A stretch of DNA of 64,000 bases from Rhodospirillales bacterium (GTDB lineage Bacteria > Pseudomonadota > Alphaproteobacteria > Rhodospirillales > Shumkoniaceae). The stretch is from contig JACZKS010000090.1 in the NCBI GenBank assembly GCA_014859895.1, positions 1 to 64,000 of the forward strand. Reading direction: 5' to 3'. Every line of letters begins with the position of its first letter. Position 1 is the stretch's first letter. The position numbers were made by a program, and so were the translations under genes. The notes under the pieces are model-generated. The model was not told the origin of the DNA, searched no databases, and saw nothing but the letters and a program-made list of their open reading frames with translations. Positions 1-64,000 of the stretch are shown here, in pieces.

Positions 1-846
1 GGCCACCAGGTGGATTTCAACGCGCTGACCGTCGTGCACCGGCAGAACGCCAGGAAGCCGCGCGAGGTTTACCGCTTCCTCAAAAGCATCGGCGTCGAGT
101 ACATGCAGTTCATCCCCATCGTCGAGCGGACGGCCGATGGCGCCACCCTGGCCGGAGCCCCGCAGATCGACGAGGAAGGCGCCGCCTACCAGGTGACGCC
201 GTGGAGCGTTCTGCCCAAGGACTACGGCACCTTCCTGGCCCGCGTCTTCGACGAGTGGATCAAGGCCGACGTCGGGCGCATCTTCGTGCAGTTCTTCGAC
301 GCCCAGCTCGGCCTGTGGGCGGGCGGGCCCTCCTCGTTGTGCTGGTTCGCCGAAACCTGCGGCCAGGGCCTGGCCATGGAGCACAACGGCGACCTCTATG
401 CCTGCGACCACTACGTCTATCCCGAGTACCGGCTCGGCAACATCATGGAGACGCCGATGGCCGCGTTGGCGGCCTCACCGTCCCAAGAGAGGTTCGGCAA
501 CGACAAGCGCGACACCCTGCCGCGCCAGTGCCGGGAATGCGAATACCGCTTCGCCTGCAACGGCGGCTGTCCCAAACACCGCTTCCTTACCACCAAGGAC
601 GGCGAGCCGGGGCTCAACTATTTCTGCGAATCCTACATGCGGTTCTTCGAACACGCCGCGCCATCCCTGCGGACCATGGCTGGCCTTCTGCACCGCGGCC
701 GCCCGCCCGCGGACATCATGGAGATCGCCCGCCGGCAACGGCAGGCCACCGCCGACGGGACGGCCAAGGTCGGCCGCAACGACCCCTGCCCGTGCGGCAG
801 CGGCAAGAAGTTCAAGGCCTGCTGCGGCAAGAATGCGACGCCCTGA
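1..846 (+). CDS. Anaerobic sulfatase-maturase-like radical SAM/SPASM protein with SEC-C tail (5' truncated)
   Basis: The frame is open from base 1, so the N-terminal radical SAM part with the CxxxCxxC cluster lies outside the window; 281 residues are visible. The visible part has the SPASM cysteines: a Cys in the [19 protein letters not shown] region at about residue 120, then [19 protein letters not shown] and FCESY. Known anSME enzymes oxidise a Cys or Ser of sulfatases to formylglycine using S-adenosylmethionine and Fe-S clusters. The last ~25 residues form a SEC-C zinc motif ([16 protein letters not shown]). No sulfatase gene is visible here; it may lie upstream. The family is fairly sure, but the substrate is inferred. 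Confidence 0.85.
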
Positions 847-854
847 AATGCAGG

Positions 855-1631
855 TTACAAGACGGAGATCATCCCGCCATCGACGTAGATGATCTGGCCG
901 TTGACGTAATCGGAGGCCGACGAGGCGAGAAACACCGCGGTGCCGATCAGGTCTTGCGGCAGGCCCCACCGGCGGGCCGGAGTACGGCCCTTCACCCAGC
1001 CGTCGAACTTGGGATCGTCGGCCAGCGGCTGGGTCATTTCGGTCAGCATGTAGCCCGGGCCGATGGCGTTGACCTGAATGCCATGCTCGGCCCATTCGGC
1101 GGTCATCGCCTTGGTCAGCATCTTGATGCCGCCTTTCGCCGTGGTGTAGGGCGCGACGGTGGCGCGGGCCAGCTCGCTGGTTAACGACCCGATATTGATG
1201 ATCTTGCCGCCGCTTCCGCGTTTGATCATGCGCTTGGCGGCCTCGCGGCCGACCAGGAAGGCGCTGGTCAGGTTGGTGTCGATGACCCGCTGCCAGTCGG
1301 CGGCCGCGAGTTCGACCATCGGCTGACGGTGCTGGATGCCGGCGTTGTTGATCAGGATGTCGATGGCCAGGCCGCGCGCGTCAATATCTTCGAACGCGAC
1401 GACGACGCTCGTCTCCTTGCTGACGTCGAAGCAGATTCCCTCGGCATCGAAGCCGTCAGCCCGCAGGCTGTCGACGGCATCTTCCAGTGGGGCCGCGTTC
1501 AGATCGTTGAGCACGACTTTGGCTCCGGCATCGGCGAGGCCGCGGGCGTACCCGTTCCCCAGTCCGCGAGCGGAACCGGTGATCAGGGCGGTCTTGCCGG
1601 TCAGGTCGAATAATTTCTTGGTCATTGACAT
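855..1631 (-). CDS. SDR family oxidoreductase, gluconate 5-dehydrogenase-like
   Basis: A 258-residue classical short-chain dehydrogenase. It has the TGSARGLG cofactor motif near residue 17, NNAG, a catalytic Ser in IGSLTSE and the YTTAK Tyr-Lys pair, and it ends in the VNGQIIYVDGG strand typical of gluconate 5-dehydrogenase/IdnO relatives. It probably interconverts a keto and hydroxy sugar acid with NAD(P). The start is chosen because GAGGAACGTCC precedes the ATG. It lies 9 nt after the enolase-superfamily gene and is the last gene of the TRAP-linked sugar-acid operon. The exact substrate is unknown. Confidence 0.85.
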   Translation of the reverse strand: MSMTKKLFDLTGKTALITGSARGLGNGYARGLADAGAKVVLNDLNAAPLEDAVDSLRADGFDAEGICFDVSKETSVVVAFEDIDARGLAIDILINNAGIQHRQPMVELAAADWQRVIDTNLTSAFLVGREAAKRMIKRGSGGKIINIGSLTSELARATVAPYTTAKGGIKMLTKAMTAEWAEHGIQVNAIGPGYMLTEMTQPLADDPKFDGWVKGRTPARRWGLPQDLIGTAVFLASSASDYVNGQIIYVDGGMISVL

Positions 1632-1640
1632 GGACGTTCC

Positions 1641-2846
1641 TCACAGATCAGTGCGCCGGACGATCAGATCCGGGCGTTCGAAGAAACCGGGTTGCAGGTC
1701 GGTCCCGAGACCCGGTCCCTCCATCGGAAGGGCGTACCCGTCCTTGATGGTCGGAAGCTCGGTCACGAGTTTCGTGTACCAGCCGGTATAGAAGGCGCGG
1801 ACCGTCTCCTGGATGAGGGTGTTGGGCTGGCTCAGCGAGGCGTGAACCGCCGCCACCAGCCCGATCGGCCCGGTGCAGTCGTGCGGCGCGAAGGGCTTGT
1901 GATGGACGTCGGCGAGCGCGGCGATCTTGCGCGCCTCGGTCAGGCCGCCGGTCCAGCAGATGTCGACCATGACGATGTCCATGGCGTCGTGGTTCAACAT
2001 CTCCTTGTAAGGAAAAGCTGACCCCATTGTCTCGCTGGCGCAGACGCGGAACGGCGTTGCGCGGGCGTAGTCGGCCAGCGCCTGTGGCGAGTTCATGCGG
2101 ATCGGGTCTTCAAGCCAGTACGGATCATAGGGGGCCAACGCGCGGGCGATCTGTTTGGCGGTCGGCAGATCCCACAGGCAGTGGAGCTCGACCATGATGT
2201 CCATCTTGTCGCCGACGGCCTTGCGGATCTGCTCGAACGGCCATAGCGCCTTCTTCAAATCCGCAGCCGAAATATAGCGGCCTCCGCTGGCCTGGGCGGC
2301 GGGATCGAACGGCCAGATCTTCATGCCCGTGATGCCCTGAGCGAGAAGGCTTTCCGCGAGTTCCGCTGGCCGTTCCAGGAACGCCTTGAGGTCCTCGTAG
2401 GGACCGTCCTGGCCGAAGTTCCAGGTGTCAACGGGCCGGATATTGGGCGAACTCACGTACTGGTATCCGGCGCAGGTGTTGTAGATGCGGATCTTGTCGC
2501 GGCACAGACCACCAAGCAGCTGATGGATCGGCTGGTTGCAGACCTTGCCGAACAGGTCCCAAAGGGCGATGTCGATGGCCGAGGCGGCACGATATTCGAC
2601 CCCCGTCGAGGACTGGGCCATGGGCAGATTGACCATATCGCGATTCAACGCCTCGATCCGCAGCGGGTCCTTGCCGAGAAGACGACCGGCGAGGGTCGCG
2701 TGAATGTGGGCGGCGACGGCTTCGGCCCCGTAGAAGGTCTCCCCGAGCCCGACGATCCCTTCGTCGGTATGCACGCGGATCCAGAGGACGTTCGAGAACT
2801 CGGCGGTTCGTAGGGTTTCAAGCGCGGTGATTTTCATCGATTTCAT
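1641..2846 (-). CDS. Mandelate racemase/muconate lactonizing enzyme family (enolase superfamily) sugar-acid dehydratase
   Basis: About 401 residues. The N-terminal capping domain (MKITALETL) is followed by a TIM barrel with GMKIWPFD on the second strand, metal-ligand regions VELHCLW, WLEDP and ASETM, and a catalytic-type APHDCTGPIG motif. These are the acid/base and Mg2+ sites of the MR subgroup, whose members dehydrate or epimerise sugar acids. An upstream in-frame start at 2921 would run into the TRAP gene; the Met at 2846 is favoured. It sits between a TRAP transporter and an SDR, so the likely job is dehydration of an imported sugar acid. The second-strand motif has only one Lys, so mandelate racemase chemistry itself is unlikely. 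Confidence 0.85.
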   Translation of the reverse strand: MKSMKITALETLRTAEFSNVLWIRVHTDEGIVGLGETFYGAEAVAAHIHATLAGRLLGKDPLRIEALNRDMVNLPMAQSSTGVEYRAASAIDIALWDLFGKVCNQPIHQLLGGLCRDKIRIYNTCAGYQYVSSPNIRPVDTWNFGQDGPYEDLKAFLERPAELAESLLAQGITGMKIWPFDPAAQASGGRYISAADLKKALWPFEQIRKAVGDKMDIMVELHCLWDLPTAKQIARALAPYDPYWLEDPIRMNSPQALADYARATPFRVCASETMGSAFPYKEMLNHDAMDIVMVDICWTGGLTEARKIAALADVHHKPFAPHDCTGPIGLVAAVHASLSQPNTLIQETVRAFYTGWYTKLVTELPTIKDGYALPMEGPGLGTDLQPGFFERPDLIVRRTDL

Positions 2847-2884
2847 GTCTTTCGATTCCAGGAAACGACATCGGCTGCGCGGCC

Positions 2885-4747
2885 TCAGTTCATGAGGGAC
2901 CACAGCCCCGTGCTGATCCATTCGTTATAGATGATCAGAACCACGCCGATCAGGCTCGCCACGAGGAATGGAACAACCTCGACGAAGACCCTCCCCGGCT
3001 GAATCCGCGCGATGGAGGCTGAAATGTAGACCAGGATTCCCACCGGCGGCGTGATATTGCCCATGACGGCGCCAAGAATGACGACGATGCCGAACAGGGT
3101 GGGGTCGACGGCGAAGGTCTTGGCCAGGGGCAGGAACAGCGGAACGGCGATCAGGATGGTCACCGATACCTCAAGAAAGGTGCCAAGCGCCACCATGCAG
3201 GCGACGACGACCAGCAGGAATGCGGACGGTCCGATGTCGAGGGAGCTTGCCCATCCGACGATCTGCTGGGGCACCTGGTCGGCGATCATGACCCAGGCGA
3301 AGGGTGAAGCGACGGCGATCAGGAGCCCGATCAGGCCGGTGTCGACGGCGCTGTCCACCATCGTCGTATAAAGATCCCGCCAACCATAGGCGCGATAGAT
3401 TCCGGCCCCCACGATCACCGCCCACACCATGCCCAGCACCCCTGCCTCGGTCGCGGTGACGATACCGAAGCGAATGCCGCCAATGATCCAGATGATCAGC
3501 AGCAACGCCGGAAAGGCCTGGGCAAAAGCCACCAGGCGCTGTCTCGCCGTCGATTTCTGCGTTCCCGCCTCGTAATTGCGTTGCCTGGAGATGATGTGGG
3601 CGGCGATGATCATCAACACGGCCATCAGGATGCCCGGCCCCACTCCACCGACGAACAGGCGGGCGATGGAGGCGTCGGCTACCGAGGCGAAAACCAGCAT
3701 GGTGATGGCCGGCGGCACGATGTTGGGAAGAATGGCCGAACTGGCCGTCACCGCGCAGGAGAAGGCGGGATCGTAGCCGCGCTTGATCATTTCGGGAACG
3801 ATGATCTTGGTGGTGCTGGCAGCGTCGGCGCCGGACGAGCCGGAAATCCCGCCCATCAGCAGACTGTTGAGGATGTTGACCTTGGCCATGCCGCCGCGAA
3901 AGTGGCTGACCAGCGTCGCCGCGAAATCCATCATCCGGCCGGACAGTCCTCCGATGTTCATCAGGTAGCCGGCGGAAAGAAAGAAGGGAATGGCCAGAAG
4001 GATGAACTTGCCGCCGCCCGCGACCATGTTCTGCACGACGGCCGGCGGCGGCAACAAATCGGCGCTGGATGTCGCCGTAAAGGCGGAAAGGACCATGGCG
4101 AAGGCGATCGGTACGCCGAGCAAGACACATCCCACGAAAATCATCGCCATTAGAAGGCTCGGCTGCATGCCCAACTGCGGCATCTCCTCGCCGCGTCCCA
4201 GCAGCAGCCATATCGTTAATCCGGCAAGAACGGCGCAAAGCCGAATCAGGAAGTCGCGCCGATCGGCGACGTCCTTGCCCAGAATGAAGATGAAACTGAC
4301 GGCGCAGACAACCGGCAGCGGCGCCACCCGGACGGCGTTCGGCAGATCGAGCGTAACGCTGACGCCCCCGATCAGCCGCGAAAGGTCCCATCCCGCCGAC
4401 AGGAGGAGAAAAGTCGTCAGGCTGACGATGGTGAGAATGGCAAAGTTCTGAACGGTTTGCCAACGTGGCGGCAGCAGGCGGGAAAACAGGTTGATGGCGA
4501 TATGGCGTCCGCCACTGTGGCCGTTGATGATCCCCATGCAGATCAGCCAGAAAAGCACCCAGACAGCGAACTCCTCGGTCCAGCTCAAAGCCGCGTTGAA
4601 GATATAGCGCGAGATGACCCCCGCCAGGACGGCCACAGTGATCGCCATCAGAAGTCCGAACGACAGAAACCGGCACCCCCGTTCGGTCAGAGCGACGATT
4701 TTGGCTGCAAATGCCATGGTGCCGGCCGTGTTGGTTGAGGATTTCAA
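2885..4747 (-). CDS. TRAP transporter fused permease (DctQ-DctM fusion)
   Basis: A 620-residue inner-membrane protein. Residues ~1-180 are a four-helix DctQ-type small subunit (with ALSWTEEFAVWVLFW); the rest is a DctM-type large subunit with PIAFAM, GGISGSSGADA and NITPPVGIL signatures. TRAP transporters use the ion gradient with a periplasmic binding protein to import carboxylates. The frame starts at a TTG preceded by AAAGGGA; an alternative ATG at 4717 lacks a ribosome site. The binding-protein gene is just upstream in the operon, separated by a strong hairpin. Fused QM subunits are common; the substrate is probably the sugar acid handled by the two downstream enzymes. Confidence 0.9.
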   Translation of the reverse strand: MKSSTNTAGTMAFAAKIVALTERGCRFLSFGLLMAITVAVLAGVISRYIFNAALSWTEEFAVWVLFWLICMGIINGHSGGRHIAINLFSRLLPPRWQTVQNFAILTIVSLTTFLLLSAGWDLSRLIGGVSVTLDLPNAVRVAPLPVVCAVSFIFILGKDVADRRDFLIRLCAVLAGLTIWLLLGRGEEMPQLGMQPSLLMAMIFVGCVLLGVPIAFAMVLSAFTATSSADLLPPPAVVQNMVAGGGKFILLAIPFFLSAGYLMNIGGLSGRMMDFAATLVSHFRGGMAKVNILNSLLMGGISGSSGADAASTTKIIVPEMIKRGYDPAFSCAVTASSAILPNIVPPAITMLVFASVADASIARLFVGGVGPGILMAVLMIIAAHIISRQRNYEAGTQKSTARQRLVAFAQAFPALLLIIWIIGGIRFGIVTATEAGVLGMVWAVIVGAGIYRAYGWRDLYTTMVDSAVDTGLIGLLIAVASPFAWVMIADQVPQQIVGWASSLDIGPSAFLLVVVACMVALGTFLEVSVTILIAVPLFLPLAKTFAVDPTLFGIVVILGAVMGNITPPVGILVYISASIARIQPGRVFVEVVPFLVASLIGVVLIIYNEWISTGLWSLMN

Positions 4748-4772
4748 GGAGCATCCCTTTCGTCGGAAAGGG

Positions 4773-4807
4773 CTCCCGCCTCTCGCATTGGTCGCGAAAG
4801 GCGGGAG
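4773..4807 (-). other. Intercistronic hairpin between TRAP binding-protein and permease genes
   Basis: The arms CTCCCGCCT and AGGCGGGAG pair perfectly over 9 bp, and the loop can pair further through TCGC/GCGA. It lies in the 91-nt gap between dctP-like and dctQM-like genes and has no U-tract. Such hairpins usually protect the upstream binding-protein mRNA or lower permease expression; that role is inferred. Confidence 0.6.
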
Positions 4808-4838
4808 GATGCTTCGGCGTCGTTGGTTTGCCAGGCTA

Positions 4839-5831
4839 TTACATGGCGCCGATGGCTTTGATCATTTCGGTGCCACCGGGAATCTTCTTGCCATACTCGT
4901 CCCAGATCGGGGCCATTTTGGCCTGCCAGGGACCCTTGTCATCGATGGAGATGAGCGTCGCACCCATCTCCTTCGTCTTGGCCAGCGAAGCCGCGTCCTG
5001 CTCGGCCAGCAGTTTATGGATCTCGGGTACGATCTCGCGCGCGGTGTCGACAACAACCTTCTGGTCGGCCGCCGGCAGCTTTTTGAACCACTGATCGCCC
5101 GCCACCCAGGCCGCCACGGCGTAGACATGGCTGAGGTTCGTATAGTAGGGCGCGACCTCGAAGAACTTGAAGGTCAGGTAATTGGTTGGTGTGTTGTCGA
5201 AGAAGTCGACCACCCTGGTCTGCAGCGAGGTATAGATTTCGGGCGCCGGAATCGGCACCGGATTTGTACCCATCGCCTTCCACAACGCGATGTGCAGCGG
5301 GCTCTGGATGACCCGCATCTTCTTGCCGGCCACATCCTCCACCTTGCGAATCGGGAAGGTGCTCATCGGTTGGCGGGCGCCGTTGATGGTGAAGGCCAGC
5401 AGACGGAAGCCCTGGGCCTCGAACTTCGGAGCCAGTTGGTCGGCCAGCCATGCCGTGGCCTTGGCCGCGTGCGCGTCGTCGCGCAACAGGAACGGAAGGT
5501 CGAGGATCTGCACTTCGGGAACCCAGGACGCCAGCACGGAGGTCGTAATGGAACCCATTTCAATGGAGCCAAGCCGCATCCCGTCGGCCGTTTCCATTTC
5601 ACCACCCAGCTGGCTGCTGGGGAAGACGGCGATGTCGACGCCGCCCTTCGTCCGTTCCTTCACCAGCTTGCCGAACTTCTCGAACGAAACGACTTTGGGA
5701 TGCCCCGGCTGGACGTCGGTCGAGAACTTGCCCTTGTGAACATCCGCGGCATGTGCCGACATGGCGAAACCACCCACCGCCATGACCGTCACCGTCCGTT
5801 TGGCCACGCGGGCCCATAACGCCTTATTCAT
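4839..5831 (-). CDS. TRAP transporter substrate-binding protein (DctP family)
   Basis: About 330 residues with a Sec signal peptide ending at SAHA. The body has DctP features: TADGMRLGSIEMGS, LPFLLRD, MRVIQSP and the EIYTSLQTRVVDFFDN region that contacts the ligand. It binds the substrate in the periplasm for the fused permease downstream. The longer frame to 5924 is rejected because AGGAGGAAGGCT sits directly before the ATG at 5831. It is expressed from the same minus-strand unit and is followed by a hairpin that may favour its higher expression. The ligand is probably a sugar acid, from gene context only. Confidence 0.9.
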   Translation of the reverse strand: MNKALWARVAKRTVTVMAVGGFAMSAHAADVHKGKFSTDVQPGHPKVVSFEKFGKLVKERTKGGVDIAVFPSSQLGGEMETADGMRLGSIEMGSITTSVLASWVPEVQILDLPFLLRDDAHAAKATAWLADQLAPKFEAQGFRLLAFTINGARQPMSTFPIRKVEDVAGKKMRVIQSPLHIALWKAMGTNPVPIPAPEIYTSLQTRVVDFFDNTPTNYLTFKFFEVAPYYTNLSHVYAVAAWVAGDQWFKKLPAADQKVVVDTAREIVPEIHKLLAEQDAASLAKTKEMGATLISIDDKGPWQAKMAPIWDEYGKKIPGGTEMIKAIGAM

Positions 5832-5920
5832 AGCCTTCCTCCTTCTTGTTTCTGTGGGTTCAGGATGCGTCCTGCCCGCCGATCGTACCCTCGGATGACG
5901 CAGGACAAGAGTTTCCGGGA

Positions 5921-6682
5921 TCAATCAAACCGTCGGCGTGCGGAGGAAGCCATCTCGCGAAAAGCGGGCCATTCCTTTTCGATATCCTCGGCACCCCGGC
6001 CGATGACCTTGTGCATGGCCAGGATCGCACTGCGGGAATCACCATCCGTAATGGCCCGTAGGACGGCCTTGTGAACGGGCAATGATTTCTTCGTTTTCTC
6101 CAATGATCGGATGAACCGCCGGAAACTGGATCCCAACATGTTCTCGATCACCGGGCGAAGGGTGCTGACGACCAGGTCGTTGCCCGAGGCCTCGATGACG
6201 GAAAGGTGGAAACGGATATCGGCGCCGATGTGCTCGTCGATGGTGGTTGCCGCCTCCATGTCCGCATAGGACTCGGTCATGACGGCGATATCGGTTTCCG
6301 AGGCCCGCTCGGCCGCCAGCCCGGCAGCCATCGGCTCGATCATGTTGCGCAGTTCCGCCAGGTCTTGCACGAGCTTGATGTCCGGCTCGGATTCCATGCG
6401 CCATTTCAGAAGAACCGAATCGGACAGCTCCCATTGCGCAGGATTGCAGACGCGGGTTCCGATCCGCGGCCGCACCTGCACAAGGCCTTTGGTGGCGATG
6501 ACGCGGATGGCTTCGCGGATGACGGTGCGGCTGACGTCGAACTGTTGGCAAAGCGCGTCTTCGTTGGGAAGAACCGTTCCCGGCTCGATCTCCCGGCGAA
6601 TGATCCGAAGGCTGAGGGTCCGCGCGACCTGCTCGTGGAGGGGGGATCGCCTTACCGGATTTGCCAAACGCGCGACTGCCAT
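5921..6682 (-). CDS. GntR family transcriptional regulator, FCD (FadR-type) subfamily
   Basis: About 253 residues. An N-terminal winged helix (EPGTVLPNEDALCQQFDVSRTV then IREAIRVI) is followed by an all-helical FCD ligand domain with the typical metal-site spread of His/Asp residues (DIRFHLSVIEASGN). The ATG at 6682 has GGCGGGGAG upstream; a longer frame from 6748 would start inside a perfect palindrome that looks like its own operator. It is the first gene of the sugar-acid TRAP operon and probably represses it until a catabolic intermediate binds. Confidence 0.88.
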   Translation of the reverse strand: MAVARLANPVRRSPLHEQVARTLSLRIIRREIEPGTVLPNEDALCQQFDVSRTVIREAIRVIATKGLVQVRPRIGTRVCNPAQWELSDSVLLKWRMESEPDIKLVQDLAELRNMIEPMAAGLAAERASETDIAVMTESYADMEAATTIDEHIGADIRFHLSVIEASGNDLVVSTLRPVIENMLGSSFRRFIRSLEKTKKSLPVHKAVLRAITDGDSRSAILAMHKVIGRGAEDIEKEWPAFREMASSARRRFD

Positions 6683-6740
6683 CTGAAACTCCCCGCCTTT
6701 TTCGCCATTCGATATCGTGCATCCGAGCAAGGCGAACTGT

Positions 6741-6759
6741 TCATTCATAATATGAATGA
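6741..6759. promoter_or_regulatory. 19-bp perfect palindrome, probable GntR operator
   Basis: TCATTCATA-A-TATGAATGA is perfectly symmetric about one base. It lies 59 bp upstream of the GntR start in a short AT-rich island that also holds TATATTAT, a likely promoter. Autoregulation is inferred. Confidence 0.6.
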
Positions 6760-6855
6760 TTTTATATTATGATATTTTGGCGGAGTCAAACGAGAGGAAT
6801 CGCAGGCGACATCCCTGCCCTGCGCGGGTCGCCGGTTCTTGCAAAAGGAAAGACG

Positions 6856-6880
6856 CGGCGCGCTTTCAGCCCGCGCGCCG
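6856..6880 (-). terminator. Probable terminator of the ydbH-ynbE-ydbL unit
   Basis: An 8-bp GC stem (CGGCGCGC with GCGCGCCG) lies 9 nt beyond the ydbL stop on the minus strand. The minus-strand sequence after it is T-rich (CTTTCCTTTTGC). Confidence 0.5.
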
Positions 6881-6888
6881 ACGGGGTG

Positions 6889-7236
6889 TCACTTCCGCAG
6901 GTAACCGCCGTCGGGTTTCCTGAAATAGGTGCCAGCCGGGGCTTTGCCCGCCACCTCCAGGGCATAGATCTTGCCGACTTCCTCGACCGGCACGTTCTGG
7001 CTGGCTGCCCGCTGACGGTAGATCTCGAGCCGTTTGGCGTTGACCTCTTTGACCAGGCGCTCGGCGTCGGCCGAGGTCTGGCCGGAGCGCACCTCCACCA
7101 GCCCGTCGTATCGCTCGGCAATGATCCCCTGGGCTCGATACTCGTCCAGCGAGGCGGCGCCGGCCTGCGGAACCGCGACGACAAGCACCCATGCCGAAAG
7201 GAGTGCACCCAATACCAGTCTTGCCGCGCCAGCCAT
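6889..7236 (-). CDS. ydbL: YdbL family (DUF1318) periplasmic protein
   Basis: About 115 residues with a signal peptide ending near PQAGAA. The mature part has the DUF1318 pattern: Arg at YRAQGIIAERYDGLVEVR, VNAKRLEIYRQRA and AGKAPAGTYF near the end. In E. coli YdbL is encoded with YdbH and YnbE and is thought to modulate that lipid-transport bridge. The start is chosen by AGAGGA six bases before the ATG; it lies 10 nt after ynbE. The gene order matches the enterobacterial operon, which strongly supports the assignment. Confidence 0.87.
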   Translation of the reverse strand: MAGAARLVLGALLSAWVLVVAVPQAGAASLDEYRAQGIIAERYDGLVEVRSGQTSADAERLVKEVNAKRLEIYRQRAASQNVPVEEVGKIYALEVAGKAPAGTYFRKPDGGYLRK

Positions 7237-7246
7237 GTTCATTCCT

Positions 7247-7480
7247 CTAAAAAATGTCATCGTTCTTGCGGATATCGTCTGCCGCCTGCCGCTCCAGCTT
7301 GACCCGCACCTCGGCGTCGACCTTCACGTTCAGATTGATGGTGATCGGTTCCGAAGGCGGCTGGATGCGCACCGTCGGCTCGCAGGCCGCGAGCATGACG
7401 AGGGCGAGCAGCGCCACGCCCAGCATGGGCCGTGGCGCGCCTTGAGCAAAGGTCGAAACAAACTGCATCTGGATTGCCAT
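7247..7480 (-). CDS. ynbE: YnbE-like outer-membrane lipoprotein
   Basis: About 77 residues with a lipobox LVMLAAC, so the mature protein is a lipid-anchored ~45-residue peptide (CEPTVRIQPPSEP then ITINLNVKVDAEVRVKLE). The short beta-prone ITINLNVKVDAEV stretch is the hallmark of YnbE, which in E. coli caps the C-terminus of the YdbH bridge at the outer membrane. Start choice is uncertain: TTG 7486, ATG 7480 and ATG 7426 are in frame, without a clear ribosome site. The neighbours ydbH and ydbL make the identification firm. Confidence 0.85.
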   Translation of the reverse strand: MAIQMQFVSTFAQGAPRPMLGVALLALVMLAACEPTVRIQPPSEPITINLNVKVDAEVRVKLERQAADDIRKNDDIF

Positions 7481-7505
7481 GATCAAAGGTTAAGGGGCAC
7501 GTCTA

Positions 7506-9794
7506 TCAAGGGGCCCCGCCGAGACTGCCACGGAACAGGCTGGACCCCAAGCGTCTTCCCTCGCGGACGGCGGCCAGAATGCTTTCAAGATTGCCGCCGA
7601 ACGAGATGTTGAAACGGAAAGGATGGCCGTTCTTCACGGCGGGATTGTGGCCTTCCATGGCCACCTTGATCGAAAGCGAGCCGTCGGCCGGCCGGTCGAT
7701 GGCCGCCTTGAGGGTCGAGTAATGGAAGTCCTCCAGCGTCTGCACCATCAGCGCCACCGATTCGCCCTGTTGCACCATGGCGTCGCGCGAGGAACCCCAG
7801 GCGACCTTGAGGACCCCTCCTCCCTCCGCCTCTACGATTCCCGATTCGATGGCCAGCCCGGCGGCGGACACTGTCATCGGGATGACGCCGTTAAGCGTGC
7901 CGGTCCCGGTCATCCCCTCCATCGCGTAGTCGCCCAGCAGGCGCTCCAGGGACAGATCCCGGATCGCGATTCTAAAGGCGTTGGTTGATTGGGCAGCGTC
8001 GAAACGTGCCCCGTCGACGGAGACCAGGCCCTCGGCGATCCGACCCTCGGCGCGGTCGATCACGACCGCCGTTCCCGCCTCCGCCGGTTCGAGGCGGAAG
8101 CGCAGCGACGGTTCCTCCAACGGAACTCCGGCCACGATGCGCCGCGCCGATATCACCTGCGCTCCCACGGTGCTGGGCGGGAACAACCCGTCCAGCCGGA
8201 TGGCACCGTTCAGCTTCTCGATGACGCCCTCGATGGTCTCCAGCGTCAAATCGCGAAACCCGACGGCGGCCGTGCCCTGGAGCGGCGTATCCGGCGCGAA
8301 ATCGAGCGCGCCCGACATCTCGATTGCGCCTTCCGCCTGGGTCACCATGGCGAAGGCCGAGCCGAGTGCCGCCGGCTGGAGCGCGTTCGGCCGGAACTCC
8401 AGCGTGGCAGGGCCAAGGGCGACCTTCCCCCTGAACTCGGTTCCGAGGGTGCGCGCTTGCAAGGGGATACGCACGCCGCCATCCGGCGAAGCGAGCGAGC
8501 CCTTGAGAAGCAGCGCCTCGCCCTCGCGCGTGACCCGCGCATCGAGATCGAGCGGAGCGAGCCGGCCGGTCGCCGTCGAGACGGTCGCGGACAAGAGAGC
8601 CGGCTCGCTGCCGGTTTCGAAGGGAAACGGCATGGCGGCCACGATCGAGCCGGCCAGGATGTCCTGGCCGGGCACGCGGATGCTGCCGTCCAGCAGCCGA
8701 AGCTGACCGGCGATCGGCCCCCCGGGCGTCCACATCCCTTCCGCCAGCAGTGTTGCGTCGGCTTGGTCCTCGGCGAGGCGCGCGGATATCGTCGCCGTTG
8801 CCCGGGATGGATCGTCGCCCGGGCCGGCCGACTGGGTGGCTTCGAGGGTGAATTCCGCTTCTTCCACCGCCCGCGGCATCCCCTGCGGCAGGCCGCGCAC
8901 CGTCAGTGCCGCCGGTTCCGCCATGCTGACGGCAAGGGCGCCGCCGCCGCTGCGCACCATGACCGAGGCGCCGATGTCGACGGAAGCGGCGTAAGGAAGC
9001 AGCGCCGCCCCCCGCACCTTCAGATCGACGACGAGTGAGCCCTCGCGCGTCAGCAGGTCGGCGATCGCGGGCGCTTCGAGGGAGGGTGCCGGCAGGCTCC
9101 CGGAAAGTGAGAGCTGCATGGTGCCGTCCCGCGGCCTTGGACCCAAGCCCTCCGGCCAGGGTAGCCGGGCCAGATCGGCGCTTGCGTACCCTTGAATCTG
9201 GATGACGGGATGCTCGACGAAAGGATCTGTCCAGGCGCTTACGGACGCCTGGCCGAACTCGCCGTCGGCCTTTCCTTCGAACGACGCCCGGGCTGGGGAA
9301 CGGGTAAGATCGAGGTGCCCCTGGAAGGCCAGCGTGACCTCGGCGATTCCGGCGTTGCGAAACACGATCTGGGCATCGGCCAAGTCCACGGTCGGGCCGG
9401 GCGCGGCCATTGCGCCGTCCCCGTCCCCGCCGCCGGGCGGTAGGAGGCGTTTCAGGCGGGCCAGCGCCTCCGGGGCCTGGCCATCGACGATAGCGCGTAA
9501 ACCCTCGATCCGGACTGCGCGCAGCCGCAGGCCGGCAAGCTCGGCAAGGCGATAGCGCACCTCGATGCGCTCGATGGCGGGAAGTCCAGGACCCAGCGCC
9601 AGATTGTCGATGACCGCGCGATCGGGGCCGATATGGGAAACCGAAACCGATGCTTCCGGAAAGCCCCGTGCGGCCAGATAGGCGCCGGCAGCGTGCTCGG
9701 CCAGAGGTATCCGCAGGGTCACGGCGATGGCAAGGAGCGTGCCCGTTGCCACCGCAATGCCGATCAGCCACCGTATTCTGCGCCGCACCCTCAT
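7506..9794 (-). CDS. ydbH: YdbH family AsmA-like intermembrane lipid transport protein
   Basis: About 762 residues. One N-terminal membrane anchor (WLIGIAVATGTLLAIAVTLRI) is followed by a long beta-rich periplasmic region. The C-terminal part (GTGTLNGVIPMTVSAAGLAI; then GGVLKVAW) is the conserved YdbH/DUF2993-like end. YdbH, TamB and YhdP are bridge-like proteins that move phospholipids from inner to outer membrane; YdbH works with YnbE. Starts at TTG 9809 and ATG 9794 are both possible. It is the first gene of a three-gene unit with ynbE 25 nt downstream. Confidence 0.85.
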   Translation of the reverse strand: MRVRRRIRWLIGIAVATGTLLAIAVTLRIPLAEHAAGAYLAARGFPEASVSVSHIGPDRAVIDNLALGPGLPAIERIEVRYRLAELAGLRLRAVRIEGLRAIVDGQAPEALARLKRLLPPGGGDGDGAMAAPGPTVDLADAQIVFRNAGIAEVTLAFQGHLDLTRSPARASFEGKADGEFGQASVSAWTDPFVEHPVIQIQGYASADLARLPWPEGLGPRPRDGTMQLSLSGSLPAPSLEAPAIADLLTREGSLVVDLKVRGAALLPYAASVDIGASVMVRSGGGALAVSMAEPAALTVRGLPQGMPRAVEEAEFTLEATQSAGPGDDPSRATATISARLAEDQADATLLAEGMWTPGGPIAGQLRLLDGSIRVPGQDILAGSIVAAMPFPFETGSEPALLSATVSTATGRLAPLDLDARVTREGEALLLKGSLASPDGGVRIPLQARTLGTEFRGKVALGPATLEFRPNALQPAALGSAFAMVTQAEGAIEMSGALDFAPDTPLQGTAAVGFRDLTLETIEGVIEKLNGAIRLDGLFPPSTVGAQVISARRIVAGVPLEEPSLRFRLEPAEAGTAVVIDRAEGRIAEGLVSVDGARFDAAQSTNAFRIAIRDLSLERLLGDYAMEGMTGTGTLNGVIPMTVSAAGLAIESGIVEAEGGGVLKVAWGSSRDAMVQQGESVALMVQTLEDFHYSTLKAAIDRPADGSLSIKVAMEGHNPAVKNGHPFRFNISFGGNLESILAAVREGRRLGSSLFRGSLGGAP

Positions 9795-9883
9795 GGTTTC
9801 AGAGTCCAAGCCCGTTTCGACAACGCGCCGTCAGCTTAGACCATTCGTACCGGGCACGCCCAAAGAGAAAGCTCCATCGAGGC

Positions 9884-9893
9884 GGGGGGGGGG
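9884..9893. repeat. Poly-G tract of ten bases
   Basis: An uninterrupted run of ten G lies between the groEL stop and the ydbH start. It is outside both frames. It could be length-variable or a sequencing artefact. Confidence 0.8.
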
Positions 9894-9897
9894 CCGT

Positions 9898-11574
<1,677 letters not shown>

Positions 11575-11633
11575 TTAACCGCGCGGCCAGTTGTAGCGGC
11601 GCCCCCCACCAGCGGCGCTGGCAAGGGCGCGGT

Positions 11634-11662
11634 GCCGGCGGGGGAGCATGCTCACCGCCGGC
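11634..11662 (-). terminator. GC-rich hairpin after the hflK-hflC unit
   Basis: GCCGGCGG pairs with CCGCCGGC, enclosing the palindrome GAGCATGCTC. It lies 62 nt beyond the stop of the small gene at 11725 and before groEL. There is no T-tract, so terminator function is uncertain. Confidence 0.4.
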
Positions 11663-11724
11663 GCAATGTAATTGGTCACCTCGTCGTGCGCCGTGCCTTC
11701 AGGTTCTCCAACGCCATCCGATCA

Positions 11725-12210
11725 TTACGGACCAGATCGCGATTGCGGCAGGACGGTGCCGGACACCGGCGCGCGAACGTCGTCACCCTCGGCCGGCGCC
11801 CTGCGGGCATCCATGAAGTAATGAGCGGCCAGCACCGAGATCATGAGCGCCACGAACAGAAGCGCCCGGGGCTTGGTCACCAATCCGGCAGGGCTTGGCG
11901 TCTCGCGCGGCGCGGCGCGGGAACCAGCCCAGCGCGGCAAGAGCGCAATCAGGCGGGTGGCAATCGTCGCGGGGTCGGGTCGCGTGGACGGCCCGTCAGG
12001 CAATTTTGCGATCAGCGACGCCAATTGCTGAGTCGCCGTTTTCACCGGCAACTGAGCCAACTTGGCCGCCTCCTGCCAAGGGTCGACATTCAGCCTCGCC
12101 AACGCGGAAAGGACACTGAGCAGCATGCCGTTGCCGTCCTCGCCCACCGGCGCGAACAGGAAGTCATCGAACTCGGGCCCTGGACGAGGTACTGCAGAAG
12201 AATGCGCCAT
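11725..12210 (-). CDS. Hypothetical single-pass membrane protein linked to hflKC
   Basis: About 161 residues of unknown function. The N-terminal cytosolic half contains FDDFLFAPVGEDGNGMLLSV and LARLNVDPWQEAAKLAQLP; one transmembrane helix lies near residues 116-136 (ALLFVALMISVLAAHYFM), followed by a short tail. The ATG at 12210 is preceded by GGTGGAT. It starts 23 nt after hflC and is presumably co-transcribed, so a role with the HflKC/FtsH membrane-protease complex is plausible. I do not recognise a named domain. Confidence 0.7.
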   Translation of the reverse strand: MAHSSAVPRPGPEFDDFLFAPVGEDGNGMLLSVLSALARLNVDPWQEAAKLAQLPVKTATQQLASLIAKLPDGPSTRPDPATIATRLIALLPRWAGSRAAPRETPSPAGLVTKPRALLFVALMISVLAAHYFMDARRAPAEGDDVRAPVSGTVLPQSRSGP

Positions 12211-12233
12211 ATCATCCACCGATATTCATATTG

Positions 12234-13232
12234 TCATCGATTGTCGGCGGCACGTCGAACCGGAATGACGTCGCCATCCGGAGCCATGCCTTTCAGGAAT
12301 TTGAAGAGGTCGCTGTCCGTGGAAAGAACAAGCGTGGTGTTCTCGGCGATGATGGACTTGTAGGACTGCATGGTCCGGGTGAACTCATAGAAGGCCACCG
12401 ATTCGGGGCTCTTGTTGTAAGCCTTGGCGTAGATCTCGGTGGCTTTCGCGTCCGCCACGCCGCGGATCTCCTCGACCTGGCGGTAGGCCTCGGACTGGAT
12501 CTTGTTCAGCTCGCGCACGCGGTTGCCACGGATCCTGGCGGCCTCGCCGTTGCCTTCCGACAGGAAGCGTTCGGCGATCTGGCGCCGTTCGCTGATCATG
12601 CGATCGTAGATCTTCGGGCGGACGCTTTCGTTGTAGTTGATGCGCTTGAAGCGGATGTCGAGCAGTTCGATGCCGAACACCCGGACCTTCTCACCCGCCG
12701 CCGTGAAGATCTCCTGCTCGACCAACTGGCGTCCCTTCTGGATCGGTACCAGGGCCCCCATATCCGGCTCTGCTGCGGTCAGTAGGACGTCACGCAGCGG
12801 CTGGCGGCCCTTGGTGGTGCGGATGATCTCGATCAGCTCGTGCTTGGCGACGGCGTTGCGGGTCTCGCTGCCCAGAATGTCGTCCAGGCGGGACTGGGCA
12901 CTGCGCTCGTCGCGCAGCCTGAGGAAGTACTGGAGCGGATCGGTGATCCGCCAGCGGGCGAACAGGTCGACCGAAACGTAGAGCTTGTCCTTGGTCGGCA
13001 TGTCCGACGGGTTGCCGTCCCATTCGAGGACCCGCTTGTCGATCGGATTGACGTCCTGGATGAAGGGCATCTTGAGCTTGAGGCCGGCGGTGGTGACCGG
13101 CTCGCCGATCGGCTTGCCGAACTGGGTGATGATCATCTGCTCGACTTCGCTCACGGTATAGACCGAGCTCATCGTGACGTAGGCGCCGACGCCCAAGACC
13201 GCGACGGAGGCGATCAGTGCGATCCTGTTCAT
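12234..13232 (-). CDS. hflC: HflC, SPFH-domain modulator of FtsH protease
   Basis: A 332-residue protein with an N-terminal membrane anchor (IALIASVAVLGVGAYVTM) and an SPFH/band-7 domain (GLKLKMPFIQDV, RWRITDPLQYFLRL). The C-terminal helix has EAARIRGNRVRELNKIQSEA, typical of HflC. With HflK it forms a large periplasmic cage around FtsH and limits membrane-protein degradation. It overlaps hflK by 4 nt (ATGA). Located away from hfq/hflX, it may be a second copy. Confidence 0.95.
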   Translation of the reverse strand: MNRIALIASVAVLGVGAYVTMSSVYTVSEVEQMIITQFGKPIGEPVTTAGLKLKMPFIQDVNPIDKRVLEWDGNPSDMPTKDKLYVSVDLFARWRITDPLQYFLRLRDERSAQSRLDDILGSETRNAVAKHELIEIIRTTKGRQPLRDVLLTAAEPDMGALVPIQKGRQLVEQEIFTAAGEKVRVFGIELLDIRFKRINYNESVRPKIYDRMISERRQIAERFLSEGNGEAARIRGNRVRELNKIQSEAYRQVEEIRGVADAKATEIYAKAYNKSPESVAFYEFTRTMQSYKSIIAENTTLVLSTDSDLFKFLKGMAPDGDVIPVRRAADNR

Positions 13233-14293
13233 GGGCGGGCTCCCTTCGGGGTGTCGAGGTTCATCAGCGGCAGGATGCTGCGCGTCTGCTCGTCGACGAT
13301 GATCTTGGAGTGGATGCCCGGCAGGACGTCCTGCAGGGTCTCGATATAGATGCGCCGGCGTGTGACCTCGGGGGCTTTGTTGTATTCGGCCAGCAGCGCG
13401 CTGAAGCGGGCGACATCGCCCTCGGCCTCGTTGACCCTCTTGAGCCGGTAGCCGTCGGCCTCGCGGATCCGCTGATCCTTTTCACCCTCGGCCAGCGGGA
13501 TTACCTTGTTGTAGTCGCGCCGGGCTTCGTTGATCAGCTTCTCTTTTTCCTGCTGGGCCTGGTTGACCTCGTTGAACGACTCCTGCACCGGCTTGGGCGG
13601 ATTGATGTTCTTCAACTGCACTTGGTCGATGCTGATCCCCATCGCGTACTTCGTCGAAAGCGCCTGCATCTTGATCAGGGCTTCGCTCTCGATTTCCTGG
13701 CGGCCGATGGTAATCACTTCATCCACGGTGCGATCGCCGACCACTTCGCGCATGACGGATTCCGAAACGTACCGCAGCGTTTCGCTCGGCTCGCGAACCT
13801 CGAAAAGGAATTTGACGGGGTCGGCGATGCGGTATTGGACGACCCATTCCACCAGCGCAGCGTTGAGGTCGCCCGTCACCATCTGCGTTTCCCGATTTTC
13901 GTCCCGCTGACGCGGGCTCTGATAGGAATCGCTGGCGCCCGGGGTCGTAAAGCCGAATTCCTGCTTCAACTGCCGTTTGACGGGAACAATGGTCGCCGCG
14001 TCGATGCCGAGCGGCAGCTTGAAATGCAGCCCCGGTGGCACCTCCTTGAGATACTTGCCGAAGCGTTGCACGACAGCAACGGAGTCGCTTGGCACCGTGT
14101 AGTAGGCCGTCCATGCACCCAGACCGACGAGCGCGACGGCCGCGATAAGGATGAGCCCGCGCGGGCTGCCTTTCGGCAGGAGCTGTTTCAGTCTCGCCTG
14201 CAACAGACGAACGATTTCCTCGATGTCGGATTGGGTCGCGGACCCGCGATCCCAGGGGCCGCCTTGGCCGCCGTTACCGGTTTGCGATGGCAT
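13229..14293 (-). CDS. hflK: HflK, SPFH-domain modulator of FtsH protease
   Basis: A 354-residue protein. The Gly/Gln-rich N-terminus (PSQTGNGGQGGPWDRG) is typical of HflK; then one membrane helix (GLILIAAVALVGLGAWTAYY), the SPFH domain (VPPGLHFKLPLGID) and a coiled-coil tail (QAQQEKEKLINEARRDYNK). It partners HflC, encoded with a 4-nt overlap. The start follows GAGGAACCTCC. It is the first gene of the hflK-hflC-hypothetical unit. Confidence 0.95.
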   Translation of the reverse strand: MPSQTGNGGQGGPWDRGSATQSDIEEIVRLLQARLKQLLPKGSPRGLILIAAVALVGLGAWTAYYTVPSDSVAVVQRFGKYLKEVPPGLHFKLPLGIDAATIVPVKRQLKQEFGFTTPGASDSYQSPRQRDENRETQMVTGDLNAALVEWVVQYRIADPVKFLFEVREPSETLRYVSESVMREVVGDRTVDEVITIGRQEIESEALIKMQALSTKYAMGISIDQVQLKNINPPKPVQESFNEVNQAQQEKEKLINEARRDYNKVIPLAEGEKDQRIREADGYRLKRVNEAEGDVARFSALLAEYNKAPEVTRRRIYIETLQDVLPGIHSKIIVDEQTRSILPLMNLDTPKGARP

Positions 14294-14398
14294 TGGAGGT
14301 TCCTCTCTCGTATGCGCCTGGGGTCACTCCGGCGCTTTTGCATTGCGGCATGCAGCCTGACGCCCACCTTTAGGGGAAGCCAGTTCATCTCCACTCCC

Positions 14399-14557
14399 TT
14401 ACGAATGGGGCGCGGATGCGACTTTGGCGGGGATTGTTTTGGGGTGTTTGGCCGGCAGATCGTCCGTCGGGACATCGTAGGGCTTGATATCAATCATATG
14501 TTTGGCCGTTGCGCGTGTAAAAGCAAATTTCGTGGCCGCCAATTCTTTAAACGACAT
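14399..14557 (-). CDS. Small hypothetical protein (52 aa)
   Basis: A short reading frame beginning MSFKELAATKFAFTRAT and ending in a Pro/Lys-rich tail (PAKHPKTIPAKVASAPHS). No domain is recognised. The frame runs in-frame up to 14629, but the extension is AT-rich and unlike coding sequence; the Met at 14557 has only a weak GGA upstream. It sits in the AT-rich gap before hflK. Coding status is uncertain. Confidence 0.4.
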   Translation of the reverse strand: MSFKELAATKFAFTRATAKHMIDIKPYDVPTDDLPAKHPKTIPAKVASAPHS

Positions 14558-14729
14558 GTGATTTCCATTTATTATTGCGTCAATAATTTGTCGCACATAA
14601 TTATATGGCTTAATAAAATAGATGCACAACCGTAGATGCCATCTATATTTTACATAGCCTATTGGATCGAAAGTAAGCTTTAATTACTCTACGCCATATC
14701 CGCCATCCAACTTTAGACATTATGGCGGG
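14558..14729. promoter_or_regulatory. AT-rich intergenic region with 13-bp palindrome
   Basis: This ~170-bp stretch is much richer in A/T than its surroundings. It holds TAGATG-C-CATCTA at 14633-14645, a perfect palindrome and a candidate operator. No other gene is seen in it. Confidence 0.4.
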
Positions 14730-15026
14730 TTAGCGCGGAAACAGGTTCCAGATCAGGGCGACGGCAGCGACGATGGCGGCGGCGACAAGCAGCCATACGT
14801 GTCTGGCGATGGCCTTCCCTCTCTGCCTTATGTTCTCGGCATCGATGCGCGATCGCTCCTGGCCGGCGCGCCCCTCCCGGTCTCTCCGTCCGCCTTCCGC
14901 CTCCGCGAGGCTGCGTTTCCAGGGCCGGACGATGATGCTGCCGTCCAACCGGCGCCGGATCTCCGCGGGCGAGAGTTTCGCCAGGGCGTTCTTGAACCTC
15001 GCCACCTCGTTCGGATCGACGGCCAT
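14730..15026 (-). CDS. Hypothetical small C-tail membrane protein
   Basis: A 98-residue frame. Residues 1-65 are highly charged (RFKNALAKLSPAEIRRRLDG; WKRSLAEAEGGRRDREGR) and a single C-terminal helix (WLLVAAAIVAAVALIW) ends the protein at LFPR, giving a tail-anchored layout. No family is recognised. A weak AGGA lies 13 nt before the ATG. It is divergent from cspA. Confidence 0.55.
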   Translation of the reverse strand: MAVDPNEVARFKNALAKLSPAEIRRRLDGSIIVRPWKRSLAEAEGGRRDREGRAGQERSRIDAENIRQRGKAIARHVWLLVAAAIVAAVALIWNLFPR

Positions 15027-15253
15027 GAACTGATGATCCTGTTCGCTTAGACAATACCCGCACGCCGTCCGGAAAAGGAGTGTATCACACGCTGCGGTAC
15101 GGTCCTCTGAGGTTAAAATGCCGGCATCCTTGCTTTATGCGCCGCCGCACCCCATATCTCTCCCGTCGATGGACGGCCGGATGATTTGGCCTTGCACTGA
15201 GAACATCAGTGCCGCGCCTATATTCTTCTTTCCCGAAAAATGCGAATTCGACG

Positions 15254-15269
15254 GCCCGCGCGTGCGGGC
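15254..15269 (+). other. Hairpin in cspA leader
   Basis: GCCCGC-GCGT-GCGGGC forms a perfect 6-bp stem about 34 nt before the cspA ATG. Cold-shock genes often have structured leaders; a thermosensor role is inferred. Confidence 0.4.
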
Positions 15270-15302
15270 AGGCACCACCTCTATTTGTGAAAGGGTTTCC
15301 TT

Positions 15303-15515
15303 ATGACGACGGGAACCGTGAAATGGTTTAATGCCCAGAAGGGTTTTGGTTTCATCGCGCCGGATGACGGCGGCAATGACGCCTTCGTTCACATCAGCGC
15401 CGTGGAGCGCGCCGGTCTCTCCGACCTGCGCGAAGGTCAGAAGCTGAGCTTCGATCTCGTCTCCGACCAAAAGAGCGGCAAGATGGCGGCCGACAACCTG
15501 AAGGATCTGGCCTGA
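15303..15515 (+). CDS. cspA: CspA family cold-shock protein
   Basis: A 70-residue OB-fold nucleic-acid chaperone. RNP1 is GFGFIAP and RNP2 is DAFVHIS; the opening [14 protein letters not shown] is canonical. It binds single-stranded RNA and DNA and melts mRNA structure in cold or other stress. AAAGGG lies 7 nt before the ATG. The long upstream gap (about 275 nt from the divergent gene) fits a structured 5' leader. Two hairpins follow the stop, so it is probably monocistronic. Confidence 0.95.
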
Positions 15516-15521
15516 TTGCAG

Positions 15522-15559
15522 CGCCGGGCGAACCGTGGAGCTCCGCGGTTCGCCCGGCG
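15522..15559 (+). other. Long perfect hairpin after cspA
   Basis: A 14-bp GC-rich stem, CGCCGGGCGAACCG with CGGTTCGCCCGGCG, encloses GGAGCTCC. There is no T-tract, so it is an RNA-stability structure or weak terminator. Confidence 0.5.
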
Positions 15560-15656
15560 TCCCGCATCGCTCCTCCCGGTCGACCACGGATGAACTGACG
15601 GCCTGGAACGGGTGGTGCGGCTACAATCTGCTTGACGAGGCGCCTGGCGCCTTGTG

Positions 15657-15689
15657 GGCCCCGCGCCTCTTCGAGGCCGCGGGGCCTTT
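15657..15689 (+). terminator. Probable rho-independent terminator after cspA
   Basis: GGCCCCGCG pairs with CGCGGGGCC, and the inner CCTC pairs with GAGG around TTC. TTTCATTT follows. It lies 53 bp before the next small gene. Confidence 0.65.
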
Positions 15690-15741
15690 CATTTCTCGAC
15701 CGGCCGCTGCGGGCGGATCGGAACGGTATGAGGAGAACGTC

Positions 15742-15888
15742 ATGAGCAAGGGACAGCAGCGCAGCAATCGGGAAATCAAGAAGCCGAAGAAGAAGAAGGA
15801 ACCCGTAGCGGCTCCGAGCGTGTTCAGCAAAGGCCCGTCGGCGTCGGCCGTCGCGCCGAAGAAAAAAGGATGGGGCACGAAGGGATGA
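15742..15888 (+). CDS. Small very basic protein (48 aa)
   Basis: A 48-residue Lys-rich protein with KKPKKKKEP in the middle and APKKKGWGTKG at the end. AGGAG is placed 6 nt before the ATG, giving a clear start. Its composition suggests nucleic-acid or ribosome binding. Similar short basic proteins are often found next to cspA in alphaproteobacteria (recollection, not checked). Function unknown. Confidence 0.65.
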   Translation: MSKGQQRSNREIKKPKKKKEPVAAPSVFSKGPSASAVAPKKKGWGTKG

Positions 15889-15952
15889 CGGCTGCCACCG
15901 TTTGCCGAATCTCGACGACTTTCCCCCGTCTTTCTTAAGGAGGATATCGGTC

Positions 15953-16258
15953 ATGCACTATCTTGGTGGACTGCGCGGCGCCGGCGTTGTGGCATGCGGC
16001 GAAGAAACACTGGCCCGCGCCGACTATGAATTCGACGGCTTCCTCATGAAGCCGGGCCAGGTCATGTGTTCGGGCGAGCTCCGTATGCCTTGGGAAGCCC
16101 TAAAGGATCTGTTCGGCCGCAGGGATCTTAAATTGGTGACCGATGACGGGCGGCATCTCAGCCTTCAGTTTTCCGAGAAGACGCTGCGCGCGGAGAGCGA
16201 CGCGGCGCACGTGAATGTCGGGGGCGACCTGCCACTCGCTTCCGAGTGGCGCCACTGA
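15953..16258 (+). CDS. Hypothetical protein (101 aa)
   Basis: The frame starts at MHYLGGLRGAGVVAC with a strong TAAGGAGG nine bases upstream; a longer frame from 15902 is less likely. The sequence (ARADYEFDGFLMKPGQVMCS; LVTDDGRHLSLQFSEK) looks like a small beta-rich cytosolic domain. I do not recognise the family. It follows the small basic gene on the same strand and is convergent with the multicopper oxidase. Confidence 0.7.
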   Translation: MHYLGGLRGAGVVACGEETLARADYEFDGFLMKPGQVMCSGELRMPWEALKDLFGRRDLKLVTDDGRHLSLQFSEKTLRAESDAAHVNVGGDLPLASEWRH

Positions 16259-16368
16259 CCGGGTGCGTCCCTCGCCCATTCCAAAACTGAAATCCCCCTG
16301 CGCCCCTGCGCGTGAAGGGGTTCTGCGATGACACGGGCACGAGCCGACTTTATGGACCACATGGTCCG

Positions 16369-17829
16369 TTAAGTTTCATACTCAATCACCGTCATCATCC
16401 CGGTCGCCATGTGATAGAGGTGGTGGCAATGGAACGGCCAGCGGCCGGCGTTGTCGGCGTCGAAGGCAATTGTCACTTCGCGCATGGGCGGCAGCCAGAC
16501 GGTGTCGCGCACAGCACCCATCAGGCGCTGGCCGTCGATCGCCACCACCTGGAAGTGGTGGCCGTGAAGATGCATGGGGTGGCCCATCATACTCATGTTG
16601 CGGATCGTCACCTCAACCCGTTCGCCGGCGCGGACGGGAAGCGGCCGGTGCGCTCCCCAGATGCGGCCATCGAGGGTCCACACGTAACCCGCCATGCCGC
16701 CGCCGAGAACGACCGCGTCGCGGTGATCCACCACCCTTTCCGCTAGCGGCCGCGCCGCCCGCAGGCCGGCTTCCAGAGCGAGGTCGAGGGGTGGCGCCGG
16801 GTCCTCGGCGGCCGGCGCGACGCGCCCAAAAGCGCCATTGCGGGTCGCCAGGATGAAACCGGTGCGTTCCGTCGCCCCTTCGCGCAGCGCCAGGATCGTC
16901 CACGCGCCCTGCCCTTGCGGCAGTCGGATGCGGATATCGATGCGCTGGCCCATGGCGAGGGGAAAAATCTGCCCGGCGACCGGCGCCACCGGATTGCCGT
17001 CGACGGCGATGACATCTCCCGCGAGTTCGCCAAGGTTGATCCAGAAGGCCGTTGCCGTGGCGCCGTTGATCAGGCGCAGCCGCACGACGCCGCCGGGTTC
17101 GACCCGAAACACCTCGGGATCGTCAAGCGTGCGGTCGTTGGCGAGATAGGCGTCGTACTCGATGTCGTTGATGTCCATCGCCATCCCGCCGCCCATTCCT
17201 GGCATGGCGTGGCCCATCATGCCCGACATGCCGCCGTGGCCCGCCATGGCGCCCGCGCCCGGCGCGCCAGTCAACCCGGCCAGCAGTTCCTCCGGCGACT
17301 TGAAGCTGAAGTCGTGAAACAGCACCACCACCGGCTGCTCGTCCGCCTTGTCCTCGCCGGCCTCGGTGATGATCAACGGCGCCGCCAGAAGTTGCTGCTC
17401 CTGCAGCGTATGGGCGTGCATCCAGTGCGTGCCGGGCGTTTCCAGCGGGAAGTCGTAGTCGTAGCTGCCGCCGACCGCCAACGCGGGCTGCGGCAGGTCG
17501 GGCACGCCATCCTGGCCGTAAGGCGGCTTCAGGCCGTGCCAGTGGACGAGCGTCGGCGCGTCGATCCGGTTTTCCAGGCGGACGCGGAAACGTCCGGCCG
17601 GAAGGACCAGTCCGGACGTGCCGTCGGGTTGAAGCAGCCCGAAGACCCGGGCCGGCTTGCCGTTGACCTCAATGGTTCGGGTGGCCGCGCGGAGTACCGT
17701 AGGCTCCGGCTCCGCTGCGACGGCGGAACGGCCAGCTGGAAAGGTCAGCGGCGGGGCCATGCCGACCACGCCGACCGCCGCGGCCGATGCCAGGAACCGG
17801 CGCCGGGAAAACAGGGGAACATCACGCAT
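16369..17829 (-). CDS. Multicopper oxidase with Tat signal
   Basis: A 486-residue periplasmic blue-copper oxidase. The N-terminus has a twin-arginine signal (SRRRFLASAAAVGVVG). Copper ligands appear as HWHG (~95), HWMHAH (~133), HPMHLHGHHF (~415) and HCHHLYHMATGM (~466), covering T1, T2 and T3 sites. A Met/His-rich insert around residues 195-220 (GHGGMSGMMGHAMPGMGGGM) is typical of cuprous oxidases, which detoxify Cu(I) to Cu(II). It lies directly downstream of the copper ATPase gene on the same strand, supporting a copper-resistance role. Confidence 0.93.
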   Translation of the reverse strand: MRDVPLFSRRRFLASAAAVGVVGMAPPLTFPAGRSAVAAEPEPTVLRAATRTIEVNGKPARVFGLLQPDGTSGLVLPAGRFRVRLENRIDAPTLVHWHGLKPPYGQDGVPDLPQPALAVGGSYDYDFPLETPGTHWMHAHTLQEQQLLAAPLIITEAGEDKADEQPVVVLFHDFSFKSPEELLAGLTGAPGAGAMAGHGGMSGMMGHAMPGMGGGMAMDINDIEYDAYLANDRTLDDPEVFRVEPGGVVRLRLINGATATAFWINLGELAGDVIAVDGNPVAPVAGQIFPLAMGQRIDIRIRLPQGQGAWTILALREGATERTGFILATRNGAFGRVAPAAEDPAPPLDLALEAGLRAARPLAERVVDHRDAVVLGGGMAGYVWTLDGRIWGAHRPLPVRAGERVEVTIRNMSMMGHPMHLHGHHFQVVAIDGQRLMGAVRDTVWLPPMREVTIAFDADNAGRWPFHCHHLYHMATGMMTVIEYET

Positions 17830-17867
17830 CGCTATATCCTTTGCTTTCTTGTTTCCAACTGGGCCGA

Positions 17868-20366
17868 TCAGATCCGCACCCGCCGCAGGCGGAGCGCATT
17901 GCCGATCACCGAAACCGAACTCAAGCTCATGGCCGCGGCGGCGAAGATCGGCGAAATCAGAATGCCGAGGAACGGATAGAGGATACCCGCCGCCACCGGA
18001 ACGCCGGCCGCGTTGTAGACCAGTGCGAAAAACAGGTTCTGCCTGATGTTGCGCATCGTCGCCAATGAAAGCCTTCGGGCGCGTACGATGCCGTTGAGGT
18101 CGCCCTTGACCAGCGTGAACCCCGCGCTCTCGATGGCGACATCGGCCCCCGTGCCCATGGCAATGCCGACATCGGCTTGGGCCAGCGCGGGGGCGTCGTT
18201 CACGCCGTCGCCGGCCATGGCGACCTTGCGTCCTTCACCTTGCATCTCCTTGATGATGCGCGCCTTGTCCTCGGGCAGCACATCGGCGCGGATTTCGTCA
18301 ATGCCGAGCCTGCCCGCCACCGCCTTGGCGGTGCGTTCGTTGTCGCCAGTGGCCATGACGATGCGGAAGCCCAGGGCATGCAGGGCTTTCAGGGCATCCG
18401 GCGTCGTCTCCTTCACGGGATCGGCGACGCTCACCAGACCGGCGATCTCGTCATCGAGGACGACGAACATCACCGTCTCACCCTCGTCGCGGCGCGCATC
18501 CGCGGTTTCCCCAAGCCGCTTTGACTCAAGCCCGAGATCGGCCATCATTTTCGCGTTGCCGAGCGCCACCCGCTTGCCGTCGACGGTTCCCTTGACGCCC
18601 TTGCCGGTGACCGCCTCGAAGTCCTCCGCTTTGGCCAAGGCGATCCCACGTTCTTCTGCCCCGGTGACGATCGCTTCGGCGAGCGGATGCTCCGAGCCTC
18701 GCTCCAGACTCGCCGCCAGGCGCAGCACCTCATCTTCGTCATGGCCGGCCTCGGGCAGCACTGCGGCCAGCTTCGGCTTGCCAACGGTCAGCGTCCCCGT
18801 CTTGTCGACAATCAGCGTATCGACCTTGGCGAAGCGCTCCAGCGCCTCGGCGTTCTTGATCAGCACGCCCGCCTGTGCGCCCCGGCCCGTCGCCGTCATG
18901 ATCGACATCGGCGTCGCCAGCCCCAGCGCACACGGGCAGGCGATGATCAACACCGCAACCGCCGATACCAACGCGTAGGAAAACGCCGGGGCCGGTCCCC
19001 AGGTCGCCCAGGCGATGAAGGCGAGGATGGCGATACCGATCACCGCCGGGACGAACATGCCGGCCACCGAATCGGCAAGCTTCTGGATCGGTGCCCGGCT
19101 GCGCTGCGCGTTCGCGACCATCTCGACGATTTGGCTGAGCATGGTATCCGCGCCGACTCGTCTTGCCTCCATCACCAGGCTGCCGGTGCCATTGATCGTG
19201 GCGCCGGTTACCTTGTCGCCCTCGACTTTTTCGACCGGGACCGGTTCGCCGGAAATCATCGATTCATCGATCGAGGAACGGCCCTCGATCACCACGCCGT
19301 CGACCGGCACCTTGTCGCCCGGACGCACGCGCAGCCGGTCGCCGACCTGGACATGTTCAAGCGGGATCTCCTCTTCCCGCCCGTCCTCGCGGATCACGCG
19401 GGCGGTCTTGGCGGCGAGGTCGAGCAGCGCTCGGATCGCCGAACCGGTGCGCTCGCGTGCGCCGAGTTCCATGACCTGGCCGAGCAGGACCAGAACGACG
19501 ATCACCGCGCCGGCCTCGAAATAGACTCCGACATGGCCCTCGGCATCCCGAAATCCGTCCGGAAAAATCCCCGGCGCGAGCACGGCGGCCACGCTGAACA
19601 GATACGCCGCGCCGACGCCCATGCCGATCAGCGTGAACATGTTCAGGCTGCGGTTGATCACGGACGCAATGCCGCGCACGAAGAACGGCCACCCGGCCCA
19701 CAGAATGATCGGCGTGCCGAGGACAAGTTCGATCCAGAGCGTCGCCCGCTCACCCAGGATGTCGCGAACGAAGCCGAATCCCACGAGCGGACCCATCGTC
19801 AGCACCAGGAGCGGAACGGTAAGCCCGGCGCCGATCCAGAAACGGCGCTTGAAATCGATGAGTTCAGGATTCGGTTCGTGGTCGGCTGCCGAAACCGTCA
19901 TCGGCTCCAGGGCCATGCCGCACTTCGGACATGCCCCCGGCTCGTCTTGGACGATTTCGGGGTGCATCGGGCAGGTGTAGCGCGTGCGCGTCGAGGCGAC
20001 CGGAGTCGCGGGTTGCAGCGACATGCCGCACTTGGGGCAGATGCCGGGTTCGTCGCTCTCGACGCCGGCGCACATCGGGCAAACGTACTTCGTCCCGGTA
20101 TGCCCGCTCGTCGCCGCCTCCTTCACGTGGCCATCATCATGGCCATGATGGTGGTGCGCCCCGCTTTCGTGATTGTGGTGGTGCGGTCCCCCGACATCGG
20201 CGCCGCTGCTATCGACGTAGCGTCCCGGGTGCCGGCGGAATTTGTCGGCGCAGCCCGCGGAGCAAAACGCATACGTCTTGCCTCCATGCTCCACGACATG
20301 CCGCGCCGTGGCGGGTTCCACGTCCATGCCGCATACCGGGTCCTTGGTTCTGGTCGTCTCGTTCAT
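17868..20366 (-). CDS. copA: Copper-translocating P-type ATPase with YHS and double HMBD N-terminus
   Basis: About 832 residues. Order: YHS domain ([18 protein letters not shown]; ~8-50), His-rich linker (~61-82), two heavy-metal-binding modules ([20 protein letters not shown]; then [10 protein letters not shown] with GACPKCGM), then the P1B core. The core has TGE-type actuator loop [10 protein letters not shown], ion-site CPC (~476), phosphorylation motif DKTGTLT (~521), SEHPLAEAI and [16 protein letters not shown]. It exports Cu(I) from the cytosol. The start at 20366 has AGAGGG upstream; the longer frame is rejected. No classic ferredoxin-like CxxC domain is present. It is probably co-expressed with the oxidase downstream. 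Confidence 0.93.
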
Positions 20367-20445
20367 GGGTTCAACCCTCTCTTGATCTCGTGTCATGGGC
20401 GTCGGCCAGACGGGTCGGACCGCCGCGCGAACAGCAGCGGCGGCA

Positions 20446-21312
20446 TCACGCCCCCGCCAGGGCTGCTGCCGCGCCAACCGTGTCGAGCGGCCTGACGGCC
20501 GCCCAATCGCGGAGTTTCGCCAGGGCGGCGCTTTCGATCTGTCGGGCCCGTTCGGCGCTGATGCCGAACCGCAATCCCAGGTCCCTGAGTGTGCGGGGAG
20601 ATTCGCTGAGATGCCGCCCGACGATGATCGTCCGCTCGCGCTCGTTCAGGCCCTTCAGGGCTGTTTGCAGCCAGGTCCGCCTGTCCTGTCGTTCGCGCGC
20701 CTCGAAGAGACGCTCCTCGGGCGACGGGCCCTCGGCCATCAAGGTGATCCCGTTGATCCTTTCGGGATCGCGCTCCTCCAGGGCCGGAACGTCGGCACCG
20801 CCGAGAAAGGCCTCCATCTCCTCGATGGCGCGTACGGAAACGCCCAGCGCCACAGCGGCTCGCTCGCGCTCCTCGCCGCTCAGCTTTCCGTCGATCCGCC
20901 AACCGTAACGCAATCGTTGGAGGCTAAAGAAGAGCGACCGGTTGGCTCCGCCGGTGATGCGCCGCACTATGGACCGGTTGTGGAGGACGTAGTCCTGGAT
21001 GGAGGCGCGAACCCACCACATGGCGTAGGTCGAAAACCGGACTTCGCGCGCGGGATCGAAACGGTTCGCCGCATGGACAAGGGCGGCATTGCCTTCCTGG
21101 ATCAAGTCGTCGAACGACAGATCAAATCCACGAAAGCGTTTGGCGACGCCGAGAACGAGGTGGCGGTGCGCGGTGATCAGTTCGCTCAGTGCCCGGGCAT
21201 CTCCCTCCGCCCGCCAACGCCGTACCAGATCCCACTCCCGTTCGGCGATCAGCAGTGCCGCCGAGCCGCGGGTTTCCGCCCGCGGTTTCTTGCTTTGAAA
21301 ACCAATGTGCAT
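20446..21312 (-). CDS. rpoH: RNA polymerase sigma factor, RpoH (sigma-32) family
   Basis: About 288 residues, with GGAGAG just before the ATG at 21312; an open frame continues to 22341 but is non-coding. Region 2 is complete ([37 protein letters not shown]), an RpoH-box-like [12 protein letters not shown] follows, and region 4 ends in [14 protein letters not shown]. RpoH directs heat-shock and other stress promoters. As it sits between copper and envelope genes it is likely a specialised paralogue that could drive this island, including the nearby groEL; that is inferred. Confidence 0.9.
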
Positions 21313-21404
21313 TGAACTCTCCGAACATTTCCATAACCAAGCTGATGTCCCTGAAAAGGAAGCACCAACGGCAGGGCGCCCGCTGATCGAGCGCTCACCG
21401 GCGA

Positions 21405-21818
21405 TCAGGCGTGGGCGGAAAGTCTCGGAGGGAAAGGATCGGGCGCAACCGTCCTCGGCGCCACGGGAGCCGATACGACGACGGCATGTTTCATAGCGAG
21501 CTGAATGCGCCAAAGCGCGATCTGGGATGCGGCCGCGCCGACCTGCGGCCCACAGGGGGCCGAGCAGTGCCCACCGGCATGGAATCCGCCGGATTCCTCG
21601 CCGGCTGCCGGGCACGGCGCAATCGCAACGACCTCGGCCGCGCGTTGGTCGACTGTGGATACGCAGGGATTGCCACCCCCCGCCCCTGCCGGCGAGGCCA
21701 GGCCGATCACCGCGAGGGTAAGAACGAAGGCGAAAACGGACACGGCACTCCTCACCGTCGCCGACGGTGCGAGGCAGGTCTTGAGCGCCCGCAATAACCG
21801 TGGATGGCCTGTTCTCAT
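21405..21818 (-). CDS. Hypothetical exported Cys-rich protein
   Basis: About 137 residues. A hydrophobic segment near residues 24-45 (VSVFAFVLTLAVIGLASPAG) looks like a signal or anchor. The rest has four to five Cys and several His (GNPCVS, IAPCPA, HAGGHCSAPC) and ends PDPFPPRLSA. GGACGAGAG precedes the ATG. It may be a small periplasmic metal-related protein, given the neighbours; no family is recognised. Confidence 0.5.
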   Translation of the reverse strand: MRTGHPRLLRALKTCLAPSATVRSAVSVFAFVLTLAVIGLASPAGAGGGNPCVSTVDQRAAEVVAIAPCPAAGEESGGFHAGGHCSAPCGPQVGAAASQIALWRIQLAMKHAVVVSAPVAPRTVAPDPFPPRLSAHA

Positions 21819-21865
21819 CTCTCGTCCGAAGGACAACAATTGTTCTGTCGGCCTCCCAGGCGGTC

Positions 21866-21884
21866 GCCCTTTTTACAAAAGGGC
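21866..21884. other. 8-bp hairpin in divergent region
   Basis: GCCCTTTT and AAAAGGGC flank TAC. It lies between divergent genes, so it is not an obvious terminator. It may be an operator or leader structure. Confidence 0.35.
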
Positions 21885-21943
21885 TGCTGTTCCACTTGGG
21901 GGGCCTTTGGCGTTTTTCAATATAGAAGGCGCCGACCATGGGC

Positions 21944-22089
21944 GGCGGAAAAAATTGTGACAGAGTTTGACAGGACGCCCGAACGGCAAACTCTGTGACG
22001 AAAAACCTCTGTGCCGACAAAGTCCTGTTACAGGTCGGCGGTTGAATAGCCCCATCGAAATCGAAACCCCGCGAGAACCCTGGAGGGTC
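21944..22089 (+). repeat. ~145-bp duplicated leader element, copy A
   Basis: Roughly nine in ten positions match the stretch 29418-29561 in the same orientation. Both copies contain an inverted repeat (ACAGAGTTTG with CAAACTCTGT in this copy), then GCCGA...CCTGT-T-ACAGG-TCGGC, and end at CGAGAACCCTGGAG, the ribosome site of the next gene. It is probably a shared promoter and 5' UTR. Confidence 0.8.
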
Positions 22090-22092
22090 ATC

Positions 22093-22290
22093 ATGGAACG
22101 TTTTCTGAAACGGACCGCCCGTATCGTCGACGGCCAGATCGGCGAGACCTCGGACAAGGGGCTTCGCCTCGGCACGGTGCGCCGGATCGACGAGTGGAGC
22201 GCCATGGCCGACGTTCTCGGACCGGGTGGCACGCTGACCCAGCGATACGTCGCCGACCGTCACACCGGAGAGATCCGCCGCGTGCTGTAA
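22093..22290 (+). CDS. Small hypothetical protein (65 aa)
   Basis: A 65-residue soluble protein starting MERFLKRTARIVDGQIGE and ending RYVADRHTGEIRRVL. TGGAGGGTC precedes the ATG. It is the first gene after duplicated leader copy A. Sequence is charged, with no membrane helix or metal motif. No family recognised; probably a stress-linked small protein. Confidence 0.6.
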   Translation: MERFLKRTARIVDGQIGETSDKGLRLGTVRRIDEWSAMADVLGPGGTLTQRYVADRHTGEIRRVL

Positions 22291-22344
22291 CTCGGGCAAA
22301 CCCACCCGCTGCCGAACCGGCCCGGTTGGGTAAAGAGGCATAAA

Positions 22345-22506
22345 ATGTGGAATGGATCGATGATGAACGGTGGTTGGATGGAGGGCCTATCGGCATCCAT
22401 TGGATACCACGGACTGCTTTGGGTCGGCCTCCTTATCGTAACCGCGATATTTGCCGTCGGCCTCGTTCGCGACTGGCGGAAAGACAGGCCTTCGCACAAA
22501 CGCTGA
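22345..22506 (+). CDS. Tiny Met/Trp-rich membrane protein (53 aa)
   Basis: A 53-residue frame with AGAGG seven bases before the ATG. The N-terminus is Met/Trp/Gly-rich (MWNGSMMNGGWMEG), followed by one helix (GLLWVGLLIVTAIFAVGL) and a basic tail. Met-rich extracytoplasmic ends of this kind are common among small proteins of copper clusters and could bind Cu(I). It lies between the 65-residue gene and the hemerythrin-like gene with short gaps. Confidence 0.6.
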   Translation: MWNGSMMNGGWMEGLSASIGYHGLLWVGLLIVTAIFAVGLVRDWRKDRPSHKR

Positions 22507-22522
22507 ATTGGAGGTCTCGCTC

Positions 22523-23011
22523 ATGACACGGCACATCCCAAAGCACGAGCAAAGGAGCCATGCCACCGCCCCGCCTAAGCATTGGGCGAAGAGCCATCCG
22601 TCTGGCGTTCGTGAAATCGACAGCACCAACGAATGCCTGGAATTTCTTCTGGAGCGGCATTTTCTGGGAGGCATCCCATGCGAGAGCGCCGGAGATTTCT
22701 GCCCCAAGATCGAGGATATCAGGCGCTTCCTCGCCCGCAAGTTCACACGCGAGGAAACCCTGATGGAACGCGTGGAGTTTCCTGGGCTTGCCCCTCACCG
22801 AGCCGAACACGTCGAACTGTTGGCGGAACTGGACGCCATGAGGAACGACCTGATCTGCGGCACCTACGACACGCAACGGGTGTTTTACGTCCTGACAACC
22901 TGGGCGGTGCGTCACGTCCGCCAATTCGATGATCCGTTTGGCCGGCACCTCACCTCGCAGATCGAGGTCCGGCGGGATGCCGAGAATGTTTCCTGGCGCC
23001 TGGAAATCTAG
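22523..23011 (+). CDS. Hemerythrin-like protein lacking half of the di-iron ligands
   Basis: About 162 residues with TTGGAGGTC before the ATG. It aligns by eye with bacteriohemerythrin: REIDSTNECLEFLL for the first helix, RKFTREETLMERVEFPGL then HRAEH, and WAVRHVRQFDDPFG for the last. The expected His in the first helix is Asn36 and the His of HFxxEE is Lys73, while Glu77, His92, His96, His131 and Asp136 remain. Canonical family members bind O2 at a di-iron centre; here the iron carrying two His would be lost. It may be a mono-metal or regulatory variant. Confidence 0.7.
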   Translation: MTRHIPKHEQRSHATAPPKHWAKSHPSGVREIDSTNECLEFLLERHFLGGIPCESAGDFCPKIEDIRRFLARKFTREETLMERVEFPGLAPHRAEHVELLAELDAMRNDLICGTYDTQRVFYVLTTWAVRHVRQFDDPFGRHLTSQIEVRRDAENVSWRLEI

Positions 23012-23068
23012 GCACCCGGGAAAAGGCGGTTCCATCCAAGCAAACACCAAGCCATAGGAAAAACGCAC

Positions 23069-23368
23069 ATGAGGGTATTAGGCAAAGACATGGCGTTGCG
23101 CGACCTGGTCGCGTCGCCGACAGGGCTGATCGTGCTCGCCATCGTGGGGGTCGGCGGATACTCGCTCTGGACGAACCACCAGGAGCATGTCGTCGACGCG
23201 CTCATCTACCTGCCGCTTGCCGCCTGCCTGCTGATGCACTTCTTCATGCACGGCGGCCACGGCCACGGCGGCGACAAACCTTCCCACGGCGGCCACGACC
23301 ATTCCGTGTCCCGCCGGGGCGAGGCCTCTGACACCGAGCCTAACGATTCCCGCCGCCCGCGGTCATGA
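23069..23368 (+). CDS. Small His-rich membrane protein (DUF2933-like)
   Basis: A 99-residue protein with two membrane helices (TGLIVLAIVGVGGYSLW and ALIYLPLAACLLMHFFMHGG) and a His/Gly-rich tail (HGGHGHGGDKPSHGGHDH). This layout fits the DUF2933 small-protein family that often accompanies heavy-metal resistance genes. The tail could chelate metal. It forms part of a run of small same-strand genes after the hemerythrin-like gene. Confidence 0.7.
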   Translation: MRVLGKDMALRDLVASPTGLIVLAIVGVGGYSLWTNHQEHVVDALIYLPLAACLLMHFFMHGGHGHGGDKPSHGGHDHSVSRRGEASDTEPNDSRRPRS

Positions 23369-23410
23369 CGGACGGCACTTGAAACCGACTTTGGGACTGG
23401 AAACTGAAAA

Positions 23411-23665
23411 ATGGAATGGATATCCAGCAATTGGGTTTGGCTGCTATTGGCACTCGGCATGGTCGGCTTTCACATGTTCGGCCATGGCCACGGTTCTCGT
23501 GGCCGCCAGGGCGCCGCACAACCTCACGCAGGACATGGTGGCGGATGCTGCGGAGGGGGTATGGGCAATCACGGTCACGACCATGATGAGAAAACGCCGC
23601 AACCCGAAAAGACCGCCGACGGCGTTCAAGGAAAAGCCATTTCCACGCGTCATTCTGCGCCGTAA
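23411..23665 (+). CDS. Small His/Cys-rich single-pass membrane protein
   Basis: An 84-residue protein. One N-terminal helix (WVWLLLALGMVGFHMFG) is followed by a metal-binding-like region HGHGSRG, HAGHGGGCCGGG and NHGHDHDE. It resembles DUF2933-type proteins but is shorter. It starts 42 nt after the preceding DUF2933-like gene. Probably a membrane-tethered metal-binding peptide; function unproven. Confidence 0.6.
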   Translation: MEWISSNWVWLLLALGMVGFHMFGHGHGSRGRQGAAQPHAGHGGGCCGGGMGNHGHDHDEKTPQPEKTADGVQGKAISTRHSAP

Positions 23666-23750
23666 CGGATCGCTGGTTTTCGCCGTCCGTACATGGCGAA
23701 GAGATCGCAGCGGCGAGTGGCATGTCTTACCAGGAAAAGGAGTACGTACG

Positions 23751-23987
23751 ATGACGAAGCACATTGACCCCGTCTGCGGAATGGAGGTCGACAGCTCCCG
23801 AGCCGCGGTCCAAGAAACGTTCGGCGGCAAGACCTACTACTTCTGTTCCGCCCATTGCCGCGAATCCTTCGCCAAGACCCCCACGGCGTACGTTCACGCC
23901 GAGAAGCCGGACGACAAAAAAACACTCGGGGCATGGGCACGGACACTGCTGCGGTTAACAAAAAACGGCCCCACGACCGCCCCATAG
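23751..23987 (+). CDS. YHS domain protein
   Basis: A 78-residue protein whose first ~50 residues are a YHS domain (DPVCGMEVDSS and YYFCSAHCRESF), closely like the N-terminal module of the copper ATPase encoded at 17868-20366. YHS domains bind heavy metals through their Cys residues. AAGGAG lies 8 nt before the ATG. A short basic tail follows. Likely a cytosolic metal carrier for the same system. Confidence 0.8.
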   Translation: MTKHIDPVCGMEVDSSRAAVQETFGGKTYYFCSAHCRESFAKTPTAYVHAEKPDDKKTLGAWARTLLRLTKNGPTTAP

Positions 23988-24207
23988 TGATGCCCAATTT
24001 CCCCGGGGATCATTTCCGGCCGTAAAGACGAAGGAGAGATGAGTCACGACCACAACCGTGGTCGGAGCCGGCCCCGCCGGTTGGCCTGGCGCCGCCCGAC
24101 CGGCGGGAAGCGTGCGCTTATGGAGAATGGACACCCCTGGGCAAGGCAGCGACTGCATACGGTTTCCAAGTATCCGGGGGAGCAGACCAAAAGGAGGAAG
24201 GACAACA

Positions 24208-24861
24208 ATGACCGAGACTCTTCCCGCCTATGGGTTGTGGACCCTTGTCGTCCTCAATGCCGGAATTTTCCTCCTGTTCGCGTCCAGCTTCTTCAAGCCG
24301 CAATCCGCACGCGATTGGCGGACCTTCGGGACGTTCAGCGCCTTCGTCGTGGCGCTTTTTGCCGAGATGTACGGCTTCCCACTGACCATCTATCTGTTGT
24401 CGGGGTGGCTGCAAAGCCGCTATCCCGAGGCGGATCTCCTTTCCCATAATACGGGCCACCTTTGGTCGACGCTGTTCAGGACGGAAGGAGACCCCCACTT
24501 CGACTTCCTCCACGTGCTCAGCAATATCCTGATCGCTATCGGTTTCGTGCTGCTGGCAAAGGCCTGGCGGATTCTTTTGGCGGCGCAACGGGGCCATACC
24601 CTCGCCATGACAGGACCTTACGTCTGCGTACGACACCCGCAGTATGTGGCTTTTATCAGCATGATGGCTGGCTTCCTGATGCTGTGGCCGACCCTACTCA
24701 CCCTGATCATGTTCCCGATCCTAGTCGCCATGTACGTCCGTTTGGCCAAGCGGGAAGAACGGGAAGCCCTGCGGGATTTCGGAGAGGAGTACGCCCGTTA
24801 CGCGAGGAATGTGCCAGCCTTCATCCCGCGGCTCGGCGGCATCGCGCGACAGTACAGGTGA
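24208..24861 (+). CDS. Isoprenylcysteine carboxyl methyltransferase (ICMT/PEMT-type) membrane protein
   Basis: About 217 residues, start set by AAGGAGGAAGG. Five or so helices lead to the C-terminal methyltransferase signature: GPYVCVRHPQYVAF, then KREEREALRDFGEEYARYAR and VPAFIPR. Family members transfer a methyl group from S-adenosylmethionine to lipids or small thiols. Related genes recur in bacterial metal-resistance clusters. The actual acceptor is unknown. The gene is 220 nt after the YHS gene with no other frame in between. Confidence 0.8.
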   Translation: MTETLPAYGLWTLVVLNAGIFLLFASSFFKPQSARDWRTFGTFSAFVVALFAEMYGFPLTIYLLSGWLQSRYPEADLLSHNTGHLWSTLFRTEGDPHFDFLHVLSNILIAIGFVLLAKAWRILLAAQRGHTLAMTGPYVCVRHPQYVAFISMMAGFLMLWPTLLTLIMFPILVAMYVRLAKREEREALRDFGEEYARYARNVPAFIPRLGGIARQYR

Positions 24862-24944
24862 ACCCGGTGAGGAAAGAACATGATCGATATCCTTCTTCCG
24901 GCGATCTCCGGAACATTTCTGATCGCGGCTTCACTTCCCTCGTG

Positions 24945-26141
24945 ATGCCCCTCGGTCGAGAGACAAAGAACGTGGCGATACTCGTGGCTGCGCAGGCGCT
25001 GTTCATGACCAGTGCGACGATGCTCGTCATTCTCAACGGCCTGATCGGCTTCTCCTTGGCGGAGAACAAGGCACTTGCGACTGTGCCCGTGTCGGCAGTG
25101 GTGATCGCCGCCGCGGTGACGATCATTCCGGCTTCTCTGTTCATGAAAAGATACGGCCGGCGGATGGGCTTCGTCGTCGGCGCGCTTTGCGGCGCGACTG
25201 GTGCGGCAACTGCGGCCGCAGCCATCGTCATGCAAAGCTTTCCCCTCTTCATCTTTGGCGCCTTCCAGATCGGCATCTATGGCGGCGTCGCCCAATACTT
25301 CCGATTTGCCGCCGCCGATGTGGCCAGTCCCGATTTCAAGAGCAAGGCAATTTCCCTGGTGGTTGCGGGAGGGGTCGTTGCCGCGTTTGTGGGCCCGGAG
25401 CTCGTGATGTCTTCGAGCGATCTGGTCGCGCCCAATCGGTATCTCGGCTCCTATTTGCTCGTCGTGGCATTGGCATTCGCCGCGGCCGCGCTGCTTCTGC
25501 TTTTCGATAGCGCCCGCCCGCCTCTTGTGGACCACGAGAAACCCGGCCGACCATTAACGCAGATCATGCGACAGCCGGCATTTGCCGTAGCCGCCCTTGT
25601 CGGCATGGTCGGATACGGCGTGACGGTTCTGATGATGACGGCGACGCCGTTGGCGATGGCCGCCTATGGCCACAGTCTCGATCGTACCGCGTTCGTCATT
25701 CAGTGGCACACGCTCGCCATGTTCGCTCCCGCCTTTGTCACCGGCAACCTCATCAAGCGGTTCGGCGCGCTCAATGTCATGTTGGTCGGCACGGTCGTGC
25801 TCGGGATATGCGTCGTCGCCGCCCTTGGCGGCGTCAGTGTCAGCCGGTTTTGGCTGGGGTTGGCGGCGCTCGGTCTGGGGTGGAACTTCACCTTCATCGG
25901 CGCTTCCGCTCTCTTGACCGAAGCCTATCTGCCGGTGGAGAGAGCCAAAGTCCAAGCCGCGAATGATTTCCTGGTGTTCGGCTCCGCCGCCGCTGCCTCG
26001 CTGTTGTCGGGCGCGCTCCTCAGTTATTTCGACTGGGTGGTCGTGAATTATTTCGCCGTTCCTTTTCTGCTTGTTGCAGGAGCGACGACTCTATGGCTTT
26101 CGATGTCACGCCGGATGGCTGCGCGCCGGGCATCAAGTTAG
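24945..26141 (+). CDS. MFS transporter
   Basis: About 398 residues from ATG 24945, with about 12 helices. The loop MKRYGRRMGFVVG after helix 2 is the MFS signature region. GTG codons at 24858 (overlapping the previous stop), 24867 and 24942 are alternative starts. The sequence resembles the YfcJ/AraJ-like or uncharacterised MFS group; substrate unknown. It follows the ICMT-type gene without a promoter-sized gap, so it is probably co-transcribed and may export a toxic compound or metal complex. Confidence 0.85.
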   Translation: MPLGRETKNVAILVAAQALFMTSATMLVILNGLIGFSLAENKALATVPVSAVVIAAAVTIIPASLFMKRYGRRMGFVVGALCGATGAATAAAAIVMQSFPLFIFGAFQIGIYGGVAQYFRFAAADVASPDFKSKAISLVVAGGVVAAFVGPELVMSSSDLVAPNRYLGSYLLVVALAFAAAALLLLFDSARPPLVDHEKPGRPLTQIMRQPAFAVAALVGMVGYGVTVLMMTATPLAMAAYGHSLDRTAFVIQWHTLAMFAPAFVTGNLIKRFGALNVMLVGTVVLGICVVAALGGVSVSRFWLGLAALGLGWNFTFIGASALLTEAYLPVERAKVQAANDFLVFGSAAAASLLSGALLSYFDWVVVNYFAVPFLLVAGATTLWLSMSRRMAARRASS

Positions 26142-26295
26142 GACTGAACACGCCATGACCTTTGCCATCGTCTGGCGACAATTTTTTCCCTAGGGCTTGA
26201 AAACGCGTTTTTCCGAAAGATAACCGCATCAAACGAAGAGACCTCGCTCCAATCAGGCAGCGATACCGCCGTTGGACAGCAGGGACAAGAAAGCA

Positions 26296-27525
26296 TTGGT
26301 AAGGAAACGCAATTTGCGGCTGCTCGTCGGCCTCCTGATGGCACTGAGCGTGGCGCTGTTTGCGCGGATGGGAATGGCTGCCGATCTGGCCGGCACGCAC
26401 ATCTTCTTCAGCGCCGGCTGCGCCGACTGCTGGCCTTACACCAAGCAGGTGCTGGTGCCGGCCCTCCAATCGCAGGATTTGGCGCCGTCGCCGGAGATTC
26501 ACGACTACACCGTTCCCGACGAGCGCCGCCGGCTTCTCGAGATCGCCGACGGCATCGGCCTGCCCCGCTCCGTCGCCGATTCCCTCTACGCCTTCGTGCC
26601 GACCGAGCGGGGCGACCTTGTCATCCTCGGTCATGTCCCCGCCGATCTGATCCGCGCCGCCGTCGCGTCTCCCGCCCGGCCCGACCGCCTCGTCCTCTGG
26701 CAGCCGGCCATGCATGGAGATCCCACCGAATACCGCCTGTGGGCCTGGCGGGGCGGCGTGCAGACCTTTGCCATCGACACCCCGTTCGAGACCGCGCTTG
26801 CCCTGGCTCTCGTCGCGCAGGGACCGCCGCCGGTCGGCCAGGCGAACCTCGCCCAGCTGCTGCCGGCCGTCGTCGTCACCGGACTGGTCGACTCGGTCAA
26901 CCCCTGCGCGTTTGCGGTGATCCTTCTGCTGGTAGCCTTCCTGTTCACCCTGCGCCAATCGCGCGGCCGTATCCTTAAGCTGGGATTCGTCTACATCGGC
27001 ATGATCTTCCTGGTCTATTTCGCCATCGGCCTGGGGATTCTGGGAACCGTTCAGTTCTCCGACGATCCCCACTTCGTGGCCCGGGCCGGATCCTGGCTGC
27101 TGATCGCGCTGGGCGCCGTCAACCTCGCGGAATACACCTTCCCGAGTTTCCCCGTCCGCCTGCACATGCCGGCCTTCGCCCATGCCCGTACCCGCGAACT
27201 GGTCGGCCGCGCCACTCTGCCTGCCACCATTGGCGCCGGCCTGCTGGTTGGGCTCTGCACCTTTCCATGCTCGGGCGGCATCTACGTTTCCATCATCACG
27301 CTCTTGAACGCCAAGACCACGATGGCCTGGGGTGTGGGGTACCTGGCGCTTTACAACGTCATGTTCGTGGTGCCGCTGGTCGCCATCCTGCTGGCCGCCG
27401 GCAACCGGGCGACGGCCAAGACCTGGGCCCAGTGGGAACGCACCCATTCCCTTCAAATCCGCCTGTGGTACGGCCTCGCGATGATCGGCCTCGGCATCGC
27501 GATGCTGGCCTGGATAATCGACTAG
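26296..27525 (+). CDS. CcdA/DsbD-type transmembrane thiol transporter with thioredoxin-like N-terminus
   Basis: About 409 residues. After a signal sequence there is a periplasmic thioredoxin-like part with CADC (Cys42, Cys45), then a six-helix CcdA core with paired cysteines in SVNPCAFA (~203) and CTFPCSGG (~320-325). DsbD/CcdA proteins pass electrons from cytosolic thioredoxin to periplasmic thiols. The start is uncertain: TTG 26272, TTG 26296 (AGGGA upstream) and ATG 26338 are in frame. It leads a unit with two DUF1573 proteins and Lgt, suggesting supply of reductant for extracytoplasmic Cys proteins or copper handling. Confidence 0.82.
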   Translation: MVRKRNLRLLVGLLMALSVALFARMGMAADLAGTHIFFSAGCADCWPYTKQVLVPALQSQDLAPSPEIHDYTVPDERRRLLEIADGIGLPRSVADSLYAFVPTERGDLVILGHVPADLIRAAVASPARPDRLVLWQPAMHGDPTEYRLWAWRGGVQTFAIDTPFETALALALVAQGPPPVGQANLAQLLPAVVVTGLVDSVNPCAFAVILLLVAFLFTLRQSRGRILKLGFVYIGMIFLVYFAIGLGILGTVQFSDDPHFVARAGSWLLIALGAVNLAEYTFPSFPVRLHMPAFAHARTRELVGRATLPATIGAGLLVGLCTFPCSGGIYVSIITLLNAKTTMAWGVGYLALYNVMFVVPLVAILLAAGNRATAKTWAQWERTHSLQIRLWYGLAMIGLGIAMLAWIID

Positions 27526-27537
27526 GAGGAATAGCCA

Positions 27538-28104
27538 ATGCCTGAGACCCAGAAAACGCTCCCGAAAAAGGCCGATGCTGCCCGTCGTAAAAAGCGCCGG
27601 ACCGGGTTCCTGGTTCTTGTTGCCGCCGCGGCCATCGGTGTGGGCGCCTACGTCGGATTCGCCGACGGTTCCGACGCCGGCTATGCGCAAGAAGACGTCG
27701 TGCGCGAACAGTCCTTCCGGGCCGTCCACGAAATGGAGGGCGGGCCGCGCATCCGCTTCCTGCCGGCCGGCCAGCCACAGCCGCGCATCGAGATCCCGCG
27801 ATCGTCCCACAGCTTCGGCACCATCGGCGCGAAGGACGTGGTCACCCAAACTTTCGTGATCCGCAACGCCGGCCAGGCACCACTGACCATTGCGCGGGCC
27901 TACACCACGTGCGGCTGCACCGTCGCCGACATCTCGGCACGGGTCATTCCGCCGGGCAAGGTGGCGCTGGCGAAGATCCGCTTCGACGCCGGCTTCCACG
28001 ACACCCGCGGACAGAGCGTGCAGCGCGGCCTGATCATCGAAAGCAACGACCGCGGCACCCCGAAAGCCGAGATCTGGGTGCGCGCCTCGGTCGCCTCGTT
28101 CTGA
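27538..28104 (+). CDS. DUF1573 domain exported protein
   Basis: A 188-residue protein with a basic N-terminus, one membrane segment (GFLVLVAAAAIGVGAYVGF) and a C-terminal DUF1573 Ig-like domain (HSFGTIGAKDVVTQTFVIRN; APLTIARAYTTCGCTVAD). The TCGCT motif is conserved in the family. GGAGGAATAGCC precedes the ATG. It is 12 nt after the CcdA-type gene; the conserved CxC could be a substrate of that reductase. Function of the family is unknown. Confidence 0.85.
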   Translation: MPETQKTLPKKADAARRKKRRTGFLVLVAAAAIGVGAYVGFADGSDAGYAQEDVVREQSFRAVHEMEGGPRIRFLPAGQPQPRIEIPRSSHSFGTIGAKDVVTQTFVIRNAGQAPLTIARAYTTCGCTVADISARVIPPGKVALAKIRFDAGFHDTRGQSVQRGLIIESNDRGTPKAEIWVRASVASF

Positions 28105-28118
28105 CGCGGAGCCATCCC

Positions 28119-28526
28119 ATGGGGCGTATCCTGTCCGTCGTTGCCGTGCTCGCCATCGGCTTCCTCTCGGCGTGCGGCGGTGGCGCACCCGACATCGACG
28201 TCGTTGAACGCCACGACATGGGCTCGATCCAAAAGGGGCAGGCCGCCTCGGCAAGCCTGATCGTGCGCAACACGGGGAAGGCGCCGCTTGACGTGCAGTC
28301 CGTCAGCACGTCTTGCGGCTGTACGACGGCCGTCATGGAACCGACGACGATCCCGGCCGGCGGCCAGGGAGTGCTGCGCGTCACCTACGATTCCAATGCC
28401 CACGCCGAAGATATGGGGCCGATCAAGCGCTACGTCTTCATCGCCAGCAACGACCCGGACGAAGGCGACGTGCGTGTCGAAATCGCCGTCGATGTCGTAT
28501 CCGCGCGGCCCGGAGAGGGACAATGA
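28119..28526 (+). CDS. DUF1573 domain lipoprotein
   Basis: About 135 residues with a lipobox (FLSAC), so it is membrane-anchored outside the cytosol. The mature part is a single DUF1573 domain with STSCGCTTAV, the same CGCT motif as its upstream neighbour. CGGAG lies before the ATG at 28119. It is the second DUF1573 gene in tandem, 14 nt after the first, probably from duplication, and is directly followed by an lgt gene that could lipidate it. Confidence 0.85.
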   Translation: MGRILSVVAVLAIGFLSACGGGAPDIDVVERHDMGSIQKGQAASASLIVRNTGKAPLDVQSVSTSCGCTTAVMEPTTIPAGGQGVLRVTYDSNAHAEDMGPIKRYVFIASNDPDEGDVRVEIAVDVVSARPGEGQ

Positions 28527-28575
28527 ACGCGACCCTTCCCGCTTACGCGCACGCCACCCTCCTCCCACTTAACCC

Positions 28576-29433
28576 ATGCCCGGTCTCGAAACCATGACCT
28601 TCGCCATTGCCTTTCCCAACATCGATCCGGTCCTCGTGCAGTTCGGGCCGCTCATGATCCGCTGGTATTCGCTGGCTTACGTCGCGGGTCTGGTGCCCGG
28701 TTGGTGCTATATCCGCCTACTCGCCAAACGGCCGCCGGCAAGACTGGACGCCCGAGATATCGACGACTTCCTCGTCTGGGCCACCCTCGGCGTCATTCTC
28801 GGCGGCCGTCTCGGTTATGTCCTCTTTTACAACGGCGACTATTTTCTTGCGAACCCGCTTTCCGTCATCGAGGTCTGGAAGGGAGGCATGTCCTTCCACG
28901 GCGGTCTTTTGGGAGTGATTGCGGCGACGCTGATTTTCTGTCGTCGGCGGGGAATACCCCTGCTCGTCTTCGGCGATTTGGTCGCCGCCGCCGCCCCCAT
29001 CGGGCTTTTCCTCGGACGCTTGGCGAACTTTGTCAATGGGGAGCTTTTCGGCCGCGTCACCGACGCGCCGTGGGGAGTGGTTTTCCCGCACGGCGGACCG
29101 CTGCCCCGGCATCCCAGCCAACTCTACGAGGCGTTGCTCGAAGGCGCGCTGCTGTTCGTGCTGCTGCTGGTGCTCGCCCAGCGCCGGAAGATCCGGGAGC
29201 GCCCTGGCGTTCTTACCGGGGTTTTCTTGATCGGCTACGCAGCGTCCCGTCTTGTCGTCGAGATCTTCCGCCAGCCCGATGTTCAGATCGGTTTCCTGGC
29301 CTGGGGAAGCACGATGGGCCAGTGGCTGTCGGCTCCGATGATACTCGCCGGCCTGCTTCTGCTTTTCACGGCCCGCTCGAAGACTGCCGAAACCCAGCCT
29401 CGGGATCGCCGCCGGCCGGCGGAAAAAGTGTGA
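28576..29433 (+). CDS. lgt: Prolipoprotein diacylglyceryl transferase
   Basis: A 285-residue integral membrane enzyme. It transfers diacylglycerol from phosphatidylglycerol to the lipobox Cys of prolipoproteins. Signatures: SFHGGLLG with the catalytic-region His, GRLANFVNGELFGR, and HPSQLYEALLEG. An internal Met at 28594 is an alternative start. It is embedded in a CcdA/DUF1573 unit rather than in the usual housekeeping place, so it may be an accessory copy. Its last codons overlap duplicated element copy B. Confidence 0.93.
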   Translation: MPGLETMTFAIAFPNIDPVLVQFGPLMIRWYSLAYVAGLVPGWCYIRLLAKRPPARLDARDIDDFLVWATLGVILGGRLGYVLFYNGDYFLANPLSVIEVWKGGMSFHGGLLGVIAATLIFCRRRGIPLLVFGDLVAAAAPIGLFLGRLANFVNGELFGRVTDAPWGVVFPHGGPLPRHPSQLYEALLEGALLFVLLLVLAQRRKIRERPGVLTGVFLIGYAASRLVVEIFRQPDVQIGFLAWGSTMGQWLSAPMILAGLLLLFTARSKTAETQPRDRRRPAEKV

Positions 29434-29561
29434 CAGAGTTTGGCAGGCCGCCGCACCGGCAAACTTTGTGACGAAAAACCGCCGTGCCGACAAAGCCCTG
29501 TTACAGGTCGGCGGTTGAATGGCCCTATCGAAATCGGAACCCGCGAGAACCCTGGAGAGTC
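29418..29561 (+). repeat. ~145-bp duplicated leader element, copy B
   Basis: The direct repeat of 21944-22089. It starts within the last five codons of lgt and runs to the ribosome-site region before the peptidoglycan-binding gene. The outer inverted repeat has one mismatch (ACAGAGTTTG with CAAACTTTGT), while the inner GCCGA/TCGGC and CCTGT/ACAGG arms are unchanged. Confidence 0.8.
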
Positions 29562-29577
29562 TGGAAGGATTGATGAA

Positions 29578-29997
29578 ATGAAACCACTTTTGAAAAACTT
29601 GGCGCGCGCTGCGGCGGTCCTGGCCGTGACGGTCACGCTGGCCGGCGGCGCATCGAATTCCACCGCCTTTGCGCAAACCACAGCGCCTTCGGCAGTCTCA
29701 TCTCTTTCCGTGAAGGCCTTGCAAGAAGCGTTGAACAAGCAAGGCATCGCGGTAAAGACCGACGGCATTTTGGGCGACGACACCCGCGCCGCCATTCGCC
29801 AGTACCAGTCGCAGCATCACCTGCCCGTCACTGGCGAGCCGGACAAGGCGACGCTCGACAAACTCGGCATCGCCCAGCAACAAAGCGAGGTTCCGAGCGG
29901 TCAGCCACCGGCCGGCGCGGCGACATCTCCGGCGATGGGCGGCCAAGGCATGATGGGCAAAGGTGGCATGCCCGGCAAGACGAGCGATCGCCCATGA
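29578..29997 (+). CDS. Exported peptidoglycan-binding domain protein
   Basis: A 139-residue protein with a signal peptide ending near AFAQ, then a PG_binding_1 domain (SVKALQEALNKQGIAVKTDG; LGDDTRAAIRQYQSQHHLP) and a low-complexity Gly/Met/Pro tail (GGQGMMGKGGMPGK). The domain binds cell-wall peptidoglycan; the Met-rich tail could hold Cu(I). GGAAGGA precedes the start. It is the first gene after leader copy B. Confidence 0.85.
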   Translation: MKPLLKNLARAAAVLAVTVTLAGGASNSTAFAQTTAPSAVSSLSVKALQEALNKQGIAVKTDGILGDDTRAAIRQYQSQHHLPVTGEPDKATLDKLGIAQQQSEVPSGQPPAGAATSPAMGGQGMMGKGGMPGKTSDRP

Positions 29998-30089
29998 GGG
30001 AACCCGGGCTTGGCGGTAACGGCTTCGGTTGCCATCTACGGCATGCGCCGCCGGGATCTCGCACGACGTTTCCGAAAGGATGACGTGAC

Positions 30090-31007
30090 ATGAAATCGAA
30101 GGCTGTCGTGATCGGATTGCTGGGGGCGGTGGCCATGTTCGCCCTCTTTTTCACCATCACCGCGCTTGCCGAATCCCTCGCTTACGCTTGGGTCCAGTTT
30201 GTCCGCATGTGGTACTGGATCATCCTGCTGGCGGCCGGTTTCGGCACCCAGATCGCGTTGCATGTCCATATCCGCGAACAGTTGCGCCAGCGCCAGGCCC
30301 AGGCGGCGGCGGGCGTCGCCGCCTCGGGCGGCGTGTCCACGTTCGCCATGCTCGCCTGTTGCGCGCACCGGGTCACCGACGTCCTACCCTTCCTCGGGGC
30401 CTCGGCGGCGGCGGTGTTCCTGGTGCAATACCAGACGCCGTTCCTGGTGCTCGGCGTTTTTTCCAACCTCCTGGGAATCCTCTTCATGTTCCGAATCATG
30501 CAGAAACACGGCCTGGGACCAGCCCAAGGCCCCGTCAAGGCGCTCCTGACGCTCGACCTGAAAAGGGCGCTGGTGGCCATGGCCGTCATCGGCCTCGTCG
30601 CCGTTGGCTGGTCGTTCAACGTGATCGACGCCGGGGCGGGCGGCCAAGCCGTCGCCGCCGATACCGTCCGTCCACTCGACCTGCCGGCCCAGGAAAACAC
30701 GGCAAACGGCCTCACCGTGAAGGCGGAGCCGATCAAGCTGACGCTCGGCAAGCCCGTCCGCTTCTCGATCGTTTTGGATACCCATGCGGGTTCCCTGGAC
30801 GCCGATCTCGCCCAGGCCGCCACCCTTATCGACGATCGCGGCACCGTCCATGCGGCGACGGCGTGGGACGGCCCGCCGCCGGGCGGCCACCATGCCTCGG
30901 GAACCCTCTCGTTCCCGACCCTGGACCTTGAGACGAAATCGTTCCGGCTGGTGCTCAAGGGCATTTACGACGTGCCCGAGAGGATCTTGGAATGGCAGAT
31001 TCCGTAA
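30090..31007 (+). CDS. Membrane protein with C-terminal periplasmic domain, unknown function
   Basis: A 305-residue protein. About four helices occupy residues 5-190, with LACCAHRVTDVLPFLGA between helices; that Cys-Cys pair resembles mercury or copper transport proteins. Residues ~205-305 form a beta-rich extracytoplasmic domain (VKAEPIKLTLGKPVRFSIVL; FRLVLKGIYDVPERILEW). I do not recognise a named family. It lies 92 nt after the peptidoglycan-binding gene and is likely part of the metal/envelope unit. Confidence 0.72.
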   Translation: MKSKAVVIGLLGAVAMFALFFTITALAESLAYAWVQFVRMWYWIILLAAGFGTQIALHVHIREQLRQRQAQAAAGVAASGGVSTFAMLACCAHRVTDVLPFLGASAAAVFLVQYQTPFLVLGVFSNLLGILFMFRIMQKHGLGPAQGPVKALLTLDLKRALVAMAVIGLVAVGWSFNVIDAGAGGQAVAADTVRPLDLPAQENTANGLTVKAEPIKLTLGKPVRFSIVLDTHAGSLDADLAQAATLIDDRGTVHAATAWDGPPPGGHHASGTLSFPTLDLETKSFRLVLKGIYDVPERILEWQIP

Positions 31008-31139
31008 CCGGAAGGTGGGTTACCTCTCGCGGCTGTTTCCAGGCTTGATGATTGGTGGAATCGACGCAACATGGGAGGGGGATGGTGCGGGATGACCGTC
31101 TTGCCGCTTGATCCCGACGTCACCCGCCAAGGATGCGCC

Positions 31140-31856
31140 ATGCCCGATGCCCTCCATGAAAGCCGTCCCCCTTCCCGTTGGCGCCTGGGCAGCCCCCTCG
31201 GATCGGCGGGTTTCGGTCTTGTCATCCTGGCCATCGTCGGCGGCGCTTACTGGGGCCTTCGGGAAACCGGGCTGCTCGACGAATTGGCCGATCCCGCGCG
31301 TCTGATGGAACGGGTCCACGCGCTGGGAACGTGGGGACCCGTGACCATCGTCGTCCTCATGGTCGTGGCCGTCGTCGTAACGCCCATTCCCAGCGCCCCC
31401 ATCGCGCTGGCCGCCGGCGCCCTCTACGGGCACACATGGGGGACCCTCTACGTCGCCACCGGTGCCGAGATCGGCGCCCTCGTCGCCTTCGCCCTCGCCC
31501 GGCTGCTCGGCTACGCATTCCTCCGCCGATGGCTGGGCGACCGGCTGTCCTTCTCGCTGCTGGGTTCGCAATGGGCGATGATGGGGATCGTCTTCGTGAG
31601 CCGTCTGCTGCCCTTTCTGTCTTTCGACCTAGTCAGCTACGCGGCGGGAATGACCCCGCTGAAGGCTTGGCGTTTCGCGGCGGCGACGCTGGCCGGCATC
31701 CTTCCCGCGAGTTTCCTGCTGGCCCACTTCGGCGGTGAACTGGCTTCCGGAGATCCCGGGCGCCTTGCCATCACGGGAGCCGCTCTCGGCGGACTGGTCC
31801 TGATCCCGATCCTGTGGCGCCTGTGGGCCGGCAGATCGCAGGCGCTCGAAAAATGA
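31140..31856 (+). CDS. TVP38/TMEM64 (VTT domain) family membrane protein
   Basis: About 238 residues. It has the DedA-like VTT core: TPIPSAPIALAAGALYG, ALARLLGYAFLRRWLG and SRLLPFLSFDLVSYAAG. Such proteins act in membrane homeostasis and may scramble or flip lipids. The ATG at 31140 has AAGGA six bases upstream; an ATG at 31092 is possible. It is the last plus-strand gene of the island and convergent with a LysR gene 7 nt away. Confidence 0.85.
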   Translation: MPDALHESRPPSRWRLGSPLGSAGFGLVILAIVGGAYWGLRETGLLDELADPARLMERVHALGTWGPVTIVVLMVVAVVVTPIPSAPIALAAGALYGHTWGTLYVATGAEIGALVAFALARLLGYAFLRRWLGDRLSFSLLGSQWAMMGIVFVSRLLPFLSFDLVSYAAGMTPLKAWRFAAATLAGILPASFLLAHFGGELASGDPGRLAITGAALGGLVLIPILWRLWAGRSQALEK

Positions 31857-31863
31857 TCCGAGA

Positions 31864-32757
31864 TCACGCCCTGTCGGTGGCGCCGAGCATGGTCTCGCAG
31901 GCTTGGAACAGCGCCTTTACGTAGACGTTCTCGACCAGGAACTGGGCCTGGCAGAAGTAAAGCTTGACCGGCGGCATGTCGGTCAAGGGTATCGCCAGCA
32001 TGCCTTGGTCCGAGTTTTCCAGGCTCCATGACGGCACCACCGAAAAGCCCGTGCCGTTGCTGATGAAGCGCTTGACGCATGAGGTGCTGGAAACCGACAT
32101 CACCACCTCGGGCGTCCGGCCGTCGACGGACAGATAGTCGAGAGACAGGTTGCGCAGAACCTGGCCCGGTTCATAGGAAACGAAGGGGCGCTCGATGGCC
32201 CAGGCCGGAACGTCCGCCAGCCGGGCCGGCTTGGGCCAGTTGTCGGGAAACACCAGGCTCAAACCGAATTCCCCGATCACCCGCTGCGAAATCAGCGGCT
32301 CGCCGAAGAAGCGCTCGGTGATGGCCACGTCCAGGTTGCCGCTGGTCAAGAGGTCGGCCAGCACGGTATCGCGCTCGAAGGTCAGCAGGTGGACGTCGGG
32401 ATAGGCCTTCTGGAAGGCCGTCAGCGCGTGCGGAAACAGGTAGAATAAGACCGCCTGAGGCATGCCGATGCGCAGCAGCGGGCGCTGCATGCTGATCACT
32501 TCGGACAGACGGTTGAACATGATGTCGAGTTCCGGTTCCAGCAGCCGGAACAGCGATTGGCCGCGCGGCGTCAACAGGACGGCGCGGCTGCCCCGTTCGG
32601 AAACGACCAGATCCTCGCGAAATACCTGTTCCAGCCGGCGGATGTGATTGGCTGCCGACTGGTAGGAAATGTTGAGCAGGCGGGCCGCCGCCGAATAGGA
32701 CCCGTGTTTCGCCACGAGGTAGAACGTCTGTAGGTGGTTGAGACTGACGCTGGCCAT
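31864..32757 (-). CDS. LysR family transcriptional regulator
   Basis: About 297 residues. The N-terminal winged helix is HLQTFYLVAKHGSYSAAARL and a recognition helix SYQSAANHIRRLE; the periplasmic-binding-like effector domain follows. It lies divergent to the three-subunit dehydrogenase operon at 32906 with a 148-bp shared gap, so it probably controls that operon in response to its substrate. A GTG at 32778 is an alternative start. Confidence 0.9.
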   Translation of the reverse strand: MASVSLNHLQTFYLVAKHGSYSAAARLLNISYQSAANHIRRLEQVFREDLVVSERGSRAVLLTPRGQSLFRLLEPELDIMFNRLSEVISMQRPLLRIGMPQAVLFYLFPHALTAFQKAYPDVHLLTFERDTVLADLLTSGNLDVAITERFFGEPLISQRVIGEFGLSLVFPDNWPKPARLADVPAWAIERPFVSYEPGQVLRNLSLDYLSVDGRTPEVVMSVSSTSCVKRFISNGTGFSVVPSWSLENSDQGMLAIPLTDMPPVKLYFCQAQFLVENVYVKALFQACETMLGATDRA

Positions 32758-32905
32758 TCCTGTTCGACTCCACCCCACTTCACACCGAACCGCGTACGAT
32801 TACAAAATTTCCGCTAATTCCGCCTCTGTTCTTTGTATCGACTTGCCCTCATGTGCGGGCGAACAATCCTTTCGTGATCTTTAACCGGATTTTGCGCCGC
32901 ACCTA

Positions 32906-34090
32906 ATGAAAACAACCAATGATGCGTGGGATGTCATCGTCATCGGCGCCGGAATCGTCGGCGTCGCGTCATCCTATTTCATCGGTGAAACGGGGGCCCG
33001 CGTCCTGACCCTCGACGAGACGCATCCATGCGGGGGAACTACGGGAGCCTGCGACGCCGCGGTGTCGGTGGCCACCAAGAAGCCCGGCCTGATGATGCGC
33101 CTGGCGACTGCCGGTCTGGAAACCTATCGCAGCCTGACGGCGGCGGGCATCGTCAAGTCCTTTCATCAGCGTCCGACCTACCTGGTGGCGACGACGACGG
33201 AGGAGGCCGAAGTTCTGGAGCGTCACGCCGAGGCGTTGCGCGCGGCCGGCGTCGCCGCCGAGCGGCAAACCGGCGACGACATGCGCCGCCTGGTTCCCGG
33301 GTTGTCCGAGCGGGTCGTGGCGGGCGTGGCCGCGCCGGACGAAGGGCACGCCGTCGGCTACATGGTGGTGGATGACCTGCTGCGCCACAGCCGGGCGAAC
33401 CTGCTCCGTGCGACGCCGGTGCGGCGCATTCTCGTCAACGGCGGCCGGGTCGCCGGCGTCGCCACCGAGAAGGGAGACTACCTCGCCGATACGGTGGTCC
33501 TCGCCGCGGGCCTTGGCTCGGAGCGGCTGGCCGAAGACCTCGGCCTCGACCTCACCATCCGGCCGCGCAAGGGCCAACTGGCCGTCACCGAGCGGCGCAC
33601 CGCCCTTCCCCTTTCCGGCTCGCTCATCTCGGCCCGCTATCTGCTGTCGAAGGGCAGTCAGAAATCCAGCGGCCCAGAATCGGAAACCTGGAGCCGCTAT
33701 CGCCTGGGAACGGTGATCGCGCCGCTGGATACCGGCCAGATGCTGATCGGCGCCACCCGCGAGGATGGCAGGGCGGAAACCGCCGTCGACTATCAGGCTC
33801 TGGCTGGCATCCTGCGCGAGGCAGTGAAGATCTATCCGCCGGTTGGCGAAGGCCGCCTGCTACGAGCCTTCGCCGGCATTCGCGCGGCGGTGAGCGACGG
33901 CCTGCCCATCCTTGGGCCCCACCCGACGATCGGCGGGCTGTGGCTGGCCACAGGCTTCGAAGGCGACGGCATCGGCCTGGGGCCACAGGTCGGGCGCATC
34001 ATCCATCGCCTGATCGCCGGCGAGTCCGTCGGCGAGGACCTTTCGCCGCTGGCCCCTCGGCGCTTTCTCCGGGGAGAGCGGGCGGCATGA
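32906..34090 (+). CDS. FAD-dependent DAO-family dehydrogenase, beta subunit of a heterotrimeric amino-acid/opine dehydrogenase
   Basis: A 394-residue flavoprotein. The N-terminus is a GxGxxG FAD fold (VIVIGAGIVGVASSYFIGET) and the C-terminus has GLWLATGFEGDGIGLGP, as in glycine/D-amino-acid oxidases. With the next two genes (overlapping 4 and 8 nt) it matches the three-subunit dehydrogenases such as opine oxidases, HcnABC and cis-4-hydroxy-D-proline dehydrogenase. It would oxidise a C-N bond and pass electrons to the Fe-S subunit. The weak ribosome site (CGGA) is odd for the first gene of the operon. Confidence 0.88.
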   Translation: MKTTNDAWDVIVIGAGIVGVASSYFIGETGARVLTLDETHPCGGTTGACDAAVSVATKKPGLMMRLATAGLETYRSLTAAGIVKSFHQRPTYLVATTTEEAEVLERHAEALRAAGVAAERQTGDDMRRLVPGLSERVVAGVAAPDEGHAVGYMVVDDLLRHSRANLLRATPVRRILVNGGRVAGVATEKGDYLADTVVLAAGLGSERLAEDLGLDLTIRPRKGQLAVTERRTALPLSGSLISARYLLSKGSQKSSGPESETWSRYRLGTVIAPLDTGQMLIGATREDGRAETAVDYQALAGILREAVKIYPPVGEGRLLRAFAGIRAAVSDGLPILGPHPTIGGLWLATGFEGDGIGLGPQVGRIIHRLIAGESVGEDLSPLAPRRFLRGERAA

Positions 34091-34353
34091 GCGCGACCCC
34101 ACCCACATTCCTGTGGAACGGCTTGCCGGTGGCCGTCGTCGACGGCGATACCATCGCCATGGCGCTGGTGCGGGCCGGCGTGATCGACCTCGGCGCCGGG
34201 GTTGGAACCAAGCGGAGCCGCTATTTCTGCGGCAGCGGGGCCTGCCAGAATTGCGTCGTCGAGGTCAAGGGGCTGGGGCGGGTCGAGGCCTGTCTGACGC
34301 CGGTAGTTGCCGGGATGGATGTTGCCGGCGGTCGGGAGAATGGCGATGAATAG
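34087..34353 (+). CDS. (2Fe-2S) ferredoxin-like gamma subunit of the dehydrogenase
   Basis: An 88-residue protein with the ferredoxin motif CGSGACQNC and a fourth Cys at VEACLTPV. Small 2Fe-2S proteins of this size are the gamma subunits of opine oxidase or hydroxyproline dehydrogenase-type complexes. It overlaps the DAO subunit by ATGA and the next subunit by 8 nt, implying translational coupling and fixed stoichiometry. Confidence 0.9.
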   Translation: MSATPPTFLWNGLPVAVVDGDTIAMALVRAGVIDLGAGVGTKRSRYFCGSGACQNCVVEVKGLGRVEACLTPVVAGMDVAGGRENGDE

Positions 34354-35698
34354 CCCCGACGCCCTGGTCTTTGGCGGCGGTCCGGCCGGTGTCGCCGCCG
34401 CCTGCGAACTGGCCGCGGCCGGATGCTCGGTGCTGCTCGTCCATCAGGATGGCGCATTGGGCGGGCCGGTCCACCGTCACGAGGGCGATGGCGGCGCCTC
34501 GCCGCGGGTCGCTCCATCGCGGCGGTGGCGGCGCCTGGCCGCCGAAATGGACGGACTGGGCGGACGGATCACCGTCCGGCTGCGGACGGCTTTCGTCGGC
34601 CTCGATGGTGAGGGCAAATTCCTGGTGCGCGACATGGCGCGCAACGCCGTCAGCGTCCTGCGGGCGCCGCGCGCCGTCTTTGCCCTGGGGGCGGTCGAAC
34701 AGGTGCCGCCCGTTCCCGGCTGGCAGCTGCCGGGGGTCATGATGGCCGGCGGCCTGCAGCTCCTGGTCAAGGGCGGCGTTCCGCTGCCCGCCAAGCGCGT
34801 CGTGCTGGCCGGCTCCGGCCCCCTTTTGCTGGCGCTCGCCGCCCAGATGGCGCGGGCCGGCCATTCACCCGTCGCCGTTCTCGAGGCAGGGCGGCCGTTT
34901 CGCGTCCATCCGGCCGGGCTCGGCCTGTTGGAAGGGCCGGAATACCTGTGGGAGGCTCTGCGCTATCAGGCGATTTTGCGCGCCTGCGGCGTTCCCTATC
35001 GCATGGGCGCCCGGGTGGTGTCCGTCGACGGCGCCCCCGGCGCCCTCGATGTTGCCTTCCGCGCCGGCGCCGATCCAACCATTCAGCACCTCGACGCCGG
35101 TCTGGTGGCTCTCCACGACGGTCTGGCGCCAAACGATCACGGCCTTCCCCGGGCCGGCCTCCATGCCAGCGGGGTGCGCATCCAGTACGCCGGCGACTGC
35201 CGCGAAGTGCTGGGCGGCCGCGCCGCCATCGCCGGCGGCCGCCTCGCCGCCCTCGCCCTGCTGAGCGAGATGGGGCGGACCGCACCCGATGCTGCCGGCC
35301 GGGCCGCGAAGTGGGAACGGATACTCAGCCGCCATCGCCGCATTCAGCGGGCGGTGACCAGCCTATTTGCCACCGAATGGCCGGCGCCGGCGACATGGCC
35401 AGACCACTTGGTCCTCTGTCGGTGTGAGAACCGGACCGTGGGAGATCTGCGCGCCGTTCTCGACCCGCGGGTTCCCTCGCCGAAGGAGATCAAGCTGGTC
35501 GGACGGTTCTGCATGGGCGAATGCCAGGGCCGGCTGTGCGAGCGGTCGGTGCGGCGCTTCCTCGGCGACCGCGAGGGAGTCCCCTACCCCGCGAAAAGCC
35601 TGGTGGGCGAACGCTGGCCGGTCCGCCCGACACCGATCACCGCCTTTCTTGACGATGCCGGCGCGGAGGGCGCGGCGTCTTCCGTTCCACCGACTTGA
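34346..35698 (+). CDS. FAD/NAD(P)-binding alpha subunit with BFD-like Fe-S domain
   Basis: About 450 residues. The start at 34346 follows GGGAGA. Residues ~5-40 are a FAD-binding fold (ALVFGGGPAGVAAACELAAA), a second nucleotide fold is at RVVLAGSGPLLLALAAQMAR, and the C-terminus has a BFD-like 2Fe-2S motif (LCRCENRTVGD ... FCMGECQGRLCERSV). This is the alpha subunit in known alpha4-beta4-gamma4 dehydrogenases. It lies just before an ALDH gene. Confidence 0.9.
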   Translation: MNSPDALVFGGGPAGVAAACELAAAGCSVLLVHQDGALGGPVHRHEGDGGASPRVAPSRRWRRLAAEMDGLGGRITVRLRTAFVGLDGEGKFLVRDMARNAVSVLRAPRAVFALGAVEQVPPVPGWQLPGVMMAGGLQLLVKGGVPLPAKRVVLAGSGPLLLALAAQMARAGHSPVAVLEAGRPFRVHPAGLGLLEGPEYLWEALRYQAILRACGVPYRMGARVVSVDGAPGALDVAFRAGADPTIQHLDAGLVALHDGLAPNDHGLPRAGLHASGVRIQYAGDCREVLGGRAAIAGGRLAALALLSEMGRTAPDAAGRAAKWERILSRHRRIQRAVTSLFATEWPAPATWPDHLVLCRCENRTVGDLRAVLDPRVPSPKEIKLVGRFCMGECQGRLCERSVRRFLGDREGVPYPAKSLVGERWPVRPTPITAFLDDAGAEGAASSVPPT

Positions 35699-35715
35699 CC
35701 GGAAAGGGCATGACC

Positions 35716-37122
35716 ATGACGAGGGCAAGGCAAAACAGCGTCGGCATCCGGACATCGCCCGAACGCATCTCGGTGACCAGCCCCTTTGACGGCCGGCCGG
35801 TGGGAAGCGTGATGCCCAGCGACGAAGGCGATATCGTTGCGGCGGTCTATCGGGCGCGCGCCGCGTGGGGAGAATTCCGTGCTTCGACGCCCGGGGAGCG
35901 CCGGGCCATGCTCTACCGGCTTGCCGACGCCATCGCCGGGGAAGCCGAGGCAATGGCCCGCTGCATCTGCCTGGAAACAGGAAAGACCATCGGCGAGGCC
36001 CGCCGCGAAACGGCGCGCGCGCAGAACACCCTCAAGTTGGCGGGCGACGCGGCGACGTTCCTCGACGGCGAGGTTCTCAACTGCGCGGTGATCGAGGGCG
36101 TCAAGAGCCGCACGGCGACCGTGACCTACGAGCCGGTCGGTGTCGTCGCCGCCATCACGCCGTTCAACTATCCGCTCAACCTATTGTGCCACAAGCTGGG
36201 TCCGGCCCTGGGCGCCGGCAACGCCGTCGTCGCCAAACCGTCGCCGAAGGCCCCGTTGGCGGCCGTGCGGTTGCAGGCCCTGGCCCTCGGCTGCGGCTTT
36301 CCGGCAGGCCTTTTCCAGGTTGTCCACGGACATGCCGAGGCGGCGTTGGCCCTGGCCGGAGCCCCCATCGACATCCTCAGCTTCACCGGCAGCCCCCAGG
36401 CCGGCCGGGCGCTGAAGGCGGCAAGCGGCCTGATCCGCTGCCTGATGGAACTGGGTGGCAACGACCCGCTGATCGTCATGCCCGACGCCGACCTGGACAA
36501 GGCCGTCGAGACGGTGATCGCCCATCGCTTCGAACTGGCCGGCCAAAGCTGCGCCGCGGTAAAGCGCCTGTACCTGCACGACGAGATCCGAGGCGAAGTG
36601 ACGGCGCGCCTGCTGGCCCGGGCGGCGGCGATTCGCACCGGCGATCCCTTGGACGAGGCCACCGACATGGGCCCCGTGATCGACGAGGAAGCCGCCGGGC
36701 GCGTGGCCGGTCGCATCGCCGATGCGGTTGGCCGGGGCGCACGGTTGGCCTGGGGGGGCGAGCGCCGCGGCACCCTGATCGCGCCCACCATCATCGACGA
36801 GGTGCCGATCGATGCCCCGCTGATCGCCGAGGAAACCTTCGGCCCGGTCGTTTCCATCCGCGGCTTTGCCGACGTCGGGGCCGTCATCGCCGAGGTCAAT
36901 GCTGGGCTCTACGGCCTTCAGGCCGGCCTTTTCACCAACGATTACGCGCTTGTACGCCGGGTTTCGCGGGATCTTCAGGTGGGAGGCGTGATGATCAACG
37001 AGGGGCCCGATTTCCGGGCCGAACACGTTCCCTTCGGGGGCGTCAAGCAAAGCGGGCTCGGCCGCGAGGGCGTACGCATTGCCCTTCGCGAGATGAGCGA
37101 GACGAAGGTGGTGATCGAATGA
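35716..37122 (+). CDS. Aldehyde dehydrogenase family protein
   Basis: About 468 residues. NAD(P)-binding ITPFNYPLNLLCHKLGPAL, catalytic Glu in MELGGNDPLIV and catalytic Cys in GQSCAAVKR are present; the C-terminus has PFGGVKQSGLGREG. The sequence looks nearest to lactaldehyde/GapN-like or phosphonoacetaldehyde-type ALDHs, by eye. It would oxidise the aldehyde produced by the upstream dehydrogenase or by the DapA-like step. ATG 35710 is an alternative start; GGAAAGG fits 35716 better. It overlaps the next gene by 4 nt. Confidence 0.88.
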   Translation: MTRARQNSVGIRTSPERISVTSPFDGRPVGSVMPSDEGDIVAAVYRARAAWGEFRASTPGERRAMLYRLADAIAGEAEAMARCICLETGKTIGEARRETARAQNTLKLAGDAATFLDGEVLNCAVIEGVKSRTATVTYEPVGVVAAITPFNYPLNLLCHKLGPALGAGNAVVAKPSPKAPLAAVRLQALALGCGFPAGLFQVVHGHAEAALALAGAPIDILSFTGSPQAGRALKAASGLIRCLMELGGNDPLIVMPDADLDKAVETVIAHRFELAGQSCAAVKRLYLHDEIRGEVTARLLARAAAIRTGDPLDEATDMGPVIDEEAAGRVAGRIADAVGRGARLAWGGERRGTLIAPTIIDEVPIDAPLIAEETFGPVVSIRGFADVGAVIAEVNAGLYGLQAGLFTNDYALVRRVSRDLQVGGVMINEGPDFRAEHVPFGGVKQSGLGREGVRIALREMSETKVVIE

Positions 37123-37892
37123 GCGGGCAGCCCCCCCTGAAAATCGGCGTCTTCGGCGCCAGCGGCCGGGTCGGCAAGCTTGTCGTCGAGGCGGTTCTGG
37201 CGGCGCCTGACCTGAGCTTGGCGGCGGCTGCGGTTTCGGCCGCATCGCCGGTCATCGGCAAGCCGATTCCCGGAAGCGGCGTCGTCTACGGGCCGCTCGA
37301 CAAGCTGCCGTTCGCCGCCTGCGACGTAGTCGTCGATTTCTCGCGGCCGGCGGCGACCCTGGAACTGTTGAACGCCGATAGCAACGGCGGCATTCCTGTG
37401 GTGATCGGCACCACCGGGTTCGATTCGTCCCAGTCGGCGACGATCGCAGCCGCCGCTCATCGCCGGCCCATCGTGCTGGGCGCCAACTTCGGACGCGGCT
37501 TCCCCGCCTTCCTGCGGCTCGCCTCGGCGCTGGCTGCGGCCGAACCGGACGCGGCGGCCCGCATTTCCGAGATCTATCACGCCCGCAAGAAAAAGGAGCC
37601 GAGCGGCACCTCGGCGCTGCTGGCCGATGCCGTCGCCGAGGCCAGCGGCCGCGCGGCCGCGGACATTCCCATCGATGTGGTCCGCGAGGGTGAAACGGTC
37701 GGCGTCAACGCGGTCATGATCGACTTCGGGCCGGCGGCAATCGAGGTCCGCTACACCGTCCATTCGCTGGCGTCCTACGCCGAAGGGGCACTTGCCGCCG
37801 CCCGCTGGGCGATCGGCTGCAGGCCGGGCCTTTACGGGCTCGCCGAGATCGGCACCCCGGCCGAGGGCGAAGGAGTCCATCATGACACTTGA
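37119..37892 (+). CDS. Divergent dihydrodipicolinate reductase (DapB) family protein
   Basis: About 257 residues. The NAD(P) motif is VFGASGRVGK and GTTGF is conserved. The catalytic block reads EIYHARKKKEPSGT: the family's first His is Tyr153 and the Asp before PSGT's Pro region is Lys159, while His154 and Lys157 remain. It therefore probably reduces something other than the usual dihydrodipicolinate precursor. It is translationally coupled (ATGA) to the ALDH and overlaps the DapA-like gene. Catabolic role inferred from context. Confidence 0.82.
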   Translation: MSGQPPLKIGVFGASGRVGKLVVEAVLAAPDLSLAAAAVSAASPVIGKPIPGSGVVYGPLDKLPFAACDVVVDFSRPAATLELLNADSNGGIPVVIGTTGFDSSQSATIAAAAHRRPIVLGANFGRGFPAFLRLASALAAAEPDAAARISEIYHARKKKEPSGTSALLADAVAEASGRAAADIPIDVVREGETVGVNAVMIDFGPAAIEVRYTVHSLASYAEGALAAARWAIGCRPGLYGLAEIGTPAEGEGVHHDT

Positions 37893-38817
37893 AGAACGTT
37901 TTTCGGGCGTTTTCACCGCGCTGATCACCCCGTTCGCCGGCGGCGAAGTCGATTTCGAAGCCTACGAAGCGCTGGTCAGGGATCAATTGGCCGCCGGCGT
38001 CGCCGGCCTGGTGCCGGTGGGCACTACCGGCGAGGCTGCCACCCTGAGCAAGGCCGAGACGGCCGAGATCATCCGCCGGACCGTGGCGCTCGCCGACGGC
38101 CGGGCCTTCGTGCTGGCCGGCACCGGGTCGAACAGCACCGAGAAGGCGGTCGAGATGACCGGATTAGCCGAGGAGTGCGGCGCCGACGGCTGTTTGGTCG
38201 TCACCCCCTACTACAACAAGCCGTCGCAGGCCGGCCTCATCGAGCATTATGCGGCGGTGGCTGGGGCAACCCGGCTGCCGATCATGCTCTATTCCGTTCC
38301 GGGGCGTTGCGGTGTCGAGATCGCGCCGGATACGGCGGCCAGGATCGCCCGCAAGTTCTTCAACGTCATCGGCATCAAGGAAGCCGGCGGGCGATCCGAA
38401 CGGGTGACCGAACTGCGTCTCGCCTGCGGCCACGATTTCATCATCCATTCGGGCGATGACGCGCTGACCCTGCCGTTCCTGGCGCTCGGCGCGGTAGGGG
38501 TGACGAGCGTGGTCGCCAACTATGCGCCGGTCGAGATGGTGGCCCTCCTCGAGGCTTGGCGGCACGGCGACCGCGCCAAGGCCCTCCGCCTGCATGACCG
38601 CCTGTTCGACCTCGCCAAGGCGATGTTCACGGTGGGCAACCCGGTTCCCATCAAGACGGCCCTGCACATCCAGGGGCGCATCGAATGCGCCTTTCGCAAG
38701 CCGCTGGTGCCGATGACGGTCAAACAGCGGCGGAGCCTTGAATCGTCGCTCGAGAAATTCAGTCAGCCGATGACGACGGCCGGAAACGGCTTACAAAAAA
38801 ATCGATATCAGACATAA
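37882..38817 (+). CDS. DapA/N-acetylneuraminate lyase superfamily aldolase
   Basis: About 311 residues, with AAGGAG before the ATG. The class I aldolase set is complete: Thr48-Thr49 in VGTTGE, Tyr137 in LYSVPGR, Arg142 and the Schiff-base Lys166 in GIKEAGG; TPYYNKPSQ is also present. These match dihydrodipicolinate synthase. In this catabolic cluster it could instead be a deaminase or lyase, as in hydroxyproline degradation. It starts 11 nt inside the DapB-like gene. Confidence 0.88.
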   Translation: MTLEERFSGVFTALITPFAGGEVDFEAYEALVRDQLAAGVAGLVPVGTTGEAATLSKAETAEIIRRTVALADGRAFVLAGTGSNSTEKAVEMTGLAEECGADGCLVVTPYYNKPSQAGLIEHYAAVAGATRLPIMLYSVPGRCGVEIAPDTAARIARKFFNVIGIKEAGGRSERVTELRLACGHDFIIHSGDDALTLPFLALGAVGVTSVVANYAPVEMVALLEAWRHGDRAKALRLHDRLFDLAKAMFTVGNPVPIKTALHIQGRIECAFRKPLVPMTVKQRRSLESSLEKFSQPMTTAGNGLQKNRYQT

Positions 38818-38983
38818 CCAATCTAGTATTGATGGCGTTATGCAATGCCATAGAATGATTAAAAATATAAATTAAATTCAATGCTTTAACATATAAAAAC
38901 AATACCTCTGACCTGTTCTTGTTTCTCGTCGACCAATTGTTGAAATTCGTCGCCCATGTGACCGAGTGAAAGGAGAGAGGGGA
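38818..38983 (+). promoter_or_regulatory. AT-rich gap before the ABC transporter genes
   Basis: About 165 bp with many A/T runs, unlike the flanking coding DNA. It ends in AGGAGAGAGGGGA before the binding-protein ATG. It probably contains the promoter of the transporter genes; no further gene is seen. Confidence 0.45.
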
Positions 38984-39823
38984 ATGAAAATTTTGAGATC
39001 TTTGGCCCTGGCCGGTCTGGCCACCGCCTTCGCCCTGAGCAGTGTCGGCGTGTCTCAGGCCGCCGAATCCGCCACCATCAACAAGATCCGCGACCGTGGG
39101 GCACTGCGGGTCGCCGGCATCCTCAACGAGGATCCCTATTTCAACAAGGACCCGCGTTCCGGCGAATGGCGGGGATTTGCCATCGACATGGCGCGGGACA
39201 TCGCCGAGACGCTGGGCGTCAAGCTGGAGGTTGTGGAATCGTCGTGGGGCAACTCGATTCTCGACGTGCAGAGCGGCAAGGTCGACCTGGCGCTGGCCCT
39301 CACCGCGCTGCCGAAGCGGGCGCTCTCGGTCTATTTCACGGCGCCGACCTACTACAACAGTTTCGTCATCGTTTCGCCGAAGGGCGATCTCAAGGGCCTG
39401 GATTGGAAGGGATTGAACGATCCGAAGTATACCTTTGCGGTCGACATCGGTTCGTCGCAGGACCTGATCGCCACCCAGTATCTGCCCAAGGCCAAGGTGC
39501 TGCGCTTCAAGACCCGTGACGAGGCGATCATCGCGGTGGCCACCGGCAAGGCCGACGCCATTGTCAGCACGGTGCTGAACGGCATGGTGATGAGCAAGCG
39601 CAACAACAAGCTGGGTGCCGTTCTGGTGCCCAAGCCGGTGCTATCCAGCCCGTCGGTGATCGGCCTCAACTACGATTCCGACGAGGTGTGGAAGAAGTTC
39701 GTCAGCGCGTGGGCCGAGTACAATCGGCGCGGTGGCAACAACCAGACTTGGATCGTCAAGGGCCTGGAGCCGTTCGGTCTGGGGATGGATGACCTCCCGG
39801 AAGGGTTCGACGTTGGGGGATGA
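38984..39823 (+). CDS. Polar amino-acid ABC transporter substrate-binding protein
   Basis: About 279 residues with a signal peptide ending at SQAA. It belongs to the SBP_bac_3 family: INKIRDRGALRVAGIL, GFAIDMARDIAETLGV, ALTALPKRALSVYFT and GSSQDL motifs. It binds an amino acid or opine in the periplasm. The start follows AGGAGAGAGGGGA. Downstream is a 14-bp hairpin and then the permease. The aligned catabolic genes upstream suggest the ligand is their substrate. Confidence 0.9.
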   Translation: MKILRSLALAGLATAFALSSVGVSQAAESATINKIRDRGALRVAGILNEDPYFNKDPRSGEWRGFAIDMARDIAETLGVKLEVVESSWGNSILDVQSGKVDLALALTALPKRALSVYFTAPTYYNSFVIVSPKGDLKGLDWKGLNDPKYTFAVDIGSSQDLIATQYLPKAKVLRFKTRDEAIIAVATGKADAIVSTVLNGMVMSKRNNKLGAVLVPKPVLSSPSVIGLNYDSDEVWKKFVSAWAEYNRRGGNNQTWIVKGLEPFGLGMDDLPEGFDVGG

Positions 39824-39832
39824 CCCTGGTCG

Positions 39833-39865
39833 CGATGGCCCGTATCCTGGCGATACGGGCCATCG
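39833..39865 (+). terminator. Attenuator-like hairpin between binding protein and permease
   Basis: CGATGGCCCGTATC pairs perfectly with GATACGGGCCATCG (14 bp, 5-nt loop), and TTTT follows closely. It is 9 nt after the binding-protein stop and 30 nt before the permease start. It probably lowers permease expression. Confidence 0.7.
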
Positions 39866-39895
39866 ATTTTCCACTCCATCCGAAACGGCACACGC

Positions 39896-40558
39896 ATGTA
39901 TTCATGGGATTTCTATACGGTTTTCCAGTCGTGGGACCTGTTTCTCTACGGTCTGTGGCTTACCTTCGTCTACAGCGTCGGCTCGATCGTCCTGGGCGTT
40001 ATCTTCGGCCTGATTGTCTGCTTCGCGCGGCTGTCCAAAGTCACGCTCTTCAGCGCGGCGGCCCGGGTCTACCTTGAGCTGTTCCGCTGCATGCCGCTGC
40101 TGGTGCTGGTGCTGTGGTTCTACTACGCCCTGCCCATGTTGACCGGCATGTCCATCGAAAACACCACCGCCGCCCTGCTGGCCCTGTCGCTCTACGTCAG
40201 CGCCTTCTATGCCGAGATCTTCCGGGGCGGCATCAAGGCGGTCGATTCGGGCCAGCACGAGGCAGGCGCCGCGATCGCCATGTCCCACGTCCAGATCATG
40301 TGGCGGATCATCCTGCCCCAGGCCGCCAAGAAAATGCTGCCGGCCTTTATCAACCAGTCGGTCATCCAGGTGAAGAATACGTCCCTCGCCTCGGTGATAT
40401 CGGTGGCCGAACTGTCCTACATGGGCGCTGTCGTCAACGGCGACACGTATCGGCCGCTCGAATCCTATACCCTGGTCGCGGTTCTCTACTTCCTGCTTCT
40501 GTTTCCGCTGACCCAGGTCGCCGACCGGGTGGAAAAGAAGCTGAGACTGAGCGACTGA
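39896..40558 (+). CDS. Amino-acid ABC transporter permease (HisM family)
   Basis: A 220-residue inner-membrane subunit with about five helices. The permease EAA loop appears as [20 protein letters not shown], and [13 protein letters not shown] is typical of polar amino-acid permeases. Only one permease is encoded, so it probably acts as a homodimer. The ribosome site is weak. It lies downstream of an attenuator-like hairpin and 28 nt before the ATPase. Confidence 0.92.
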
Positions 40559-40586
40559 GCGATCCACGAGAACGCGAGAGAGCGCC

Positions 40587-41348
40587 ATGAACGACGCACC
40601 CCCCATCTTTTCGGTCCGGAACCTTTCGAAATCCTTCGGGCCGGTCCAGGTCTTCAGCGACATCAATTTGGACGTCACCCAGGGAGAGGTGATCGGCGTC
40701 ATCGGGCCGTCCGGCTGCGGCAAGTCGACCCTGATCCGCTGTCTCAACATGATGGAGATCCCCAACGGCGGCCAAATCTTCTTCCGGGGACGGCCGACCA
40801 CCGCCAACTTCCGCGGCAGGAACGGTTCCATCGGTGCTGGCGAATTGCGCCGCAAAGTCGGCATGGTGTTCCAGCAGTTCAACCTGTTCCCCCACAAGAC
40901 GGTGATCGAAAACGTCATCGAGGGACCGGTCGTGGTGCTGAAGGAGCCTCGCCAGGAGGCCATGGAACGGGCCACGGAACTGCTCCGCTCGGTCGGCCTG
41001 GCCGATAAGCGCAACGCCTTCCCCAACCATTTGTCGGGCGGCCAGAAACAGCGGGTGGCGATCGCCCGGGCGCTCGCCATGCGCCCCGAGGTCATGCTGT
41101 TCGACGAGGTGACGAGCGCGCTCGATCCGGAACTCGTGGGCGAGGTGCTCAACGTCATGCGTAAGCTGGCCGAAGGCGGCATGACCATGGTGATCGTCAC
41201 CCACGAGATGGCCTTCGCCGCCGATGTCGCCGATCGCGTCATCTTCCTCGACGAAGGGACGATCGCGGCGGAAGGCAGCGCCGATGCGGTAATCCACAAA
41301 CCGACGCAGGAACGGCTGAAACGGTTCCTGGCCCGTTTCCATGCCTGA
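40587..41348 (+). CDS. Amino-acid ABC transporter ATP-binding protein (GlnQ/HisP family)
   Basis: A 253-residue ATPase with Walker [10 protein letters not shown], signature LSGGQKQR, Walker [15 protein letters not shown] and a switch His in VTHEMAFA. It powers uptake through the single permease encoded just upstream. Placement after the catabolic genes and before the saccharopine-dehydrogenase-family gene makes it part of the same substrate-use cluster. Confidence 0.95.
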
Positions 41349-41363
41349 GGAGGGCAATGGCTC

Positions 41364-42422
41364 ATGAAAGTCCTGGTGCTAGGCGCCGGCCGCGTCGGCG
41401 GACTGATCGCGACCATGCTTTCAAGGACAGGCGACTTTTTGGTCACCGTGGCCGATTCCAGCGAGGAGCAGCTTCGCCGCTTCGACGGTGCCCCGTTCGA
41501 CGCCTTCTGGCTGGATGCCGGCAACGCGCGCACCATCGACGATGCCATGGCGGGCGTCGATACCGTGATCAACGCCTGCCCGCCGGATGTCCACCTCGTC
41601 ATCGCGCGGGCGGCCCGCAAGAACGGCCTCAACTATTTCGATCTGAGCGAGGATTCGAAAAGCCTGCATGACATCCGGACCATCGCCAAGGACGCCAAGG
41701 CGGCTTTTGTGCCGCAGTGCGGGCTGTCGCCGGGTTTCGTGTCCATCGTGACCCGCGACGTGGCCGCCCGCCTGCAGCCGCCACTCGACATCGGGGTGCG
41801 CGTCGGCGCCCTGCCCCGCTATCCGACCAACCGCCTGAAATACGGCCTGACCTGGAACACCGACGGGCTGTTCAGCGAGTACACCGAACCCTGCGATGCC
41901 ATCCGCAATTCCAAACGTGTCACCGTCGAGCCTCTCAACGAGTGCGAGGAGTTGTCGCTCGACGGCCAGGCCTACGAAGCCTTCACCACCGCCAATGGGC
42001 TGGGCAGCCTGTGCGAGACCATCGAGGGCGAGATCCGCAACTTGACCTTCAAGACCCTGCGCTACCCCGGCCACCTGGAGCTGATCCGTTTTCTGATGGA
42101 CGATCTGGGCATGCGGCGGCGCCGCGACCTGTTCAAGACGGTCTTCGAGAACGGTCTGCCCCGCATTCATCAGGATGTGGTGCTGATCTTCATCACCGTA
42201 AGCGGTCGCCAGGGGCAGCGGGTGGTCCAGGAAAGTTATGTCCGGAAGCTGTACGCGGAGAGCGATGACCACAGCGCCATGCAGACGGTCTCGGCGGCCG
42301 CGACCTGCACGATGGTCGATCTCCTGCGCAACGGCACCTTGACCCGAACCGGCTACGTTCGCCAGGAGGATGTCGATCTGGCAACCTTCACCGGCAACCG
42401 TTTCGGCCACTACTTCGTGTGA
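41364..42422 (+). CDS. Saccharopine dehydrogenase-family NAD(P) enzyme
   Basis: A 352-residue protein. The N-terminal Rossmann fold has VLGAGRVGGLIATMLSR, then VADSSEEQL for the adenosine ribose, and a C-terminal dimerisation/catalytic half (PQCGLSPGFVSIVTRDVAA). This is the saccharopine dehydrogenase/lysine 6-dehydrogenase group, which oxidises or reduces amino-acid semialdehydes. It is the last gene of the ABC-transporter unit, 15 nt after the ATPase. The exact reaction is unknown. Confidence 0.85.
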   Translation: MKVLVLGAGRVGGLIATMLSRTGDFLVTVADSSEEQLRRFDGAPFDAFWLDAGNARTIDDAMAGVDTVINACPPDVHLVIARAARKNGLNYFDLSEDSKSLHDIRTIAKDAKAAFVPQCGLSPGFVSIVTRDVAARLQPPLDIGVRVGALPRYPTNRLKYGLTWNTDGLFSEYTEPCDAIRNSKRVTVEPLNECEELSLDGQAYEAFTTANGLGSLCETIEGEIRNLTFKTLRYPGHLELIRFLMDDLGMRRRRDLFKTVFENGLPRIHQDVVLIFITVSGRQGQRVVQESYVRKLYAESDDHSAMQTVSAAATCTMVDLLRNGTLTRTGYVRQEDVDLATFTGNRFGHYFV

Positions 42423-42431
42423 GGGGTTTGG

Positions 42432-43202
42432 TCAAATGTTCGATTTGGCGCCGGTGGCCGGCAAGGTGTCGGCGACGACCCGATACTCGTCTTTCGCCCG
42501 TTCCAGGTGCTGGCGCATGGCCTTGCGGGTGTTCTCCGGGGAACCCTCTTCGATGGCCGAGAAAATGGCGGCGTGCTCGGCGGCGATCCGACGAAGATAG
42601 GCCCGGGTGTCGGATGGCGTGTTGGGCCGCACCAGGGATTGATACTGGAACAGGATGCGCCTCCCCGGCACGAACAGCAGGCGGCCGAAATAGGCGATCA
42701 GATTGACGAAATGCGGGTTCCCCGTGGCTCTGGCGATGGCATGATGAAAGGCGATGTCGGAATCGGCCGCGATGCCGCCGGCTTCGACCTCGCGGTCGAA
42801 GGCAATCAGTTCCTTTTTCATGCGTTTCAGGTCGGCCGCGTCGCGCCGTTCCGCCGCTAGCCCGGCAGCCTCAATTTCGACGCCCAGCCGCAATTCGAGC
42901 ACCCGCACGATCTCGTCGAGCGAGTCCAGGTTTTCGGTGCCGATCAGGAAGGGTTGTTCGGGCAGCCGCTTGGCGACGAAGACGCCGACCCCCTGGCGCG
43001 AGACCACCAGTCGCTCGGCCTTCAGCGCGGCAACCGCCTCGCGCACTACCGTCCGGCTGACTCCGGTGCATTCGATCAGTTCCTGCTCGGTGGGAAGCTG
43101 GTCACCCGGCTTCAAGGTGCCTGACAGGATCTGCTTGCGCAGGCGGTTGGCGAGTTCCGAGGTCAGTTTGAGCGGCGAGGAGATTTTTTCGATGGGGTCC
43201 AT
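42432..43202 (-). CDS. GntR family transcriptional regulator, FCD subfamily
   Basis: About 256 residues with a winged helix (KPGDQLPTEQELIECTGVSR; VVREAVAALKAE) and an FCD effector domain (DSDIAFHHAIARATGNPHF). GGAGGCGTG precedes the ATG, which overlaps the stop of the Gfo/Idh gene as TGATG. It is the last gene of a minus-strand unit with two oxidoreductases and likely regulates it. Confidence 0.9.
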   Translation of the reverse strand: MDPIEKISSPLKLTSELANRLRKQILSGTLKPGDQLPTEQELIECTGVSRTVVREAVAALKAERLVVSRQGVGVFVAKRLPEQPFLIGTENLDSLDEIVRVLELRLGVEIEAAGLAAERRDAADLKRMKKELIAFDREVEAGGIAADSDIAFHHAIARATGNPHFVNLIAYFGRLLFVPGRRILFQYQSLVRPNTPSDTRAYLRRIAAEHAAIFSAIEEGSPENTRKAMRQHLERAKDEYRVVADTLPATGAKSNI

Positions 43203-44296
43203 CACGCCTCCGTCTTCATCAGGTCGGCCACGGCGTCCTGGTAGCGCGACGATTGGAGGGGCAGCTCGATAGTCTCGCCGCGGATCGCCGACAGCAAGAT
43301 CGTGTTCGCCAGTTCGACCGAGAGCATTCCCTGGGTTGCCGGTGCGATCAGCGGCGCCCCGTCCAGCACCGCCGCCACGAAGTTGTCGAGGATTTCAGCG
43401 TGCTGTCCCCCTTTCCCGGTATCCGGCGCGGTAACGAGGGAGGCTTGGGGCGCGAGTGTACGTTCCGTCGCGGAGCGCCGCAAAACGCTCGCGGGAACGG
43501 CATTGCGCTCGAACTCCGCCCGGTCGCCCTCGATGACGATCCGGCCGTTGTCTCCGCAGATCTCCAGCCGGTTGGTCCCGGGCGTTTCGCCGGTCGAGGT
43601 GATGAACACGCCGGTGGCCTTGCCGGGGAACTCCATATAGGCGGTGACTTCATCGTCGACGGCGATGTCGTCGTGCCACTTGCCGAAGTGGGCGTGTCCC
43701 CGCACCCTGACCGGTGTGCCACACAACCAGATCAGCAGATCGAGTTGATGGAGGGCCTGGGTCATCAGAAGGCCGCCGCCGCCGGCCCAGGTGGCAAACC
43801 ACGGCGTCTGCCGGAAATAAGCGTCGGTGCGAAACCAGTCGGTGATCGTCCATTGGACGCGCATCAAATCGCCGAGGTCGCCGCCGTCGACGAGGGCCTT
43901 GGCCCAGCGGAAGCGCGGGTCGGTGCGCTGGTTGAGCATGATAGCGAAGACCTGGTGCGGGTCGCGATGGGCGGCCAGCAGATCTTCGCATTCGCCCTTG
44001 TTGAGGGCGAGCGGCTTTTCCATCAGCAGATGGAGGCCGCCCTCCAGGATCAGGCGGCCGGTCCGCCAGTGGTCGGAATGGTGGGTCGAAACCAGCACGG
44101 CCTCGGCGAGCCCGGCCGCCAGCAGCGATTCTGTATCGGGAAAGCGCGCCGCCTCGGGTGCATCGAAGGTGGCGGCGACGGCAGGATCGCGATCGCATAC
44201 GGCAACCAGTTCGATGCGCGGGTTCCTGCGGATGTGGACCAAGTGATGGCGAGCCATGTGGCCGAGCCCGACCATTCCCAGCTTCAGTTTTTTCAT
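43202..44296 (-). CDS. Gfo/Idh/MocA family oxidoreductase
   Basis: A 364-residue NAD(P)-dependent enzyme. The Rossmann start is LKLGMVGLGHMARHHLVHI and the EKP motif is MEKPLALNKGE. The C-terminal domain carries the LMTQALHQLDLLIWLCG catalytic helix. Family members act on sugars, inositols or their derivatives. It overlaps the upstream Gfo/Idh gene by 4 nt. No transporter is encoded with the pair, so the substrate is open. Confidence 0.9.
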   Translation of the reverse strand: MKKLKLGMVGLGHMARHHLVHIRRNPRIELVAVCDRDPAVAATFDAPEAARFPDTESLLAAGLAEAVLVSTHHSDHWRTGRLILEGGLHLLMEKPLALNKGECEDLLAAHRDPHQVFAIMLNQRTDPRFRWAKALVDGGDLGDLMRVQWTITDWFRTDAYFRQTPWFATWAGGGGLLMTQALHQLDLLIWLCGTPVRVRGHAHFGKWHDDIAVDDEVTAYMEFPGKATGVFITSTGETPGTNRLEICGDNGRIVIEGDRAEFERNAVPASVLRRSATERTLAPQASLVTAPDTGKGGQHAEILDNFVAAVLDGAPLIAPATQGMLSVELANTILLSAIRGETIELPLQSSRYQDAVADLMKTEA

Positions 44297-45612
44297 GGTT
44301 TTCCTCCAGCCGCCGGTTGCAGGTCCGGCGGTACCTCGAGGCCGTTTACCAGGTCGGCGACCGTCACCGGCGCCTTTTCAATCAGCGAACGATTGGCGGC
44401 GATGCCGGTCAGAATCGACCAGCCGCCGGCCCGGAAGTCGGCGAGACGGCGCCAGCGATCCTCGGCGGCGCTGGCCGGGTCGAACAGCATGTCGAGCATC
44501 AGCGGGTCGCCACCCCCGTGCTCGCCCTTGCCTTTCCAGACCTCGATGGCCTGCAGTTCCTCACCGAACCGGCTCAGCGTGGTTTTCACCTGCTCGGCCC
44601 GGCGGACGGCCAGGTTGGCGCCGTTGATGGTGGAATTCTCGACGTAGCTGTGGGTCAGGGTGCCTTCGGTCCCGTAGAAGGTGATGGCGTATCCTTCCCA
44701 GGCGGCAAAGGCGACCAGGGTGTAATTCAGCACCGCGCCGTTCCGGTATTGGGCCTGGACGCGATAGGTATCCTCGATGTCGATGTCGGCGGCGAAGACG
44801 CAACGGTCGCGGAAATAGCCGTCGTGTTCCTCGCAATCCAGATAGAGGCGCTTCAGGTTCTCGATCTCGTTCATGTCGAGGCGAAAGCCGCAATTGTTGA
44901 CCCGGCAGTCGCGGCAACGGGGCGCACGCCCGGAAAGTCCCATCCGTTCCGCCGTGTCGGGCTTATAGAAGCGCCGCCCGCCGGTCGCGTAGACGGTTTC
45001 CGGCACGCTGCCCAGCCACCAGTTGACGAGGTCGAAGTGATGGGTCGACTTGTGCACCTCGAGCCCGCCCGATTTCTTTTTCTCGCGGTGCCAGCGGCGG
45101 AAATAATCGGCGCCGTGGCGGCGGTCGAGGTTCCAGTCGAAGGTGATGCCGGTTACCTCGCCGATGGTCCCCGCTTCCAGCAGCTCCTTGAGCTGGGTGC
45201 GCGGCGGCGTGAAGCGGTAGTTGAAGGTGACGGTGACGACCCCGCCGGTTTTTCGTTGCGTGTCGATGATCCGTTGCAGGCGCGCCGCGTCAATGGTCAA
45301 CGGCTTTTCGGTCAGCACGTCGCAGCCGGCTTCGAGCGCGCGCACGATGTAGTCATCGTGCGTCCAGTCCGGCGTCGTCACGATGACACAATCGGGCTTG
45401 ATGTCGGCCAGCATGCGCTCGAAATCCGCGGCCTCGTAGGCGGCTACCGGAACGCCGCCCTCCTCCTCGGCCTGCGACTTGGCGATGGCGAGGCGGCCGG
45501 GGTTGGAATCGCACACCGCCTTGAGGCGCGCCCACTCGAAATGGCGGCCGGTCAGGGCCTGACGGAACATCCGGTGGCGGCCGCCGAGGCCGACTTGAAC
45601 GTAGGTCTTCAT
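44293..45612 (-). CDS. Gfo/Idh/MocA family oxidoreductase (long form)
   Basis: About 439 residues. The Rossmann part starts VQVGLGGRHRMF, with VLTEKPLTIDA for the EKP motif and HKSTHHFDLVNWWLGS for the catalytic helix. An insert has RCRDCRVNNCGF and LDCEEHDGYFRDRC, a Cys-rich patch found in the longer members and possibly a metal site. GGAG lies eight bases before the ATG. It is the first gene of the operon. Confidence 0.88.
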   Translation of the reverse strand: MKTYVQVGLGGRHRMFRQALTGRHFEWARLKAVCDSNPGRLAIAKSQAEEEGGVPVAAYEAADFERMLADIKPDCVIVTTPDWTHDDYIVRALEAGCDVLTEKPLTIDAARLQRIIDTQRKTGGVVTVTFNYRFTPPRTQLKELLEAGTIGEVTGITFDWNLDRRHGADYFRRWHREKKKSGGLEVHKSTHHFDLVNWWLGSVPETVYATGGRRFYKPDTAERMGLSGRAPRCRDCRVNNCGFRLDMNEIENLKRLYLDCEEHDGYFRDRCVFAADIDIEDTYRVQAQYRNGAVLNYTLVAFAAWEGYAITFYGTEGTLTHSYVENSTINGANLAVRRAEQVKTTLSRFGEELQAIEVWKGKGEHGGGDPLMLDMLFDPASAAEDRWRRLADFRAGGWSILTGIAANRSLIEKAPVTVADLVNGLEVPPDLQPAAGGKP

Positions 45613-45634
45613 TCCCGCCACTCCACAGTCATCT

Positions 45635-45654
45635 TCTTATAAGACATCATATGA
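45635..45654. promoter_or_regulatory. Two adjacent short palindromes, candidate GntR operator
   Basis: TCTTATAAGA (10 bp) and TCATATGA (8 bp) lie 23-42 bp upstream of the long Gfo/Idh gene in an AT-rich stretch. Binding by the GntR regulator of the same operon is inferred. Confidence 0.4.
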
Positions 45655-45702
45655 CTTTCTCATCGCCGAGCACAACCCTCGGCAGTCAGGCCAAATCAAA
45701 AG

Positions 45703-46635
45703 CTATGGGGCGGGAACGGTATGGGCAGGGACTTGTTTCAGGCTCTTCGCCTTTGAAAAATCCTTGAACTCGGACAGGAGTTCGAGAAAAACGCGGGCGG
45801 CAAGGCTCGGGATCGTGCCCCCATACAAATACAGGCTGTATTCCATGTCCGAGGTCAGGCCCCGTGCGGGCAACCGGACCAGCCGTCTCGACTGCGGGGC
45901 CACCTTGATCGTGCCCTCGGGTACGAACGTCAAGCAACCGTGCATGGCAAGCTGGATGGCGGCCTCGATCCGGCCGACCTCGATCAGGCTGTCCGGCAAA
46001 GGAACGCTTCCGAACCACTCGGCGACGCAGCGCCGCGTATAGGTTCCCTCTTCGCGGACCGCCAGAATGTGATCGTGCAGGTCCTCGGGCCGCACCTCGC
46101 CGCCGCCGGCCAACGGATGATCCGGGGGCGCGATGAGAGCCAGGCGTTCGACATGGATCGGCACCGCTCCGAGGCTGGCCGGCCGATTGGTTATCCCTCC
46201 CGCGAAGCCGAGATCGACGGCGCCGCTTTCGACCAGACCGAGGACTTCCGCGCTGTTGTGAAAGCATACGGTGATCTGCACCAGGGGATGGCGCCTCTTG
46301 AACTCCATGACCACCGGCGGCAGCAGATAGGCCATGTAAGTCGTGGCGCCGATCCTGAGTCGACCGCGCTTGAGCGCGCTCAACTCCTTCAGTGCGAACT
46401 CCGCCTCCTCCACCGTCTTCAGGATCGCCTTGGTGTGCCGCCACAGCTCCTCGCCCTCGGCTGTCAGGTGAATGCGCTGGCCGTGCCGGACGAACAGCTT
46501 GACGCCAAGTTTTTCCTCCAGCGCGCGGATGTGCTGGCTGACGGCGGGCTGGGTGACGAAGGTGTCGCGCGCCGCCTGGGTGAAGCTTCCGGTTTCGACG
46601 ACGGCCAGAAAGGTGGTGAGCAGCGTCATGTTCAC
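45703..46635 (-). CDS. LysR family transcriptional regulator
   Basis: A 310-residue protein. DNA-binding domain: LTTFLAVVETGSFTQAA and VTQPAVSQHIRALEEKLG. The effector domain follows. GTG at 46635 has GGAG nine bases upstream; ATG 46629 is an alternative. It lies upstream of the Gfo/Idh operon on the same strand and divergent from the CYTH gene, sharing a 180-bp region with a palindrome. Confidence 0.9.
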   Translation of the reverse strand: MNMTLLTTFLAVVETGSFTQAARDTFVTQPAVSQHIRALEEKLGVKLFVRHGQRIHLTAEGEELWRHTKAILKTVEEAEFALKELSALKRGRLRIGATTYMAYLLPPVVMEFKRRHPLVQITVCFHNSAEVLGLVESGAVDLGFAGGITNRPASLGAVPIHVERLALIAPPDHPLAGGGEVRPEDLHDHILAVREEGTYTRRCVAEWFGSVPLPDSLIEVGRIEAAIQLAMHGCLTFVPEGTIKVAPQSRRLVRLPARGLTSDMEYSLYLYGGTIPSLAARVFLELLSEFKDFSKAKSLKQVPAHTVPAP

Positions 46636-46660
46636 GGCGGCAGTCTCCTCGCATCAACAA

Positions 46661-46678
46661 CATAAGTATTAGCTTATG
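46661..46678. promoter_or_regulatory. Palindrome in the LysR/CYTH divergent region
   Basis: CATAAG-TATTAG-CTTATG has perfect 6-bp arms. It is 25 bp from the LysR start and 138 bp from the CYTH start, a LysR-type autoregulatory position. Confidence 0.5.
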
Positions 46679-46815
46679 GAGATTATAAGAAAAGATAATT
46701 TGTTATGGGGGATACGCGCTCCTATCGTGGCGGCGGTTCAACACAGATACCCCGTATTGGCGGGGATCGAGGGTGGTGTCGCACGGCGGCTTCCACCCCG
46801 ACGGGAAGGACGGGA

Positions 46816-47283
46816 ATGGCCAAGGAAATCGAACGCAAGTTTCTGGTTGAGGGGGAGAGCTGGCGTGCGCTGGCCGAGGGAAAGCTCTATCGCCAGGGGT
46901 ACCTTAACAGCGTCAAGGAACGGACCGTGCGGGTGCGGACCGTGGGTCAGAAAGGTTATCTGACCATCAAGGGAATCACCGTCGGCGCCACTCGCGTCGA
47001 ATACGAATACGAAATCCCGGTCGGAGAGTGCAATGCGATGCTCGATGATCTGGCCGAGAAGCCGATCATCGAGAAGAAGCGCTATGCCGTCGCCTTCGGC
47101 GGCCTGACCTGGGAGATCGACGAGTTCTTCGGCGAGAACGCCGGCCTCATCGTGGCCGAGGTGGAACTGAGCAGCGAGGAGCAGGCTTTCGAGAAGCCGT
47201 CATGGACCGGCAAGGAGGTGACGGGCGATCCCCGTTACTTCAACTCGAACCTCATCGCCCATCCTTACTCCGCCTGGAAATGA
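46816..47283 (+). CDS. CYTH domain protein (triphosphate tunnel metalloenzyme)
   Basis: A 155-residue enzyme with the ExExK start signature EIERKFLV (Glu4, Glu6, Lys8), then RVRTVGQKGYLTIKG and WEIDEFFG. Bacterial CYTH/TTM proteins of this size hydrolyse inorganic tripolyphosphate or act on other triphosphates with Mg2+ or Mn2+. GGAAGGA precedes the ATG. It starts a plus-strand run of four genes ending with an anion transporter and a giant membrane protein. Confidence 0.93.
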   Translation: MAKEIERKFLVEGESWRALAEGKLYRQGYLNSVKERTVRVRTVGQKGYLTIKGITVGATRVEYEYEIPVGECNAMLDDLAEKPIIEKKRYAVAFGGLTWEIDEFFGENAGLIVAEVELSSEEQAFEKPSWTGKEVTGDPRYFNSNLIAHPYSAWK

Positions 47284-47304
47284 ACCGGGCCCGAGGAAAT
47301 CGTC

Positions 47305-47940
47305 ATGGTTGATACGCTTGCCAAGAACGTCCCGACGTCGGCGGCCGATGCCGCCAAGATCGCGCCACGCGCCGAATTCCGCGTATTCGGCCACGGGGTG
47401 ATCGACATCGTGCGCAAGACCATGTGGGACGCCTCGGCCGTCCTGTTCAAGGCGCGCAGGATGCCGGCCGAAACCTACTTCCTGTCGCGCCACACGGACG
47501 AAGCCAACGTCAAGGTCCGCGACGGGCTGCTGGATATCAAGACCAAGGTCGGAACCACCCCGCAAGGCTACGAGATCTTCCAGCCGCGCGGAAAGTTCCA
47601 GTTTCCCGTCAACGCGGAAGAACTTCGCGAGATCGTCCGTCACCTGAAGGTCACGATGGATCTCGACCGTGATTCCTACACGTTCGACCAGTTCCTCGGT
47701 CTGGCCAGGGCCCATCCTGACCTCGTTCCGGTGACGGTAGAGAAGATGCGTTACGGCTTCAGCGTCAACGGCATCATCTGCGAATACGCCGAAGTCTGGT
47801 TCAACGGCGCGCTCGTCGAATCGGCGTGCTGCGAAAGCGAAGACCACGAGGGCATGAGCAAAGCCATCGAGGTCCTCGGTATCGGGGGAATGCCCAATAC
47901 CAACTACCTGCGGGCGGCCAAGCGGGTCGTCGGCCTTTAG
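47305..47940 (+). CDS. Divergent CYTH-fold-like protein
   Basis: A 211-residue protein of uncertain family. The order of charged strands resembles CYTH: AEFRVFG, then NVKVRDGLLDIKTKV, YEIFQPRGKFQF, VTVEKMRYGF, ICEYAEVWFNGALVESA and NTNYLRAAK. The ExExK signature is not intact (E-F-R), so it may bind rather than hydrolyse a polyanion. It is 21 nt after the canonical CYTH gene; paired arrangement suggests they work together. Confidence 0.65.
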   Translation: MVDTLAKNVPTSAADAAKIAPRAEFRVFGHGVIDIVRKTMWDASAVLFKARRMPAETYFLSRHTDEANVKVRDGLLDIKTKVGTTPQGYEIFQPRGKFQFPVNAEELREIVRHLKVTMDLDRDSYTFDQFLGLARAHPDLVPVTVEKMRYGFSVNGIICEYAEVWFNGALVESACCESEDHEGMSKAIEVLGIGGMPNTNYLRAAKRVVGL

Positions 47941-47993
47941 GGGCCGGTTCCGTTCGTGCGACCAAGCCCGCGCTCAATGGGAGGAGTCCTGTA

Positions 47994-49577
47994 ATGTCAC
48001 CAAGCAAGATCGTTGCGAGCGCTGCAACGGAAGCCTTCGATCCGCTGGATCTCCGAAACTATTCGCTGGAGAGATTCAAGGAAATCAAGCCCGGCAGGAT
48101 CATGGAATCCCTCAAGCTCTACGGGGTTCCGATCGCAATCATCGCCTTCTTCTTCTTCCACCTCAAATGGTGCGGCGAAATCGACGTTTTCGAGGCGCAA
48201 AAGGTTCCGCAACTCTGCTACAGCGCGCTCGGCATCTTCATCGCCTCTCTCGTCCTGTGGCTGACCGAGACCATTCCGAACTTCCTGACCTCCCTGATCG
48301 TTATCGTCGTCGCCATCGTGACCGGCACGATGAAGATGCGGGAAGCCTTCGCCATGCTGGGCGAGCCGGTGATGATCCTGAACATCGCCAGCTTCATCCT
48401 GGCCAGCGCCTTGGTGGCGACGGGGCTGGCAAAGCGCGTTTCGCTTTATCTGGTCCTGAAGATGAACGGCAACGTGATGATGCTTTTTTGGAGCTTCATC
48501 CTGCTGAACCTGTTCTTCGGTGCTTTCATCAGCGCGACGTCCGCCAAGACCGCCCTACTGTTGCCGCTGTTCATGGTCATCTCGGCCATTTTCGGGGCGA
48601 CCGGGGGAAATCGGCGCAACAACGTCGGGCGCAACATGGTGTTGCAGAACCTCGTTGCCAACAACGTCTCGGCCAGCGCCTTCATGACCGGCTCGGCGGC
48701 CAACCTCGTCGCCGTGGCCCTGATGGAAAAGGCCGGGGCCGGTGTCACCTATAGCCAATGGCTGATGGCGCTGCTGCCGTTGGCGATCATTCAGTGCGCG
48801 ATTTCCTGGTGGACCGGCACGAAATACATCTTCCCAATCTCCAAGGAGGACGCCAAGCCGCAGTTCGAGGGTGGGTTCCACCTTCTCCAGGAGGAATACC
48901 GCAAGCTCGGGCGCATCTCGATCGATGAGATCAAGGCCTCGGTCGTCTTCGTCACGGTGCTTCTCCTCTGGGCGACCGGCAGTATTCACGGGATCAAGGC
49001 GGAAGTTATCGCGCTCGGCGGGGCGTGCTTCGTCTTCCTGCCGTCGATCATGAATTCGCCGCGCATCGGCGTCATCAAATGGAACGACGCCGACATTCCG
49101 TGGCACATGCTGATGTTCAGCTGGGGCGCGTACGTCCTGGGCGGCGTCGTCGAGAAATCCAAGATCGTCGACATGTGGATCCACGGCATGCTCGACTCCT
49201 GGCAGATCGACGGCAACGCGCCGGGCATGAAGCTCCTCGTCTTCGCTGTTCTCGCCGGGTTGTTCGGGATCACCACCCTGATCAGCGAAAGCAAGACGGC
49301 CCGGACCATCATCATGTTCCCGATCATGATTACGGTCGCCAAGAAATTCGGCTGGGACGTCGTCGGCTTCTGCCTGCCGATGGCCTTCATGATCAACCAG
49401 GTCTACGTGCTGTACTTCAACTCGAAGCCGGCCAACATCAGTTATCTGCTCGACCACTATTCGAGCGGGGAATCCTTCAAGTTCGGCATGATCCAGCTGG
49501 TCCTGATCTGGGTCGTACTGATCCTGTGGACGCAATACGCGATGCCCATCATGGGCTTCAACAGTCGGCTCTGGTAA
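47994..49577 (+). CDS. DASS/SLC13-type anion transporter
   Basis: A 527-residue permease with about 11-12 helices. It has ALGIFIASLVLWLTETIP and the two pseudo-symmetric hairpin regions before a Pro of the DASS family. The first reads ATSAKTALLLP and the second SESKTARTIIMFP, so the usual SNTAT motifs carry Lys or Arg in both halves. Known members couple Na+ to di- and tricarboxylates, sulfate or phosphate. The altered motifs suggest different coupling. GGGAGGAG precedes the start; a strong terminator follows. Confidence 0.85.
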   Translation: MSPSKIVASAATEAFDPLDLRNYSLERFKEIKPGRIMESLKLYGVPIAIIAFFFFHLKWCGEIDVFEAQKVPQLCYSALGIFIASLVLWLTETIPNFLTSLIVIVVAIVTGTMKMREAFAMLGEPVMILNIASFILASALVATGLAKRVSLYLVLKMNGNVMMLFWSFILLNLFFGAFISATSAKTALLLPLFMVISAIFGATGGNRRNNVGRNMVLQNLVANNVSASAFMTGSAANLVAVALMEKAGAGVTYSQWLMALLPLAIIQCAISWWTGTKYIFPISKEDAKPQFEGGFHLLQEEYRKLGRISIDEIKASVVFVTVLLLWATGSIHGIKAEVIALGGACFVFLPSIMNSPRIGVIKWNDADIPWHMLMFSWGAYVLGGVVEKSKIVDMWIHGMLDSWQIDGNAPGMKLLVFAVLAGLFGITTLISESKTARTIIMFPIMITVAKKFGWDVVGFCLPMAFMINQVYVLYFNSKPANISYLLDHYSSGESFKFGMIQLVLIWVVLILWTQYAMPIMGFNSRLW

Positions 49578-49615
49578 AGCCGGGTACGATCACGTTTCCT
49601 CCAAACTGGTAGATG

Positions 49616-49653
49616 CGGACCGGCCCCAAAAACGGGCCGGTCCGTTTCTTTTT
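49616..49653 (+). terminator. Strong rho-independent terminator in the leader of the 1012-aa gene
   Basis: An 11-bp stem, CGGACCGGCCC with GGGCCGGTCCG, and a 7-nt A-rich loop are followed by TTTCTTTTT. It ends 11 nt before the ATG of the next gene, leaving only its ribosome site between. Confidence 0.88.
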
Positions 49654-49664
49654 CGAGGGGTGCA

Positions 49665-52600
49665 ATGAACGGCGTCTTGTTCGATCAGCGTGATTTCGAT
49701 CTGGTCCAGATGGTCAATGCCTATGCCGACCGCGACCCGGCGGGCGAGCAGCGGGACCGGCGCGTGCGGATCCTCAACTTCCACCCGAACGGCCTGCGCG
49801 AACTGACGTCGCGCAAGGCGTTCCGGGTGGCGCTGGCCGTCATGGGCCTTCTCGACACGCGACCTACTTCGACCCCGGAGGAAAGGCTCGAAGCCTTACG
49901 GATTCTCCGAGCCGAAGCGTGCAGTTCGGCCAGATCGCCCCTGCGGCTCAACACCGCACGCGTCCTCATCCAGCTCATGAAGGAACTGCTGCGGGCACGC
50001 GGCCACCTATCCTCCCAGCTTTGCCTCGCCCACGACTTTCACAAGGCGGCCAGCGGACGGCCGCGGATCGTGCGATCCCTCCTCCGGCGGCTCAATCTTC
50101 TGGAGATGCCCGAGGCGTGGAACCAGCGTGCCTTCGACTATCATGTTCGGGATTCCCACAGTTCGGGCCGCAAGTCGCCGACCCATCTGATCATGGATGC
50201 CTGGCTGAAGGGCATCCGGACGCTCAAGGTCATTTACGAGAATTACGCGCCGCCAGCGGCGGCCCAGGAGCTGATGGACGCCGCCGACATCATGGAGGTG
50301 ACGGTTCGCATCGGCATCCGCTTCCACCGTCCTTTCCGGGGGCAGCGGGTGACGCTGGTCTGGACGCCACGGGGATTTTCCGGCCCCAAAGGGTTCCGGG
50401 AGTTTCTGGAAAAGCCGGCGATGCAGGCCCTGATTTCCGCCGGAAAGACGGTGGAGGCCTGTGAGAGGGCACGCTTCGCCCGGTTGATCGATCTCTACAA
50501 CCATGACTACCGGCCCGTGGTGGACAGCCGTTTCGGCCTGGACGTTGCCGAACTGGACTCCTCGGAGTTCGAGGCCCTCGTCGGTGATGCGCAACCGTCC
50601 TGGGCGCATCTTGCCGATTGCATCCATCGCCGGACCGTCGCCGCGATGCGCGCGCGCCTGGAAAATGCCGAGGTCCCCGTAGCGGCTGGACGCGCGCACC
50701 TGGAGGAGTGTTACGAGGCGATGGAGCGCTTCTCGCCGGCAACCGTTCTGGAAGAATGGCTGAACGAGGCTCTTGCCGCGACCGCATTGGGAAAAGCCGA
50801 AGCGGCCGCCACTTTCGTCGACGAGGATCCCCCGGCCCTGCTGAAAAGGCTGGCCGGCATCGCCACCGACTACCGGGCTTCGCTCGACACCCGAGATATC
50901 GTGCCGTCGCGGGTGCTGCAGCTGCTTCATCTTTGCGAAGGCCGTCTCACCCATCTGGAACTGTTCAGTCTTCAAACCTACCGCCCCGAGCACCTGCCGC
51001 AGCTTTCGGCGATGAACGATCTGCGCGAAGTGGTCAACTCCGGCAGTCCGTCGCGGCTCAAGCGTCTTGTTTCAGGTCTCCTCGAAGTCCTGCCGCCCGA
51101 AGCGGAAGAAGATGTCGGCTGCCTGCGCGACGTGGTGCGTTCGATGCCGGCCTTCCTCTCTCACTACCGCAAGCGGCCGCTCAGCACCTTCATCAGCAGC
51201 AATTCGTCGGGCCGTTCCGACTGGGGCGGTCAGCATGGCATGGGATTCGCGATCATCGAGACGCTGCCGGTCCGCGAACAGCGGGCGTGCTTCCGGGGCG
51301 GACAGCGAAGACTGCTGCCGCTTCGCTACGGCTTGATCGAAAGGGTGAGACGGGAGGCCGGCCATGCCGTGGAGCGCAGCGCGCACCTCGCGCGGGTGGC
51401 GCCGCTGGCATGGATCGCCTATTGGTGGCTCCGGCTGACGGACGTTTTCCGTCCGGCCAAGCGGGGATGGGTGGCGCCGCTGGAAAGCCTGGCCGTGACT
51501 TCCCGGGGAAACGTCGTCCCGCTGGGCGGGTTTGGCGTGTTCGCCGGCAACAACCTCGGCCTTAATGGCGCCACGCCCGGCCGCCGCATCGAGTCACGGT
51601 GGCGCTATGTCAACACCGTCCTGGTGAACGGCGTCCTCATCCTGGCGGGGTTCGTTTCCGCCTTCCTGGCCTTCCAGTACACGCAGGAGGGATTTCTCGC
51701 CTACTGGGGGGCGCCGCTGTGGTTCGCGGTGACCGGCAGCCGGAACATTCTCCAGGCGGTCATCGCCGGCGGCGGATTGCGCCGCTATTCGGCCCTGACC
51801 TGGAAGGACTATGTCAGCTGGAGCCGGTTGTCGGAATCGCTATTCTACACGGGGTTTTCGGTGCCACTGCTGGAAATCGGCGTCCGCTACCTCTTCCTTC
51901 AGAAGGGCCTCGGCCTGACGGCGGCGGACAGTCCGCTTGCCGTCTTCCTGACCCTGGCCGCGGTCAACGGCGCCTACCTGATGAGCCACAACCTCTTTCG
52001 TGGCCTGCCGTCGGCGGCCGCCTATGCGAACCTGGGGCGGAGCATCGCCGCCGTGCCGGTCGCCATGGCCTACAACTATGGCCTGTTTCTCCTGCTGCAC
52101 TTCCTGGAGGTCGGCGACGTGGCTGCGGTCCTGGCGGCGACGACCAGCCTGGTCGCCAAGACCGCCTCGGACACGGTTGCCGCCGTGCTCGAGGGCTATT
52201 TCGACCGCCGGGCGACACGGCGCCTGCGGGCGCGCGACGTTCGGAACGTCCTGTCGCGGCTGGCGGCCTGCCACGCCTCCCTGGAGTATTTGTTCCCGCG
52301 CGAGGACGGCCCCGAGGTCCTCGGCCATCCCGACCGGCTGATCGGGTCCGACGATCCGCAAGTCAGGCAACTGGCCGAGGAGATCACCATTCATTGCCTC
52401 GACCTGATGTATTTTCACTTCTATCAGCCGCTGTCGGCCCAGACGTTCATGCGGCTGTCAAAGCATATGAGCCGCGACGAGAGGGAGTTCATCCTTCTCG
52501 CCCAGAAGCTTGTCGGCCAGGAAGAGTATGTGACGCGGCTTTTCGTCGACGGCATTTTCGGGGCGAACTTCGGGCCGGCGCTGGCCTTCTATCTCGGCCA

Positions 52601-52703
52601 GTTCCGCACATACGCCGACTTCATCCGCAAAACGGCCGGCGGCGGCGGCCATCCCGCTCGCGAGGAGCGGACAAGCCGCCAGAGGTTGGCAGACGCGGAG
52701 TGA
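49665..52703 (+). CDS. Large membrane protein with degenerate PHP-like domain, unknown function
   Basis: A 1012-residue protein. Residues ~155-235 read like a PHP phosphoesterase (FDYHVRDSHSSGRKSPTHLI; then KGIRTLKV, IYENY and RIGIRFH), but the metal-binding His/Asp of DxHxH and TDHD are mostly replaced. A long helical region follows (~320-520). Residues ~646-848 hold five to six membrane helices (NTVLVNGVLILAGFVSAFLA; VFLTLAAVNGAYLM), and ~160 cytosolic residues close it. GAGGGGTG precedes the ATG. It is the last gene of the CYTH/DASS run. No named family is recognised. Confidence 0.8.
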   Translation: MNGVLFDQRDFDLVQMVNAYADRDPAGEQRDRRVRILNFHPNGLRELTSRKAFRVALAVMGLLDTRPTSTPEERLEALRILRAEACSSARSPLRLNTARVLIQLMKELLRARGHLSSQLCLAHDFHKAASGRPRIVRSLLRRLNLLEMPEAWNQRAFDYHVRDSHSSGRKSPTHLIMDAWLKGIRTLKVIYENYAPPAAAQELMDAADIMEVTVRIGIRFHRPFRGQRVTLVWTPRGFSGPKGFREFLEKPAMQALISAGKTVEACERARFARLIDLYNHDYRPVVDSRFGLDVAELDSSEFEALVGDAQPSWAHLADCIHRRTVAAMRARLENAEVPVAAGRAHLEECYEAMERFSPATVLEEWLNEALAATALGKAEAAATFVDEDPPALLKRLAGIATDYRASLDTRDIVPSRVLQLLHLCEGRLTHLELFSLQTYRPEHLPQLSAMNDLREVVNSGSPSRLKRLVSGLLEVLPPEAEEDVGCLRDVVRSMPAFLSHYRKRPLSTFISSNSSGRSDWGGQHGMGFAIIETLPVREQRACFRGGQRRLLPLRYGLIERVRREAGHAVERSAHLARVAPLAWIAYWWLRLTDVFRPAKRGWVAPLESLAVTSRGNVVPLGGFGVFAGNNLGLNGATPGRRIESRWRYVNTVLVNGVLILAGFVSAFLAFQYTQEGFLAYWGAPLWFAVTGSRNILQAVIAGGGLRRYSALTWKDYVSWSRLSESLFYTGFSVPLLEIGVRYLFLQKGLGLTAADSPLAVFLTLAAVNGAYLMSHNLFRGLPSAAAYANLGRSIAAVPVAMAYNYGLFLLLHFLEVGDVAAVLAATTSLVAKTASDTVAAVLEGYFDRRATRRLRARDVRNVLSRLAACHASLEYLFPREDGPEVLGHPDRLIGSDDPQVRQLAEEITIHCLDLMYFHFYQPLSAQTFMRLSKHMSRDEREFILLAQKLVGQEEYVTRLFVDGIFGANFGPALAFYLGQFRTYADFIRKTAGGGGHPAREERTSRQRLADAE

Positions 52704-52739
52704 GGTCGACGACGGGGACGAGGTGGCTGGAAACGGTGC

Positions 52740-53465
52740 CTAGTGGTCGGTTCGGGCGGGGCCCGAGGCGACGAAGAACTGCTTGACCACCACGCCCGTG
52801 CGCAGCACGTGATTGAGAATCAGGTCCCCGGCCGCGGCTGAATCGCGAGCCTCCAGCGCCTGCATGATGGCCCGGTGCTCCTGGACCGATTCGTGCCAGC
52901 GCTCCGGCGACTGGATGGCCATGTAGCGGGCGCGGCGCACCCGCACCATCAGGCTGGCATGGGTGGCTTCGAGGATCGAATTGCCGGCCAGCGAAACGAT
53001 GGTGTTGTGGATCTGCTGGTTGAGGCGGAAGTACTCGTGTCGTTCGCCGGCTTCGTAGTGGCGCTCCATCCGCTCGTGCAGGGCCTTCAGGCGTTCGATG
53101 TCGCGTTCCGTCATGCGCAGCGCGGCCAACTCGCCTGCCATCCGCTCGATGCCGCTGACCGCCTCGAAAAGTTCCCCCACTTCCTCGGGGGTGATGGCGG
53201 AAACCCGCGTCCCGCGGTTGGGGCGCAACTCGACCAGCCCTTCCGAGGCCAGAACCTTCAGGGCTTCCCTCAACGGCGTGCGGGAGATGCCGAATTGTTC
53301 GCTCAACGCGCCCTCGTTGACGCGCTCGCCCGGGGGTAGTTCCCCTTCCACGATCATGTCGCGGATCTGGTCGGCGACGTCGCGGTGAAGCGAGCGGCGT
53401 TCGATCGAGCGCCGGCCGCGACGCGACAGGTTGCCGTTGAGGGTGGGCGCTGTAGTCGGTGGCAT
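52740..53465 (-). CDS. GntR family transcriptional regulator, FCD subfamily
   Basis: A 241-residue protein. Winged helix: PPGERVNEGALSEQFGISR then TPLREALKVLASEGLVE; FCD domain with RLNQQIHNTIVSLAGNS. AGAGG precedes the ATG. It is divergent from the maleate-isomerase-type and amidohydrolase genes across a 313-bp AT-rich gap that holds a palindrome, so it probably controls that cluster. Confidence 0.9.
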   Translation of the reverse strand: MPPTTAPTLNGNLSRRGRRSIERRSLHRDVADQIRDMIVEGELPPGERVNEGALSEQFGISRTPLREALKVLASEGLVELRPNRGTRVSAITPEEVGELFEAVSGIERMAGELAALRMTERDIERLKALHERMERHYEAGERHEYFRLNQQIHNTIVSLAGNSILEATHASLMVRVRRARYMAIQSPERWHESVQEHRAIMQALEARDSAAAGDLILNHVLRTGVVVKQFFVASGPARTDH

Positions 53466-53778
53466 AATTTTGGCCTCTTTGAGTCTCGCCGGGAACCGGA
53501 GAGAAACGCCGGAGTTCGGCGCTGTTCCTGCCGTCCACTTAATACCTTCCGCTCGACCGAATCAAGCAGATGCCCATCAATGCAGCATTGATCGCCCATA
53601 AAATAGGCTTTCATATTTCAAAAAACATATTAAAAACAATATGTTGACTCCTATATGGATTTTTAATTAAAAATTATTTGTGCGTAGTTAGCGATTCGGT
53701 ATACGGTTTCGACCGGGCAAGACCGGGACCGGCGGGCCCATCGAAGCCGCAAAAACCGTAATCGGAAGGTTCAAGAAT
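53466..53778. promoter_or_regulatory. Divergent promoter region with palindrome
   Basis: This 313-bp gap contains ACATATT-N6-AATATGT at 53625-53644, directly followed by TTGACT (53644-53649), a sigma-70-type -35, and an AT-rich stretch suited to a -10 around 53667-53677. An operator overlapping the -35 would suit repression by the adjacent GntR protein. No gene is seen. Confidence 0.6.
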
Positions 53779-54507
53779 ATGACGAAACGCGTTCTCCTTG
53801 GCATGCTCACCCCCTCCTCCAATACGGTCCTGGAGCCGGTGACCAGTGCCATCCTGGCGGGCGTCCCCGACGTGACGGCCCATTTCGGCCGTTTCCGCGT
53901 GACCGAGATATCGATGAACTCGTGCGCGCTTGGGCAGTTCGAGAACGAGCCCATCCTGGCCGCCGCCAATTTGCTGGCCGACGCCAAGGTGAACGTCATT
54001 TCCTGGAACGGCACCTCGTCGGGGTGGCTGGGCTTCGATTCCGACGTCAAGCTGTGCGAGGAGATCAAGGCCCACACTGGTGTTCCCGCCAACACGTCGG
54101 TGCTGGCCCTGAACGAGATCTTCGAGATTACGGGCGTCAAGCGCTTCGGCCTGGTGACGCCCTACCTCGACGAGATCCAGGAAAAGATCATCGCCAATTA
54201 TGCCAGGTCCGGATTCGAGTGCGTCGGCGAACAGCATCTCAAGGATCGCGGCAACTTCTCGTTCTCGGAGTACACCGAAGAGCGCATCGCCGAGCTCATT
54301 CGGACGGTGGCGAAGTCGAAGCCGCAGGCGATTTCCGTCTTTTGCACCAACATGCGTGGCGCCCTGGTCGCCGAGCGGATGGAAAGGGAACTCGGTATCC
54401 CGATCTATGACACGGTGGCCACGTCGGTGTGGAAATCGATGAAGATGGCCGGCGCCGATCCCAAGCGCATCAAAGGATGGGGACGCCTGTTCACCGAGGT
54501 CGGCTGA
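53779..54507 (+). CDS. Arylmalonate decarboxylase/maleate isomerase-family enzyme
   Basis: A 242-residue Asp/Glu racemase-fold protein. Where two-Cys isomerases have a first Cys, this has Gly78 in WNGTSSG; the second Cys is kept as Cys189 in FCTNMRG. That Gly/Cys pair and the ending GWGRLF are as in arylmalonate decarboxylase rather than maleate isomerase or racemases. Thr79-Ser80 would form an oxyanion hole. Translationally it precedes a dihydropyrimidinase-type gene by 32 nt. It likely decarboxylates or otherwise acts on a malonate-like product. Confidence 0.8.
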   Translation: MTKRVLLGMLTPSSNTVLEPVTSAILAGVPDVTAHFGRFRVTEISMNSCALGQFENEPILAAANLLADAKVNVISWNGTSSGWLGFDSDVKLCEEIKAHTGVPANTSVLALNEIFEITGVKRFGLVTPYLDEIQEKIIANYARSGFECVGEQHLKDRGNFSFSEYTEERIAELIRTVAKSKPQAISVFCTNMRGALVAERMERELGIPIYDTVATSVWKSMKMAGADPKRIKGWGRLFTEVG

Positions 54508-54539
54508 CCGCAGCATCGCGCTCGAAAGGAGGTCGATAC

Positions 54540-55973
54540 ATGTCCGATTTTGATCTGGTGATCCGCAACGGAAAGGTGGCGACCGCCGCCGACGTGTTTT
54601 CCTGCGACCTGGGCATCGTCGACGGCCGTATCGTGGCGATGGCCGAGGGGATCGCGCTCGGCGCCAGCCGCCACGAGATCGATGCTGCCGGCAAGCTGGT
54701 GCTGCCGGGTGGCGTCGACGCCCACTGCCACTTCGACCAACCGACCGGCGATGGCTCGCAGATGGCCGACGATTTCCGCAGCGGCACGGTTTCGGCGGCC
54801 TGCGGCGGCACCACGACGGTCATTCCCTTCGCCTGCCAGGTCAAGGGTGCGTCACTGCGCGCGGCGGTTGAAGATTATCACCGCCGGGCCGAAGGCAAGG
54901 CGGTCATCGACTACGCCTTCCACCTGATTGTCAGCGACCCCAGCGACCAGGTGCTGGGCCAGGAACTGCCGGCCCTGATCCGGGACGGCTATACGTCGTT
55001 CAAGATCTACATGACCTACGACGACCTGAAGCTGGACGACCGCCAGATTCTCGATGTCCTGGCGCTGGCCCGGCGGGACGGCGCCATGGCGATGATCCAC
55101 GCCGAGAATTCGGACTGCATCGCCTGGTTGACCGAGAAGCTGGAACTGGCCGGCCAGACCGCCCCCCACTTCCACGCCCTGTCGCGCCCACAAATCGCCG
55201 AGCGCGAGGCGACCCACCGGGTCATCTCGCTGGCCGAGTTGGTCGACGTGCCGATCCTGATCGTCCACGTGTCCGGCCGCGAGGCGATCGAGCAGATCCG
55301 CTGGGCCCAGGGGCGCGGCCTCCGGGTCTATGCCGAGACCTGCCCGCAGTACCTGTTCCTCACCGCCGAGGACCTGCACCTCGACGGTTTCGAAGGCGCC
55401 AAATGCATCTGCAGCCCGCCTCCGCGCGACGCCGCCAACCAGGAAGCGGTGTGGGATGGGCTCGAGAATGGCGTCTTCCAGGTCTTCTCGTCGGACCACG
55501 CGCCGTTCCGCTTCAAGGATCCGAAGGGCAAGATGCTGCGCGGCGCCGAGGCTCCGTTCCGCCATGTGCCGAACGGCATTCCGGGGGTCGAGACGCGGCT
55601 TGCCCTGCTGTTTTCCGAGGGCGTCGGCAAGGGGCGCATCACGCTCACCCGTTTCGTCGAGCTGACGTCGGCCAATCCCGCCCGCATCTATGGCCTCTAT
55701 CCGCGCAAGGGGACGATCGCCATCGGCGCCGACGCCGACTTGGCGATCTGGGACCCCGAGCGCGAGGTCACCATCACCAACGGCATGCTGCACCACAACG
55801 TCGACTACACCCCCTACGAAGGCAGGAAGGTCAAGGGTTGGCCGGAAACGGTCATCTCGCGCGGCGAGATCATCGTTGAGGGCGGCGGATTTGCCGGCGG
55901 TGCGGGACGCGGACGATTCTTGAAATGCGACTCGCCGGTGCCGGCACGCCCGAAGGGGCGATCGGAAGAGTAG
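54540..55973 (+). CDS. Dihydropyrimidinase/hydantoinase-type cyclic amidohydrolase
   Basis: About 477 residues with AAAGGAGGTC before the ATG. The binuclear metal site is visible: DAHCHFDQP, the carboxylated Lys in SFKIYMTY, His in MIHAENSD and VHVSG, and Asp in SSDHAPF. These enzymes open cyclic ureides or imides such as dihydropyrimidines or hydantoins. With the decarboxylase-like neighbour and TRAP genes it suggests use of a cyclic ureide or imide. Confidence 0.92.
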   Translation: MSDFDLVIRNGKVATAADVFSCDLGIVDGRIVAMAEGIALGASRHEIDAAGKLVLPGGVDAHCHFDQPTGDGSQMADDFRSGTVSAACGGTTTVIPFACQVKGASLRAAVEDYHRRAEGKAVIDYAFHLIVSDPSDQVLGQELPALIRDGYTSFKIYMTYDDLKLDDRQILDVLALARRDGAMAMIHAENSDCIAWLTEKLELAGQTAPHFHALSRPQIAEREATHRVISLAELVDVPILIVHVSGREAIEQIRWAQGRGLRVYAETCPQYLFLTAEDLHLDGFEGAKCICSPPPRDAANQEAVWDGLENGVFQVFSSDHAPFRFKDPKGKMLRGAEAPFRHVPNGIPGVETRLALLFSEGVGKGRITLTRFVELTSANPARIYGLYPRKGTIAIGADADLAIWDPEREVTITNGMLHHNVDYTPYEGRKVKGWPETVISRGEIIVEGGGFAGGAGRGRFLKCDSPVPARPKGRSEE

Positions 55974-55979
55974 GAAACC

Positions 55980-56993
55980 ATGAAAAAGGGAGTCACGAAG
56001 ATGCGGAAGTACCTCTACGGATTGGGAGCGACGGTTGCCGCGGTTGCCATGCTGGGCATGGTCACGGCGGCCCACGCCGAAAAGGTCCGGATCGCCGGCA
56101 ACTTCCCGGGCGATCACTCCAGCAGCCAGGCCATGAAGATCTTCAAGGAAGAAGTGGAGAAGGCCACCAAGGGCGAGCTGACGGTCGACCTCTTCCCCGA
56201 CATGCAGCTCGGCGGCGCCCAGGAGAACATCGATCAGGTGCGTTCGGGCACGGTGTTCGCCACCTGGATCAGCATCGCCTTCCTGTCTCGCACGGTCCCC
56301 GAACTGGAAGCCGTCAGCCTGCCCTTCGTCTTTGCCAATCGCGACCAGGCCTTCCGGGTGATGGACGGCAAGGTCGGCGAACTCTTGGACAAGAAGCTGG
56401 CCGACAAGGGCTACACCTCGCTGGGCTATATGGAATTGGGCTCGCGCAACGTGACCAACAGCGTCCGCCCGCTCAAGACGCTCGAAGACTTCAAGAACCT
56501 GAAAGTCCGCTTGCAGCCCAACGAAACCCACATCGCGACGTTCCGGGCCATCGGCGCCAACCCGGTCTCCATGGACATCAAGGAAGTTTATTCGGCCCTT
56601 CAGCAGGGCGTCCTCGACGGGCAGGAAAACCCCTACAGCATCATCGAAACGCGGCGCTTCGACGAAGTCCAGAAGTACCTCTCGGATTCCGGGCACTTCT
56701 TCGATTTCATCATTATCGCCGCCAATAAGCGGAAGTTCGAAGGCTTCAAGCCCGAGGTCAAGGATGCCGTCCGTGCCGCCATGGCGAAGGCCATCAGTTG
56801 GCAGCGCAAGAAGGCGGCCGACGAGGACATCGCGGCGCGTGACACCCTGATTAAGCGGGGCATGCAGTTCGACGCCATTTCCCCCGAGGTCCGCGCCCAA
56901 CTGACCAAGGCGACATCGGACGTGGTCGGCGGCCTGCGCAAGAAGATCGGCTCGGACATGATCGACGCCGTCATGGCCGAGGCGCAGAAATGA
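55980..56993 (+). CDS. TRAP transporter substrate-binding protein (DctP family)
   Basis: About 337 residues with a signal peptide ending at AAHA. DctP features include FPDMQLGGAQENIDQVRSG, LPFVFANRDQAF and EVYSALQQGVLDGQENP. Starts at 55980 (AGGAAACC upstream) and 56001 (GGGAG upstream) are both reasonable. It lies 6 nt after the amidohydrolase gene and overlaps the DctQ gene by 4 nt, so its ligand is presumably the cyclic substrate or its acid. Confidence 0.93.
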   Translation: MKKGVTKMRKYLYGLGATVAAVAMLGMVTAAHAEKVRIAGNFPGDHSSSQAMKIFKEEVEKATKGELTVDLFPDMQLGGAQENIDQVRSGTVFATWISIAFLSRTVPELEAVSLPFVFANRDQAFRVMDGKVGELLDKKLADKGYTSLGYMELGSRNVTNSVRPLKTLEDFKNLKVRLQPNETHIATFRAIGANPVSMDIKEVYSALQQGVLDGQENPYSIIETRRFDEVQKYLSDSGHFFDFIIIAANKRKFEGFKPEVKDAVRAAMAKAISWQRKKAADEDIAARDTLIKRGMQFDAISPEVRAQLTKATSDVVGGLRKKIGSDMIDAVMAEAQK

Positions 56994-57520
56994 CCTTCAC
57001 TTACCAGGGGCCGGCTTCGGCAGGCCCCTTCTTTCTTCTCAAGCGGGGGCTCGAGGGCATCGACCGCGTCGTCTACGGCATCATCATTGCCGCGATGACG
57101 GGCATGACCGGGCTGGTCGCCGTCCAGGTATTCGTCCGCTACGTGATGTCGTCTTCGATCGATTCGGCCGACGAGCTGTCGCGCCTGTTTTTCATCTGGG
57201 CCATGTTCATGGCCATCCCGCACGGCATCAAGCTGGGCATTCACGTCAGCATCGACGTGCTGATCCGAAAGCTCAACCCGGCCGTTCAGGAAACGCTGTT
57301 CCGCCTGATGTGCGTGGCCAGCGCCGCCCTGATGATCCTGGTCTTCTACGTGACGATCTATGTCACCGCCGACAAGTGGCAGGATATGATGCCAACCCTC
57401 GATGTGACGGCGGCCGTCTATTACATCCCGGTATTGCTGTCGGCCGGCCATTCCTTCCTGCATCTCGTCGTATTCGCCTGGGGCGGATCGAAAATTTGGG
57501 GGGAGGCCGTTGCGCGATGA
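56990..57520 (+). CDS. TRAP transporter small permease (DctQ family)
   Basis: A 176-residue four-helix membrane protein with SSSIDSADELSRLFFIWAMF, the usual DctQ signature region. ATGA overlaps join it to both the binding protein and the large permease, indicating translational coupling. It is the small subunit of the importer in the amidohydrolase cluster. Confidence 0.92.
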   Translation: MTFTYQGPASAGPFFLLKRGLEGIDRVVYGIIIAAMTGMTGLVAVQVFVRYVMSSSIDSADELSRLFFIWAMFMAIPHGIKLGIHVSIDVLIRKLNPAVQETLFRLMCVASAALMILVFYVTIYVTADKWQDMMPTLDVTAAVYYIPVLLSAGHSFLHLVVFAWGGSKIWGEAVAR

Positions 57521-58797
57521 CCCTCATCGTCGTCGCCACCTTCGTGGTATTCGCCCTGCTCGGCATGCCGCTGGCGTTCACCCTCGGTTTCGCGTCGCTG
57601 GGTGCCCTTTACGCCGCCGACATCGAGTTTCTCGTCCTGCCGCAGCGCATGATGCACGCTGTCGACAATTTCCCGCTGATGGCCATCCCGCTGTTCATGC
57701 TGGCCGGGGAGTTGATGGTCAAGGCCGGCATCATGCAGCGCCTGATCGACTTCGCCAACAGCATCGTCGGCCGCGTTCACGGCGGGCTTGCACACGTCAC
57801 CATCGTTTCGGGCATGATCCTCGCCGCCGTCAGCGGCGCCGCGGTGGCCAGCGCCAGCGCATTGGGCGCCACGTTGGTGCCGGCGTTGCGCAAGAACTAC
57901 GAGGACGGCTATTCCAGCGCCGTGATCTGCTCGGCATCCAACCTGGGGCCGATCATCCCGCCCAGCAACGCCATGATCGTCTACGCGCTGATGGCGGGCT
58001 CCAGCGTTTCGGTGGGCGGCCTGTTCATGGCCGGCATCGTGCCGGGGCTGATCCTGACGGTCGGCTTCATGGCGCTGGCGAGCTTCATCTCCATCAAACG
58101 GGGCTACCCCCTGACCGGCGAGAAGTTCGATATCCGCAACGTTCTGCGCCAGTCGCGCAAGGCCATCGTCATCTTCCTGATGCCGGTGATCGTGGTCGGC
58201 GGCATCGTCGGCGGCGTGTTCACGGCCACCGAAGGCGCCGCCATCGCGGTGGTCTATGCGTTGGTCGTCGGCTTCTTCGTCACCCGCGTGCTGAAACTCT
58301 CCGACCTGCCGGGCGCCCTCTTCCGGGCCGCCGTCACGGCGGCGATGGTCGGCGCCCTGATCGCCTTTGCAGCGACCGTCACCTTCGTCTTCACCATCGA
58401 CATGGTGCCGCTCAAGCTTTCGGAGATGATCCAGGCCTTCACCAGCAACCCGACGGTGTTCATCCTGCTGGTCATGGTGATGCTGATCGTGGTCGGCATG
58501 TTCATCGAATCGAACGCAGCCTACATCATGCTGGTTCCCCTCTTCGCGCCGATCGCGCTGGCCTACAACATCGACCCGTTGTTCTTCGGGTTCCTGTTCG
58601 TGCTCAACCTGGTGGCCGGCATGATGACGCCGCCCGTCGGCGTGCTGCTGTTCGTCATGTGCGGCATCACGCGCATTTCGATGAGCGATCTTATCCGCAG
58701 CGCCTGGCCGTTTATCGTCTTGCAGTACGTCGTGCTCGGGCTGTGCATGGTCTTTCCCGAATTGGTGACGTGGCTGCCCCGCTACCTCGGGTTCTAA
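57517..58797 (+). CDS. TRAP transporter large permease (DctM family)
   Basis: A 426-residue protein with about 12 helices. Typical DctM segments: PLMAIPLFMLAGELM, ILAAVSGAAVASASALGATL, NLGPIIPPSNAMIVYAL and MTPPVGVLLFVMCGI. It starts by ATGA overlap with the small permease. The 104-bp gap after it holds no gene or obvious terminator before the next TRAP system. Confidence 0.95.
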   Translation: MTLIVVATFVVFALLGMPLAFTLGFASLGALYAADIEFLVLPQRMMHAVDNFPLMAIPLFMLAGELMVKAGIMQRLIDFANSIVGRVHGGLAHVTIVSGMILAAVSGAAVASASALGATLVPALRKNYEDGYSSAVICSASNLGPIIPPSNAMIVYALMAGSSVSVGGLFMAGIVPGLILTVGFMALASFISIKRGYPLTGEKFDIRNVLRQSRKAIVIFLMPVIVVGGIVGGVFTATEGAAIAVVYALVVGFFVTRVLKLSDLPGALFRAAVTAAMVGALIAFAATVTFVFTIDMVPLKLSEMIQAFTSNPTVFILLVMVMLIVVGMFIESNAAYIMLVPLFAPIALAYNIDPLFFGFLFVLNLVAGMMTPPVGVLLFVMCGITRISMSDLIRSAWPFIVLQYVVLGLCMVFPELVTWLPRYLGF

Positions 58798-58901
58798 GCG
58801 TTCCTCCCCCGGCGGTCTTGAGGGGCCGGCGGGCGGAGGCGCCCTTCCGTCGTGGAGGGATAACGAAAGTTCTTTCGGTGAGGCTCTAAGGAGAAATCAA
58901 A

Positions 58902-59963
58902 ATGACATCACGGACGATGACTATTCGGTTGGGTGTGGGTGCGGTCGCCGCCGTTCTGGTGGCCGGCTTGGCAAGTGCGGCCCTGGCGGCCGAACTGCGG
59001 GTGGCCGGCAACTTTTCTGGAAACAAGAAGCACGTCGACGGCGTCGAGCGGCCGTTCTTCGATGGTTTGGCGAAGGAGACGGGGCTGGATCTCAAGGTCA
59101 ACTACAACCCGATGGACATGCTCGGCATCAAGGCGCCGGACGCCTTGCGCCTGCTCAAGGCGGGGGCATTCGACGTGATGTCGGTGCAGACCGGCATGGC
59201 GTCGCGCGACGATCCCTTCTTCGAGGGCCTGGATATCGCCGGCGTTGCGCCGGACATGGCCGCCCTGCGCAAGGTCGTCGACGCCTACCGCGACGAGTTC
59301 GACCAGCGTCTCCAAAAGAAGTTCAACGCCAAGGTGCTGACTCTGTGGCCGTTCGGCCCCCAGGTTCTCTACTGCAACGCCTCGGTCAAATCGCTGGACG
59401 ACCTGAAGGGCAAGAAGGTCCGCACCTTCACCTCTTCGATGGCGCAGGTGATCGAATCCCTGGGCGGCACATCGATCACGCTGCAGTTCCCCGAGGTTTA
59501 TCCGTCTCTCCAGAAAGGCGTCGCCGACTGCGCCGTGACCGCGCCGACGGCGGGCAACAGCGCCAACTGGCCGGAGGTCAGCGCCAATCTCCTTACGCTT
59601 GCCCTCTCCGGGTCGGTCCAGGGCCATTTCATGAACCTCGATACCTGGAAGAAGCTGGGCCCGGATGGCCAGAAGAAGATGATGGCCGCGTTCAAGGCCA
59701 TGGAAGAGCAGATGTGGAACCTCGCCGTCAGCGTCAACGATGACGCCGTTGCCTGCAATACCGGCGCGGCATCGTGCAAGGAGCACACGAAGTTCAATAT
59801 GACCCTGGTCGAGACTTCGCCCGCGATGCTGGCGCGCGTCAAGGAAACCGCGGTCAACGTCACCGTCCCGCAGTGGGCGGCGCTCTGCAACAAGGTCGAT
59901 CCGGCCTGCTCGGCGACCTGGAACAAGACTGCCGGTTCCGCCGTCGGCATCCAGGTTAAGTAG
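58902..59963 (+). CDS. TRAP transporter substrate-binding protein (DctP family)
   Basis: A 353-residue protein with a signal peptide ending at ALAA. It has LRVAGNFSGNKKHVDGV, LWPFGPQVLYCNASVKSLDD, and LQFPEVYPSLQKGVADCAVT as the ligand-site helix. Four Cys near the C-terminus (VACNTGAASCKEH, LCNKVDPACSATW) may form disulfides, uncommon in the family. AAGGAG precedes the start. A 10-bp hairpin separates it from the small permease gene. Confidence 0.9.
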   Translation: MTSRTMTIRLGVGAVAAVLVAGLASAALAAELRVAGNFSGNKKHVDGVERPFFDGLAKETGLDLKVNYNPMDMLGIKAPDALRLLKAGAFDVMSVQTGMASRDDPFFEGLDIAGVAPDMAALRKVVDAYRDEFDQRLQKKFNAKVLTLWPFGPQVLYCNASVKSLDDLKGKKVRTFTSSMAQVIESLGGTSITLQFPEVYPSLQKGVADCAVTAPTAGNSANWPEVSANLLTLALSGSVQGHFMNLDTWKKLGPDGQKKMMAAFKAMEEQMWNLAVSVNDDAVACNTGAASCKEHTKFNMTLVETSPAMLARVKETAVNVTVPQWAALCNKVDPACSATWNKTAGSAVGIQVK

Positions 59964-59975
59964 AACTCGAACCGA

Positions 59976-60008
59976 GGGCGCCGGCTGCCGTTTCCGTCGC
60001 CGGCGCCC
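59976..60008 (+). other. Intercistronic hairpin between TRAP binding protein and DctQ genes
   Basis: GGGCGCCGGC pairs with GCCGGCGCCC (10 bp) around a 13-nt loop, with no T-tract. It lies between the binding-protein stop and the next gene, a position shared with two other transport operons here. Confidence 0.65.
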
Positions 60009-60036
60009 ACCACTTTCCAGGACAAGGCACCACAAA

Positions 60037-60639
60037 ATGTCGTCGCAGAGTGTGTCCGAAACGGGCATGAGGGCGGTCAGGCTTCTGGCCATCACGGGCG
60101 GGTACGGCTTTCTTGGGTTGTCCGTGCTTGTCGCCTTCGAAGTCGTCGCCCGGAAGTTTTTTGCCTTCTCGTTGCAGGGCATCGACGAGATCGGCGGCTA
60201 TGTGATGGCCGGAGCGGTGGCGCTGGGGATTTCCTACACGCTGGTCCACCGTTCCCACACCCGCATCGACATCTTTATCGACCGGCTTCCGGCGCGGATG
60301 CGGCCCGGTTTCCACGCCTTCGCCATGGTCTCCCTCGCCGCTTTCGGCGTGTTCATGGCTTGGCGGGCCACGACCACGCTGATCGACAGCATTCAATACG
60401 GAAGCGTCGCCAGCACGCCTTTGCAGACGCCGCTGTGGATTCCGCAGCTTATCTGGGATATCGGGCTGATTTTCTTCGCGATTCTGGCCACGGTTCTGGC
60501 AGTGCACGCCGTCATCCTGGCGGTCCGTGATCCCGATGGGGTCATGGCCCTCTACGGTCCCCGGACCGTGCGCGAGGAAGTGAATGATGAAGTCGCGGTC
60601 CTCGAGGCGTCGCGCGGCCAAACGGGAGACCCGCGATGA
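60037..60639 (+). CDS. TRAP transporter small permease (DctQ family)
   Basis: A 200-residue protein with four helices; FSLQGIDEIGGYVMAGAVAL is the conserved second-helix area and LVHRSHTRIDIFIDRLP follows. It ends in an ATGA overlap with the large permease. AAGGC is upstream of the start. It belongs to the second plus-strand TRAP system of this region, without adjacent catabolic genes on its strand. Confidence 0.9.
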   Translation: MSSQSVSETGMRAVRLLAITGGYGFLGLSVLVAFEVVARKFFAFSLQGIDEIGGYVMAGAVALGISYTLVHRSHTRIDIFIDRLPARMRPGFHAFAMVSLAAFGVFMAWRATTTLIDSIQYGSVASTPLQTPLWIPQLIWDIGLIFFAILATVLAVHAVILAVRDPDGVMALYGPRTVREEVNDEVAVLEASRGQTGDPR

Positions 60640-61940
60640 TCGACGTAACCGGGGCTAGCCTTGGCTTTCTTTTGATGCTCGGCCTGATGTTCATCGGGCT
60701 GCACGTGGCGACAGCGCTGTTCATCGTCAGTGCGGTGGGGTGCGTCGTCTATCTCGGCGTGCCGACTCTGCTGAGTTTCGGCGAAAACACCTGGGGTGTC
60801 CTCAACGACTTCATTATGACGGCGATTCCGCTGTTCATCCTGTTGGGCGAGATCCTGCTGCGCGCCGGCATCACCGAACGCATGTACAATTCGTTGTCCG
60901 ACTGGCTGAGCCGCTTCCCGGGCGGGTTGCTGCACACGAATATCGGCGCCTCGGCGCTGTTTGCGGCGGTTTCGGGATCGTCGGTCGCCACCGCGGCGAC
61001 CATCGGTACCGTCGCCCTGCCCGCCTTCCGGGCGCGACGCTACAACGAGCGTCTGGTGCTTGGCTCCATTGCCTCGGGCGCCACTCTGGGAATCCTGATT
61101 CCGCCGAGCATCAACCTCATCATTTACGGCGCCATCACCAATACCTCAATCGGACGTCTATTCGCCGCCGGCATTCTGCCTGGGTTCGGCTTGGCCGCGC
61201 TGTTCATGGTGACCATCGCCGCGTTGTGCATATGGCGGCCGGAATGGGCGGGACTAAAAGAGGAACGGGCGCCGTTGGCCGACCGCCTGCGCCGCCTTGT
61301 CGCCCTGATGCCGCCCTTTTTCATTTTCGTCGTCGTTATGGGCAGCATCTACTTGGGCTGGGCGACGCCGACCGAGGCGGCGGCCCTGGGCGTGGTGGCG
61401 GCACTGGTGCTGGCAGCCGGCAACGGCAAGCTTACCTTCACCATGCTGCACAGCGCCTTCGAGGCGACGATCCGCACCACGGCGATGATTCTGCTGATCA
61501 TCCTCGCCGCCTTCTTCCTCAACTTCGTCATCAGCATTCTCGGCATTCCGCAGACCATGGCCAACTTCGTCGCCGAGACGGGAGCGACGCCCGTCATGAC
61601 TATGGTCTTGCTGACCATCTTCTATCTGATCCTGGGCTGTTTCCTGGAAACCCTCTCCATGATGATCGCAACAGTTCCGGTCGTCGTGCCGATCGTCGTC
61701 GCCCTCGGCCTCGATCCGGTGTGGTTCGGAATCTACTTGGTCATCATGATGGAAATGGCGCTGGTCACCCCCCCGCTGGGCATGAACCTGTATGTCGTGC
61801 AGGGCGTGCGCGGTGGCGGGCCGATCCGCGACGTGGTCATCGGCACGCTGCCGTTCCTGGCCGTGCGGGTCGTCTTCGTAGCGGCGATCATCTTGTGGCC
61901 GCAAATCATCCTGTGGTTTCCGAACCTGATGTTCGGCTAG
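60636..61940 (+). CDS. TRAP transporter large permease (DctM family)
   Basis: A 434-residue protein with DctM segments: TAIPLFILLGEILLRAG, AAVSGSSVATAATIGTV, TLGILIPPSINLIIYGAI and MALVTPPLGMNLYVVQG. It forms the channel subunit with the DctQ protein encoded by the overlapping gene. A strong bidirectional terminator follows. Confidence 0.95.
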   Translation: MIDVTGASLGFLLMLGLMFIGLHVATALFIVSAVGCVVYLGVPTLLSFGENTWGVLNDFIMTAIPLFILLGEILLRAGITERMYNSLSDWLSRFPGGLLHTNIGASALFAAVSGSSVATAATIGTVALPAFRARRYNERLVLGSIASGATLGILIPPSINLIIYGAITNTSIGRLFAAGILPGFGLAALFMVTIAALCIWRPEWAGLKEERAPLADRLRRLVALMPPFFIFVVVMGSIYLGWATPTEAAALGVVAALVLAAGNGKLTFTMLHSAFEATIRTTAMILLIILAAFFLNFVISILGIPQTMANFVAETGATPVMTMVLLTIFYLILGCFLETLSMMIATVPVVVPIVVALGLDPVWFGIYLVIMMEMALVTPPLGMNLYVVQGVRGGGPIRDVVIGTLPFLAVRVVFVAAIILWPQIILWFPNLMFG

Positions 61941-62012
61941 GGCGACCTGACCCATCCGGAAGCCGTTAATCTTCCGGTCAAAGTTATGTGTTCAATAGAC
62001 TGATAATAATAG

Positions 62013-62051
62013 AAAAGCCCCGGCGGACATCACGTTCGCCGGGGCTTTTCC
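62013..62051. terminator. Bidirectional rho-independent terminator
   Basis: A perfect 14-bp stem, GAAAAGCCCCGGCG with CGCCGGGGCTTTTC, has an 11-nt loop. The A-run on one arm and T-run on the other serve both directions, ending the TRAP operon and the convergent dehydratase gene. Confidence 0.92.
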
Positions 62052-62060
62052 TATGATGAT

Positions 62061-64000
62061 CTAGGCGTCGAGTAGCCGGCGGGTGGCGCGGCGATCGACG
62101 GCCAGCGGCACCACGCCGCGGGCGGCATCGGTGACGCCGTCCATGAGGTTGCAGGCGGCGATGTCGAGCAGCCTGTCCTCCATGCGGGCCTGGCGTTCGG
62201 CGAACAGCGGCGCGCGGCCGGGGTCGGCGGCGGGGTCGAGCGGCTTCTCCTCGCCGCCGAGGAAGGTGGCACGCTCCAGCAGGTCGATGCGCGCCGAGCT
62301 CAGGTTCAGACGCAGGACGTCGCCGTCATGCAGATAGCCGATGCCGCCGCCGTCGAAGGCCTCGGGCACCGTGTGGCCGATGCAGGCGCCCTTGGTGACC
62401 CCGGAATAGCGGCCGTCGGTCATCAGAATCGACGAGCTTTCGAGGATGCGATGGTGGCGCAGGTTCTGGCTGGGTGCGAACATCTCGGGCATGCCGTAGG
62501 CGCGCGGCCCCTGCCCGGCAATGATGAAGGCGAAGGACAGCCAGCCCTTTTCCAGCATGCTCTTGTGATCGGCGTCCGGGTTGCCGCCGTTGCGCGTGAC
62601 CACCGCACGGATGAGGGCGGCATCCAGCCCCTCGGTCCGCCCGAGGTGCTCGACGAGGTCGGAGCGCGCGAAGTCGGCGTTGCAGGCGGCTTCGTTCTCG
62701 TAATAGCGCACCACGAAGACATGATCGTCGAAGTGATCGTAAAGGGCGTCCGACATGCCCGAAACCTTGACCACCGCGTTGTCGAAGAAGCTGCCGGTCA
62801 GCACTTCCACGCCCGAGCGGGGCCTGATCGGCCGCGTGCGGATGACGGCGCGATCGCCCAGCGTGGGATCGACCGGGACGGTCAGATCCTTGATGCGATC
62901 CCCCCAGGTGCCACCGGTGACGGTCGGGGCGTCAAGATCCATGGCGGCGCCGAGGTCGGTGAGCACGCGATACAGGCTTTCCATGCCGCGGTGCTGGCCG
63001 GCCGCGAACTGCTGGGCCAGCGCGAAGGTGTCGCGGCCCTCGGTCAGGGAATGGGCGAAGATTTCATGCACCGGGGTTTCCTGGCGGACGCGGCGGTAGT
63101 CCTGGATGGTCACGTCGAAGCCGGCGTGACGCATGATCATCGGCAGGTGCAGCAGGATGTTGGAAGACGACCCGGTGGCGTTGTGGATACGAACCAGGTT
63201 GGCGAAGTTGCGCCGAAGGATCTCGCTTACCCGGAATGCCGGCTTGTTGAGCAGGCCGAACAGCGAGTCGACGCCGCTCATGACCGCCTCGTCGCTCGGC
63301 AGGTCGGTCAGCAGTTCCAGTTCCGGCGGCACCAGGCCGAAGGCGGCCAGCAGCGTGCGCGACGAGTTGCCGGTGCCGTTGAAGGCGCAAACGCCGCCCT
63401 TCGTGTGGCAGGTGGCGCCGGCCAGTTCGTCGAGCAGGCGCCGCTTGGTCGCGGCATCGACAAGGCCAAGGTTGAGCGCCCGCTCCAACTGCCCGGCGAA
63501 GGCCTCGTCCGAGGAGCATTGGAGGATGTAGTGCATGTTCTCCTCGATGTCCTCGGCCAAATCGGCGTGGCCGGCGGCGCGGGCCGACTCGCCGACGCCG
63601 CGCAGGGCCTTGGCGGTGGCGGCGGGGATGGTGCCGCCCTTCAGCACGTGGGCCGGGGCGAACAGCGCCCATACCGGCGCCTGGTTGCCGCGATGGGCGC
63701 GCGCCACGTCGGCGGCGGCCAAGCCGGCCAGCACCGCCGACGGCGACTTGTCGCAGCCGGCCAGCACATAGGCGGCGTGATAGCTGTGGCCCTCGAAATT
63801 GACGTTGACGATGGCCGCGGTCTGATTGCGCGAAGCCAGTGAATAGCTCTGGCCGATATTGTTCTGGGCGGTGCCGTCGCAGATCACCGGAAACGAGAAG
63901 GTGAACGGCACGCCGCCGTTCTGCCAAACGCGCGCCGCCGCCATCAGGATATGGTCGCGATCCAGCAGATGGGCCGGATGGTCGAGGCTGCCGGCGATGA
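62061..64000 (-). CDS. IlvD/Edd family dehydratase, YjhG/YagF (xylonate dehydratase) branch, N-terminus cut
   Basis: About 645 residues are visible and the frame is open to the window edge (HLLDRDHILMAAARVW lies upstream of the first Met at 63944), so the true start is outside. Fe-S/Mg region CDGTAQNNIGQSYS and GCDKSPSAVLAGL, plus FAPAHVLKGGTIP and TKGGVCAFNGTGNSSRT, place it in the sugar-acid dehydratase branch. Such enzymes turn D-xylonate or similar acids into 2-keto-3-deoxy acids. It is convergent with a TRAP operon that may import its substrate. Confidence 0.9.
   Translation of the reverse strand, partial: IAGSLDHPAHLLDRDHILMAAARVWQNGGVPFTFSFPVICDGTAQNNIGQSYSLASRNQTAAIVNVNFEGHSYHAAYVLAGCDKSPSAVLAGLAAADVARAHRGNQAPVWALFAPAHVLKGGTIPAATAKALRGVGESARAAGHADLAEDIEENMHYILQCSSDEAFAGQLERALNLGLVDAATKRRLLDELAGATCHTKGGVCAFNGTGNSSRTLLAAFGLVPPELELLTDLPSDEAVMSGVDSLFGLLNKPAFRVSEILRRNFANLVRIHNATGSSSNILLHLPMIMRHAGFDVTIQDYRRVRQETPVHEIFAHSLTEGRDTFALAQQFAAGQHRGMESLYRVLTDLGAAMDLDAPTVTGGTWGDRIKDLTVPVDPTLGDRAVIRTRPIRPRSGVEVLTGSFFDNAVVKVSGMSDALYDHFDDHVFVVRYYENEAACNADFARSDLVEHLGRTEGLDAALIRAVVTRNGGNPDADHKSMLEKGWLSFAFIIAGQGPRAYGMPEMFAPSQNLRHHRILESSSILMTDGRYSGVTKGACIGHTVPEAFDGGGIGYLHDGDVLRLNLSSARIDLLERATFLGGEEKPLDPAADPGRAPLFAERQARMEDRLLDIAACNLMDGVTDAARGVVPLAVDRRATRRLLDA

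Follow-up and report, generated by a model that had tools for sequence, protein, structure and literature searches.

The genes for a CYTH protein, for a 211-aa protein that we call P2 and for a DASS-family anion transporter very probably constitute a real, conserved three-gene module. We found them together in the window, that is, the whole 64,000-nt stretch of Rhodospirillales DNA that was analysed. P2 had no match in Pfam or NCBIfam and is, as judged from its predicted structure, a second CYTH/TTM barrel; it belongs to an unnamed family that is a new TTM subfamily. The CYTH-P2-transporter module is likewise new. Neither P2 nor the module was found described in family libraries or in the literature, covered mostly outside subscription journals, and within the same scope the literature gives no module description for CYTH proteins with SLC13, PhoU, DHHA2 or tricarboxylate transporters. 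The three-gene set probably serves the handling of short phosphate chains. The original prediction had been of a four-gene module; its CYTH, P2 and DASS genes, which recur across phyla, stand as a unit, and its fourth gene, for a 1012-aa protein, drops out because of a terminator and of its own distribution.

Organization of the locus

The four plus-strand ORFs (Table 1) are separated by 21, 53 and 87 nt, as originally reported. The 87-nt gap between the DASS gene and the 1012-aa gene contains an intrinsic terminator, with a 12-bp stem of which 10 pairs are GC, followed by TTTCTTTTT. The surrounding 71 nt (49600-49670) have a folding energy of -32.4 kcal/mol (z -3.3). Two relatives, G001 and G003, have a corresponding terminator at the end of the operon; G003 belongs to a sister genus and has LysR, CYTH, P2, DASS and the terminator with the 1012-aa gene absent. 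Since a strong terminator lies between DASS and the 1012-aa gene, the operon consists of CYTH, P2 and DASS, with a divergent LysR gene. The terminator had been overlooked in the original prediction.

The divergent LysR gene is also present in G001, G003 and the locus L066. The palindrome CATAAGTATTAGCTTATG is unchanged in the congener G001, and at the equivalent place L066 has another, perfect palindrome, CATAAGTAAATACTTATG. Because the palindrome is the same in the congener and swapped for a perfect one in L066, it is likely to be a LysR-binding site.

Table 1. Features of the CYTH-P2-DASS locus (positions in the window).
Feature	Position	Strand	Remarks
LysR-family regulator gene	45703..46635	-	Divergent from the CYTH-P2-DASS operon
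Palindrome CATAAGTATTAGCTTATG	46661..46678	.	Candidate LysR-binding site, binding inferred
CYTH protein, NeuTTM-type, predicted inorganic triphosphatase	46816..47283	+	PF01928, E=1e-18
P2, 211 aa, second TTM-fold protein of an unnamed family	47305..47940	+	Predicted structure
DASS-family anion transporter with exchanger-like cation sites	47994..49577	+	PF00939, E=2e-48
Intrinsic terminator, end of the CYTH-P2-DASS operon	49615..49653	+	Hairpin and folding energy; also in G001 and G003
1012-aa degenerate-PHP membrane protein	49665..52703	+	Outside the operon, loose associate

The 1012-aa protein

The 1012-aa protein had no match in Pfam or NCBIfam. Its relatives carry the PHP-like motifs DxHVHD...GRKxPT and GSDSTG. 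In the window copy HVRD stands in place of the HVHD of most relatives, SSNSS is present, and the GSDS motif is without its final H; HVRD and SSNSS indicate that it is degenerate. Neither a Pfam match nor the HxH of PHP phosphoesterases was found in it. The family profile gave weak matches to proteins of about 280 aa with PHP-like motifs, hydrophobic segments lie at approximately 648-826, and an AlphaFold model from just three sequences reached a pLDDT of 39. From the motifs and the hydrophobic segments, a degenerate PHP-like membrane protein is plausible, in keeping with the pseudo-PHP membrane protein first proposed.

We consider it highly improbable that all four genes, with the 1012-aa protein included, are one functional system. 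The 1012-aa gene does follow DASS in the window, G001 and L066, or a DHH gene in L051 and G846, and it occurs in 12 of 50 P2 genomes versus 1 of 398 in a phylum sample (two weak PHP hits left out). These associations are set against the terminator upstream of the gene and its absence from G003. Furthermore, in one spirochaete order of 149 genomes the 1012-aa gene was present in 28, P2 in 6 and both in 4 (one-sided p 0.012), so that 24 of the 28 carriers are without P2, and the neighbours of the gene elsewhere are inconstant. The original prediction had placed this protein at the end of the module as a sensor or permease and had proposed a search for its homologues as a check; that role is not supported, and the result is the one that the prediction itself had named as refuting it for this gene. 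On the terminator and the distribution we reject a four-gene unit including the 1012-aa protein, and we regard the gene as a separate passenger with a loose association to the module.

P2 is predicted to have the TTM fold

AlphaFold modelled P2 from 56 sequences with a pLDDT of 94.4 as an eight-stranded tunnel barrel, the mark of the TTM superfamily. The top PDB matches of the model in Foldseek were TTM/CYTH proteins (thiamine triphosphatase, Sulfolobus TTM and AtTTM3), and next came Mediator Med18 and RNA triphosphatases of similar fold. With VIA-align, P2 was superposed on 1yem with a Z of 12.5 and an rmsd of 3.6 over 150 residues, and on mouse ThTPase with a Z of 12.1. The 211-aa protein had been called CYTH-like, with structure prediction against CYTH folds suggested as the check; the confident model, its TTM barrel and the list of matches led by TTM/CYTH proteins agree with that call. 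HHalign of the P2 profile against the module CYTH protein gave a probability of 0.3% and no similarity, and a sequence search of the PDB with P2 returned nothing relevant. Thus, the kinship of P2 and CYTH is visible from structure only.

P2 shares its barrel with the known members of the TTM/CYTH superfamily (ThTPase, YgiF, AtTTM3 and SaTTM; Z 10-12.5), but it has RxExR in place of ExExK, is about 10% identical to them and has no Pfam match. When strands were matched by eye, the strand-1 equivalent of ExExK was R22-x-E24-x-R26 in 49 of 49 main sequences, the first E of ExExK being missing. In these 49 sequences R22, E24, R26, E56, K70, R72, K79, K97, K147, R149, E160 and E177 are invariant, and E90 and E172 nearly so. 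The acidic pair of CYTH beta5 apparently corresponds to R95 and K97 in P2, again with strands matched by eye. The invariant residues and the R-x-E-x-R motif together suggest that the tunnel has been kept in a non-canonical form.

The yeast VTC complex likewise contains a canonical and a divergent TTM protein (catalytic Vtc4 and Vtc2/3) near anion transport, and the VIA-align list for P2 includes Vtc2 and Vtc complex chains with Z values of 7.5-7.8. No SPX or VTC domain was detected in any of the four proteins with Pfam and NCBIfam. The likeness of the module to VTC/SPX is one of functional analogy only.

The CYTH protein resembles an inorganic triphosphatase

The CYTH protein matched the Pfam CYTH domain PF01928 with 68.3 bits (cut-off 23.2, E=1e-18). 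Its nearest solved structures by sequence were 3typ and 2fbl, the latter being NE1496 of Nitrosomonas, and not CyaB; the alignment to NE1496 spans nearly the full length. ExExK and the tunnel residues are kept, and E3, E5, K7, R38, R40, K51, E61, E63, K86, R88, D101, E114 and E116 are invariant in 21 module homologues. With the Pfam match and every TTM residue present, this is the canonical CYTH enzyme that had been anticipated. NE1496 is reported to be a specific inorganic triphosphatase (PMC3440374), and the CYTH protein of the window is predicted to be a NeuTTM-type inorganic triphosphatase as well. NeuTTM has been described as a stand-alone protein, whereas the CYTH protein here is paired, and in one case fused, with another protein of TTM fold, besides being linked to transporters.

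The DASS transporter has basic residues at its cation sites

The third protein of the operon matched Na_sulph_symp (PF00939) with 166 bits (cut-off 27, E=2e-48), which confirms its assignment as a DASS anion transporter; against NCBIfam TIGR00785 it scored 180.7, below the cut-off of that model (198.6). The two SNT motifs and Na+ sites are absent. In their places are SAT-SAKT and SESKTART, with basic residues at the Na+ positions. K185 and R437 align, in a sequence alignment only, with R159 and H392 of LaINDY, proposed by Sauer et al. (PMC7553777) as the Na+ surrogates of exchangers. Among the commonest motif variants listed, both sites are basic in the module DASS proteins and lysines at 433 and 478 are also conserved. 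The first two positions thus recall the DASS exchangers LaINDY and plant DiT1, and the additional conserved lysines distinguish the module proteins from them. Basic residues at the SNT/Na+ sites point to a sodium-independent exchanger, and the transporter is probably of this kind, with a highly basic site. The basic sites are unusual and mark out a subgroup of DASS proteins.

Distribution and gene neighbourhood of P2

We scanned 84,980 species genomes for P2 and confirmed 409 relatives, and the loci of the best 80 of these 409 (the closest) were fetched. They represent Proteobacteria, Spirochaetes, Holophagaceae, Gemmatimonadetes, Desulfobacterota and other groups. Among these 80, CYTH-P2-DASS with short gaps was the most frequent gene order and was seen in many phyla, a recurrence which indicates that the arrangement is no accident. 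Neighbours were counted within a 5-kb radius in the 58 of these loci that had at least 2.5 kb on each side, after removal of ORFs antisense to P2. An anion transporter of the modelled families was present in 54 of the 58. DASS and CYTH genes were each found in 40 and LysR in 32; DHH proteins and Porin_O_P-like proteins were each found in 13, TctA and DUF47 each in 11, PiT in 10 and SulP in 4.

The partners of P2 replace one another. CYTH and DHH were together in 0 of the 58 loci, where about 9 would be expected (hypergeometric p 3e-9, kinship ignored), and hence seem to be alternatives. DASS and TctA were likewise exclusive (p 1e-7, kinship ignored). The DHH neighbour is closest to the yeast PPX1 exopolyphosphatase, with manganese pyrophosphatases behind; this DHH-DHHA2 type of protein takes the place of CYTH beside P2 in 13 loci and is absent from the window operon. 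In L086 a single ORF encodes CYTH plus P2, and L163 has a fusion of P2 and Ppx/GppA next to a CYTH gene. The locus L159 combines DASS, P2, CYTH, Porin_O_P, DUF47 and PiT.

With PPX1-like, Ppx/GppA and CYTH partners, P2 accompanies inorganic polyphosphatases of three unrelated folds. It is chiefly these three folds, along with the phosphate-related genes nearby, that argue for a phosphoanhydride substrate. The phosphate or polyanion role originally suggested for the locus gains support from the PPX1-like, Ppx/GppA, PiT, DUF47 and Porin_O_P (phosphate porin) neighbours. Carboxylate, sulfate or chromate families account for some of the transporters that accompany P2, and these give no pointer to phosphate.

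Proposed function

We propose that LysR, CYTH, P2 and DASS form a functional unit, and we give its reading as a phosphate-chain system roughly an even chance. CYTH would split inorganic triphosphate or hydrolyse short polyphosphate at its ends. CYTH and P2 would act as paired triphosphate-tunnel barrels, possibly in a complex, with P2 binding the same type of polyanion in its own invariant, strongly basic tunnel and serving as partner subunit, sensor or enzyme with altered specificity. The pair would serve an anion transporter, in the window a DASS protein with exchanger-like sites, for which we infer both the transported substrate and the direction of transport, and the LysR protein would control the set. 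In other loci a PPX1-like exopolyphosphatase replaces CYTH, or Ppx/GppA joins it, and TctABC, PiT, SulP or ChrA takes the place of DASS.

DASS and TctABC proteins are typically carboxylate transporters, and LysR control is typical of carbon catabolism. The module might on these grounds take up di- or tricarboxylates, with CYTH as a CyaB-type adenylyl cyclase providing a cAMP signal for carbon-source control, and one SulP neighbour does bear a cyclic-nucleotide-binding domain. This explanation is quite improbable given that the CYTH protein is closest to a specific triphosphatase, NE1496 (PMC3440374). Moreover, the SNT motifs of the DASS protein are replaced and four basic positions conserved, and PPX1-like proteins stand in for CYTH. 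PPX1-like proteins are not known to synthesize cAMP.

A rather unlikely alternative is that P2 and CYTH form a sensor, in which P2 reads the level of triphosphate or polyphosphate and gates the neighbouring transporter, while the signal is removed by CYTH or by PPX1-like enzymes. P2 would then be functionally similar to the SPX domains on yeast phosphate transporters. Its association with several unrelated transporter families is more readily expected of a regulator than of an enzyme confined to a single pathway, and the apparent substitution of R95 and K97 for the acidic pair of CYTH beta5 (judged by eye) is consistent with this. Distant P2 domains are also fused to GPP34 with ChrA or PiT genes alongside. 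Against a sensor, E24, E56, E90, E160, E172 and E177 of P2 are nearly invariant, so that P2 may be catalytic; no P2-transporter fusions were seen among the P2 relatives examined; and L161 has the order P2-CYTH-Ap4A hydrolase-CYTH, and none of the modelled transporter families is represented nearby.

Within the phosphate-chain reading, what is shown is the linkage of the genes, the fold, the conserved residues and the replacement of partners; the substrate, the complex and the LysR control are proposed. Tentatively, and with some doubt, P2 may found a new family of TTM-fold subunits that read polyphosphate and are interchangeable on polyphosphatases of three unrelated folds and on anion transporters from four or more unrelated families, which would be a bacterial counterpart of SPX/VTC. 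A family so far unnamed, which has hundreds of members in different phyla, gains a fold, a constant class of enzymatic partner and a transporter context. These findings raise the question of whether bacteria couple the turnover of short-chain polyphosphate or triphosphate to anion transport. They also bear on what inorganic triphosphatases are for, a role that was left open by their discoverers (PMC3440374). The window genome has a second CYTH gene, which adjoins two PiT genes and DUF47.

P2 and its relatives in other gene contexts

In L163, P2, the 211-residue predicted second TTM-fold barrel, forms a fusion with an exopolyphosphatase domain (Ppx/GppA), and another CYTH gene comes after it; L162 contains P2, a guanylate-kinase-like gene, CYTH and a metallophosphatase. 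P2-like domains are also fused behind GPP34 (GOLPH3-like) in four loci (L018, L019, L020 and L021); Pfam confirmed GPP34 in L018 and L020. A divergent second P2 paralogue (24-27% identity) was present in Holophagaceae and relatives (L035, L042, L046, L049, L053, L058 and L061), immediately 5' of CYTH and with a Porin_O_P-like gene adjoining.

Features in the fetched loci (coordinates internal to each locus)
Feature	Locus	Position	Strand	Remark
P2-Ppx/GppA exopolyphosphatase domain fusion	L163	5816-7354	-	
P2, CYTH, symmetrical Ap4A hydrolase, second CYTH	L161	5711-8420	-	
GPP34-P2-like fusion	L018	2405-3730		adjoins ChrA chromate-transporter gene; GPP34 by Pfam
GPP34-P2-like fusion	L020	2620-3885	-	adjoins ChrA chromate-transporter gene; GPP34 by Pfam
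GPP34-P2-like fusion	L021			adjoins ChrA chromate-transporter gene
GPP34-P2-like fusion	L019	5896-7131	-	adjoins PiT gene
f14 membrane protein	L075	10265-11722		
f14 membrane protein	L159	9169-10470		
F5 family	L058	67-909		
F5 family	L128	17451-19998		
SulP permease with STAS and C-terminal cyclic-nucleotide-binding domain	L037	8636-10870		immediately 3' of P2
Second CYTH gene of window genome	L138	4616-8948		neighbours are DUF47 and two genes for PiT phosphate permeases

Neighbouring families and gene states

Two unnamed families were found near the CYTH-P2-DASS module. The membrane family f14, for which there was no Pfam match, lies immediately 3' of DASS or CYTH in several loci. F5, a secreted-looking family of ~280 residues, occurs close to the module as tandem copies in Desulfovibrio, Rhodocyclaceae and Holophagaceae. 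The DASS gene of G003, a sister genus of the window organism, carries a single in-frame TGA stop at codon 394 (L010, reverse strand), which is either an assembly error or a point mutation. Farther downstream in the window, positions 53779-63998 hold Asp/Glu racemase-like and dihydropyrimidinase-like genes and two TRAP-transporter-like sets, which by eye were judged a separate unit.
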